From Candidatus Zixiibacteriota bacterium (GTDB lineage: Bacteria; Zixibacteria; MSB-5A5; GN15; JAAZOE01): a stretch of 40,851 bases of DNA. The stretch covers positions 1 to 40,851 of the forward strand of contig DAOUTW010000040.1 of NCBI GenBank assembly GCA_030668485.1. The letters are read 5' to 3'. This document shows positions 1-40,851 of this stretch, piece after piece; position 1 is the first letter of the stretch; each line of letters starts with the position of its first letter. The notes beneath the pieces were generated by a model. That model was not told the DNA's origin. It worked only from the letters and a program-made list of their open reading frames with translations, and ran no database searches. The position numbers and the translations under genes were made by a program.

Positions 1-1566
1 CATGGCGGCGTTCATATTGACCCCTTTGCGCTGCCGCTTCTTGTACAGCGCCTCGGCATATTCCTTCCGCTTGGGAGAGGCAACCGGGTCAACAACCTCT
101 ATTCCTTCCAGACTGACTTTGATATTCTTGGCGTTTCGGTTGCAGGTCTCCGGGTTGCCAAGGATTACCGGATTGGCGATATGCTCATCCTTGATGATAC
201 GGGCCGCTCGAATGATTTTATCCGAATCACCCTCAGGCAGGACAATCCTCTTTTGATGGGACCGGGCCCGGTGAATCACTCGGCGCATAAAGGCGCGGCC
301 GCCGCCCAGACGAGCCTCGAGCTGCTCCTTGTATTCCTCGATATCCAGCTTCTTGCGAGCGACGCCGGTATCCATCGCCGCCTGTGCCACCGCCGTAGCC
401 TCCCAGATAAGGACGCGCGGATCGAACGGTTTGGGGATGATATAGTCGGGTCCGAAAGTGATATTGCTGACACCATAAGCCCGTGCCACCGAATCGGGGA
501 CATCCTCTTTGGTCAGAGCGGCCAGAGATTGAGCCGCTGCCATCTTCATCTCCTCGTTGATCGCCTTCGAATGTGTATCGAGGGCTCCCCGGAAGATAAA
601 TGGGAATCCGAGAACGTTGTTGACCTGGTTGGGGTAATCGGATCGGCCGGTGGCCATGATAACGTCGCTGCGAGCTTCTTTGGCCGCCTCATAGGTAATT
701 TCCGGATCGGGATTGGCCATGGCGAAAATAATCGGCTGATCGGCCATGCTCCTGACCATATCCTGAGTCACCAGATCCTTCAGGGAAACACCGACAAAAA
801 CATCGGCCCCTTCCATCGCTTCGGCCAGAGTATGCCGGTCGGTATCAACCGCAAATTCCTGTTTGTACTTATTGAACTTGTCACCACGCCCATTGTAAAT
901 AACACCTTTGGAATCGACCATCAGCACATTCTTCTTGTCGACGCCAAGTGCGCAGTACAATTTGGTGCAGGCGATTCCAGCCGCTCCCGCTCCCGATACT
1001 ACCATACGGATCTTGGAAATATCCTTGCCGGTGATCTCCAGAGCATTTATTAGAGCCGCCGCCGAAATCACTGCGGTACCATGCTGGTCATCATGAAAAA
1101 CCGGAATATTCATTTCCTTCTTGAGTGTTTCCTCAATATAGAAACATTCCGGAGCTTTGATATCTTCCAGATTGATCCCGCCGAATGTCGGCTCCATAAG
1201 CTTGCATGCTTTGATAATTTCATCGGGGTCCTCGGTACCGAGTTCGATATCAAAAACATCAATATCGGCGAACCTTTTAAACAGTACCCCCTTCCCCTCC
1301 ATCACCGGTTTGCCGGCCATCGCTCCGATATTGCCCAATCCAAGTACGGCGGTGCCGTTGCTGACAACAGCCACCAGATTTCCCTTGGCGGTGTATTTAA
1401 AAACATCGTCAGGATTATCCTTGATTTCAAGACAGGGCACGGCGACACCGGGTGTGTACGCCAATGACAAATCCCGCTGAGTGGCGCAGGATTTGGTCGG
1501 TGCTACTTCAATCTTGCCCGGCCGGCCCTTGGAATGATAATCGAGTGCTTCCTGTTTAGTTAACAT
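1..1566 (-). CDS. maeB: NADP-dependent malic enzyme with C-terminal phosphotransacetylase-like domain (partial, C-terminus beyond window)
   Basis: Oxidative decarboxylation of malate to pyruvate, linking the TCA cycle to pyruvate/acetyl-CoA. Reading the minus strand from ATG at 1566 gives 522 codons with no stop before the window edge. The malic-enzyme part shows [13 protein letters not shown] near the N-terminus, FHDDQHGTA, the dinucleotide-binding GAGAAGIA, and the late block [14 protein letters not shown]. From about residue 427 the sequence changes to [21 protein letters not shown], the start of a phosphotransacetylase-like domain as in two-domain MaeB enzymes. In such enzymes this domain is generally regulatory rather than catalytic (family knowledge). 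A Shine-Dalgarno GGAGA lies about 7 bases before the ATG. No co-transcribed neighbour is visible on the upstream side. MaeB identity is secure; cofactor preference is inferred from the family. Confidence 0.95.
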
Positions 1567-1640
1567 CTTATGTCTCCATTTAATTGAATAACGCGCGCAG
1601 GCAGACCTACGCTTGTTATTTTTTTCACAAAGTCCTGTGG

Positions 1641-1669
1641 CAATAAATACAAAAAAAGGCGGCTGTCAA
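1641..1669 (-). promoter_or_regulatory. Putative sigma70 promoter for maeB
   Basis: On the minus strand a perfect -35 TTGACA (1664-1669) is followed after 17 bases by TTATTG (1641-1646), a weak -10. The position, about 75 bases before the malic-enzyme ATG, is sensible. Between rluB and maeB (1567-1743) I see no gene. Confidence 0.45.
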
Positions 1670-1743
1670 CATTTATTATGACAAATTAAACACTTTTTTT
1701 AAGGGCGAATAAAACAGGAGGTAAATATAGGATTTATCGTTTA

Positions 1744-2463
1744 CTATACACCGACAAGTTTACGCAGTTTGGCCACTTCCCGGTCGGCCAGATACCGCCA
1801 TTGACCCTTTTTAAGGCCTTCGCAGGTTATCCCGGCAAAGTCAATCCGTACCAGCTTGACCACCGGATGCCCCACCGCTTTACATAGATGTTTCACTTCT
1901 CTCTTGCGCCCCTCGGTCAATTCCAGAATCAGATCGGAATACTTTTCGGCCACCATTTCAATCCCCGCCCGGGCGTGCCCAATATTGCCATCGGGCAGTT
2001 TGATCCCTTTGGCTAACTGGATCTGTTTCGGTTTGGTAACGCGACCTTTTACCCGCGCCCGGTAAACCCGGACAACGCCATACCTGGGGTGAGTCAGACG
2101 ATGAGCCAGTTCACCATCATTGGTAAACAACAAAACTCCCTCAGTATCGAGATCGAGCCTTCCCACCGGATAAACCCGCTCAGTCACCCCGGTTACCAAG
2201 TCGGCGACGGTTCGCTCATGATGAGGATCGGAAAGTGAGGTTACATATCCCGACGGCTTATGGAGGACGATATACTTGTGATTACTGACAGGCTTGACAA
2301 CAACGCCATCAACCTTGACTTCATCGGCTGCTTCGTCGACCTGGAATCCGGGCGTATCGACAACCTTGCCATTGACCGTCACGCGTCTTTCGGAGACCAC
2401 CACATCGGCATTGCGCCGTGAGGTGACACCGCACTGGGCCAGATATTTATTGATTCTGATCAT
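1744..2463 (-). CDS. rluB: 23S rRNA pseudouridine synthase, RluB/RsuA family
   Basis: A 239-residue protein predicted to isomerise a specific uridine in 23S rRNA to pseudouridine (U2605 in E. coli RluB). An N-terminal S4 RNA-binding domain (about residues 1-60, beginning IRINKYLAQCGVTSRRNAD) is followed by the catalytic domain. Its diagnostic motif is GRLDLDTEGVLLFTNDGELAH, where the second Asp of GRLDLD is the catalytic residue. The late block LTEGRKREVKHLCKAVGHPV is also typical. Length is normal for the RluB/RsuA group, and there is no long basic tail as in E. coli RluB. It is last in the operon after scpB, with a 6-base gap. scpA-scpB-rluB is a widely conserved order, which favours RluB over RluE, RluF or RsuA. 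Confidence 0.93.
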   Translation of the reverse strand: MIRINKYLAQCGVTSRRNADVVVSERRVTVNGKVVDTPGFQVDEAADEVKVDGVVVKPVSNHKYIVLHKPSGYVTSLSDPHHERTVADLVTGVTERVYPVGRLDLDTEGVLLFTNDGELAHRLTHPRYGVVRVYRARVKGRVTKPKQIQLAKGIKLPDGNIGHARAGIEMVAEKYSDLILELTEGRKREVKHLCKAVGHPVVKLVRIDFAGITCEGLKKGQWRYLADREVAKLRKLVGV

Positions 2464-2469
2464 CGGGAA

Positions 2470-3579
2470 TCACTCGTCGCGATTGGTATCGGCAGCCTTG
2501 ACCGGTTCTGCTGAAGTAGATGAAGGTTTCTCGTCTGCAACCGCCGGCTCCGGTTGTTCAATCGGTGTTTCCTCATAAGAAGCCGAAGGCATTGGATCGG
2601 AGGTAGAGATCGGCGGGGGATCATCGGACAACGGCTCATAATTAGCCATGAGCGCTTCCGGCTGGACTTTCTCGAAATTCGGTTCCGGCCGTTTTTCGCC
2701 TTCCTGATGGTCCACGTCGGCGACTGCTTCTTCGACTTCGGGAATCATCTCCGACTCGATTTCGGAGGCCATCATCTCGACCATCTCCGGTTCACTGACC
2801 TCGACGAGATTCTCATCGCTGCCGGAGCCATTGTCCCCCGACAGCGCTTGAGATTGCTCAATATCATCCTCTTCCGGGATATCACGGCCCTTCATCATAT
2901 CTCCGATATCAGCCGTAGCGACCATATCATCAACCGGGATATCGCCGTTGTCCGGCTCCGGCATGATCTCGCTCAGTTCAATCGTCGCCGATTTTTCCTG
3001 GGCATTGGCCAGGGGGAGAATCGTTTGCTCTTTGGGACCTTCAGCCATGCGGATCATTTCCTCGATTTCATCCATCCGAGGCAGATCGGAAAGCCGGTTT
3101 AGGCCGAAAAATTTCAGAAATTCATTGGAGCTCTTGTACAGCAGCGGACGTCCGGGCGATTCAGCCCTTCCTGAAATCACAATCAACTGCCGTTGCAGGA
3201 GATTATGAATAACACCATCGGTGGCAACGCCACGGATATGCTCGATATCTATCTTGGTCACCGGTTGTTTGTACGCGATAATCGCCAGCGTCTCCAGGGC
3301 GGCACGGCTGAGACGCACCATGCGCTGTTTAACCAGTAGTTTTTTGATCGACTGTTCGAAATCAGGCAAAATATGGACCTGATAGCCGCCAGCCACTTCC
3401 CTGATGCGAAATGAGTTGCCGCATCCCATATATATATTATTGAGATCGTCGATCGCCTGCCTGACACGAGCGGCCGGAATATTGTCTACCGTCTCGCTCA
3501 ATTTTTTAACCGAGACCGGATCAGGTGAAGCCAGAATCAAGGCCTCGATAGTACAGTTTATGTTCTCTTCTTTAATCAT
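2470..3579 (-). CDS. scpB: Segregation and condensation protein B with long acidic C-terminal extension
   Basis: ScpB is the dimeric winged-helix (kite) subunit of the SMC-ScpAB condensin complex that organises and segregates the chromosome. Residues 1-180 are a normal ScpB, with IEALILASPDPVSVKKLSE at the start, RLSRAALETLAIIAYKQPVT and HIRGVATDGVIHNLL in the middle, and GRPLLYKSSNEFLKFFGL near the end of the fold. About 190 further residues follow, very rich in Glu, Asp, Pro and Ser, with no evident fold. Most ScpB proteins are 170-220 residues, so the protein is almost doubled. The ATG overlaps the scpA stop by four bases (ATGA), so the two are translationally coupled. Confidence 0.95.
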   Translation of the reverse strand: MIKEENINCTIEALILASPDPVSVKKLSETVDNIPAARVRQAIDDLNNIYMGCGNSFRIREVAGGYQVHILPDFEQSIKKLLVKQRMVRLSRAALETLAIIAYKQPVTKIDIEHIRGVATDGVIHNLLQRQLIVISGRAESPGRPLLYKSSNEFLKFFGLNRLSDLPRMDEIEEMIRMAEGPKEQTILPLANAQEKSATIELSEIMPEPDNGDIPVDDMVATADIGDMMKGRDIPEEDDIEQSQALSGDNGSGSDENLVEVSEPEMVEMMASEIESEMIPEVEEAVADVDHQEGEKRPEPNFEKVQPEALMANYEPLSDDPPPISTSDPMPSASYEETPIEQPEPAVADEKPSSTSAEPVKAADTNRDE

Positions 3580-4373
3580 GAGTCTACAGCTACCTTTTCA
3601 ATAACCGTCGGTGTTTCCTCAACCGGCTCGGCGACCGCCTCCGGAATCTGATTGGGATCGGATCGATAAATACGGATTTCGGAAAAAGCGACCGCCTGCC
3701 TGACAGTGATCCGATGCATCCGCACCATTTCCAGAATGGCCAAAAAGGTGAGGATGGCTACCAGCTTGACCCGGATATCGGCAAACAAATTTTCAAACGT
3801 GGCATACTCGTTCGCAGACAGGTACGAATTGATAACTTCAATTCGGTCTTCGACAGTCAATTCCTGGTGATCGACGAGATAATCGTTATCCTCCCTAAAA
3901 CCGGACATGACGTCATGGAAAGCGGTCAGCAAATCAAACAGGCAGGTACTGTTAGCCAATACCGCCTGTGTGTCTCTATAGCCGTTATTCCGACCCGAAA
4001 CCGCCACCAGTCGCGATTCCAGATCGCGTTTTTCGCGCAGTATTTCTCCGGCCTCCTTGAATTTGCCGTATTCGAGAAGCGCCCGGGTCAATTCCTCACG
4101 GGGATCGGCCTCGTCCTCTTCCTGGGAATCACGGGGAAGAAGCATTTGCGCTTTTATTCTGATCAGGGTCGCCACCATCAGGATATACTCGCCGGCATTT
4201 TCCAGATTCAAAAGTTTGAGCATCTCGACATATTTCATGTATTGCTCGGTTATCCGGGCAATAGGAATATCATAAATGTCGACCTCATCTCTCCTGATCA
4301 GATACAACAGCAGATCCATCGGCCCCTGGAAAACCTCAAGGTCGACAGAGTAATCATCTTTTTTCAAATTCAT
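3576..4373 (-). CDS. scpA: Segregation and condensation protein A
   Basis: ScpA is the kleisin subunit that bridges the SMC heads and binds ScpB. The N-terminal block DLEVFQGPMDLLLYLIRRDEVDIYDIPIARI is the family signature (shown in pieces: FQGPMDLLLYLI, DIYDIPIA). It is followed by EYILMVATLIRIKAQMLLPR and a C-terminal winged-helix region (VAILTFLAILEMVRMHRITV). A TTG lies one codon earlier (4376). I choose the ATG at 4373, whose A is shared with the trpS stop TGA, so translation is probably coupled to trpS. It ends with an ATGA overlap onto scpB. Confidence 0.95.
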   Translation of the reverse strand: MNLKKDDYSVDLEVFQGPMDLLLYLIRRDEVDIYDIPIARITEQYMKYVEMLKLLNLENAGEYILMVATLIRIKAQMLLPRDSQEEDEADPREELTRALLEYGKFKEAGEILREKRDLESRLVAVSGRNNGYRDTQAVLANSTCLFDLLTAFHDVMSGFREDNDYLVDHQELTVEDRIEVINSYLSANEYATFENLFADIRVKLVAILTFLAILEMVRMHRITVRQAVAFSEIRIYRSDPNQIPEAVAEPVEETPTVIEKVAVDS

Positions 4374-5344
4374 CAATAATACGCCAACTTCATATTTTCA
4401 CGAACCTTTGCCATGACCGCCTGCGCTTTTTCGCGGGCACGTCCGGCGCCATCCCTTAGAATGTCGAAAACGAAGTCCGGCTTTTCAACTAATTTTTTTC
4501 GTTTTTCTCGGATTGGTTCGAGGGCTTTATTGAGGTTTTCTGTCAGCCTTTTCTTGCAATCAACACACCCCAATTCGCCGCTTTGGCAGGGAGCGACAAT
4601 ATTTTCATGATCCGGCGTATATATTTGGTGAAGTAAATAGACGGGACAGATTTCAGGCCTCCCCGGATCGCCCTTACGGAGCTTCTCCGGGTCGGTGAAC
4701 ATCCTCTTTAACTTCTTCGCAGTTTCTTCCTCGCTGTCAGCGAGAGCAATATGATTATTCAGCGATTTTGACATTTTCCGACCATCCAGTCCCGGAATTG
4801 TCGGGAATTTGGTCAACAAAACCTGCGGCTCATTGAAAGTCTTGCCATAGTAATTATTAAACCGCTTGGCCAGGTCGGCAGCCAGCCAGATATGCTTCTC
4901 CTGGTCTTTTCCCACCGGCACCTTATGGGCGTTATATATCAGAATATCAGCCGCCTGCAGCACCGGATATCCCAGAAAGCCGTAACTGTCCAGCCCCGTT
5001 TCCTCCTTTTGCTCGTTATAGGTCGGCAGGCGAGTCAGAGTCGGCACCGTAGTCAACATTGAAAGCAACAGGTGTAATTCGGCGTGCTCTTTGACATCGG
5101 ACTGAATAAAAATGGCACATTTTTGCGGATCCAGCCCACCGGCCAGAAAATCGACCGCCATCTGGAAAATATTATCTTTCAAATGCCCGGTTTCGGCAAA
5201 TTCGGATGTCAGGGCATGCCAGTCGACAATACAGGTATACATCTCATAGTTATTCTGTAATGCCGCCCAATTTTTTAAAGCGCCTTCATAATTGCCCAGA
5301 TGCAGTTGTCCGGTGGGCTTCATGCCCGATAAGATAGTCTCCAT
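4373..5344 (-). CDS. trpS: Tryptophan--tRNA ligase
   Basis: Class I aminoacyl-tRNA synthetase that charges tRNA(Trp). The HIGH-equivalent occurs as PTGQLHLGNYEGA (residues 10-22) and the KMSKS motif as LDGRKMSKSLNNH (about residue 190). FLGYPVLQAADILIYNAHKVPVGKDQEKH is the conserved tryptophan/ATP-pocket region (pieces: GYPVLQAADIL, VPVGKDQ). At 323 residues it is of normal bacterial length. AAGGAG sits five bases before the ATG. It lies 11 bases after the HNH gene and overlaps scpA by one base, within an operon running to rluB. Confidence 0.97.
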   Translation of the reverse strand: METILSGMKPTGQLHLGNYEGALKNWAALQNNYEMYTCIVDWHALTSEFAETGHLKDNIFQMAVDFLAGGLDPQKCAIFIQSDVKEHAELHLLLSMLTTVPTLTRLPTYNEQKEETGLDSYGFLGYPVLQAADILIYNAHKVPVGKDQEKHIWLAADLAKRFNNYYGKTFNEPQVLLTKFPTIPGLDGRKMSKSLNNHIALADSEEETAKKLKRMFTDPEKLRKGDPGRPEICPVYLLHQIYTPDHENIVAPCQSGELGCVDCKKRLTENLNKALEPIREKRKKLVEKPDFVFDILRDGAGRAREKAQAVMAKVRENMKLAYY

Positions 5345-5355
5345 TTAGACTCCTT

Positions 5356-5865
5356 CTAATCCATGAAAAGGTAGGGTCGCCAGCGATCGTCGGAAATTCC
5401 GATAAAACTCTGAATGAAAGTGATATGGCTGGGTCGGCGCGGCTGACGTAACAATTTCATCCCGGCCACCGCCGGCAGGCGGTCGCCTTTTTTATTATTA
5501 CATCGCTCGCAGGCGCAAACCATATTCTCCCACGTGTCGGCGCCCCCAAAGCTTTTAGGCGTAATATGATCGACCGTCATCGACCCCTCACGATCGCCGC
5601 AGTATTGGCAGGTATGCCGGTCGCGCTTGACAATATTTTTGCGGGTCAGCAAAATCTTTTTATATGGCACCTTGATATAAGCTCCCAGACGCACCACCGA
5701 TGGCAGCGGAAAGGCGCGACTTATCGAGTGGACCCTGATCCCGTCATAAGTTTCGACTACTTCCACCTTCCCCAGAAGCTGCATAATGATAGCCCGTCGA
5801 GCGGAGCAGACCGACATCGGTTCGTAATTTTGGTTGAGCACCAATACTCTGCTGTTAATCATCAT
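5356..5865 (-). CDS. HNH endonuclease family protein
   Basis: A 169-residue protein with a compact HNH (His-Me finger) nuclease module at about residues 86-130. CQYCGD provides the first Cys pair, VDHITPKSFGGADTWEN carries the central His, and CERCNNKKGDR the second Cys pair with the Asn. The N-terminal half (LVLNQNYEPMSVCSARRAI) is the conserved partner region of a widespread stand-alone HNH family found in many bacterial phyla outside phages. Its substrate is unknown to me; a DNA maintenance role is only a guess. It is first in the operon with trpS, scpA, scpB and rluB. Two consecutive ATGs open the gene and either may be used. Confidence 0.85.
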   Translation of the reverse strand: MMINSRVLVLNQNYEPMSVCSARRAIIMQLLGKVEVVETYDGIRVHSISRAFPLPSVVRLGAYIKVPYKKILLTRKNIVKRDRHTCQYCGDREGSMTVDHITPKSFGGADTWENMVCACERCNNKKGDRLPAVAGMKLLRQPRRPSHITFIQSFIGISDDRWRPYLFMD

Positions 5866-5902
5866 AATTTTGTATCTCGCCCATCCATAGTTGTTGCAAT
5901 CA

Positions 5903-5930
5903 AGAATGTTTAAAAAACTCCGTTTGTCAA
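5903..5930 (-). promoter_or_regulatory. Putative promoter of the HNH-trpS-scpAB-rluB operon
   Basis: A perfect -35 TTGACA (5925-5930, minus strand) is followed after 16 bases by CATTCT (5903-5908), a poor -10. The location is about 40 bases before the HNH start codon. Only the -35 half is convincing. Confidence 0.4.
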
Positions 5931-6130
5931 CTCCAATTTTTACTAGACGCCCATAAATAGCCTGTTTGCAAGGGAGAAGTGACCTGGTGTTTCAAAATTA
6001 ATATTGAACAATAAGCCTGAAGCATCAGTTTTAAGTATAGATAAATAAATGGCCTTTCGTATGCCTTTGCTATTTAGTATATTTGATTAAGGATACAATG
6101 CCATGAATTTTATAATTACGAGGGACAATC

Positions 6131-9052
6131 GTGAATAAAATAATCTGTCTATTGGGTTTTCTTATTGCAATGTCGGTCGCCGCCGATGCCGGAGATTTAT
6201 ATAAAATCAAGATCACCAGCTCTTCAGAGGCCCGGCTGCTGAGAAATTCGGAAATAGAGCCGGTATTCCGGCTAAGCGGGGCTTATCTGGTCCTGAGCGA
6301 TTCTGAAACGGCTGCCGACCTGGCTGCCTCAGGTCTCGACATGACCTTTCTCGCCTCCGATATCCGTCTCGATGAAATCGCCGTAGATAACCGCTTTGAT
6401 CGAGAAAACGCAAAAGCTTTTGAGATCGTCTACGAGGAAGGTAATTTGCGCCTCTTCCGTGTCTTTAATTCCGATAAAGCTCTTTCCATCGACGGCGCTC
6501 CGCTTATCCCGATTGACAACAGCCGGCTTAAAATCGAATATAATCCACCGATGGTTTTCAATCAAAAGATGCTTTTGGGCAATATCTCTCTCGACTCTCT
6601 CATTGCTCCGGTCAGCCAGGATACGATCGATACCTATCTGCATCGGCTGGAGAAATTCTTGGGTCGCCTGACCGGCAGCGATTCGAACTATGCCGCGAGG
6701 GATTGGATTTATGACCGATTCGTGTCATACGGCCTCGATTCCGTCGTTCTTGACAGCTTTACCGGTATCCAGATCGGTAATGGCGAGGTCCCTGCTTACA
6801 ATGTCGTCGCCTATAAAACCGGAATACGTTACCCCGGCCGCCAGATTGTTATCGGAGGTCATTTCGATGCTGTTCCCGGTTCTCCGGGAGCCGACGACAA
6901 TGGGACCGGAACCGTCGGCACGTTGGAGATCGCTCGCATCCTGAAAGATGTCGAAACTGAAATGTCGTTTGTTTTTATTGCCTTCGATTCGGAAGAGTCG
7001 GGGCTGATCGGTTCGCGCCATTATGCCGATGCTGCCGCTGCCCGAGGCGACACCATCGTCTATATGCTGAATATGGATATGATCGGGCATATCAATAATG
7101 ATAATCTCGCCTCTCTGCACCAGGGTCCCGATGATGAGGCCTATGCCCTCCTCTGGGGCAAACTGGCCGACAGCCTGGTGGGAATCTCCGGTGTGATTAC
7201 CGGCCCCTCCGGCGGATCGGATCATTACCCCTTCGGGCAGAACGGCTATGATGTCACCTTCGTCCAGGAGTATAATTTCTCTACGGTTTATCATCAGCCG
7301 AGAGACAGCACCACTTATATAAATTTTGACTACATGACCCGGATGATCAAGGCCAGCCTGGCGACGGCCTATATTGTCAATGAAGTTCCAAAACCGGTCA
7401 TGATCACTTCGGTTCGCGATGTCGGCGATGGACAATCGCTTCAGATCGAATGGGAACCGGCTGATCCGACCCAGGTTGATCATTACTGGCTTCATTACAC
7501 TACCGTACCGGCCGTTCAACCCGAGTCCCTCCTCATCCCGATTGACAGCTCAAACTATGTCGTCGCCGGTCTGACCGAAGAGCAGCAGTATAGTTTTCAC
7601 GTCGTTGCCATTGATGCCGACGGCCGAAGTTCAGTCGCCTTCTCTATCGCCTACGGAACGCCCTATTCGATTCCTGCGCAGCCGGTCGGCCTCATAGCCC
7701 TGCCGCTTCGGGATACCATCAAACTGGCCTGGGCGACCACCAACTTCGAACTCGATTTCGATCATTACGCCATCTTCCGTGACGGAGCGATACTTCCCAC
7801 ACCGGTTTTCGATACGTTTTATTACGATGATAATCCCTCTCTCGATACCACTCTGCACGATTACTTTATCGCCGCCGTCGACGCCGACAACAATACCTCC
7901 GATACTGTCGGAGCGGAAACCGTCACTATGAAAACGGCCACCTTACAAGCCGATCGAATTCTGGCCGTCAATCGCTCCGGGAGCAACAGCGCGGCGATGG
8001 TCAATGAAGTCGTCACGGGAGAATTTCTGCGCGAGGCTGTCACCGGCTGGTCCTACGATTACCTCTCCGACACCGCTTCGGTAAACCCCGATCGCACCAG
8101 TTTGCTGAAAATGATCGATTATGGTCTGGTAATCATCGGAGCCGAATCAGGCCGCCGACAGGATGACATCGGAAAAGATCCAGCCTTCGGCGGTATCCTG
8201 GAGGATATCGCTTACTATCTCTCCATCGGCGGCAAGGTAATCATTTTTGGGCGCTGGGGTGATTTTGATACCGAGTACGGCGTCGACAGCGTATTCTTTA
8301 ATCCGGGATCGTATGAATTTGTATATACCGATTATTTCGATATCGCTTTCAGAATTTTGCCCCTGAGTTATTTTGATATCGGCACTGCGGCCCTCTACTC
8401 TGATTTTATCGGCGCCTACAGCCAGATGTTAGAATACCCCGACCTCAATTGGGATGCACAGGCTACTCTTGATCATACAGGCAGTTTCTACTCCACGGTG
8501 CAGGGAATTCCATCGCCCAGCCTTCCCCGCATGGCTGGTTCGGACTATGAGATTATCTACACCTACAATTCTTCAACCGATTCCGCCCTAACCGAAGGTA
8601 AAACGGTGGCCTGGCGACATCTCGGTCCCGATTATAGTTATGCCTTCTTTGAAATACCGCTTTCGTTCATGCAACGCCCGGCAGCGGTGGAAGCTCTGCG
8701 TCAGGCGATTCAGGATATGGGAATCATCAGCGATGTTGATGACGACCTTTCTCAGCCCTCGTTACCGACCAGCTTTGCACTCGCTCAGAATTTTCCCAAC
8801 CCGTTCAATCCGAGTACCGTTATCGAGTATTACAATCCCGGCAGCAGGCCGGCCAAGGTGACTCTTGAGATTTTCAATATTCTCGGTCAGAGAGCCCGAT
8901 TATTGTTTAACGGCCTGTCAAAACCGGGAATCAATCGCATTGAATGGGATGGTCGCGACGACAACGGCAAATCGGTGGCCACCGGAATCTATTTCTACCG
9001 GCTAAAAACCGATACCGAAAACCTGACTCGCAAGATGGTCCTTATTAAATAA
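6131..9052 (+). CDS. Secreted M28-family metallopeptidase with two fibronectin-III domains and C-terminal sorting domain
   Basis: A 973-residue exported zinc aminopeptidase-like enzyme. A signal peptide (residues 1-20, ending VAADA) opens the protein from a GTG start preceded by GAGGGA. The M28 core lies at about 180-420. Metal ligands are visible as GGHFDAVPGSPGADDNGTGT (His and the bridging Asp), FDSEESGLIGSRH (general-base Glu and ligand), NMDMIGH (Asp) and GGSDHYPF (His). Two fibronectin-III-like domains follow (about 420-510 and 513-597), then a region of about 280 residues I cannot assign. The last 90 residues begin ALAQNFPNPFNPSTVIEY and end TRKMVLIK, the beta-sandwich sorting/FlgD-like domain common in FCB bacteria. 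It is monocistronic, diverging from the HNH operon. Export is secure; the route (type IX or a related system) is inferred. Confidence 0.92.
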   Translation: MNKIICLLGFLIAMSVAADAGDLYKIKITSSSEARLLRNSEIEPVFRLSGAYLVLSDSETAADLAASGLDMTFLASDIRLDEIAVDNRFDRENAKAFEIVYEEGNLRLFRVFNSDKALSIDGAPLIPIDNSRLKIEYNPPMVFNQKMLLGNISLDSLIAPVSQDTIDTYLHRLEKFLGRLTGSDSNYAARDWIYDRFVSYGLDSVVLDSFTGIQIGNGEVPAYNVVAYKTGIRYPGRQIVIGGHFDAVPGSPGADDNGTGTVGTLEIARILKDVETEMSFVFIAFDSEESGLIGSRHYADAAAARGDTIVYMLNMDMIGHINNDNLASLHQGPDDEAYALLWGKLADSLVGISGVITGPSGGSDHYPFGQNGYDVTFVQEYNFSTVYHQPRDSTTYINFDYMTRMIKASLATAYIVNEVPKPVMITSVRDVGDGQSLQIEWEPADPTQVDHYWLHYTTVPAVQPESLLIPIDSSNYVVAGLTEEQQYSFHVVAIDADGRSSVAFSIAYGTPYSIPAQPVGLIALPLRDTIKLAWATTNFELDFDHYAIFRDGAILPTPVFDTFYYDDNPSLDTTLHDYFIAAVDADNNTSDTVGAETVTMKTATLQADRILAVNRSGSNSAAMVNEVVTGEFLREAVTGWSYDYLSDTASVNPDRTSLLKMIDYGLVIIGAESGRRQDDIGKDPAFGGILEDIAYYLSIGGKVIIFGRWGDFDTEYGVDSVFFNPGSYEFVYTDYFDIAFRILPLSYFDIGTAALYSDFIGAYSQMLEYPDLNWDAQATLDHTGSFYSTVQGIPSPSLPRMAGSDYEIIYTYNSSTDSALTEGKTVAWRHLGPDYSYAFFEIPLSFMQRPAAVEALRQAIQDMGIISDVDDDLSQPSLPTSFALAQNFPNPFNPSTVIEYYNPGSRPAKVTLEIFNILGQRARLLFNGLSKPGINRIEWDGRDDNGKSVATGIYFYRLKTDTENLTRKMVLIK

Positions 9053-9111
9053 GGACTCCTCAATAAATAGTTGCCTTGGTTAGCCTGCAACGGTGACAAG
9101 AATTCAAAAAC

Positions 9112-9147
9112 AAAAAACGGCCGGTCAGTGTATCCACTGTCCGGCCG
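9112..9147 (-). terminator. Intrinsic terminator of the glmL operon
   Basis: A 13-base-pair stem (9118-9130 with 9135-9147, one mismatch, loop TATC) is followed on the minus strand by six T residues (9112-9117) and more T. It lies about 40 bases beyond the stop at 9185. Confidence 0.85.
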
Positions 9148-9184
9148 CCACCATTCACTCTTTTCAGCTTGAAAAGTGTTTATC

Positions 9185-10318
9185 TTATGACTCTATTAAT
9201 TCTACGTTGGCACGTGGCACAATCGCCTTCTCGCCGGCATCAAATGTGACTTCCAGGACGCGGGCTTTCGATTCCGATTCCAGAACCTGAAGCGGCGACG
9301 GCAGACCGGAGACCTGGCCGAGCCGTCCGAAATAAGGATGACGGATAACGCGGATCGGCGAGCCGATAACCAGACCGTGCTGTTCGACTTCCTCCGCAGC
9401 CTGTTTGTCATGCACGTCCCCCTCCAGCGGAATAACCACTTCGGGACGGATAACTCCGGCGCGGATCTGAGTCGCGCCATTGATGCAGGCCATCTCGCCG
9501 TCTTTGGATTTGAGTAGTTCAAACGTCTTCTGAGCCATGCTGATATCTCCGAAACCTTCGGTGATAACGAGCGTCGTTCCCAGATCTTCCGAGCCGGTAA
9601 TAGCAACACCGATATCATATCCAAGGAAGTCCCGCAGGTCCTTATCGTCGAAGCCGCCGGTGACCACACCGGTTGCCTCGACTTTGATAGCTTTTTTCAG
9701 AGCGTCGGCGGTAACCCGTGATCCGCCGATAACGATACATCCTTTACAGCTTTCGTCGATATGCTTATCTTCCAGAGTGGTGGTATTATCGGGGACGACC
9801 ACTTTGATATTCCCGTGCGTTTCGCCGCCGATCCCGAAAATACCCTGGATAAATGACCCCCAGGTGCAAACGGCAACGCCTTCCTGCTCGAAAACTTCGA
9901 CAATTTCCCCTTCGAGGTAAGCCTTGACTTCAACCGGTATCGGCTTGCCGCGAAGCAGGACCTGGCCGGTCACAGAGGAAATGGACTCCACGGTCCCTTC
10001 AAGAGTCGATTTACTCTCTGAAGAAAACCACTTAATCCCAAATAGCGGCTTCGAGCGGGCAATAACATCGCCTTCGCTTATCGGGTCGCCGATCTTCTTC
10101 AGCATACACGATTCAATATCTTCGGGAGGCAATCCCAACTGATTGGCCACATTGATCGGTTCCACATCACCGGGTAAATATGTCCGCGCCACAACCATAT
10201 CGGGATGAGCTTTGTCGCCCACCTTGGCAACCACTTCGCCTTTAAGAGGCAGAATTCGCTTTTTGGTCACCAATAACTTTTTACTGACCTTCAGTCCCGG
10301 AGTATATGCATGTGCCAT
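9185..10318 (-). CDS. Conserved protein of unknown function with barrel-sandwich-hybrid domain, GlmL-associated
   Basis: A 377-residue protein with no signal peptide or membrane segment, probably cytoplasmic. I do not recognise a characterised function. Residues about 15-130 contain lipoyl/biotinyl-carrier-like barrel-sandwich strands. The pattern GTVESISSVTGQVLLRG resembles the N-terminal hybrid domain of RnfC and acyl-carrier proteins but lacks the modified-lysine hairpin, so it is more likely a binding platform. The centre has glycine-rich blocks (IQGIFGIGGETHG, GVVTGGFDDKDLRDFLGYD, LGTTLVITEGFG). The C-terminus (RLGQVSGLPSPLQVLESESKARVLEVTFD..EKAIVPRANVELIE) looks like a small KOW/SH3-type barrel. 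It follows the membrane protein by 29 bases in the operon headed by the GlmL-like ATPase, suggesting a shared pathway. Confidence 0.6.
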   Translation of the reverse strand: MAHAYTPGLKVSKKLLVTKKRILPLKGEVVAKVGDKAHPDMVVARTYLPGDVEPINVANQLGLPPEDIESCMLKKIGDPISEGDVIARSKPLFGIKWFSSESKSTLEGTVESISSVTGQVLLRGKPIPVEVKAYLEGEIVEVFEQEGVAVCTWGSFIQGIFGIGGETHGNIKVVVPDNTTTLEDKHIDESCKGCIVIGGSRVTADALKKAIKVEATGVVTGGFDDKDLRDFLGYDIGVAITGSEDLGTTLVITEGFGDISMAQKTFELLKSKDGEMACINGATQIRAGVIRPEVVIPLEGDVHDKQAAEEVEQHGLVIGSPIRVIRHPYFGRLGQVSGLPSPLQVLESESKARVLEVTFDAGEKAIVPRANVELIES

Positions 10319-10347
10319 AGCATTAAGCCTTTCTCTATCTCAGCCGA

Positions 10348-11211
10348 CTAATCGGATTGGGTCTTTTTCTTCTTCATCCTCGGCGCAATTACAAAATTCC
10401 ATATCAAGCCGAAGACGACAATCACTATCACTGCATAAAGCAGTATGTCTCTGATATTGCTAATTCCCTCGGCCGCCGTCGTCCCCTCGGATGCCTCTTG
10501 ACTCGGGTCAATTTCGGGATCGCTAAGGTTGTCTCCGCCGACGCTGGTAAACGTCAGGTCATCCTGCTCGGCAGCCTTTTTCAGATTTTCGAAGGAGAGC
10601 GAATTAACAATCCCATCGAAAATCGGTTTATTTTGCTTGTATGTCGAATCGGGGCTATAAAAATAAAGCGAGATCAGGCCTCGGTCATTCAGTTTCATAT
10701 ATAGCCATAGTTTTTTCATCGCATCCGGGTTGTATGCCATTTCACTCAAAACCGAAACGGTTCTTTCGGCGCGATTGAGTTTTGGCTGGCCCGGAACCAG
10801 ATCGGACATCAATTGCACCACCGGAGCATCATAAACCACTGTGGAATATGACTCGGCGATCACTTCCAGAACCGAATCAGACTCAGGCTTGGATAGCGGT
10901 CCGGTGGAATCGAAGGTAATAACCAGGTAAGCATCTTCGGCAAAAAACAGCGACGCCGTCGGAGCCATTACAACCTCGTAATTGAAAACATCTTTCGAGG
11001 TATCGGTCATCGACAGAAAACGGTCAACCAGCCGGTAATCTGCTTTGTCCCAACCTTCGGGAACTTCGAACCAGAATCCGCCGGACCAGTTGACATAGTT
11101 TTCAGCCGACAGATCGGTTCCAATCATCAATACCATCATGATTACAAAAACTGTACTTACTATTTTTAACATCTGCTTAACCTGTATTTTCTGCATACAT
11201 TTATTTTCCAC
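10348..11211 (-). CDS. Membrane-anchored extracytoplasmic protein of unknown function (glmL operon)
   Basis: About 280 residues. The N-terminus has a signal peptide (LKIVSTVFVIMMVLMIGT..LSA). A soluble region follows, beginning NYVNWSGGFWFEVPEGWDKA, which resembles the opening of PsbP/DUF1795-type domains seen in many exported bacterial proteins. A C-terminal membrane helix (ILLYAVIVIVVFGLIWNFVIAP) then precedes a basic tail MKKKKTQSD, so the body should face the periplasm with the tail inside. The start is uncertain: the longest frame begins with GTG at 11211, with an ATG at 11196 and another at 11172 directly before the hydrophobic stretch. It sits 48 bases after the GlmL-like gene and 29 bases before the barrel-sandwich gene. 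Function not recognised. Confidence 0.7.
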   Translation of the reverse strand: MENKCMQKIQVKQMLKIVSTVFVIMMVLMIGTDLSAENYVNWSGGFWFEVPEGWDKADYRLVDRFLSMTDTSKDVFNYEVVMAPTASLFFAEDAYLVITFDSTGPLSKPESDSVLEVIAESYSTVVYDAPVVQLMSDLVPGQPKLNRAERTVSVLSEMAYNPDAMKKLWLYMKLNDRGLISLYFYSPDSTYKQNKPIFDGIVNSLSFENLKKAAEQDDLTFTSVGGDNLSDPEIDPSQEASEGTTAAEGISNIRDILLYAVIVIVVFGLIWNFVIAPRMKKKKTQSD

Positions 11212-11259
11212 TTACCGCCACTATCGTTTCTTTCCAGAAAATCAATAGCCTCGGCCGGT

Positions 11260-13110
11260 TTACAGATTCTCCAGCGCTTCCGGTGAATAAATATTAAGTT
11301 CCAGCATCCAGCGCTTCAGAGCGGCGATTCTTTCCTTGTCATCGGTCGGCAGTACAAACGGGCGGCCGCGGCCGTCGAGGATCAACCCCACCACACCGCC
11401 GGACAGCTCCGCTTCAACCTTATTACCTTTGCCGCTGCCGAGTTCGAGATGTCGAGCCGGTTCCAAAATCGCCCTGGCTTTCATCGGCAGGCCGTCCTCG
11501 CCCAGACCGAGTTTGAGCAGTTTCATTTCGCCATAATTTATCTTCCCGGATACTTTTCCGTCGGGCAGATGAATCTCATACGACATCATCTCGCCGCCCT
11601 TCTTAACCACGCCGGTGGGAGCAACACAGGTACCGAGATGAATCAGGCAGTCCTTATTGAATACTTCGGTGGCCGCCTGCGCGTGGAGCGTGGATAAGAC
11701 TCCCAATTGTGGCATCATAAAGATCGAGTCGACTGCCAATCGCGTTATTCCTTCCGGAAGGAAGGCATCGATGAGCATCAGGCCCGCCTGCTGACGCCGT
11801 GGAGCATGCGACAGGACACCGCCGGAACCAACCAGCATATCGAGCGTCATCATATTGACAATCGTCGCACCCGATGCATCCTGGTCGAAAGCATCCGCGA
11901 TGGTGCGCTGCTTTTGAACACCTTTTAGTACCGTGGCAAAGCTTTTATGCTGAACAAAAGCGAGCCGCAATGCTTCTTTCGCAATCGCCTGCTCGTATAT
12001 AAGTTCTTCCATCGACTGCGGAATTGTCGTCGGGCGGATCATCTTATTTTTGACCCGGTTGCGCAAGTCGCGTTCGTCCATATCAAAAGGCATCCAGCGC
12101 ATGACATTCGGCAATGTCGCCTCGGCAAAAACATTCGATACTGAATAACTCATGCCGAGGTTAGCCGACACCGTGCGGTTGAAAATACCTTCGGCGCCTT
12201 CGGGACGAAAGACCGAAAACACATCGGTCGTCGCTCCGCCGATATCGACACCCACCGCTTCTATATTTTCCAGGTCGGCAATAGTCTTGATAATCGCGCC
12301 CACCGCTCCGGGGGTCGGCATAATCGGCGCATCGGTCCATTCCATTAATTTGCGGTACCCCGGTGCCTGGGCCATCACATGCTCCATGAATAGATCGTGG
12401 ATTTTCTCACGAGCCGGCAGCAGATTTTCGCGTTCCAGAATCGGTCGGATATTGTCGACGATTCCCAGGTCAACCTTGTTGCTTAGGGTATCCTTGATGG
12501 CGTCGCGGGCCTCTATATTTCCGGCGAAAATCACCGGAAGCTGATACCCCGAACCCAGACGCGGTTTAGGATCGGCCGCAGAGATCAACTCCGCGATTTC
12601 AACTACATGCGAAGTCGTACCACCGTCAATGCCGCCTGACAACAGGATCATATCGGGACGGAGATGGCGGATACGTTCGATCTGCTGGTGCGGACGACGT
12701 TTGTCATTGGAGGCGATAACGTCCATGACAATCGCCCCGGCGCCCAGCGCAGCCCGCTCGGCCGACTCGGCTGTCATCGACCGCACTACGCCGGCCACCA
12801 TCATCTGCAGTCCACCGCCGGCGGAAGACGTCGATATATATATATCGCAGCCGACGCCGTTATCAGCCGGAGTAATAATTTTGTCGTCCTCGTCCAGAAG
12901 CTTACGCTCCGACAGTTCGCCGACCTCGGCCACGGCATTGAGGACACCCATTGTCACATCTTCAAACGGCGCTTCAACAGTCGTGGGAGCCTCGCCCCTC
13001 GCTATCAGGCGGTAGCTACCTTCGCGCTTTTCAATGAGGATCGCTTTTGTGGTTGTGGAACCGCAATCGGTTGCCAGGATAACATTTATCTTGTCCAGAT
13101 CCTTTTTCAT
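11260..13110 (-). CDS. glmL: GlmL/MutL-family ASKHA ATPase (methylaspartate mutase accessory-like protein)
   Basis: A 616-residue member of the GlmL (MutL of glutamate mutase) family, ATPases of the actin/hexokinase/Hsp70 superfamily. The phosphate-1 motif is ATDCGSTTTKAILIEK (from about residue 13) and phosphate-2 is VGVDIGGATTDVFSVF (about residue 287). ILLSGGIDGGTTSHVVE is another conserved family block. In clostridia glmL lies between the two glutamate mutase genes and is thought to help the B12-dependent enzyme (family knowledge). Here no glmE or glmS homologue is adjacent. The partners are a membrane protein and a barrel-sandwich protein, so the substrate may differ. It is first in its operon, with GGTGGA just before the ATG. 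Family assignment is secure; role is open. Confidence 0.88.
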   Translation of the reverse strand: MKKDLDKINVILATDCGSTTTKAILIEKREGSYRLIARGEAPTTVEAPFEDVTMGVLNAVAEVGELSERKLLDEDDKIITPADNGVGCDIYISTSSAGGGLQMMVAGVVRSMTAESAERAALGAGAIVMDVIASNDKRRPHQQIERIRHLRPDMILLSGGIDGGTTSHVVEIAELISAADPKPRLGSGYQLPVIFAGNIEARDAIKDTLSNKVDLGIVDNIRPILERENLLPAREKIHDLFMEHVMAQAPGYRKLMEWTDAPIMPTPGAVGAIIKTIADLENIEAVGVDIGGATTDVFSVFRPEGAEGIFNRTVSANLGMSYSVSNVFAEATLPNVMRWMPFDMDERDLRNRVKNKMIRPTTIPQSMEELIYEQAIAKEALRLAFVQHKSFATVLKGVQKQRTIADAFDQDASGATIVNMMTLDMLVGSGGVLSHAPRRQQAGLMLIDAFLPEGITRLAVDSIFMMPQLGVLSTLHAQAATEVFNKDCLIHLGTCVAPTGVVKKGGEMMSYEIHLPDGKVSGKINYGEMKLLKLGLGEDGLPMKARAILEPARHLELGSGKGNKVEAELSGGVVGLILDGRGRPFVLPTDDKERIAALKRWMLELNIYSPEALENL

Positions 13111-13362
13111 TCCACCATCTCTTAAGTTAAATTGCCAGTATCATAATAATCTATCCCCAAATTCAGGATATTCTTATTTCCCGACCGGTTTCCCCGGTAA
13201 AAACAAAGATGCAAAATATAACGATTAACCGCCTCCTTGTCCATCGAATTTTGATCTCTGTTTAAAAAATCGAACTCCCGGAAAACGACGATTGAGTCTT
13301 GGTGGAAAACTGTCTTTTGGCGAAACTTCAATGCATTTTGAGTGCCACAGCCGTCAAATAAC

Positions 13363-13383
13363 CGGGGGTCACCCCCGTTTTTT
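13363..13383 (+). terminator. Terminator-like hairpin upstream of tolQ
   Basis: CGGGGGT and ACCCCCG face each other around a single C (13363-13377), followed by six T residues (13378-13383) on the plus strand. No plus-strand gene precedes it, so it is either the end of a short untranslated transcript, a leader attenuator or a chance structure. Confidence 0.5.
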
Positions 13384-13384
13384 G

Positions 13385-13413
13385 TTGATTAAAATACAAC
13401 CGTTGCCTATGGT
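13385..13413 (+). promoter_or_regulatory. Possible tol operon promoter
   Basis: TTGATT (13385-13390), 17-base spacer, TATGGT (13408-13413). Each hexamer matches the sigma70 consensus at four of six positions. It would give a leader of about 50 bases before tolQ and lies just beyond the terminator-like hairpin. Confidence 0.35.
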
Positions 13414-13470
13414 TATTAGTCTGATTGGTAAATAGATAAACCTTTCGCTGCGATAGGTGTAAAACAAATT

Positions 13471-14238
13471 ATGATTGAGATTGTAACAGCTTTGTCGCCG
13501 GTGACCGCCTCCGCCGGTCCGACTCCAACGGCCGTGCTCGGCCTTCTTTCGGGCGGAATATGGGATATTCTGGCCCAGACCTCTTTTTTTGGAGTCCTCA
13601 TCCTCACCATTCTGGTAGTCATGTCACTGGTCTCCTGGGGAATAATTGTCAACAAGTACCGCCATTTCAAAGAAGTCAATAGCCAAACCCATAAGTTCGG
13701 CAGCCTCTTCTCCCGTTCCGGGCAGATTTCCGACCTGCTTGGCCAGGTTAAGAATTTTCGACTGACCCCCCTGGCAGCGATCTATGCGGTCGGCATAAAG
13801 GAAGCTGACGCCATCATGGAGATTAAAAACCATGCCGGCGGCTTGCCGGAAAGCCGGCGCAAACTGGAAGAAGATGACATTAAAACCGTTGGGCTAATGC
13901 TCGACAAGACTGTAGCCGAAGAGGTCGGCAAACTCGAAACATATGTGGTTTTCCTGGCGACGACAGCAAACGCAGCCCCTTTCCTCGGCCTTCTCGGTAC
14001 GGTCGTCGGCGTGATGGATTCTTTTTGGTCAATCGGCGAACGAGGTTCGGCCTCATTAGCCGTTGTCGCGCCCGGTATTGCCGAGGCATTACTGGCGACT
14101 ATTGTCGGTCTCGCAGCCGCCATACCAGCCGTGATCGGATATAACTGGGCCAATAACAAACTGAAATATATTTCAGACCGGGCCAACAACTTCAGTCTCG
14201 AACTCACCGCGCGACTGAAAAAGGACAGCTACCAGTGA
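13471..14238 (+). CDS. tolQ: TolQ/ExbB-type proton channel subunit
   Basis: A 255-residue inner-membrane protein that with TolR forms the proton-driven motor powering the Tol-Pal envelope-constriction system. The first membrane helix is at about residues 33-55 (FFGVLILTILVVMSLVSWGIIVNKY), followed by a cytoplasmic loop. The second and third helices carry the MotA/TolQ/ExbB signatures VVFLATTANAAPFLGLLGTVVGVMDSF and GIAEALLATIVGLAAAIPAVIGYNW (pieces: APFLGLLGTVVGVM, GIAEALLATIVGLAAAIPA). It is first gene of the tol operon. Its stop overlaps the GTG start of tolR by three bases. Confidence 0.95.
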   Translation: MIEIVTALSPVTASAGPTPTAVLGLLSGGIWDILAQTSFFGVLILTILVVMSLVSWGIIVNKYRHFKEVNSQTHKFGSLFSRSGQISDLLGQVKNFRLTPLAAIYAVGIKEADAIMEIKNHAGGLPESRRKLEEDDIKTVGLMLDKTVAEEVGKLETYVVFLATTANAAPFLGLLGTVVGVMDSFWSIGERGSASLAVVAPGIAEALLATIVGLAAAIPAVIGYNWANNKLKYISDRANNFSLELTARLKKDSYQ

Positions 14239-14657
14239 TCAGAAGACAATATGGACATATGGCGGAAATCAACGTTACCAACCTGGTCGATGTTGTCCTG
14301 GTCCTGCTGATTATATTCATGATAACAGCTCCGATGCTGCAGTCGGGGATCGACGTAAATCTGCCCCAAACCCGTACCGCCATCCAGGATGAACTGGGCG
14401 AGGGTGTCGTCCTGACGATAGATGCAAAAGGCGGAATTTTCATCGACGATATCTGGGTTAGAATGCCCGATTTCGAAGACCGCCTCGATGCCGTTCTGAA
14501 GGAAAAGAACACTTCCTCGGTTTATATCAGAGCCGACAGTACCGTCATTTACGCCTCGGTGGTCAATGTTATCGCCCGGATGAAGGAAATGGGGATCGAA
14601 TACCTGGGACTGGTCACCTCGCCAGTCGACAGTGATGATATTCCAAAAAGGAACTGA
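14235..14657 (+). CDS. tolR: TolR/ExbD-type biopolymer transport protein
   Basis: 140 residues with one N-terminal membrane helix (residues 13-35: NLVDVVLVLLIIFMITAPML). The helix contains the motor Asp (LVDVVLVLLIIFM, the conserved Asp of TolR/ExbD), and a periplasmic domain follows. The AEINVTNLVDVVLVLLIIFM region is diagnostic of the family. The start is GTG at 14235, overlapping the tolQ stop, and the stop TGA overlaps the ATG of the next gene. Together with TolQ it converts proton-motive force into movement of TolA. Confidence 0.95.
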   Translation: MIRRQYGHMAEINVTNLVDVVLVLLIIFMITAPMLQSGIDVNLPQTRTAIQDELGEGVVLTIDAKGGIFIDDIWVRMPDFEDRLDAVLKEKNTSSVYIRADSTVIYASVVNVIARMKEMGIEYLGLVTSPVDSDDIPKRN

Positions 14658-15361
14658 TGGGTATAACATCACGAGATTTCATATACTCGCTGGTTCTCCA
14701 TGTCGGACTTTTACTTACTATAACCATGCTTAATCCCTTCGCCATCGGTTTGCGCCCGGATATGGAATCGGTGGCGGTCAATATTATCAGCATGCCTCCC
14801 CTGGGCGACCCGGAATTGATTAAGGGATCCATGCCCGATATAGTTATTCCTCAGGCCACCATCGAGGATATTGCCGAGATCCCGATTTCCAAACCGGAAT
14901 CAAAAACCGAGCTCAAGCCGGTCGAAAAGAAAGAAGAAACCCCGAAACCGAAGCCGAAAAAAGATACCGGATATAAGGGTCAGGCCGATAAAGCGGAAGA
15001 CAGCCAGGCCGGGGGCACCGATGTCACCGACCAGATCGGAGCCGGAACTCAATTCGGTTCGGTGGCGGTCGATAATGCCAGCTTCCAGTATCCGTATTAT
15101 TTTATCCAGGCTTTCGGAAAAATTCAGCGCAACTGGTCCAACCCGGTGGCTGCAAACCAGCCCTTGTCTTGTATTATTTACTTTAAGGTCATCCGATCCG
15201 GGTCGGTGCTTGATCCCGACATAGAAAAATCATCCGGAGTGACCGCCTATGACCGAGCCTGTTTGCGAGCGGTTCAGGCATCGTCTCCCCTGCCGCAGTT
15301 GCCGACCGATTTTAGGGACGATATAATCGGAATTCACCTTGAATTTCCATATCAACCGTGA
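14657..15361 (+). CDS. tolA: TolA-like protein with TonB-type C-terminal domain
   Basis: 234 residues. An N-terminal membrane anchor (residues 9-30, FIYSLVLHVGLLLTITMLNPF) carries the SxxxH-type motif (SLVLH) that contacts TolQ/TolR. A Pro/Lys/Glu-rich periplasmic linker follows (about 75-115, e.g. KKEETPKPKPKK). The C-terminal domain (about 135-234) has YYFIQAFGKIQRNWSNP and VTAYDRACLRAVQASSPLPQLP, the TonB/TolA energy-transducing fold. It is much shorter than the helical TolA of enterobacteria. Position between tolR and tolB supports TolA over TonB. Confidence 0.9.
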   Translation: MGITSRDFIYSLVLHVGLLLTITMLNPFAIGLRPDMESVAVNIISMPPLGDPELIKGSMPDIVIPQATIEDIAEIPISKPESKTELKPVEKKEETPKPKPKKDTGYKGQADKAEDSQAGGTDVTDQIGAGTQFGSVAVDNASFQYPYYFIQAFGKIQRNWSNPVAANQPLSCIIYFKVIRSGSVLDPDIEKSSGVTAYDRACLRAVQASSPLPQLPTDFRDDIIGIHLEFPYQP

Positions 15362-15366
15362 GGATT

Positions 15367-16671
15367 ATGAAAAGACTAACCTGCACCATATTCATCCTGC
15401 TGGTCCTGGCGACGACCGGTTATTCCCAGGTCAGGGATTACAGCGGACGACTTGACCCCAAACAGGGCTTTCAGAATGTTCGCATCGCCGTTGAAGACTT
15501 TGTTCACCGTGAGGGCACCAAGATGCTGGTGTCCGATTCGGTCGCTCTCGTACGATTAGCCGAGATTATTCGTGACGACCTCAACTTCTCGCCATTCTAT
15601 GAAGTCATCGAGCTCGATTCTTTCTATATGCGTCACATGGAACTCGATGTAATCACTCTTCTGGGTTGGAGTCATCTGGGAGCCGAATATGTCGTCAAGG
15701 GTGAAGGCGAATTCGCCGGCGATGATATCATATTCAAATATCAAATATATTCGGCTAATTCGGGGATGCAGTTCGCCCGCGGGCGCTTCCGGTCCCTGAT
15801 TACTAACTATCGTCGTCTGGCCCACCGGGTCGCCAACGAAATCATTCTATACCTGACCGGCGATGAGGGAATATTTGACACCCGCGTCTGTTTCATATCC
15901 AAACGGACCGGAAATAAAGAACTCTATCTTTGCGATTTCGACGGCGCTAATGTCTATCAATTAACCGGGAACGGATCGATCAACCTTTCGCCCGCTTTCA
16001 CCCCCGATGGACAAAAATTACTTTTCACCTCGTTTATGCATGATGACCCGCAGCTCTATCAATATGATATTCGGGACGGCAAGGTTGACCTGCTGGCAGC
16101 GTATCCGGGAATTAATTCGGCGGCACGGGTCTCCCCCGATGGTGAAGATATCGTCTGCGCTCTCTCGCGAGACGGCAACGCCGAGATATATCTGCTCCAT
16201 CGGTCGGGAAAGATCAAACGGCGGCTGACCTTCACCTCTGCCATCGAATCGTCGCCCTGCTGGTCACCGAACGGGAGACAGATAGCTTTCACCTCTGATC
16301 GTTCGGGAAGCCCGCAGATATATATCATGGACAGCGATGGTGTCAATATCCGCCGCCTGACCTATGTCGGCGGTTACAACGATTCCCCGGACTGGTCGCC
16401 CAAGGGGGACAAGGTTGTCTATCTGAGCCGCGTTAACGGTCGTTTTAATATCTGTACCATCGATGTGACGGGCGATAATTTTCGCATCCTGACCGAAAAA
16501 GGAAACAACGAAAACCCGCATTGGTCGCCGGACGGCAACCATGTAATTTTCTCTTCGACCCGCACCGGTGAAAAAGAAATTTACGTAATGGATTTGTTCG
16601 GAAACGAGGAAAAACGATTAACCACCGGAGGTGGCAATTCAAACCCGACCTGGTCGGGATATACCCGATAG
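15367..16671 (+). CDS. tolB: Tol-Pal system periplasmic beta-propeller TolB
   Basis: 434 residues. A signal peptide (KRLTCTIFILLVLATTGYSQ) leads into an N-terminal alpha/beta domain, then a six-bladed propeller of PD40/WD40-like repeats. The repeats show the recurring pattern SPDG(Q)..F.S...G..(Q/E)IY.MD..G.N.RRLT, for example SPNGRQIAFTSDRSGSPQIY and SPDGNHVIFSSTRTGEKEIY. TolB shuttles between Pal and the Tol motor. A GTG at 15358 extends the frame by three codons. I prefer ATG at 15367 because GAGG lies a few bases upstream and the signal peptide starts there. It overlaps or nearly abuts tolA. Confidence 0.95.
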   Translation: MKRLTCTIFILLVLATTGYSQVRDYSGRLDPKQGFQNVRIAVEDFVHREGTKMLVSDSVALVRLAEIIRDDLNFSPFYEVIELDSFYMRHMELDVITLLGWSHLGAEYVVKGEGEFAGDDIIFKYQIYSANSGMQFARGRFRSLITNYRRLAHRVANEIILYLTGDEGIFDTRVCFISKRTGNKELYLCDFDGANVYQLTGNGSINLSPAFTPDGQKLLFTSFMHDDPQLYQYDIRDGKVDLLAAYPGINSAARVSPDGEDIVCALSRDGNAEIYLLHRSGKIKRRLTFTSAIESSPCWSPNGRQIAFTSDRSGSPQIYIMDSDGVNIRRLTYVGGYNDSPDWSPKGDKVVYLSRVNGRFNICTIDVTGDNFRILTEKGNNENPHWSPDGNHVIFSSTRTGEKEIYVMDLFGNEEKRLTTGGGNSNPTWSGYTR

Positions 16672-16679
16672 TTTTTTTT
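16644..16679 (+). terminator. Terminator-like structure with competing hairpin at tolB stop
   Basis: TCGGG (16654-16658) can pair with CCCGA (16664-16668) around ATATA, and after the stop codon eight T residues follow (16672-16679). The same GTCGGG arm can instead pair with upstream CCCGAC (16644-16649, loop CTG). The two hairpins are mutually exclusive. It may set the ratio of tolQRAB to pal-cpoB transcription; this is inference. Confidence 0.45.
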
Positions 16680-16786
16680 GAATTTTGGGTAAATTGTAGT
16701 TGATTTCAATACGTCTATGTTGTACCGTTTTTAGGATTTAGAGGACAACTGACAGGTATTTTAAATATATGTCCAAGGAGGGCATT

Positions 16787-17299
16787 ATGAAAAATGTTTT
16801 GCTCGTTACCGGGCTGATTGTTGTTATGCTCCTGGCTTATGGATGCGGCAAAAAACCACCGCCGCCAGTAGAAGAAGCCCCCGTAGAAGTTGTTGATACT
16901 ACTACACCGCCGCCACCGCCGCCGCCGCCTCCGCCTCCGCCGGCCCCGCCCGAGGTCAAGGAAACCGATTTCCTTACCGTTTACTTCGATTTCGATAAAT
17001 CTGCCATCCGTGGTGACCAGAAAGCTAACCTTGACGCCAATGCCACCGTTATGCGCAAAAATACCGATCTGTTTATCAAGATCGAAGGCCATTGCGACGA
17101 GCGCGGTACCGTTGAATACAACCTGGCTCTAGGCGACAAACGCGCCGTGGCGGTCAAAGACTATCTGATTAATCTCGGGATAGTAGCCGATCGCATTGAG
17201 GTTATCAGCTACGGTAAAGAACGCCCCGTCGATCCCGGTCATACCGAGAGCGCCTGGGATAAAAACCGTCGGGCTGAATTTCGAATCATTAAAAAGTAG
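16787..17299 (+). CDS. pal: Peptidoglycan-associated lipoprotein Pal
   Basis: 170-residue outer-membrane lipoprotein anchoring the outer membrane to peptidoglycan. The signal peptide ends in a lipobox (LLAYGC). A spectacular run of 12 prolines inside a 40-residue linker follows, then the OmpA-like domain. That domain has VYFDFDKSAIRGDQKANLD, the peptidoglycan-binding IEGHCDERGTVEYNLALGDKRA and the closing KNRRAEFRI. The frame is open from 16769, but I choose ATG at 16787 because AAGGAGGG lies directly upstream of it. It follows tolB by about 115 bases and precedes cpoB by 9 bases. Confidence 0.95.
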   Translation: MKNVLLVTGLIVVMLLAYGCGKKPPPPVEEAPVEVVDTTTPPPPPPPPPPPPAPPEVKETDFLTVYFDFDKSAIRGDQKANLDANATVMRKNTDLFIKIEGHCDERGTVEYNLALGDKRAVAVKDYLINLGIVADRIEVISYGKERPVDPGHTESAWDKNRRAEFRIIKK

Positions 17300-17308
17300 T
17301 CGGTTTAG

Positions 17309-18130
17309 ATGACATTATTCAAAAACATTCGCAAACAGGGGTATCGCCTTGCTGCGGTATCCCTGACCTGCCTGATAATCGTTTTCACCGGGTGCGCCAC
17401 CAAACAGGATATCCTCCAGGTGGACGAGAGCGTCAGACAGGTGCGTAACGATCAGATGGTTCTGAAACGCCAGCTCGATCATATCGATTCCCTTTTCACC
17501 ATGGGAGCCGATCAGGATACCCGCATGCGGGCCGAAATCCGCACTTCGCTCGATGAGCTCAACGAGCAGTTGTCGCAGATGAAAAATCAACTGAACGATA
17601 TGCAGCAGGTGGTCTATTTGCTGTCGCAGCGCGTCTCCGGGACCCCTGTTGCACAACAGCCGCAGTTGACTACCGAAACACCCCCTGCCGATAGCAGCGC
17701 CGAAACGAGCGATACGACCGCAACTGAAGCCAAATCTTCAATCGATTGCCGGCAGCTCTGGGACAACGCCTTCAAGGATATGTACCGGGCTCAGTATGAC
17801 CTGGCCATATCAGGTTTCATGGATTACCTTAAATACTGTCCCGGAACCGACCTGGCCGACAACAGCCAGTACTGGATAGCCGAATCATACTATGAATTGA
17901 AGCAACACGAAAAGGCCATCGACGAATATAAAATGCTGCTGGATCAGTACCCTGAATCGGAAAAACGAGCTTCGGCGTATTTCAAGCTGGGGCGCACCTA
18001 CGAAAAACTGGCCGATACCGCCAAAGCCCTGGAATATTTTCTTATCCTGAAAAACGATTTTCCCGGTTCGGTCGAATACGATCAGGTGAAGGATAAGATC
18101 GACGAGTGGCAGAAGGCAGACGGAAATTAG
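17309..18130 (+). CDS. cpoB: Tol-Pal system protein CpoB/YbgF
   Basis: 273 residues. A signal peptide with a lipobox-like VFTGC suggests a lipoprotein rather than the soluble enterobacterial form. Residues about 35-110 form a heptad-rich coiled coil (VRNDQMVLKRQLDHIDSLF, LDELNEQLSQMKNQLNDMQQVV), the YbgF trimerisation region. After a Thr/Glu/Pro linker come TPR repeats (about 150-270), e.g. YRAQYDLAISGFMDYLKYCPG, YYELKQHEKAIDEYKMLLDQYP and SAYFKLGRTYEKLADTAKAL. CpoB coordinates outer-membrane constriction with septal cell-wall synthesis in E. coli. Position directly after pal supports the call. Confidence 0.92.
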   Translation: MTLFKNIRKQGYRLAAVSLTCLIIVFTGCATKQDILQVDESVRQVRNDQMVLKRQLDHIDSLFTMGADQDTRMRAEIRTSLDELNEQLSQMKNQLNDMQQVVYLLSQRVSGTPVAQQPQLTTETPPADSSAETSDTTATEAKSSIDCRQLWDNAFKDMYRAQYDLAISGFMDYLKYCPGTDLADNSQYWIAESYYELKQHEKAIDEYKMLLDQYPESEKRASAYFKLGRTYEKLADTAKALEYFLILKNDFPGSVEYDQVKDKIDEWQKADGN

Positions 18131-18702
18131 CCATTACCGACAGCATTAAAGTTGTGGTAAAAACCCCGGCCGCAAATCATCCTGTCTGTCGGGGTTTTTA
18201 TCAGGTTGAAGAAGACTCTCTTTATGTTCCCGTTTATCCCGCCGGAAAATTTTTCTCGTATCTTGATTCCCCTCAGGCAGGTCTTGATATCGACCGTGAA
18301 GGCCGACTCCTCTTTCTTCATGTTCATACGCCTCGAAGACAGTGGGAGGTAAAGAGGCACTCAGACCCGCCAATTAATTCCAACCCCGCCGATATCAGGT
18401 TTCTCGGTTTTCGCGAAAAGCTGCCGCAGACAAGAATAGAAACTGCGTCCGATCAATCATGGCTACGCCTGGTTTTTTCCGATAGCGCTCAAACATCAGC
18501 CTATGCTCTGGCCGACGACCTGAAAATTGAATTGACGGACAACCGCCTACTGGCCTCAATCTGGATAACAGCCATCGAAGAAGACCGCGCCGCCCGCGGA
18601 ATGGCAGCCTGGCGTAAACAGTCGAAGCTGAACTATGACAAAAGCCGGGGTCAATCACGATATGTCCGGGTTGAGGTAAAACCATCATCCGGGATGAAAT
18701 GA
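18106..18702 (+). CDS. Hypothetical protein at the end of the tol operon
   Basis: 198 codons from a GTG at 18106 that overlaps the end of cpoB by 25 bases. AAGGA lies 12-16 bases upstream, and a GTG at 18153 is a possible later start. No signal peptide, membrane helix or familiar motif is visible. The composition is mixed, with many charged residues and a C-terminus rich in Lys/Arg (RKQSKLNYDKSRGQSRYVRVEVK). The frame stays open for nearly 600 bases up to a terminator, and codon use looks like its neighbours, so I believe it is real. I do not recognise the family. Confidence 0.6.
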   Translation: MAEGRRKLAITDSIKVVVKTPAANHPVCRGFYQVEEDSLYVPVYPAGKFFSYLDSPQAGLDIDREGRLLFLHVHTPRRQWEVKRHSDPPINSNPADIRFLGFREKLPQTRIETASDQSWLRLVFSDSAQTSAYALADDLKIELTDNRLLASIWITAIEEDRAARGMAAWRKQSKLNYDKSRGQSRYVRVEVKPSSGMK

Positions 18703-18752
18703 AATTCCGCAATAGTCACCTCCGGACATCATTATTTTAATTTGCCCCAATA

Positions 18753-18785
18753 AAAAGGCCCCGATGTCAACCATCGGAGCCTTTT
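18753..18785. terminator. Bidirectional intrinsic terminator between convergent genes
   Basis: A run of A, a stem GGC/GCC plus CCGATG/CATCGG with one mismatch, loop TCAAC, then a run of T (18753-18785). It is symmetrical, so it can end both the tol operon on the plus strand and ppdK on the minus strand. Confidence 0.85.
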
Positions 18786-18810
18786 ATCGATTATTCCCGC
18801 CTTACAAAAC

Positions 18811-21762
18811 CTATTTCTTGGTTTTGGGGCCCTCTTTCTTCGCAGCCGCCTTCTTCACCGTCGCCTTCTTATCGGCTCGCTCGACGCTGGTTACCTTTGT
18901 CTTGGGTGCCGCTTTGGCCTTGGTCTTGGGGGCAACGTCAACTTTTTTCTTGGCTTTGGGTTTTGCCTTGGACTTTGTTTTAGGTTTGGCCTTTACGACC
19001 GGCTTCCTACGATAAGGTCCTGACGGCTTGGCCAGAGTTTCCTTCCTCGACAGGACCGCCTGAGCAGCCACCAGTCGCGCGATCGGAACCCTGAACGGCG
19101 AGCAGGAAACGTAATCCAATCCAACCTCATGGCAAAACTCTATCGATTCGGGATCGCCGCCATGTTCGCCGCAAATGCCGACTTTGAGTTCGGGATTGGT
19201 CGACCTGCCTTTGTCAAAGCCCATCCTGACCAATTGACCGACTCCCTCAATATCGAGCGTAACAAACGGATCCTTGGGAAGAATCCCCTTCTTGACGTAA
19301 TATCTCAGGAATTTTCCGGCATCATCGCGCGAAAAGCCCATCGCCATCTGGGTTAGATCATTGGTCCCGAATGAGAAAAACTGCGCCTCTGTTGCGATTT
19401 CATCTGCTGTTATCACCGCCCTGGGGATCTCAATCATGGTTCCAATCTTGTAATCGACATTGACTTTATACCGATTGGTGGTCTCAAGAGCAATCCGCTG
19501 GGCAACTTCCTTCTGATTCTTGAACTCGTTTATATGCCCTACCAGGGGAATCATTATCTCCGGATAAACCTTTTTGCCCGATTTAGTCAGCTCGCAGGCA
19601 GCCTCCATGATAGCTCGGACTTGCATTTCCGTGATCTCAGGATAGACAATTCCGAGACGGCAACCGCGATGCCCGAGCATCGGATTCATCTCTTTCAACT
19701 CGTCTATTCGGGAAATGATCTTATTAAATTCTTCCAGTTTATTTTCGTAGTTTTCACTACTCTTATCCAGCTTTTTGATTTTTGCTTCGATTTCATCCCG
19801 GTGAGGCAGAAACTCGTGAAGAGGCGGATCGAGCGTCCGAATCGTTACCGGATATCCCTGCATAGCATCCAGAATCTTTTTAAAATCGTCTTTCTGGAAA
19901 GGCAGCAACTTATCCAGCGCCTCCTGCCGCTTCTCGATCGATTCGGCAATAATCATGCTCTGCACGATATGCAGACGTTCTTCCGAGAAAAACATATGCT
20001 CCGTGCGGCACAAACCGATCCCCTCGGCGCCAAAAGCCAGCGCTTGCTTGGCATCGACAGGAGTGTCGGCATTGGTGCGAATACCAAGCTTTCTGGCCTC
20101 ATCGGCCCATTCCATCAATTCACTGAATTCACCCGAAAGCACAGGATCGATCGTAGCAACTTTGCCCGTAATCACATCACCGGTAGAACCGTTGATCGTA
20201 ATTGTCTCACCTTCCTTAATTATCAGGCGACCGACCTGCAATTGCTTCTTTTTCTCAGATACGCGAACGGTCTCACATCCGGCCACACATGGCCGACCCA
20301 TGCCGCGGGCAACCACCGCCGCATGAGATGTCATTCCGCCCCGGCTGGTCAAAATACCGACAGCGGCATGCATACCTTCAATATCATCGGGGTTGGTTTC
20401 CTGACGCACCAGGATACACTTTTTCCCGTTGGCTGCCAAAGCTACGGCATCTTCGGACGTGAATACCGCCGCGCCGGAACCGGCGCCCGGTGAGGCGGCC
20501 AGGCCGCTGGCAACGACCTTGTATGTCCCCTTGGGATCGAGACGGGGATGAAGCAGATGATCGAGCTGAGTCGCCTCGATTCTCATCACCGCTTCCTCGG
20601 TTGAAATCAACCCTTCGTGAACCATGTCGGTGGCAATCTTCAACGCCGCCTGCACCGTCCGTTTTCCCGACCGGGTCTGCAGCATATAAAGCTTGCCATC
20701 CTGGATAGTAAACTCAAAATCCTGCACATCACGATAATGCTTTTCAAGACGAGTCGTAATCGTCTGCAACTCTTTGAAGACACCGGACATCTCGCTTTCC
20801 AACTGGCTGATCGGCGAAGGAGTGCGAATACCGGCGACAACATCCTCGCCCTGGGCATTGATCAAATACTCGCCGTAAAACTCTTTCTCACCATTGGCCG
20901 GATTACGGGTAAAACCGACTCCCGTACCGGAAGTCTGACCCATATTACCGTAAACCATCGCCTGGATATTTACCCCCGTTCCCAAATTGCTGGGGATATT
21001 GTTCAGCCGGCGATAACTGATGGCGCGAGGATTGTTCCAGGAACGAAACACCGCATCGCGTGACATGGCCAACTGCACATAGGGATCTTCCGGAAACGAT
21101 TCGCCGGTGCGGCGAATGATTATTTTCTTGAATTTAGCGACTATATCCTGAAGGTCCTTGACCTGTAAAGAACTGTCATGCCTGATCTTTTTCTCTTTTT
21201 TCTTCTTATGAATAACCTGCTCAAAAACGTCTTTGTCGATTCCCAGCACGACATTACCGAACATCGAAATAAACCGACGGTAATTGTCATAACCGAATCG
21301 GGAATCGCCCGTTTTCTCGATAAAACCATCGAGCGTTTCATCGTTCAACCCAAGATTAAGGACCGTATCCATCATTCCCGGCATCGAAAATTTGGCCCCT
21401 GACCGTACCGAAACCAGCAACGGATTGGATGGATATCCGAACTTGGTCCCCATTTGGGCCTCAATCTTCTCCATATATTTCTTCATGTCCTTCTCACACC
21501 ATTCAGGCATGGACATGTTATTATCATAATACATATGACAGGCTTCGGTGGTAATCGTAAACCCCGCCGGCACCGGAATTTTTATATTCGTCATCTCAGC
21601 GAGTCCGGCCCCCTTGCCACCCAGAAGGTCCTTCATATGACCCTGACCCTCGGCTTTGCCACCGCCGAAGAAATAAAATATCTTGGGCTTGCCTTTTTGC
21701 GTTTTGGGGGAGGTCTTTTGGGCGACCGCTTCTTTGCCCGTCGTTTTCGTAGATTTTGGCAT
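18811..21762 (-). CDS. ppdK: Pyruvate, phosphate dikinase with lysine-rich C-terminal tail
   Basis: Interconverts pyruvate + ATP + phosphate with phosphoenolpyruvate + AMP + pyrophosphate. The ATP-grasp domain starts with MKDLLGGKGAGLAEM. The swivelling phosphohistidine domain has GGMTSHAAVVARGMGRPCVAG (catalytic His at about residue 480). The PEP/pyruvate barrel ends with GICGEHGGDP and GLDYVSCSPFRVP, which carries the catalytic Cys. About 983 residues compare with 870-890 normally. The excess is a Lys/Thr-rich N-terminal extension and a 64-residue tail with about 25 lysines (encoded at 18814-19005). A frame start at 21798 exists, but ATG 21762 has GGAG upstream, and the predicted transcription start (about 21795) lies inside the longer frame, ruling it out. 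Confidence 0.95.
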   Translation of the reverse strand: MPKSTKTTGKEAVAQKTSPKTQKGKPKIFYFFGGGKAEGQGHMKDLLGGKGAGLAEMTNIKIPVPAGFTITTEACHMYYDNNMSMPEWCEKDMKKYMEKIEAQMGTKFGYPSNPLLVSVRSGAKFSMPGMMDTVLNLGLNDETLDGFIEKTGDSRFGYDNYRRFISMFGNVVLGIDKDVFEQVIHKKKKEKKIRHDSSLQVKDLQDIVAKFKKIIIRRTGESFPEDPYVQLAMSRDAVFRSWNNPRAISYRRLNNIPSNLGTGVNIQAMVYGNMGQTSGTGVGFTRNPANGEKEFYGEYLINAQGEDVVAGIRTPSPISQLESEMSGVFKELQTITTRLEKHYRDVQDFEFTIQDGKLYMLQTRSGKRTVQAALKIATDMVHEGLISTEEAVMRIEATQLDHLLHPRLDPKGTYKVVASGLAASPGAGSGAAVFTSEDAVALAANGKKCILVRQETNPDDIEGMHAAVGILTSRGGMTSHAAVVARGMGRPCVAGCETVRVSEKKKQLQVGRLIIKEGETITINGSTGDVITGKVATIDPVLSGEFSELMEWADEARKLGIRTNADTPVDAKQALAFGAEGIGLCRTEHMFFSEERLHIVQSMIIAESIEKRQEALDKLLPFQKDDFKKILDAMQGYPVTIRTLDPPLHEFLPHRDEIEAKIKKLDKSSENYENKLEEFNKIISRIDELKEMNPMLGHRGCRLGIVYPEITEMQVRAIMEAACELTKSGKKVYPEIMIPLVGHINEFKNQKEVAQRIALETTNRYKVNVDYKIGTMIEIPRAVITADEIATEAQFFSFGTNDLTQMAMGFSRDDAGKFLRYYVKKGILPKDPFVTLDIEGVGQLVRMGFDKGRSTNPELKVGICGEHGGDPESIEFCHEVGLDYVSCSPFRVPIARLVAAQAVLSRKETLAKPSGPYRRKPVVKAKPKTKSKAKPKAKKKVDVAPKTKAKAAPKTKVTSVERADKKATVKKAAAKKEGPKTKK

Positions 21763-21801
21763 GTTTATATACTCCACATGTTTTAAGACCGAATCCACTA
21801 T

Positions 21802-21810
21802 ATTATATCA
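21802..21810 (-). promoter_or_regulatory. Extended -10 promoter of ppdK
   Basis: On the minus strand TGATATAAT (21802-21810) is a perfect extended -10 (TGnTATAAT); no good -35 is needed or seen. Transcription would begin near 21795, about 33 bases before ATG 21762. Confidence 0.6.
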
Positions 21811-21847
21811 GGAGAACATATGAAATATTGACGCTTAAAGCAATAAT

Positions 21848-21871
21848 AAAGGCGGCTTTATAGCCGCCTTT
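21848..21871 (-). terminator. Terminator after the small basic protein gene
   Basis: Perfect 10-base-pair stem AAAGGCGGCT/AGCCGCCTTT with loop TTAT, followed on the minus strand by a loose T-rich stretch. It lies 40 bases beyond the stop at 21912 and just before the ppdK promoter. Confidence 0.75.
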
Positions 21872-21911
21872 ATACATTTTTTGCATTCGCCTGTAACGAC
21901 GACATATCGAC

Positions 21912-22217
21912 TTACATAGTGAAGAGGCGTTCGCCCGCAATAATTTTTTCGATCATCTTGATCGTTTTTTCTATCGGCGAATTCATCAGATCGCAAGTAT
22001 TAAAGGTCATCCTGGCCGCTTCTCGAGGACAATCAAAATTCGCTTTGCCCCGGCCACCCCTTTTTTTCTTGTGCGTCAAGTTATAAAGGCGCTGGTACTC
22101 CTTCGCCTTCTCCTTGTGCGTCTGATAATATCTCCGCTGATACTCCCTGCGCGCCTCGGCGGTCGACAACTGAATCTTATTGGCATTGCCGGTAGTAGAA
22201 CTACTTTTCCTTGCCAT
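21912..22217 (-). CDS. Small basic protein of unknown function with a duplicated motif
   Basis: 101 residues, strongly basic. The middle has two copies of a 13-residue unit, EYQRRYYQTHKEK and EYQRLYNLTHKKK, giving a probable Arg/Lys/Tyr-rich helical pair followed by KRGGRGKANFDCPREAARM. There is no signal peptide or membrane helix. Nucleic-acid binding is plausible from composition only. A near-perfect promoter (22315-22343), the ribosome site GAGGTGGAGA next to the ATG and a terminator at 21848-21871 make it a well-defined single-gene unit. I do not recognise the family. Confidence 0.75.
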   Translation of the reverse strand: MARKSSSTTGNANKIQLSTAEARREYQRRYYQTHKEKAKEYQRLYNLTHKKKRGGRGKANFDCPREAARMTFNTCDLMNSPIEKTIKMIEKIIAGERLFTM

Positions 22218-22314
22218 TCTCCACCTCGCTTTCGCGTCCGGGTTTAGAAGACTCCCTGGCTGGTACTAATCATGACATACTTGCCCCGAAGTAGAGAGCT
22301 TCCCTACACCGAAC

Positions 22315-22343
22315 ATTGTAAAGACATCCGTGACTCTTGTCAA
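22315..22343 (-). promoter_or_regulatory. Near-consensus sigma70 promoter for the small basic protein gene
   Basis: Minus strand: TTGACA (22338-22343), spacer of exactly 17 bases, TACAAT (22315-22320). Start predicted near 22308, leaving a leader of about 90 bases before ATG 22217. Confidence 0.85.
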
Positions 22344-22461
22344 GAGAAATCCATATAAAGTTAAAACTTTTTTCTTATATTGCCATACGTAAGAAACGGT
22401 TACAAAATCAACAATTTGTTTTTTTTCGACTTCCATAATCCCTACTGAGTTACGGCAATGT

Positions 22462-22588
22462 AAAAAATCAGCTTATGTTCGCACTCCTTGAGCGAACAAA
22501 TTACGCCCCCTTCTAAATCTTTTTACAGGATTAATTTGACTGTATGAGAGCCCGGAAGGTCTCTTCCGTTTCCCCGCCCTCAATGACT
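22462..22588 (-). ncRNA. Candidate structured small RNA
   Basis: Begins about 7 bases after a TTGACT-N18-TATATA promoter and ends in a run of six T (minus strand, 22462-22467). Within it are a perfect 6-base-pair hairpin CGGAAG/CTTCCG with a 4-base loop (22553-22568) and GTTCGC/GCGAAC with a 9-base loop (22477-22497). It lies downstream of the operon terminator and upstream of the next gene's own promoter, so it would be an independent transcript. No known RNA family is recognised. The T-run is 9 bases from the last hairpin, which is weak for a terminator. Confidence 0.35.
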
Positions 22589-22594
22589 ACTCTA

Positions 22595-22624
22595 TATATA
22601 CTTACGATTCAAAAATTTAGTCAA
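22595..22624 (-). promoter_or_regulatory. Putative promoter of the candidate small RNA
   Basis: Minus strand TTGACT (22619-22624), 18-base spacer, TATATA (22595-22600), flanked by A/T-rich DNA. Confidence 0.55.
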
Positions 22625-22713
22625 CTATTTTTTTTGTTTTTTTCAGTTTTTTTTGAACGACAACAACAACGGCGACAAAAAAGATTTATTCCACATAATA
22701 CAGTCGGACAAAT

Positions 22714-22740
22714 AAAAAGCCCCGCCTTATTGGCGGGGCT
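22714..22740 (-). terminator. Terminator of the twelve-gene membrane operon
   Basis: Perfect 9-base-pair stem AGCCCCGCC/GGCGGGGCT (22718-22726 with 22732-22740), loop of five, followed on the minus strand by TTTTTATTT. It lies 24 bases after the last stop codon. Confidence 0.9.
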
Positions 22741-22763
22741 TTCGTTTATCCATTTATATCTAA

Positions 22764-23528
22764 TTAAGCTGCTTCTTCGGTCGCCTTGTTTCTCATATGA
22801 CGCATGATCTCCATCATTATCAGAAGAAGAACTATCAGCACCGAAATCCAAACCACGGCTGTCATACCGCCGCCACCTTCAAAGCCCATCTCAACCCAGT
22901 CACGAATCGACTGGACACGCTCAATAAACAAAGAGATACGTCCCATAACGGTATACCCGAACGACGCGCCAAAACCAATCATCAGGATATAAATCCCAGC
23001 TTTGGCCACGCCTCCAAAAGTTCCTTTGTGGGCTACCGAGAAGAAGAAGTAAAACAGCCCGCAAACAACTCCCAGAATAATGATCACATCGGAGATGCCG
23101 GCCACCCACCCGGCTGAGAAATTGGGCGCTACCAGAGTATCCGCCAATTGCCGATTGACACGATTTTGCATCTCCAGAGGAATGGCGGCGCCTGTAGCGA
23201 TACCGAGATAGAATGCAATCGGGTAACGCGAGATCCAGCTTTTCTTCTTCGAAAAGCGGAACCACATCATCAATCCCAGAATGCCGGGAATGAGATACCA
23301 CCATTTGCCGCCCCATATCTGCCACCAGGGCTGCCCGACCCAGATGCGGTCGAACAGGGTTGGCACCAGGCCGGTGTACCAGAGGATAATCACAAAATAC
23401 CCGGCCGATATGCCGACAAAGAGACTCTCCGAAAATTTATAGAACGGGTTGTCGCGATAAAGGAACGAAAAAGTAAACAGTGTCAGCGCGACACTTGCCG
23501 TCGTCCACAGGAAAGTTTCCCAACTCAT
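22764..23528 (-). CDS. Cassette 3, D protein: polytopic membrane protein of unknown function
   Basis: 254 residues, about seven hydrophobic segments. It shares with the two other D proteins the opening FLYRDNPFYKFSESLFVGISAGY, a central SRYPIAFYLGIATG and the hallmark FFFSVAHKGTFGGVAKAGI..LMIGFGASFGYTVMGRISL (pieces: FGASFGYTVMGRISL). Unlike the others it continues into a Gly-rich turn and one more helix (TAVVWISVLIVLLLIMMEIM) with a charged tail. AGGAGG lies six bases before the ATG, and the start overlaps the C3 stop by four bases. It is last gene of the operon. No catalytic motif or known transporter signature seen. Confidence 0.85.
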   Translation of the reverse strand: MSWETFLWTTASVALTLFTFSFLYRDNPFYKFSESLFVGISAGYFVIILWYTGLVPTLFDRIWVGQPWWQIWGGKWWYLIPGILGLMMWFRFSKKKSWISRYPIAFYLGIATGAAIPLEMQNRVNRQLADTLVAPNFSAGWVAGISDVIIILGVVCGLFYFFFSVAHKGTFGGVAKAGIYILMIGFGASFGYTVMGRISLFIERVQSIRDWVEMGFEGGGGMTAVVWISVLIVLLLIMMEIMRHMRNKATEEAA

Positions 23529-24370
23529 ACCGAACCTCCTCTCCTGCGGGATATGAAATATCCGATGTTACCAATTAGTATGAACAAGATGATGACCATA
23601 TGCGTCCACACCTGAACCCGCATAGCCTCCATCGCTCGTCCCGGCCGGCCGGCCAGTTTCTCATATTCCGCGGCGCCGAGCATCCCGCCCATCAGACCGA
23701 ATATCTGTCCTGATTTCAGGTAGGGATAATAATCGGCCGCCATAACGCCGGTGAGACCGACCGCCAGAGGGACGTTGTACCGTCCATTGGCATAAGAAAT
23801 CCAGAAATCGACACCGCTGGTGCCGGTGATCAGGATAACTCCCTCGACATTGTCGTAGTTGATGATCCCCTCCATCATGGGAATGCTATCCAGAGAGGTG
23901 TTGTAATAGTCGCCCGGAAACGGCAGACGATAATTCTGCCCCATGGCCAGAATCACGATTCCCGGATAAGGTTTATAACCCAGGAAAACGATATCTTCAC
24001 CATAAATGACCTCTTTCCCGGTATGTAATTTCACCGAGTCCATGATCTCCAGCATGGCCTGCTCGGCCATACCGGGCCCATTGGGCGACAGAGCCGTCAT
24101 AATGACTTTAAGACCCTTGGCCAGAGCCTGTTCCATGATGACATAGGTCATCGGGTGCATCTCAGCCAGCGAACCGGGATCATAGTCGATCGCCAGATGG
24201 ATATAACTTCCCGGTTGCTGCTCCTCCATAAAATCGTAGATTGAGCGCACCTCGGGATTGACGCGAATGGGCGTATCAAATTCAATCAGGACGGTAATCA
24301 CTACTACCGCCGCCAGGATCAAATAGACCCAGCGCCGATCCAGTAAGCTTAATCGTTCAAAGAAATTCAT
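23525..24370 (-). CDS. Cassette 3, C protein: membrane-anchored periplasmic alpha/beta domain protein
   Basis: About 281 residues. A single N-terminal helix after DRR (WVYLILAAVVVITVLIEF) leads into a domain of about 190 residues with alternating beta and alpha segments. That domain carries the family blocks IHLAIDYDPGS, YGEDIVFLGY, TSLDSIPMMEG and GQIFGLMGGMLGAAEYEKL. A C-terminal helix (THMVIILFILIGNIGYFI) followed by SRRRG closes the protein. Positive charges on the inner side of both helices place the domain in the periplasm. The frame opens at 24382, but the GGAGG at the second codon is better placed for ATG 24370. It lacks the two extra N-terminal helices of C1 and C2. Function unknown. 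Confidence 0.85.
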   Translation of the reverse strand: MNFFERLSLLDRRWVYLILAAVVVITVLIEFDTPIRVNPEVRSIYDFMEEQQPGSYIHLAIDYDPGSLAEMHPMTYVIMEQALAKGLKVIMTALSPNGPGMAEQAMLEIMDSVKLHTGKEVIYGEDIVFLGYKPYPGIVILAMGQNYRLPFPGDYYNTSLDSIPMMEGIINYDNVEGVILITGTSGVDFWISYANGRYNVPLAVGLTGVMAADYYPYLKSGQIFGLMGGMLGAAEYEKLAGRPGRAMEAMRVQVWTHMVIILFILIGNIGYFISRRRGGSV

Positions 24371-24381
24371 ACCGGCCTCCA

Positions 24382-25005
24382 TTAATCGCTGCCCATGTAA
24401 GAACGTTCAATACCCAGAATAACCTTGAGAGCTGTGGCCACCATCCCCAGTCCGATACCGATGATGATAGCCCGCTTGGCGGCCAGGTTGGGAACGTTCA
24501 ATATCCATGAAGCCAGATCGGCATCGAGATCCCCGACGGGTCCCAGATACGGATTAAACCTCAACATCAACACCAGCGCTGATATCAACAGCACTGTCGC
24601 CAGGGCCGAACGCGCCTTAAAGGCGCGGAAGGCGGCTGAAGCTATAAAAAACGCCAGAAGCGAAAACATGGTGGCATGAAGCGGGATCATGACATGGTTG
24701 AAGAAATGGCGGAACATATACGATTCCACCCCACCCATAAATCCCATACCGAAAATGATCATACTCACCAGCCCCGCAAGCAGGACAACGGCGTAAGGCC
24801 AGTTTTCCATTTTTCTCTTTATTTTTGTCGTCGATACTCTGAGCAGCGACCAGATGCCGAGCGCCAGGGCAAAGATGCCGATAATGATCGTCCATTCCAT
24901 CACAAACTCATAAATCCATTCCGAACCGGCATGAGGGACAAAGAACTGGACGGCCATGAAGACGCCGGCGACAAAAACGATTGCTAAAGGTATTTCTTTT
25001 TTCAT
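24382..25005 (-). CDS. Cassette 3, B protein: six-helix membrane protein of unknown function
   Basis: 207 residues, six predicted helices. Family blocks shared with B1 and B2 are the opening KKEIPLAIVFVAGVFMA, a basic loop (STTKIKRKMENW), HATMFSLLAFFIASAAFRAFKARS in helix 4, and the closing VPNLAAKRAIIIGIGLGMVATALKVILGIERSYMGSD (pieces: AIIIGIGLGMVATALK, ILGIERSYMG). It is the shortest B protein; the loop between helices 3 and 4 is reduced. GAGGAG precedes the ATG and A3 ends 14 bases upstream. No known fold assigned. Confidence 0.85.
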   Translation of the reverse strand: MKKEIPLAIVFVAGVFMAVQFFVPHAGSEWIYEFVMEWTIIIGIFALALGIWSLLRVSTTKIKRKMENWPYAVVLLAGLVSMIIFGMGFMGGVESYMFRHFFNHVMIPLHATMFSLLAFFIASAAFRAFKARSALATVLLISALVLMLRFNPYLGPVGDLDADLASWILNVPNLAAKRAIIIGIGLGMVATALKVILGIERSYMGSD

Positions 25006-25019
25006 CGTCTACGTTCTCC

Positions 25020-26234
25020 TCAATTACCGACATGAAATTGTTCTACAAACCAGGTCCAGCCGAAGGATGCGGCAATAAACCCGATTATGCAGCAGATAAT
25101 GACCAACGCCTTGGCATAGTCCTGTGCCTTGAGCGTTCCGAGAAGCACCGGTTCGCGCCCCAGATAGGCGGAAGCAGCATAAAGCTCCTCACCGATCAGA
25201 GTATAGTCGCAGGCCACAACGAAAAACGGAATCTGAGTCACCTCATCGGTCCCCGCTATCTGAATCGAACCGGCCACAGCCCCGGTCTCGGCCATAATCA
25301 AAGACTCGGCATAAAACTTGCCCAAATAGAAATTGGTAGCCGGACGGTCACGAAGCATGATACCGTTGACGCCGCCGACATAAGCAAACTGCTGATTGGT
25401 GACGAAAAAGACGCTGTCCTGATTATAAGCATCGGGACGGCCGGCACTATAGTATGACGCCTTTACCGTTTCCTGGGCAATGGTCATGACGATCGGATCA
25501 TAACAAGGTACGATCAAGGATGTCTGGTATTCGGCCACCTTCTGGGCCACCCGGCTCAGGATGGTGAAGGAGGCAATCGTGGCAATATCGGCAGCAGTCC
25601 CCAATCCCAGGACATACAAAATCGGTTTACCCATCTCGGTAGCGCGACCGATAGCCTCATCGACGGCATCAATACCGGCCAGCGGTCGGATATACAATTC
25701 GGCGCCCTTTTTGGCCTTGAAAATGAAGTAAATCGTAAAGACCGTAAAAAGTACCACCGCCACCGCCACCGGGTTTTTGCCGGCGTTGTACCATTGTCCG
25801 ATGCCCCGTACCGGCCCCACAACCTCTGACTCGGCCTCGGCATCGGCAGTGACCGCCACTACCTTATAATAAAAATCATGCTCCCTGGGGAAGTAGTTGG
25901 GGTCATCCGGCTCTTTGACACCTTTATCTTCGGCCTCCGTCTTCCCCATTTCCAACTTCTTGCGCTCGACAAACGGACCCTCAGGCGAATCCGCCCTCAT
26001 CAGCCGGTACTCGATAATATTATTTCGCCCGGCGCCATCGTCAACCGACAAATCCCATGTCAAATCTATGGCATGGCCATTATCATAGGGCTTGTCGAAA
26101 GCCTTAAGGTTCAGCGGAGGCCCGGGAGGAATAACCTCCTGCACGGTCGAATCGATGGCCGCTTCCTCCTGCCCCCAGCCAACGGAGGCCAAAAGAAGCA
26201 GCATCGCCATCAACGCTATTATTTTTATCTTCAT
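25020..26234 (-). CDS. Cassette 3, A protein: fibronectin-III membrane protein with large conserved cytoplasmic domain
   Basis: 404 residues. Signal peptide (IIALMAMLLLLASVGWGQ), a fibronectin-III-like domain (about 35-150) with LNLKAFDKPYDNGHAIDLTW and EYRLMRADSPEGPF, a membrane helix (VAVAVVLFTVFTIYFIF), and a basic stop-transfer segment. A domain of about 197 residues follows with GRATEMGKPILYV, PATNFYLGKFYAESLIMAETG and VVACDYTLIGEELYAASAYL. It ends with a second helix (ALVIICCIIGFIAASFGWTW). Aligned without gaps to A2 over this domain, about 114 of 197 residues are identical by my hand count. From memory the domain resembles Pfam DUF6754; a profile search would decide. It starts 44 bases after D2, the largest gap between cassettes. 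Confidence 0.87.
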   Translation of the reverse strand: MKIKIIALMAMLLLLASVGWGQEEAAIDSTVQEVIPPGPPLNLKAFDKPYDNGHAIDLTWDLSVDDGAGRNNIIEYRLMRADSPEGPFVERKKLEMGKTEAEDKGVKEPDDPNYFPREHDFYYKVVAVTADAEAESEVVGPVRGIGQWYNAGKNPVAVAVVLFTVFTIYFIFKAKKGAELYIRPLAGIDAVDEAIGRATEMGKPILYVLGLGTAADIATIASFTILSRVAQKVAEYQTSLIVPCYDPIVMTIAQETVKASYYSAGRPDAYNQDSVFFVTNQQFAYVGGVNGIMLRDRPATNFYLGKFYAESLIMAETGAVAGSIQIAGTDEVTQIPFFVVACDYTLIGEELYAASAYLGREPVLLGTLKAQDYAKALVIICCIIGFIAASFGWTWFVEQFHVGN

Positions 26235-26278
26235 ACTCGCTCCACCATATATTGATTTATGTTTAAATATCAGATTGA

Positions 26279-27094
26279 TTATCCCGAAATAATTCCCAGC
26301 CAGTCGTCGAGCAGAAATGTCAGCCGACCGACCAGAAGTGAGATACGCCCCATGACAGTATAACCGAATGAGGCGCCGAAAGTGACCATCAAAACCCAGA
26401 TACCGAACCGTGAGGCCGCTCCAAAAGCTCCCTTATGCTCCTTGGAAAAGAAGAAATAAATAATTCCACAGAGCACGCCGAGGACAACCAGGAAATTGCT
26501 GACAATCGATACAAACTGCCCCGACGCCGAGAGAGAAAAGTTGGTAAAAAAGTCACCAAACCCTTGCCAATTGACCAGAATCGGAAGCATGGTCGACGAA
26601 ATCTGTTCAATAAAATCGGAACGCAGGAACCGAGGCAGATTCAACCCGGCAGTGGTACCGACGATAAAGGCCAGCGCCCAACGGGAAAGCCAGCCGCCTT
26701 TGGGCGACAATCGCATCAGGAGAAGAACGCCCAGGATCGGCGGAACCCAGAAATGGTACTGGTAGCTGATAAATTCGACCTGGAACCATTCCGACAGCGT
26801 CATCGATATCCTCGGGAACAGGTTGGCTACGAGAGTGGTCCAGAAACCGAGACTCATCCAGTATGCGGCCGAGACTCCAACATAAAGATGCTCGGCAAAC
26901 TTGTAAAACGGATTGTCCTTGTATAGAAATGACAGGATCGCCAGGGTCAGAAAGGCGGCAAAGGTCAGCCAGAACCCTTCGGCAATCGCGTCATAAGACG
27001 AACTGCCTTCCGGTGCCCCGCCGGATTTAATAATCCAACTGATAACAAAAAAGAGAGCCACAGCAGCCGTTATAATTATCGGGCCTTTACGCAT
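26279..27094 (-). CDS. Cassette 2, D protein: polytopic membrane protein of unknown function
   Basis: 271 residues. Compared with D1 it has an extra N-terminal helix (IIITAAVALFFVISWII) and a longer middle section with WFQVEFISYQYHFWVPP. Conserved blocks are FLYKDNPFYKFAEHLYVGVSAAYW, SRWALAFIVGTTAGLNLPR, IYFFFSKEHKGAFGAASRFG and VTFGASFGYTVMGRISLLV. The ATG shares one base with the C2 stop (TAATG) and is preceded by a run of six G residues. About seven membrane segments; no catalytic motif. Confidence 0.85.
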   Translation of the reverse strand: MRKGPIIITAAVALFFVISWIIKSGGAPEGSSSYDAIAEGFWLTFAAFLTLAILSFLYKDNPFYKFAEHLYVGVSAAYWMSLGFWTTLVANLFPRISMTLSEWFQVEFISYQYHFWVPPILGVLLLMRLSPKGGWLSRWALAFIVGTTAGLNLPRFLRSDFIEQISSTMLPILVNWQGFGDFFTNFSLSASGQFVSIVSNFLVVLGVLCGIIYFFFSKEHKGAFGAASRFGIWVLMVTFGASFGYTVMGRISLLVGRLTFLLDDWLGIISG

Positions 27095-28008
27095 TATTCG
27101 GCCCCCCTGCGACGGCTTCTGAAGTAAGTAATATTGCCTATGACAATAAACGCCATGATAACGATATGAGCCATCGTCTGCGGACCCATCATCCGCAATG
27201 CCGGAGCCGGTACATCTTGAAACTGCGGATAAACTTGCCTCAGTAACGACTCATACTCGGCCGCGCCCTTGACGCCGCCCAGCAAACCGATCGCCTGCTT
27301 TGGATAATAAGGATAAATCAATGGCGCCACAACCGCCGCCAAACCCGGCGCTATCGGGACATCACCCGGATCGCCAATAAACAATATCCATTCCTTCGGC
27401 CCCGGTTGCCCCCCCCCGATCGGTAAAACCAAATCCAGATCCTTGGCCGATTTAACCTCCGCAAAGAGCGGGATCGAATCAAGCGAGGTTCCGTGTTCAT
27501 CGGTGGGATACATTTTCCGGAAATCGGTGATGATAACATTCAAAACGCCCACTCCCCCGGCCTTGAACCCGAGGGTAACGTAATCCTCACCATAGACGGC
27601 GTCAGGAAATTCTTCCTTGATAACCGTCTCGACCGTTTCGTTCATCAACGCCTGGCCGGTGGCCCAGATGGTCATCAAATAAATCTTATGCCCTTTGACC
27701 AGGCAATGGCGGACAAAGGCGTTGGCCATCGGAAACACTTCCGGCTTCATCGCCGGATCGAAATCGAAGGAAATCAAAACTTTTGAACCGGGTGGTAGTG
27801 ATTCGATCTTATCAAAAACTTTTTTCACGATTACTGTCGGATATTCCTTGAACTCGACATTGAAAATCACCGAAGTCGCCACCGAGATAAAGACAAACAG
27901 GAAGATAATTCTGCGATCGATATCCTTGCCGCGCAGGGAGTAGATCATAATCGCCAGCAGGCCGCCGAAGATGAAGACCATCGAAATGATGACGCCGATA
28001 TTAGTCAT
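27094..28008 (-). CDS. Cassette 2, C protein: membrane-anchored periplasmic alpha/beta domain protein
   Basis: 304 residues. Two N-terminal helices (IGVIISMVFIFGGLLAIMIY; RRIIFLFVFISVATSVIF) precede the domain. The domain carries LPPGSKVLISFDFDPAMKPE, MAFVRHCLVKGHKIYLMTIW-like beta-alpha units, YGEDYVTLGFKAGG, FRKMYPTDEHGTSLDSIPLF, GQPGPKEWILFIGDP and QAIGLLGGVKGAAEYESLL. The C-terminal helix (MAHIVIMAFIVIGNITYF) is followed by RSRRRG. The frame opens with GTG at 28014; ATG 28008 has the better-spaced G-rich ribosome site. It overlaps the end of B2. Function unknown; topology as in C1. Confidence 0.85.
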   Translation of the reverse strand: MTNIGVIISMVFIFGGLLAIMIYSLRGKDIDRRIIFLFVFISVATSVIFNVEFKEYPTVIVKKVFDKIESLPPGSKVLISFDFDPAMKPEVFPMANAFVRHCLVKGHKIYLMTIWATGQALMNETVETVIKEEFPDAVYGEDYVTLGFKAGGVGVLNVIITDFRKMYPTDEHGTSLDSIPLFAEVKSAKDLDLVLPIGGGQPGPKEWILFIGDPGDVPIAPGLAAVVAPLIYPYYPKQAIGLLGGVKGAAEYESLLRQVYPQFQDVPAPALRMMGPQTMAHIVIMAFIVIGNITYFRSRRRGAE

Positions 28009-28678
28009 TGTCACCCCCCAGGTAGGTGCGATCCATGCCCAGGATCAATCGCAATGACATCGCCACCACGCCGAGCCCAACGCCGATCAGAATCGAGCGC
28101 TGCCCGGCCAGGTTGGGGACATTCATCACCCATACCGCCAGATTGGGAATCTGGAAAATCGAAAGCGATTCCCAAACCCATCCGGTTGCCATCATTCCCA
28201 GCGGCGTGCGTCCCAACAAAATAACAAAAGCGGCAATCAGCAGGATCGTTGCCTCACGATTCTTGGCCCGGAAAGCCCGGTAAGATGCGGAGGCGACAAA
28301 AAACGCCAAAAGAGCATACATGGTAGATGAGAGAGGCGCAATAATATGAATAAACATCGTATTCAGGTAACTGCCATCGGCCGTCACCGAGCCGCTGATT
28401 CCGGGAGGACCGCCAAGCTTGAATAAACCGCTGGCCAGCATCATGGTAAAACCGACGAGAGTAACCACCGAATAAACCCAGTCGGATTTTCTGCGGTAAA
28501 CTTTTATAAAGTGGACCCTGACCAGATTTCCTCCGCCGAGGAAAAACGCAAAAACGGCAATGATATCGAAAAAGAGTGAGAAATCCTCACCCAGCATCTT
28601 GGCCGGTGGGAAAAATACCGACAAAACCAGAACCGTTCCCACCGTAGCAGTAATCAATATCGGAATTTGTTTTTTCAT
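28001..28678 (-). CDS. Cassette 2, B protein: six-helix membrane protein of unknown function
   Basis: 225 residues, six predicted helices. Blocks shared with B1/B3 are KKQIPILITATVGTVLVLSV, NLVRVHFIKVYRRKSDWVYS, STMYALLAFFVASASYRAFR, EATILLIAAFVILLGRTPLG and the closing GQRSILIGVGLGVVAMSLR. It ends ILGMDRTYLGGDND, whose last codons overlap the start of C2. It lies 21 bases after A2. No recognised function. Confidence 0.87.
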   Translation of the reverse strand: MKKQIPILITATVGTVLVLSVFFPPAKMLGEDFSLFFDIIAVFAFFLGGGNLVRVHFIKVYRRKSDWVYSVVTLVGFTMMLASGLFKLGGPPGISGSVTADGSYLNTMFIHIIAPLSSTMYALLAFFVASASYRAFRAKNREATILLIAAFVILLGRTPLGMMATGWVWESLSIFQIPNLAVWVMNVPNLAGQRSILIGVGLGVVAMSLRLILGMDRTYLGGDND

Positions 28679-28699
28679 TTATCTGTTATCACCGTCTTA

Positions 28700-29908
28700 T
28701 CAGTTGGTTGTGAACAAATTATTCATTAAGTCCAAAATCCACTGGGTCGCCGGAACCTGCCAGGCGACCGATAACGTCATTGCCGCAGTCCCTACGAGCA
28801 GGCCGAACATGGCAATAACCTTGCCGACATCCTGACCCTTGAGAGATCCAAGTTGTTTGGGGTCCTCGGACAGGTAAGCCGAGGCGGCGAAAAGCTCCTC
28901 ACCGATGAGAGTATAGTCGCAGGCGGCGACAAAAAACGGAAGCTGTCCCGGACGGGCCGTGCCTGCAATTTGAATAGCGCCGATGCTGTTTCCGGTTTCG
29001 GCCAGGATAAGCGATTCGGCAAAAAAGGCGCCGAGGTAGAGACATGTAGCCGGCTTTTCACGCACCATAATACCGTTGACCGCCGCCACGTAACCGAACT
29101 GTTCGTCGGTCACATACTGCACCATATCTTCGTTGTAGCCATCCGGGCGCCCCGCTGAGGTGTATGACTCCTTGATGGTTTCACGGGCCGCAGTCAGCAC
29201 CAGAGAGCGCGATACCGGCATCCGTATTTTGCTGTCGTAATCGGCGACTACCCGCGCCACCTTGCCCAAAATCGTAATCGCCGCCAGGGTCTGGACATCG
29301 TCCATATCGAGAATGCCGGGGATAAACAGAATCGGCCGGCCCATTTCCGTCGCCCGTCCAACAGCCTCTTCCAGAGCCTCCAAACCACCGATTTTGCGAA
29401 TATAGAGTTTACGCCCCGATTTGGCCGAGATAATAAATCCGATCACCGATCCGCAGAACACAAACATCCAGAGAAAGGTGTTCCACATACCAAAATTGAA
29501 CAACTCCCAGGTGGCGACAGCCAGCTCCGATTCGCCCGAGAGCGACACACCATTTTCACCGATTACGCCAATTTGATATTTGTATGGTATCTCGTCTTCC
29601 ACATTATCGTCTGAGAAAAAAGTCTCCCCAGGGAGCAGGGTCCTGATTGAATCGAACGCCCCATCGGTTTCGGCACGATATACTATATATCCGAGGATAT
29701 TTTCGGGATCGTCGGGAGATTTGTCCCAGTTAACATCAATAACTTCGCCGTCATCATAGACATGATTGGCAGCGACCACATTCTGCGCGGGAGCCGGCAG
29801 CGGTAAAGACAGGGTGTCGATCCCGCCCTCGGCGACATCCTGTGCCGTAACGGAAACGGATACGGTCCATACCAAAGCCAGACATAACAGCAGAACACGA
29901 TTTAGCAT
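28700..29908 (-). CDS. Cassette 2, A protein: fibronectin-III membrane protein with large conserved cytoplasmic domain
   Basis: 402 residues: signal peptide to about residue 23 (ending VTAQD), fibronectin-III-like domain (about 38-135, VIDVNWDKSPDDPENILGY), membrane helix (about 143-161), basic segment SGRKLYIRK, conserved domain (165-363) and second helix (363-382). Within the domain, GRATEMGRPILFIPGI, DMDDVQTLA, PVSRSLV, VREKPAT, GAFFAESLILAETGNS and ACDYTLIGEELFAASAYLS are shared with A1. My hand count gives about 137 of 197 identical residues, no gaps. The ATG overlaps the D1 stop by one base with no clear ribosome site, so it depends on translation of D1. This welds cassette 1 to cassette 2. 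Confidence 0.88.
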   Translation of the reverse strand: MLNRVLLLCLALVWTVSVSVTAQDVAEGGIDTLSLPLPAPAQNVVAANHVYDDGEVIDVNWDKSPDDPENILGYIVYRAETDGAFDSIRTLLPGETFFSDDNVEDEIPYKYQIGVIGENGVSLSGESELAVATWELFNFGMWNTFLWMFVFCGSVIGFIISAKSGRKLYIRKIGGLEALEEAVGRATEMGRPILFIPGILDMDDVQTLAAITILGKVARVVADYDSKIRMPVSRSLVLTAARETIKESYTSAGRPDGYNEDMVQYVTDEQFGYVAAVNGIMVREKPATCLYLGAFFAESLILAETGNSIGAIQIAGTARPGQLPFFVAACDYTLIGEELFAASAYLSEDPKQLGSLKGQDVGKVIAMFGLLVGTAAMTLSVAWQVPATQWILDLMNNLFTTN

Positions 29909-30537
29909 TAATTAATCATTCCCAACCATTCACCGAACAGGAAGTCGAGTCGTCCCAGCATGAGCGACATACGGCTCATCACGGTGTATCCGAACGACGC
30001 TCCGAAAGTGACCATCAGAAACCATATACCCAGTTTGGCGGTCCCACCAAACACCCCTTTGTGCTCTTTGGAGAAAAAGAAATAGACCAAACCGCTGAAA
30101 GTCCCCAATGCGATCATACCGAAAGAAATATACGAGCCGACGCTGCCGAAATCGGGCGGCAGCTTGATGGTCGCTCCCACCTGAACAAAAGCGTTGGATA
30201 CAAAATAAGTCATCATATACAGTCCGGCGGTGGCGCCGACAATAAAGGCCAGCGGCCAGCGCGACAGCCATCCGATCTTGCCGATCAGACGGGTCAGCAT
30301 CATTACACCGAGAGCAAAAGCGATCCACAGGAAAAAACGGTGGGGGTTGTCCATATCGGTCACGCCGAGATAGAATTTGCGATACAGATTATCCCAGTAA
30401 TAGGTGATGAACCAGTAACCGGCCGAGATGCCGACAAAAATCGATTCGCATGCCTTGTACAGGACATTGTCTTTGTAGAGAAAGGAAATAATTCCAATGG
30501 TCAGAAGAGCCGCCAGCCAAATTCCGAAGGTTTCCAT
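29908..30537 (-). CDS. Cassette 1, D protein: polytopic membrane protein of unknown function
   Basis: 209 residues, the minimal D protein, about five to six helices. It shows IISFLYKDNVLYKACESIFVGISAGY, SRWPLAFIVGATAGLYMM, LVYFFFSKEHKGVFGGTAKL and VTFGASFGYTVMSRMSLML. The ATG shares a base with the C1 stop; GGAGA lies upstream inside C1. Its own stop overlaps the A2 start. There is no N-terminal extension as in D2 and no C-terminal helix as in D3. Confidence 0.87.
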   Translation of the reverse strand: METFGIWLAALLTIGIISFLYKDNVLYKACESIFVGISAGYWFITYYWDNLYRKFYLGVTDMDNPHRFFLWIAFALGVMMLTRLIGKIGWLSRWPLAFIVGATAGLYMMTYFVSNAFVQVGATIKLPPDFGSVGSYISFGMIALGTFSGLVYFFFSKEHKGVFGGTAKLGIWFLMVTFGASFGYTVMSRMSLMLGRLDFLFGEWLGMIN

Positions 30538-31523
30538 TATTTGGTCTCCTTTCTCGACCGCAGGAATGCGACATTACCGATGATGATGAACAAAATCACG
30601 ACCACATGAGCAAACGTCTGCGAAAGCAGAAACGTTGTCGCCTTACCCGGTAAGTTGGTCAGCTTTTCAAATTCGGCCGCCCCGGACATCCCCCCCATCA
30701 ATCCCAGCAACTGCCCGGCGTTGAGATAGGGATAAACCATCGGAGCCTGAACAGCGGTATTTCCGGCGCTCATCGGAAGATTATACCGATCAACAGCTAC
30801 CTGAATCCATTCGACTGTGCCCGGCTTGCCTGCCGAGAAATTGATCGACCAATCTATATTGGAGAAATTACTGACATTTTTAAGTAACGGGATCGAATCA
30901 TACGGAGTGTAATTCAGGTCAGACGGGAACATCGATTTGAAACTTTCGCCCATGCGAAGAACGACAAACTCGTTCCCCGACTGGAAGCCGAGGTTGACAT
31001 AATCGACCCCGTATTTAACCTGGTCTCTCAGCGCCGGATTTTCCTCAAAAGCCGCCTCAACCGCCTGATTGGCCTGCTGAGGACCCTGAGGCCATAAGCC
31101 CATCATGATGATTTTGATATCATGTTCAAAAGCATATTTCACAAATGCTTCGGCCATCGGCTGAAGTTCTGGCGCCGAGGGAGGATCATAATCGAATGAA
31201 GCCAGCACTTTCGATCCGGGCGGTAGAGACGCCAGCTTGTCATATACCTGCTGGACTTCCGGCGATATTTTCAAGGGAAGCTTAAACTGCATGAAAAACG
31301 GCACCACCAGGGAAATACCGACCAGCAAAAACACGATTCGTCGCTCGACCGGTTTGCCTTTGATCGTCAGGTAGAATATGAAAGCGAAGACAAGGCCGAG
31401 CAGGATGGTCACTATCCATGAGATTGTCGGTGAAAACTGAATCGGCTTCGGTAGCACGAATTTACACAGCAGCAGAACCACGATAATAATTGCAGTGACT
31501 ATAAATTCCTTGGTTTTCATCAC
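30537..31523 (-). CDS. Cassette 1, C protein: membrane-anchored periplasmic alpha/beta domain protein
   Basis: 328 residues, the longest C protein. Three N-terminal helices (FIVTAIIIVVLLLCKFVLP; WIVTILLGLVFAFIFYLTI; RIVFLLVGISLVVPFFMQF) precede the alpha/beta domain. The domain has SLPPGSKVLASFDYDPPSAPE, IKIIMMGLWPQGPQ, YGVDYVNLGFQSG, YTPYDSIPLLKNV, GKPGTVEWIQVAV and QLLGLMGGMSGAAEFEKL. The final helix (HVVVILFIIIGNVAFL) is followed by RSRKETK. The KPVERR before helix 3 and RSRK after the last helix place the domain outside the cytoplasm. It overlaps B1 by four bases. The KVLASFDYD strand resembles the start of a Rossmann-like sheet, but I see no nucleotide motif. Confidence 0.85.
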   Translation of the reverse strand: MMKTKEFIVTAIIIVVLLLCKFVLPKPIQFSPTISWIVTILLGLVFAFIFYLTIKGKPVERRIVFLLVGISLVVPFFMQFKLPLKISPEVQQVYDKLASLPPGSKVLASFDYDPPSAPELQPMAEAFVKYAFEHDIKIIMMGLWPQGPQQANQAVEAAFEENPALRDQVKYGVDYVNLGFQSGNEFVVLRMGESFKSMFPSDLNYTPYDSIPLLKNVSNFSNIDWSINFSAGKPGTVEWIQVAVDRYNLPMSAGNTAVQAPMVYPYLNAGQLLGLMGGMSGAAEFEKLTNLPGKATTFLLSQTFAHVVVILFIIIGNVAFLRSRKETK

Positions 31524-32194
31524 TCACCTCCCAGGTATGAGCGTTCCAGCCCCAGAATGATTCGCAGGGAGGTGGAGACAAGACCGAGGGCAATGCCAAT
31601 CATGATCGCTCGCTGACCGGCGGTGTTGGGGACCGACATAATCCAGTTGGCCCAATCCGACATCGTATACCCGATCGGCATCCAGGTCGTCAGCATATCG
31701 CCGACTGGCACCCGGCCAAGCATCACAAAGAAGGCCGCAATCAATAGCAGGGTCGCTTCCAGGTTACGGGCTCTGAAAGCACGGTAGGAGGCCGACGCCA
31801 CGAAAAAGGCCAGAAGGGCGAACATCGTGGCCGAAAGAGCCGAATAAACGTATTCATAAAGCCAGTTAAACCCGGTCCCGGCATCACGGTAGGAGAATTG
31901 GGGCTCGGCAAACAGTCCTTTATATCCTTCATAAAACCCGAAAAAGATCATCACCAGAAAGGATAAAATTATGAGGCTGGCGTATATAAAATCGGGTTTT
32001 TTTCTGGCGATTTTCATAGCCGAGATCTTCATCAGGTTCAACGCTCCCAGCCATATGGCAAAAGCCGCGATGATTCCAAACCAGTCGCCGAACTGACGTT
32101 CAAACAGGCTGAATGGCTCTCGGGGAATGAAATAGGCCAGGGCGAAGACTGTCCCGACGATAAACGTTATCGCTATTGGAATTTCTCGTTTCAT
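31520..32194 (-). CDS. Cassette 1, B protein: six-helix membrane protein of unknown function
   Basis: 224 residues, six predicted helices: 5-24, 37-56, 68-89, 115-138, 145-165 and 193-215 approximately. Blocks conserved in all three B proteins are KREIPIAITFIVGTVFALAY, the basic loop SAMKIARKKPDF, SATMFALLAFFVASASYRAF, RNLEATLLLIAAFFVMLGR and GQRAIMIGIALGLVSTSLRI, ending LGLERSYLGGE. It starts 16 bases after A1 and overlaps C1 by four bases. No transport signature known to me. Confidence 0.87.
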   Translation of the reverse strand: MKREIPIAITFIVGTVFALAYFIPREPFSLFERQFGDWFGIIAAFAIWLGALNLMKISAMKIARKKPDFIYASLIILSFLVMIFFGFYEGYKGLFAEPQFSYRDAGTGFNWLYEYVYSALSATMFALLAFFVASASYRAFRARNLEATLLLIAAFFVMLGRVPVGDMLTTWMPIGYTMSDWANWIMSVPNTAGQRAIMIGIALGLVSTSLRIILGLERSYLGGE

Positions 32195-32210
32195 TCACGA
32201 TTCCTTTGGT

Positions 32211-33461
32211 TTAACGAACTTCGAACAACCGCCACATCTCAACATCAAAAAACTGCAGGATAATACCCAGGACAATGACGATCAAAAACAAAGCCTTGCC
32301 CATATCCTGCCCTTTGAGCGATCCCAGAAGTTTCGGCTCGCGCGAAAGGTAGGCCGAGGCGGCAAAAAGCTCCTCACCTATAAGGGTATAGTCACAGGCC
32401 GCCACAAAGAACGGCAACTGAGCCGGCATGGCCGTGCCCGCAATCTGAATAGCGCCGATGCTGTTTCCCGTTTCCGCCATAATCAACGATTCGGCGAAAA
32501 ATGCGCCGATCAAGAAAATGGTCGCCGGCTTCTCACGGACAAAAAGCCCGTCGATGGCCGCCGCATAACCGAATTGGTCGTCGGTCAAATACCGGACCTG
32601 TTCATCCTGGAAGGAATCCGGTCGTCCAACCTTGCTGTATGATTCCTTGACGATTTCCCGGGCCGTTACCATCACCAGAGATCGGGATACGGGAACATCA
32701 ATCCGGGTGTCGTTCTGCGCCGCCATCTTCGAAACCCGACCGAGAATAGACATACTCGCAAGCGTCTGGACATCGTCCATATCATGAATGCCGGGGACAT
32801 AGTAAATCGACCGCCCCATCTCGGTGGCACGCCCGACGGCGTTTTCAACCTCGTCGATTCCGGCGATCTTGCGGATATAGAATGATTTACCGGATTTGGC
32901 TCCCCAGATGAAGTAAATTATCGCACCGGATATGAAGAGAATCGTAAGTAAGACCCAGATACGACCGGTATTAAACCACTGTGCTGTGGCCACGACCGGC
33001 CCCGCAACGGCAGATTCACTGTTGGCGTTCCACAGGTAGACATAATTCACTTTTTCGTAGTTGAGGGCGGCTATTTTGTAGAAGTACTTTTTCCCAATCT
33101 CAACCTTGTTGTCTATGAAGCTTTTGATTCCCTGAGTGGTATTGCCCAGGGTGTCATAGGTGCCCTCCGCCGACTCGCTCCGCAGAACGACATACTCCTT
33201 GACATTACCGTCCTGGAAATCATCGGGAGACAGATCCCAGCTAAGCTTGATAGCTTCTCCGGCATCGTTGTCGACATCCTCGGCGACAATATTGAACGGA
33301 GGTTGCGGTGTCTTTTCCTTGAGCAGGAGGGTATCCATCGCAGATTCGGACCCGGAAAGGCTGTCGCCTGCGACCTCATCCTGAGCTACAATATTTGTTG
33401 GGAATAAGAAAAGAAGGAAAATAACCGTACCTGAGAGCAAACCAAATAATCGTCTAATCAT
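32211..33461 (-). CDS. Cassette 1, A protein: fibronectin-III membrane protein with large conserved cytoplasmic domain
   Basis: 416 residues and first gene of the operon. Signal peptide to about residue 27 (ending NIVAQ), an acidic/Ser spacer, fibronectin-III-like domain (about 52-155), membrane helix (169-189), basic GAKSGKSFYIRK, conserved domain (192-388) and C-terminal helix (389-404). Domain blocks are GRATEMGRSIYYVPGIHDM, DDVQTLASMSILGRV, PVSRSLVMVTAREIVKESY, FLIGAFFAESLIMAETGNS and ACDYTLIGEELFAASAYLS. Charge distribution puts the fibronectin domain in the periplasm and the conserved domain in the cytoplasm. Resemblance to Pfam DUF6754 is from memory. No enzyme motif recognised. Confidence 0.88.
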   Translation of the reverse strand: MIRRLFGLLSGTVIFLLFLFPTNIVAQDEVAGDSLSGSESAMDTLLLKEKTPQPPFNIVAEDVDNDAGEAIKLSWDLSPDDFQDGNVKEYVVLRSESAEGTYDTLGNTTQGIKSFIDNKVEIGKKYFYKIAALNYEKVNYVYLWNANSESAVAGPVVATAQWFNTGRIWVLLTILFISGAIIYFIWGAKSGKSFYIRKIAGIDEVENAVGRATEMGRSIYYVPGIHDMDDVQTLASMSILGRVSKMAAQNDTRIDVPVSRSLVMVTAREIVKESYSKVGRPDSFQDEQVRYLTDDQFGYAAAIDGLFVREKPATIFLIGAFFAESLIMAETGNSIGAIQIAGTAMPAQLPFFVAACDYTLIGEELFAASAYLSREPKLLGSLKGQDMGKALFLIVIVLGIILQFFDVEMWRLFEVR

Positions 33462-33594
33462 AACGATCCCTTGTTGTTTCGGCCACTGGACATTAAAACA
33501 GAAAGACGGTTTAAATCCGGCTTCTGTTCAAGCAAGAAGCGTGTTCCCTGCCAAGTTTTCGGCATACCATTTCCGGCGGCAAAATTAAGTAGGT

Positions 33595-33623
33595 AATCTA
33601 AACTTAGCTCAATGCCAAGTCAA
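33595..33623 (-). promoter_or_regulatory. Sigma70 promoter of the twelve-gene membrane operon
   Basis: Minus strand TTGACT (33618-33623), spacer exactly 17, TAGATT (33595-33600). Predicted start near 33588 and a leader of about 127 bases before ATG 33461. The 253-base gap to the upstream gene holds nothing else clear. Confidence 0.75.
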
Positions 33624-33714
33624 GCCCAATATTGAGAGAATAAAGACTTCCATGGAAACAACCGCACGAAGAACCCGTTACATGCAGTGCTATAATTCGT
33701 TTGTAGTGATTGGC

Positions 33715-34941
33715 TTACGAGTTGGTTTCGGTCCTCAGTTCCAGTACCGGTGCCTCTGCCGGGCATCCCAGCCGGAATGGGAACCAATGGCCGACGCCGG
33801 CCGATGTGTATAGGCGAGTCTCTCCCCGCTCGTACACACCCCAGAGATATTTGGTTGGCATGACTGATTCAAAGACTGACCGTCCCCCAAGACCGATCTG
33901 GGTGCCGTGATGATGACCCGACAATATCAGATTGACGCCTACTCCCGAAGCGTAGTCGAGGCACTCGGGGCGATGGCTGAGCAGAATAGTGAAAGCATCG
34001 GATGGCGCCGATGAGATTGACGCATCGACTGTCCTTTGAAAGAAATCACTCGCCCGTTGAGACAAATATTTTGGGTCATCGGCTCCGGCGATGTATATCG
34101 ATTGCCCCTTGTGTTTAACGGTCACACCATTATTGAGCAGCAGCGGCACATTGGTGCTCTCGTACGATCTTCGCACTAAGGTGAAACCCCGAAAATGCTC
34201 ATGGTTGCCGATTGAGCAAAAGGCTCCCAGCGGCGCCTCGAACTGTTCAAAAAGTCTTAGCAGGTCGGCGTAAACATCGAGACGATCGCATAAATCACCG
34301 GTAGCCAGTAACAGATCGGGGTCGAATATCTGAGCCTTTTCCAGAACTTCCTCGATCTGGTCGAGCCAGATATAATAGCCGATATGAATATCTGACAGAT
34401 GGAGGATTCTCAAACCCTCCAGCGCTGGCGGGAGATTTTTAAAATAGATGGTTTTCTTATATACTCTCACATCCGTGAAGGCATGAGCGACGCCTGATAT
34501 CCCCGATGAAACGGCGACAACCGGAGCAATGGCGGCGGCAGCTTTCAAAAACCTCCTTCGAGGCATCACAATGCCCGCCTCCGCCCCTTCATTCGCTTCA
34601 TCAGACAAGGTGCCCCTGCCCCTGCGCCTTTTTTCGATCCAGTCGTAAATCGAATTGAAAATACCCGAAATCGGGAGCGATAACAGAAGCGCCAGGATCA
34701 CTACCAGCGTAAGAGCAGCCCAGCCCGCCCCGATTATCATTAGCATCTTTTTGTATGAGTAGATTCCAAAAACCCAGAGCGAGATTGAGATAATGCCGGA
34801 CAGCGGGAGAAGATACGAGGCTCTCCGGAGGCGATTATTACGCCACCAGCGGCGGTTGAGGAGTTTCAGGAACAGAATCAGTAATCCTGAGAGGATCACA
34901 AAAACGATGGCGGCGAAAAATACCGGGTACAGTTCAGTCAT
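33715..34941 (-). CDS. Membrane-bound calcineurin-like metallophosphoesterase (YkuE/YaeI-type)
   Basis: 408 residues. Three N-terminal membrane helices (about 5-28, 39-60, 66-91) are followed by a linker and then PRRRFLKAAAAIAPVVAVSSG (about residue 127 onward). The latter is a twin-arginine-type motif with a hydrophobic stretch, and the phosphoesterase domain comes next. All metal-binding motifs are visible: LHLSDIHIGYY (D-x-H), ATGDLCDR (GD..D), SIGNHEHFRG (GNHE), LSHRPE and LSGHHHGTQ. Similar enzymes act on UDP-diacylglucosamine or on unknown envelope substrates; which applies here is not visible. It is the gene upstream of the twelve-gene operon, same strand, but that operon has its own promoter. 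Confidence 0.9.
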   Translation of the reverse strand: MTELYPVFFAAIVFVILSGLLILFLKLLNRRWWRNNRLRRASYLLPLSGIISISLWVFGIYSYKKMLMIIGAGWAALTLVVILALLLSLPISGIFNSIYDWIEKRRRGRGTLSDEANEGAEAGIVMPRRRFLKAAAAIAPVVAVSSGISGVAHAFTDVRVYKKTIYFKNLPPALEGLRILHLSDIHIGYYIWLDQIEEVLEKAQIFDPDLLLATGDLCDRLDVYADLLRLFEQFEAPLGAFCSIGNHEHFRGFTLVRRSYESTNVPLLLNNGVTVKHKGQSIYIAGADDPKYLSQRASDFFQRTVDASISSAPSDAFTILLSHRPECLDYASGVGVNLILSGHHHGTQIGLGGRSVFESVMPTKYLWGVYERGETRLYTSAGVGHWFPFRLGCPAEAPVLELRTETNS

Positions 34942-35044
34942 GCGTAATAATAGCCTTTTCCAACATAAGTTGCAATTTTATACGATTGGAGGAAATCTTT
35001 GGCTGAAAAAATATATGTCATACTAACATAGGCGGCATTTTGTG

Positions 35045-35076
35045 GCTGGTGTACGTCCTCGTGCACCAGCTTTTTT
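35045..35076 (+). terminator. Orphan plus-strand terminator-like palindrome
   Basis: 11-base-pair stem GCTGGTGTACG/CGTGCACCAGC (one G-T pair) around TCCT, followed by six T residues (35071-35076) on the plus strand. Both flanking genes are on the minus strand, so it ends no visible gene. Confidence 0.6.
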
Positions 35077-35191
35077 CTGTTAGCTCACGGGAATGTATAC
35101 CAATCATGGAGATATTCTGTAATTCTCGCGCAGGGACATGACAATAACACCGAACCCTGCATCTAAAGATGCAGACCGATCGCGGGAGGTC

Positions 35192-35335
35192 CTAATTTAC
35201 GCCTACCCCAATGTCTATCCCATACGCCAGTAGAACCAGAGCACAGATCACCATCGCACCGGCGGCCACTGCCAATAAGCCAAAAACTCCCCACGCCTTG
35301 ATTGAGAGTCCAGGTAAACCATTTTGCTTTTCCAT
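35192..35335 (-). CDS. 47-residue single-helix membrane miniprotein
   Basis: From ATG 35335: a short polar start (MEKQNGLPGLSIKAW), then one membrane helix (VFGLLAVAAGAMVICALVLLAYG) and a short end IDIGVGVN. The frame is open back to 35431, but the strong ribosome site AGGAAGGA lies just before 35335 and the upstream part resembles repeat DNA. A stem CTGCATC/GATGCAG (35157-35174) follows the stop. Function unknown; it may be a small regulatory membrane peptide. Confidence 0.6.
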   Translation of the reverse strand: MEKQNGLPGLSIKAWGVFGLLAVAAGAMVICALVLLAYGIDIGVGVN

Positions 35336-35470
35336 CTTATCCTTCCTGACTATGATTAGCCTTAGTGAATTATTACGAGATAACAGGTCTAAAGTTGCAG
35401 GCAACCAAAAACAGGCCCTGCCTGCCCGCAAGCGAAGCGCAGGGCACTCAAACAGACCACTGCCTGCATG

Positions 35471-35499
35471 AAAAAAAGCCCGCCGGGGTGCGGCGGGCT
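35471..35499 (-). terminator. Terminator of the aminotransferase gene
   Basis: Perfect 9-base-pair stem AGCCCGCCG/CGGCGGGCT (35477-35485 with 35491-35499), loop of five, then seven T residues on the minus strand. It lies 35 bases after the stop at 35534. Confidence 0.9.
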
Positions 35500-35533
35500 T
35501 AAACTAATGCGTCAAAGGAGTAAATACGTGGTG

Positions 35534-36823
35534 CTAATCTACCAATACTTTTTCCAACCGCTCAACGATGTAATCCATCTCAGCTTCATTGATAATCAAT
35601 GGCGGGCTGATCCGGATCGTATGATGATGGCTGTCATTGGCCAGCATATCCATATCAAGCAGCTTGCGGCAGAACATCATCGCATCGCCGGACTTAACCT
35701 CGATCCCGATAAAGAGACCCTTGCCACGAACTTCCTTGACATGCGTGGAACGCGAGGCGATATCTTCGATCCGCTTCTTCAGGATCGCGCCCTTCTCAGC
35801 CGACTGCTTTACCAGTCCCTCGCCCTCGATAACATCGAGCGCGGCCAGACCGCAGGCGCAGGCGAAAGGATAACCACCAAAAGTAGAACCGTCGGAACCG
35901 GGTTGGAACGCCATATCCATCAGTTTGGAACTCGTGACCATGACCGAAAGCGGAGCCAGACCGCCGGAAATGGCCTTACCGAGAATGACGGCATCGGGAA
36001 CGATGTTTTCATGTTCGAAACAGAACATTTTGCCTGTCCGGCCCATACCGACCTGAATTTCATCGGCCAGCAGCAGCATATCTTCCTCATCGCACAGATC
36101 ACGGAGGTCTTTGAGAAAGCCATCGGGAGGAATAAACATTCCGCCCTCACCCTGCATCGGCTCGACCAGAATTCCGCAGGTATTTGGCGTAACAGCCTTC
36201 TTGACAGCTTCGATATCGCCGAAAGGCACGGCCACAAAACCGGGAGTCATCGGTCCGAAACCTACTTTATACTTGGCCGTCGTCGAGAACGACACCACGG
36301 TGATCATCCGACCGTGGAAGTTGTTGTCGAAAACGATAATTTCCTGTTTGCCGTCCGGGATACCTTTATGTTCGTAACCGTAATATCGGGCCAGTTTGAT
36401 AGCTGTTTCTACCGATTCCACTCCCCCGTTCTTTGGCAGGACCTTGTTGCCGTGCTCGCCGAAACGAGGCGCCAATTGCGGCAAAATTGTTGCCGCGCGC
36501 TTGAGGAATTGCGAAAGGACATCGGTGTAAACCACATTGGAGATCACCGAGGCATAATTGCCGCGGAGGGCGTCGATAGCCCGTTCGACAATTTTCGGGT
36601 GATGGTGTCCTGCATTGGCTGCCGAATAGGCTGCCAGGCAATCAAGAATTTTCTTGCCGTCCTGTGTATAAAGCCAGGCACCTTCGGTTTTGCGGACAAT
36701 GGTCCCGAGGCGACCGTAATGGTTGGCTCCGAATTGTTCTTCTGTGCCGACGACTTCGTCATCTGTCAGCGCCGAATAACCCAATTTATTGGTCTTTTCG
36801 GTTTTCGTATCTTGCATCTTCAT
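35534..36823 (-). CDS. rocD: Class III aminotransferase, probably ornithine aminotransferase
   Basis: 429-residue PLP enzyme. Motifs: LDCLAAYSAANAGHHHPKIV near the N-terminus, KNGGVESVETAIKLARYYGY, the PLP-aromatic FDNNFHGRM, EPMQGEGGMFIPP, the Asp block LLLADEIQVGMGRTGKMFCFEHE, and LGKAISGGLAPLSVM with the Schiff-base Lys at about residue 282. NHYGRLGTIVRKTEGAWLY and DEIQVGMGRTG match ornithine--oxo-acid transaminases better than acetylornithine enzymes. Substrate remains an inference. The frame opens with GTG at 36829; ATG 36823 is preceded by GGAGGT and is preferred. Single-gene unit with promoter and terminator. Confidence 0.88.
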   Translation of the reverse strand: MKMQDTKTEKTNKLGYSALTDDEVVGTEEQFGANHYGRLGTIVRKTEGAWLYTQDGKKILDCLAAYSAANAGHHHPKIVERAIDALRGNYASVISNVVYTDVLSQFLKRAATILPQLAPRFGEHGNKVLPKNGGVESVETAIKLARYYGYEHKGIPDGKQEIIVFDNNFHGRMITVVSFSTTAKYKVGFGPMTPGFVAVPFGDIEAVKKAVTPNTCGILVEPMQGEGGMFIPPDGFLKDLRDLCDEEDMLLLADEIQVGMGRTGKMFCFEHENIVPDAVILGKAISGGLAPLSVMVTSSKLMDMAFQPGSDGSTFGGYPFACACGLAALDVIEGEGLVKQSAEKGAILKKRIEDIASRSTHVKEVRGKGLFIGIEVKSGDAMMFCRKLLDMDMLANDSHHHTIRISPPLIINEAEMDYIVERLEKVLVD

Positions 36824-36898
36824 GGGCACCTCCAGTCATCAGGTAGTTCTATCGGTTCAGTCACAAATCCGGCTTAACGGGTACCGGAACCCAGCCTG

Positions 36899-36927
36899 TA
36901 TATAATATTGAAACTCAAAAGGGGCAA
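36899..36927 (-). promoter_or_regulatory. Putative promoter of the aminotransferase gene
   Basis: Minus strand TTGCCC (36922-36927), spacer 17, TATATA (36899-36904); start near 36892, leader about 70 bases. Confidence 0.6.
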
Positions 36928-36986
36928 GCTGAATCTTTCACAATCCGATTTTGGGCGCGACTCCACACAAAGGGGACATTGGCCGA

Positions 36987-38081
36987 TCAATTACTTTCAG
37001 TGACCGGCACCGGGGTTTTGTCGATGGTAAACTGATCGATAATCGCATTGGTCCGGTTGTAAACGGTAACAATCATCCTCTCCCCGACCACCGACAGCTT
37101 GCAAAAATGATAATCCATGATATACAACTGACTGCAGGAATCGGTGCGGGCCTGGCCGCGAAGCGGCGCCCCTCCCCCGCCGCTGATAATATAAAAAATA
37201 TTGCCGCAATAGGACCGCTCATAATGGTGGTCATGACCGTTGAACACAATATCGACATCATATGCTTCGAAAAGCGGCACCCACGTTTCTCTCAAACCTT
37301 TCTCATCTTCACCATGCGGGCCGGTGCTATACGGAGGATGATGGAAATAGGCGACAATAAACCTGATCGAATCATGAATCGACTCCAGGTCGTTTCTGAG
37401 CCATTGATATTGTTCCGAGACGGTATCGGTGGCGACGCAGGAATTCAGGCAGATAAAATGAGTGTGGTTTCTCTCTACAGAATACCATTGCTCATTGCCG
37501 GGCAGTTCGAAATTATCAAAATAAAGCTGCGATTGGTTCTCATGATTACCCAGTGACGGGAAAAATTCAGTCTGCGCCCTCATTCCGGCGGTGATCGAGT
37601 TGAACATATCCCAATCGTATTGAACATTACCGTCGTTGACGAGGTCGCCGGTATGGAATATAGCCGCAGGCATGACCGTCATCATCGAATCGACAATCAC
37701 CTTATGCATGGCATGGCCGGTGCGGGTATCACCATAAACGGCCATTGAGGGAATCATATCGATGGTAACAAGAATTGTATCGGCGGCATTCCCATCCCAT
37801 ACGATTACAATGAAATCGGTATCTTCCAGGCCGTCGGGAGGTATTCCAAAAATACTATCGGCATCAGGCGTTAACCATGAGGGATAGGCTTCGAACCGGA
37901 CCAGGTTGGCCGAGTCATCCGGGTCATCATAAATTACTTGATAGTTGAAATATATCCCGCCGGTTGCTTCAACTTCGGTATTGGGAATTATCTCAGGAGG
38001 AGCATTAGTCACGGAGACGCACCCGTCAGCGAATAAAGCCGCGATCAGAACCAGATAAAGCACCGTTTTATGTAAATTCAA
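36987..38081 (-). CDS. Lipoprotein metallophosphoesterase of purple-acid-phosphatase type
   Basis: 364 residues. Signal peptide with lipobox (LIAALFADGC) predicts a lipidated envelope protein. Residues about 25-108 form a beta-rich domain with Asp-Pro-Asp repeats (VIYDDPDDSANLVRFEAYPSW), probably an Ig/cadherin-like fold. The catalytic domain follows: AVYGDTRTG (first motif), FHTGDLVNDG (GD), PSLGNHENQ (GNHE), VAYFHHPPYSTG and DIVFNGHDHHYERSY (GHxHxYER). The last is typical of purple-acid-phosphatase-like enzymes. Substrate unknown. No operon partner is evident. Confidence 0.9.
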   Translation of the reverse strand: MNLHKTVLYLVLIAALFADGCVSVTNAPPEIIPNTEVEATGGIYFNYQVIYDDPDDSANLVRFEAYPSWLTPDADSIFGIPPDGLEDTDFIVIVWDGNAADTILVTIDMIPSMAVYGDTRTGHAMHKVIVDSMMTVMPAAIFHTGDLVNDGNVQYDWDMFNSITAGMRAQTEFFPSLGNHENQSQLYFDNFELPGNEQWYSVERNHTHFICLNSCVATDTVSEQYQWLRNDLESIHDSIRFIVAYFHHPPYSTGPHGEDEKGLRETWVPLFEAYDVDIVFNGHDHHYERSYCGNIFYIISGGGGAPLRGQARTDSCSQLYIMDYHFCKLSVVGERMIVTVYNRTNAIIDQFTIDKTPVPVTESN

Positions 38082-38184
38082 CTTTCCCCCCGATCGCAGA
38101 TTTCCAACATCATTTCGAATTCAAGCTCTCTCGTGGCAATATAGCCCATTGGGATCGAAATGGCCGAGAGAAACTCATTGGAAT

Positions 38185-38619
38185 CTATGTCGATTTGTCC
38201 GATGAATGCAATTCGACACCGGCCTGGTTGGCAAAATTGCGTATAGTCATACCGTGGGCACGCTTCATTTTGAAACGGGCGTAAAATGACTGGACCTTCT
38301 GATCACACATCAAATCTATCTGATACAACCGGTCGAACTTGTCCAGCATACGCCGGGTCAACTGCTGACCGATACCCCGGCCTTGATAATCAGGCAGAAC
38401 TTCGAGAAGAGGAATAAACGCGCTCAATATTTCATCCGTGATGGCGGTTATGAATCCGACGACATTTCCGGTCTCATTATCAATCGCCAGGAAAATTTCA
38501 TCACTTTTTTCAAGTATTTTAAGATGGGTTTCCGGGCTTGGCGGATTGGGCCATCCGACAAAATATCCGTGCAACTGATCGGCAGTGATTCCATTGAGAG
38601 AATCGGTATAGGTAACCAT
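38185..38619 (-). CDS. GNAT-family N-acetyltransferase
   Basis: 144 residues with a GNAT core. Beta4 and the acetyl-CoA pyrophosphate loop appear as LEVLPDYQGRGIGQQLTRRM (Q/R-x-x-G-x-G/A motif: QGRGIG). The family's C-terminal strand region is IDLMCDQKVQSFYARFKMKRA. Substrate unknown. AAGGAG precedes the ATG, and an excellent promoter lies at 38710-38738. Confidence 0.88.
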   Translation of the reverse strand: MVTYTDSLNGITADQLHGYFVGWPNPPSPETHLKILEKSDEIFLAIDNETGNVVGFITAITDEILSAFIPLLEVLPDYQGRGIGQQLTRRMLDKFDRLYQIDLMCDQKVQSFYARFKMKRAHGMTIRNFANQAGVELHSSDKST

Positions 38620-38709
38620 GACGACTCCTTGGCTATTGCTCTACCAGCGTGCTCTCTATCAGTGTGCTCATTTCAGGAGGATACATGCACGATATGCAGA
38701 TCCGATGGT

Positions 38710-38738
38710 ACTATAAGAAAATTGAATATTGATGTCAA
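38710..38738 (-). promoter_or_regulatory. Near-consensus promoter of the GNAT gene
   Basis: Minus strand TTGACA (38733-38738), spacer exactly 17, TATAGT (38710-38715). Start near 38703, leader about 84 bases. Confidence 0.85.
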
Positions 38739-38800
38739 CAAAAGAGAAAATATGAGATCGATAACAGCCCTGCAATAAGGTCACCCCCTATAGGGACAGG

Positions 38801-39253
38801 CTACGGCCTGTTTTTGACGCGCAATTTGGCGTCGATAAGTTGAGAGTGATGCAAGCGAAGTAATTTGGCGAAGCGGTGCACGAGGAAATCCTCATGTCCG
38901 TCGAGATGCTCGTCGGCATAGATCACCTGCCAGACCATCTCGATCAGTTTTTCTTTTTGAGCGATATCAAAGTGATTGTTGATCTGATTGGTGAAATAGT
39001 AAATATCGATACTATTGTTCAATGCCTGGCCGGTCGCCTCCAAAATCCCCTCAACTTCTTCAGAGGTGATAGCAATATGACTCTTCAGAATATCGATAAT
39101 GACCGATCGTTCCTCATCGGAAAATTCGTCATCGGCTCCGGCGACTTCCAGCAGCAACGCGGCGGTGGCGATCTTTAATTTGCGCTCTTGCGATTGCTCC
39201 TGTGATCCCGCATCCGAGCCGTCGCCGAAGATGTTATTTAGAAAGTTTTTCAT
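38801..39253 (-). CDS. TerB/DjlA-N-like (tellurite-resistance TerB family) protein
   Basis: 150 residues, all helical. ATAALLLEVAGADDEFSDEERSVI is the TerB-type acidic helix-turn region, and EKLIEMVWQVIYADEHLDGHEDFLVHRFAKLLRL its second half. The family includes DjlA N-domains and TerB; members bind metal or act as membrane-stress partners, but function is generally uncertain. The longest frame starts with GTG at 39265; ATG 39253 has AAGGTG at a sensible distance. It is 87 bases after the response regulator and may be co-transcribed. Confidence 0.85.
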   Translation of the reverse strand: MKNFLNNIFGDGSDAGSQEQSQERKLKIATAALLLEVAGADDEFSDEERSVIIDILKSHIAITSEEVEGILEATGQALNNSIDIYYFTNQINNHFDIAQKEKLIEMVWQVIYADEHLDGHEDFLVHRFAKLLRLHHSQLIDAKLRVKNRP

Positions 39254-39340
39254 TTTGTCGTTCACCTTACTTTTTTTAACAATCGATCCGGCGGCATGTT
39301 CCGCATTCGCTGCAAACCTTTTGGTTAACCTCCAATTGGG

Positions 39341-39733
39341 TTATATACCGAGGATCTGTTTTATCGCAGCAATATACTTTTGCGGTTTAACCGGTTTTTC
39401 CAGGTAAATTCCGGGGCCGGACATAGTCAGTTCTCTCAAATCAGCCTTGCCAACCTCATCATTGGCCTGACCGGTGACAATAATGATCGGAATTTCAGAC
39501 CAATCCTTATTCTTTATTAAATCCCGGTAAAACACAACCCCGGACTTCTCGGGCATAATCAAATCGAGCGATATCAGATCAGGTCTGTGCTTTCTCAGCG
39601 CCTCCAGGGCCTTAAAACCGTTTTCGGCGGTAATTACATTGAAACCGCCATCTATCAGGGCTACTTTCAAGAATTCCCGAATGTCGGGTTCATCATCCAC
39701 TACCAGAATCGTCTTCCCGGTCGCCTCGGCCAT
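39341..39733 (-). CDS. Stand-alone response-regulator receiver domain
   Basis: 130 residues consisting only of a CheY-like receiver. Acidic pocket VVDDEPD, phospho-acceptor Asp in LISLDLIMPEKSG, Thr in IIIVTGQ and the conserved Lys in YLEKPVKP are all present. No output domain, so it must act by protein contact, and no histidine kinase is nearby. The frame opens at 39745, but GGGAGG lies four bases before ATG 39733. Confidence 0.93.
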   Translation of the reverse strand: MAEATGKTILVVDDEPDIREFLKVALIDGGFNVITAENGFKALEALRKHRPDLISLDLIMPEKSGVVFYRDLIKNKDWSEIPIIIVTGQANDEVGKADLRELTMSGPGIYLEKPVKPQKYIAAIKQILGI

Positions 39734-39836
39734 ATAGCCTCCCATCAGGTCTCCATCAACATGTCTCTATATTATATTCCATCATCAAAAAGCGCAAGCG
39801 GCCTTTTCGGGCCTGAAATAAAAAACCTGCTTTTGG

Positions 39837-39866
39837 ATTTTACAATATATTGTGGAATTTTCTCAA
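39837..39866 (-). promoter_or_regulatory. Putative promoter of the receiver-domain gene
   Basis: Minus strand TTGAGA (39861-39866), spacer 18, TAAAAT (39837-39842), each five of six to consensus. A second TATAAT occurs on the minus strand near 39770. Confidence 0.6.
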
Positions 39867-39964
39867 GTGACACCACAACATGTTGATTGTAAATCGTGAA
39901 AATTCGGTGTAATTTACCACCTCCTATACAGTTAGAGAGAACTGGGTTCGTTTTGTACATAGAC

Positions 39965-40078
39965 AGTGGCAAAAGCCACTTTTGGGCTGTTCCACCAGAG
40001 GCGGATAGGCGCGCAAAAGGCCGCCAGAAGGCGGTTTTAGGCTGTCGCGGTGGCAAAAGCCACTTTGAGGCTGTCGCG
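39965..40078. repeat. Cluster of palindromic repeats ending in GGCTGTCGCGG
   Basis: Three units: AGTGGC-AAAA-GCCACT (39965-39980) followed by TTTGGGCTGT; CCGCC-AGAA-GGCGG (40021-40034) followed by TTTTAGGCTGTCGCGG; and GTGGC-AAAA-GCCAC (40050-40063) followed by TTTGAGGCTGTCGCG. Hairpin arms differ while the 3' tail is kept, as in a dispersed repeat family with compensating changes. Confidence 0.75.
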
Positions 40079-40420
40079 CGGATGACCAGAATATGAGTCG
40101 GAAACACCCCCTTTTTAGACCCAAAACACCCTTTTTAAGCACAAAAAATGGCTTAAAATGGCTTAGAATGGGTTCGATAAAAAAGTTATGTTGTTGCCGC
40201 ACAACGACAAGGTGGCTTTGTTCCCTCATTTTTGCATATTTGCCGGGTTTTCCCTCCATTTGGGGCCTTTTCGGTCTGTTATTTCTAATGTTTTCTTTCA
40301 TAGATATACCTTTCTCTTTCAGGTTCACTTAACAGGATTGCATCGGGATTAACAGCGATTCTATGTTGATTTTGTAGTTTGTAAAGCGCGATCAGGGATA
40401 GTTTCGTGATTGATCAGAAA

Positions 40421-40439
40421 CCCGGAGCAAAGCTCCGGG
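40421..40439. repeat. Short palindrome
   Basis: CCCGGAG-CAAAG-CTCCGGG, a perfect 7-base-pair stem with 5-base loop and no T-run. Confidence 0.5.
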
Positions 40440-40486
40440 CCACGCTCCCAATAATCCGCCGAGAACACGAAATCATCCTATCCATA

Positions 40487-40538
40487 GATTGCTTCGTCAC
40501 TCGATCCGCCATCGGCGTCACTTGTTCCTCGCAATGAC
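40487..40538. repeat. Dispersed repeat of the ATTGCTTCGTC...CTCGCAATGAC class
   Basis: GATTGCTTCGTCACTC at the left and GTTCCTCGCAATGAC at the right, with inverted ATTGC/GCAAT ends. This resembles a widespread bacterial intergenic repeat that, when translated, gives peptides like CHCEERSDEAI (here GHCEEQ and SSDEAIYG are readable). About 20 bases are inserted in the middle relative to the short form I know. Confidence 0.65.
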
Positions 40539-40570
40539 CGGCAAAGGCCGGTTTTTGGCTGTCGCGGTGG
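40537..40570. repeat. Further copy of the palindrome + GGCTGTCGCGGTGG repeat
   Basis: ACCGGC-AAAG-GCCGGT (40537-40552) followed by TTTTGGCTGTCGCGGTGG (40553-40570), the same tail as the cluster at 39965-40078, about 0.5 kb away. Confidence 0.75.
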
Positions 40571-40657
40571 ATAATCTGAATTAATTGCCATAGTAAACGC
40601 TGGGGCAGACGAGGGCGTCTGCCGCCCACAGGATATGGAGCAATAGTATTTTAAGAA

Positions 40658-40699
40658 ACGGCAGGTCACAATTCGCCAGGGCGAATCAAGACCTGCCGT
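40658..40699. repeat. Nested 42-base palindrome
   Basis: Outer arms ACGGCAGGTC (40658-40667) and GACCTGCCGT (40690-40699) are perfect complements. Inner arms ATTCGCC and GGCGAAT (40671-40677, 40680-40686) also pair, separated by a symmetrical 3-by-3 internal loop. It is probably a REP or MITE-like mobile palindrome. Confidence 0.7.
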
Positions 40700-40754
40700 A
40701 ACGATTTTAAAGTGTTTGAAAGAAGATGGATTCGCTAAATTCACAAACGAAGTG

Positions 40755-40775
40755 CAACACCTGTATAAGGTGTTG
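40755..40775 (+). promoter_or_regulatory. Hairpin covering the transposase ribosome site
   Basis: CAACACCT-GTATA-AGGTGTTG is a perfect 8-base-pair hairpin ending three bases before the ATG. The only Shine-Dalgarno-like sequence (AAGG, 40767-40770) sits at the loop edge and in the right arm, so it would be masked in a read-through transcript. Confidence 0.5.
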
Positions 40776-40777
40776 TT

Positions 40778-40851
40778 ATGGGAGAAAAATATAATCACCT
40801 CACGATTGAAGAACGATGTGAAATTGCCCGATTACGTACCGCGGGAAAATC
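40778..40851 (+). CDS. IS30-family transposase, N-terminal fragment
   Basis: 24 codons before the window ends, reading EKYNHLTIEERCEIARLR followed by TAGKS. The pattern YNHLTxEERxEIxxLxxxGxS is the N-terminal helix-turn-helix (HTH_38) of IS30 transposases. The start ATG lies just after the hairpin. Whether the remaining gene is intact cannot be seen. Confidence 0.85.
   Translation, partial: MGEKYNHLTIEERCEIARLRTAGK

Follow-up and report, generated by a model that had tools for sequence, protein, structure and literature searches.

A triplicated four-gene DUF6754 membrane cassette of Zixibacteria and its probable partners, a MutL-type ATPase and a barrel protein

Gene content and predicted topology of the cassette array

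The window analysed here is a stretch of 40,851 nucleotides from a Candidatus Zixiibacteriota bacterium. As shown in Table 1, it carries twelve minus-strand open reading frames in which the order A-B-C-D is repeated three times, at the coordinates proposed by a sequence-only reading of this DNA. The close spacing described in that reading was also borne out: adjacent cassette genes overlapped by 1-14 bases or were separated by 14-44 bases, the gaps along the operon being 16, -4, -1, -1, 21, -14, -1, 44, 14, -1 and -4 bases. The sequence motifs it listed as common to each family were present, except that ALLAFF did not occur in every B, B3 having SLLAFFIASA. A terminator had been placed after the array, and a strong intrinsic one was found 3' of D3, while the promoter claimed ahead of the array was not upheld, as the region gave only a weak 9-of-12 match (33623-33595) that was not above chance for the region. 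Identity to cassette 1 was 51% for A2 and 43% for A3, and the values for B, C and D are listed in Table 1.

Table 1 Features of the cassette array and of its probable partners in the window
Feature	Coordinates	Strand	Evidence
Barrel protein, probable partner: barrel resembling that of RnfC, alpha/beta region in the centre and, by eye, a KOW-like region at the C-terminus	9185..10318	-	Linkage to A; co-occurrence with DUF6754
Protein with signal peptide and C-terminal TM, possible accessory	10348..11211	-	Cluster of 19 relatives
MutL/GlmL-type ASKHA ATPase, probable cassette partner	11260..13110	-	Pfam PF13941 E 1e-128; ATP-site motifs; linkage upstream of A in many relatives
Intrinsic terminator 3' of D3: 12-bp stem, T tail	22715..22743	-	
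D3	22764..23528	-	38% identity to D1
C3	23525..24382	-	37% identity to C1
B3	24382..25005	-	43% identity to B1
A3: DUF6754, paralogue class 3	25020..26234	-	Pfam E 5e-118
D2	26279..27094	-	48% identity to D1
C2	27094..28014	-	37% identity to C1
B2	28001..28678	-	48% identity to B1
A2: DUF6754, paralogue class 2	28700..29908	-	Pfam E 4e-120
D1: polytopic membrane protein	29908..30537	-	
C1: TM helices at the N-terminus, predicted periplasmic alpha/beta domain, TM at the C-terminus carrying invariant His306 and Asn317	30537..31523	-	AlphaFold2 pLDDT 94.6
B1: membrane protein, about 6 helices	31520..32194	-	Hydropathy; no relative in Pfam, NCBIfam or the PDB
A1: DUF6754; signal peptide, FN3 domain and TM, then a conserved, predicted cytoplasmic alpha/beta core and a second TM	32211..33461	-	Pfam PF20539 E 3e-120; AlphaFold2 pLDDT 91.6; paralogue class 1

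All three A proteins matched DUF6754 (PF20539) with 393-400 bits against a gathering cut-off of 27 (E about 1e-118 to 1e-120), which places A in this family on sequence grounds. The function of DUF6754 is undescribed, and a literature search found no mention of it; the cassette, its multiplication and the linkage to MutL and barrel genes reported below are absent from the family description. In the AlphaFold2 model of A, a signal peptide and the fibronectin-III (FN3) domain already proposed for it are followed by a TM helix (165-189), an alpha/beta core (200-373) and a second TM helix (376-404). The model of C showed an alpha/beta domain (88-289) and a C-terminal TM helix (294-327), in which its two invariant residues sit, and C1 has three N-terminal TM helices. 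By the positive-inside rule, the core of A would be cytoplasmic and the domain of C periplasmic. Across all classes, 29 residues of A were invariant, including at least 14 that are charged or polar.

No Pfam or NCBIfam family was assigned to B, C or D. Membrane subunits of ABC transporters, Tol/Exb and secretion systems gave no Pfam match in C or D, and the same test on B gave stray weak matches in 1-2 of 55 proteins. PDB relatives of B and D were not found. Searches of the PDB with A, by sequence or fold, returned FN3 domains only among the matches listed; the Foldseek result was dominated by FN3, and no specific match to the core was present among those listed. For C, the matches listed were generic Rossmann/GT-B folds, with a query-normalised TM-score of at most 0.32. 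The order of helices and strands looked alike in the A and C models, which prompted the idea of homology between A and C and between B and D, as pairs that face opposite membrane sides; this found no support in profile-profile comparisons and was rejected for now. PADLOC defence models matched none of A, B, C, D, MutL or the barrel protein.

Distribution of the cassette and its paralogue classes

All 132 genomes examined from the Zixibacteria phylum contained PF20539, mostly in 4-6 copies. In the phylum to which a Latescibacterota-labelled genome belongs, 54/64 genomes had it, almost always as a single copy; the corresponding figures were 74/80 for the phylum of a Stahlbacteria (WOR-3)-labelled genome and 57/59 for that of a Cloacimonadota-labelled genome, and it was also found in Fermentibacteria-labelled loci. 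None of 14 control genomes had it, and it was not found on plasmids, so plasmid carriage was rejected. In the Zixibacteria phylum the copy number of B followed that of A genome by genome: in a comparison by eye of 50 genomes with a completeness of 95% or more, the two were equal in 34, off by one in 15 and off by two in one.

Iterative A-D profiles run over all fetched loci identified 202 distinct complete A-B-C-D cassettes from many genomes, with genes mostly overlapping or less than 30 bases apart. Since all of these keep the same order, the fixed order is far beyond chance. For 184 distinct A genes the sequence extended 3 kb beyond the gene, and in 174 of these cases B-C-D followed in order; exceptions included Cloacimonadota loci (L229, L231 and L232), where a second long A without BCD lies behind the cassette, and a duplicated A in locus L243. 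The sequence-only reading had proposed that the cassette is kept together as a unit and has no described counterpart, and this held: profiles left B, C and D unplaced, and neither placement of A-D in a characterised complex nor routine separation of the genes was found when both were checked. The four-protein membrane system and its triplication are undescribed, and no known system, defence systems included, matched them.

Gene trees built from the 202 cassettes separated the array positions almost perfectly: among 79 sequences the position label changed 6, 6, 7 and 6 times for A, B, C and D, and no fewer than 29-31 times when labels were shuffled. A concatenated tree supported class 1 at 0.98, class 2 at 1.0 and class 3 at 0.98. 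All 23 classifiable triple arrays of Zixibacteria were ordered 1-2-3; double arrays, some of them cut by contig ends, were 1-3 (10), 1-2 (9) or 2-3 (3), and none was reversed. The array positions are ancient paralogue classes. In a tree whose deep supports are uneven, cassettes of other phyla lie on either side of the split between class 3 and the class 1/2 lineage, which suggests that this split predates the phyla. Two further unlinked Zixibacterial classes, represented by L117 and L244, were also recognised. L117 is a fourth cassette of the same genome as the window, on a separate contig, and its A has no FN3 domain. The source genome comprises 4.5 Mb in 139 contigs.

Coevolution within the arrays was examined by partial correlation of pairwise sequence distances in 23 triple arrays, with the average of the other genes removed. 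The mean was 0.45 within cassettes (18 pairs) and -0.08 between cassettes (36 pairs), with a permutation p of 0.0054; the 216 labelings allow hardly any lower value. For D1-A2 and D2-A3, which are neighbours across cassette boundaries, the values were no higher than 0.07 and 0.14, and linkage by itself therefore does not account for the coevolution within cassettes. Moreover, in four or more genome assemblies whose arrays read 1-3, no class-2 cassette was present elsewhere either; absence from a MAG is not proof, but the four assemblies agree. Taken with the single-cassette loci of other phyla, these results make it quite likely that each cassette makes its own complex. Two readings had been put forward earlier, of which the one with a complex per set was favoured by this evidence, and the other, in which the three cassettes form one asymmetric hetero-complex across the inner membrane with each cassette a distinct sector, was disfavoured. 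A single operon, the strictly maintained 1-2-3 order and the retention of invariant residues in all three classes would all suit an asymmetric complex, which nevertheless seems improbable when coevolution is confined to cassettes, some assemblies have classes 1 and 3 only, other phyla have single-cassette loci and additional paralogous cassettes lie unlinked.

MutL-type ATPase and barrel protein near the cassettes

Two clusters dominated the flanking genes, MutL-family proteins in 52 loci and barrel proteins in 49. Some Zixibacteria (L083, L085, L119, L128, L130 and L131) and the loci labelled Latescibacterota or Fermentibacteria have a co-directional run MutL-barrel-A-B-C-D, often with two small proteins ahead of it; in other Zixibacteria, MutL and barrel are divergent from cassette 1. 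In the window both genes lie on the same strand as the cassettes, about 9.6 kb separating MutL from the array, with Tol-Pal (13471-18702) and PPDK (18811-21798) genes in between. The possible accessory protein of Table 1 has counterparts between MutL and barrel in many Zixibacteria.

MutL was present in 120/129 genomes of the phylum and in 76/78 of the high-quality ones, nearly always once. In two other phyla the barrel protein was found in 75/80 and 56/64 genomes, and its presence correlated with that of DUF6754 (Fisher p = 1.5e-6 and 0.002), several of the mismatches being genes at contig ends. Among 81 upstream-complete loci, MutL lay within 9 kb of the array in 38, and MutL together with the barrel gene in 35. 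Against a six-gene unit, the two were not adjacent in 43/81 loci, including the window and most WOR-3-labelled ones, and some MAGs had A without MutL. Because the operon starts with MutL and barrel in single-cassette phyla and in part of Zixibacteria, and both genes are present in the window, the system likely has six genes, MutL and barrel included. The earlier limitation of the unit to the four genes within 22764-33461 had therefore missed probable members at 9185-13110.

The window MutL matched PF13941 over model positions 1-450 with 430 bits, above the gathering score, and its ATP-site motifs of the ASKHA type (DCGSTTTK, DIGGATTD and GSGGVLSHAP) are intact. However, it fell under the NCBIfam cut-offs for GlmL (222.6 vs 475 bits for the equivalog and 166.7 vs 204 bits for the glmL family), and it differs from MutL/GlmL by an additional C-terminal stretch of about 130 residues and by the linkage of its type to membrane cassettes. 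GlmL/MutL is a chaperone that reactivates glutamate mutase (PMC4682846). No glutamate mutase gene (glmS/glmE) was seen among the recurrent neighbour clusters inspected, for which part of the neighbours was profiled. The barrel protein is weakly similar to RnfC/RsxC in the barrel region, but an alignment of 26 barrel proteins contained no invariant cysteine of the kind expected from the 4Fe-4S motifs of RnfC, and other Rnf subunits had no match here. PDB searches with the barrel protein and with MutL found no relative.

Proposed mechanism and its alternatives

The physical complexes, topology, ATP coupling and substrate specialisation that we infer would fit together as follows. Each cassette would form its own inner-membrane complex, whose membrane part would consist of the multi-helix proteins B and D. 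A would place its conserved alpha/beta domain on the cytoplasmic side and its FN3 domain on the periplasmic side, and C would contribute a Rossmann-like domain in the periplasm. The cytosolic ASKHA-fold ATPase of MutL/GlmL type and the barrel protein, normally single-copy, would dock on the cytoplasmic face of every cassette type, which they would drive or regulate through ATP-dependent conformational change. The three cassettes would then be anciently diverged versions, presumably for different substrates or envelope sites. In the type IV pilus, the PilM-PilN-PilO platform combines a cytoplasmic actin-fold ATPase with small membrane proteins bearing periplasmic domains; MutL and the cassettes may resemble it by analogy, with no sequence relationship in Pfam or NCBIfam scans. 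Tol-Pal or ExbBD-TonB neighbours, together with the FN3 and periplasmic domains, suggest a role in the cell envelope.

For cassette-specific A-B-C-D complexes driven or regulated by a shared MutL-type ATPase and barrel, which is the most parsimonious model, we put the chances at about even; that the system acts by ATP is a tentative proposal. Known MutL relatives act on B12 enzymes and not on membranes, which counts against the ATPase part. A-B-C-D might instead act without an ATPase, as a transporter or sensor complex, with MutL and barrel as mere frequent neighbours among co-regulated envelope or housekeeping genes. WOR-3-labelled genomes, mostly without MutL or barrel beside their cassettes, would agree with this, as would the fact that Tol-Pal and ExbBD-TonB are likewise common neighbours; we hold it rather unlikely, given that an identical MutL-barrel-ABCD operon recurs in several phyla and that presence or absence of the barrel tracks DUF6754 even where the genes are unlinked.

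A cell-surface signalling complex was also considered, in which the periplasmic FN3 and C domains would bind envelope ligands and the A core would signal inward, in WOR-3 to a DUF4388 protein encoded next to it and to two proteins that may be roadblock-like. The FN3 ectodomains, hugely enlarged in Cloacimonadota, and the DUF4388 neighbour point in this direction, but the DUF4388 linkage was confined to two WOR-3-labelled loci, the neighbouring clusters cl95 and cl96 had no Pfam match, and A-D have no known signalling domain, so that there is little chance of it. Least credible is a redox-driven ion pump like Rnf with an RnfC-like barrel: such a pump would account for the weak barrel similarity (E about 0.01) and for polytopic B and D, but no cysteine is invariant in the barrel protein, B, C or D, and hence there is no Fe-S motif, nor do B and D match Rnf subunits in Pfam.

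The ATPase-coupled cassettes, in their broadest form, would be an ATP-driven inner-membrane machine of MutL-type ATPase, barrel and A-B-C-D, near-universal across several FCB-related phyla, for which an ATPase of the B12-reactivase type was recruited and whose membrane module exists in up to five specialised versions per cell; we advance this as a possibility that falls short of an even chance. The system is near-universal in whole phyla of mostly uncultivated bacteria, with several copies per genome, and three of its four cassette proteins lie outside known families, the fourth being the DUF6754 protein for which no mention was found in the literature. Conservation of this kind is usually a sign of core functions in the cell envelope or in energy supply, and the system may therefore be a missing piece of the basic physiology of these phyla. 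If true, it would also give the MutL/GlmL branch of ASKHA ATPases a new job.

The barrel protein family

The RnfC-like barrel protein, a probable partner of the A-B-C-D membrane cassette, was aligned with its relatives (26 sequences), and the results showed a mean column identity of 63% and the motifs QGIFGIGGE and GATQIRAGV. The protein is near-universal across several phyla, yet searches of Pfam, NCBIfam and PDB assigned it and its relatives to no family.

Coordinates of the features described
Feature	Location	Strand	Remark
Barrel protein	window 9185-10318	-	
Small basic protein	window 21912-22217	-	repeated YQRxYxxxHKEKAKEYQRxYNL-like motif
Second MutL-family gene	G000:C109:29362-30738		same genome as window; open frame ~980 aa
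DUF4388/ExbBD-TonB neighbourhood of cassette	L215 12422-15267; L110 3037-6119		WOR-3-labelled genomes
Tandem A genes	L243 8745-10500		

Cassettes and their neighbours in relatives

In the Cloacimonadota loci L229, L231 and L232, one cassette type encodes A proteins ~920-1150 residues long, whose portion predicted to lie outside the cytoplasm is very large, and behind the cassette comes another long A that lacks a B-C-D set. In L243, an A gene lacking the fibronectin-III domain is duplicated in tandem upstream of one B-C-D set. In the WOR-3-labelled genomes, the genes downstream of a single cassette encode a DUF4388 protein, a pair of proteins that resemble roadblock proteins by eye and matched no Pfam family, two small proteins of the membrane, and ExbB-ExbD-ExbD-TonB. 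Homologues of the small basic protein were found at 12 loci, usually between the cassette array end and PPDK.

The second MutL-family gene

The second MutL-family gene possibly belongs to a B12-enzyme context.
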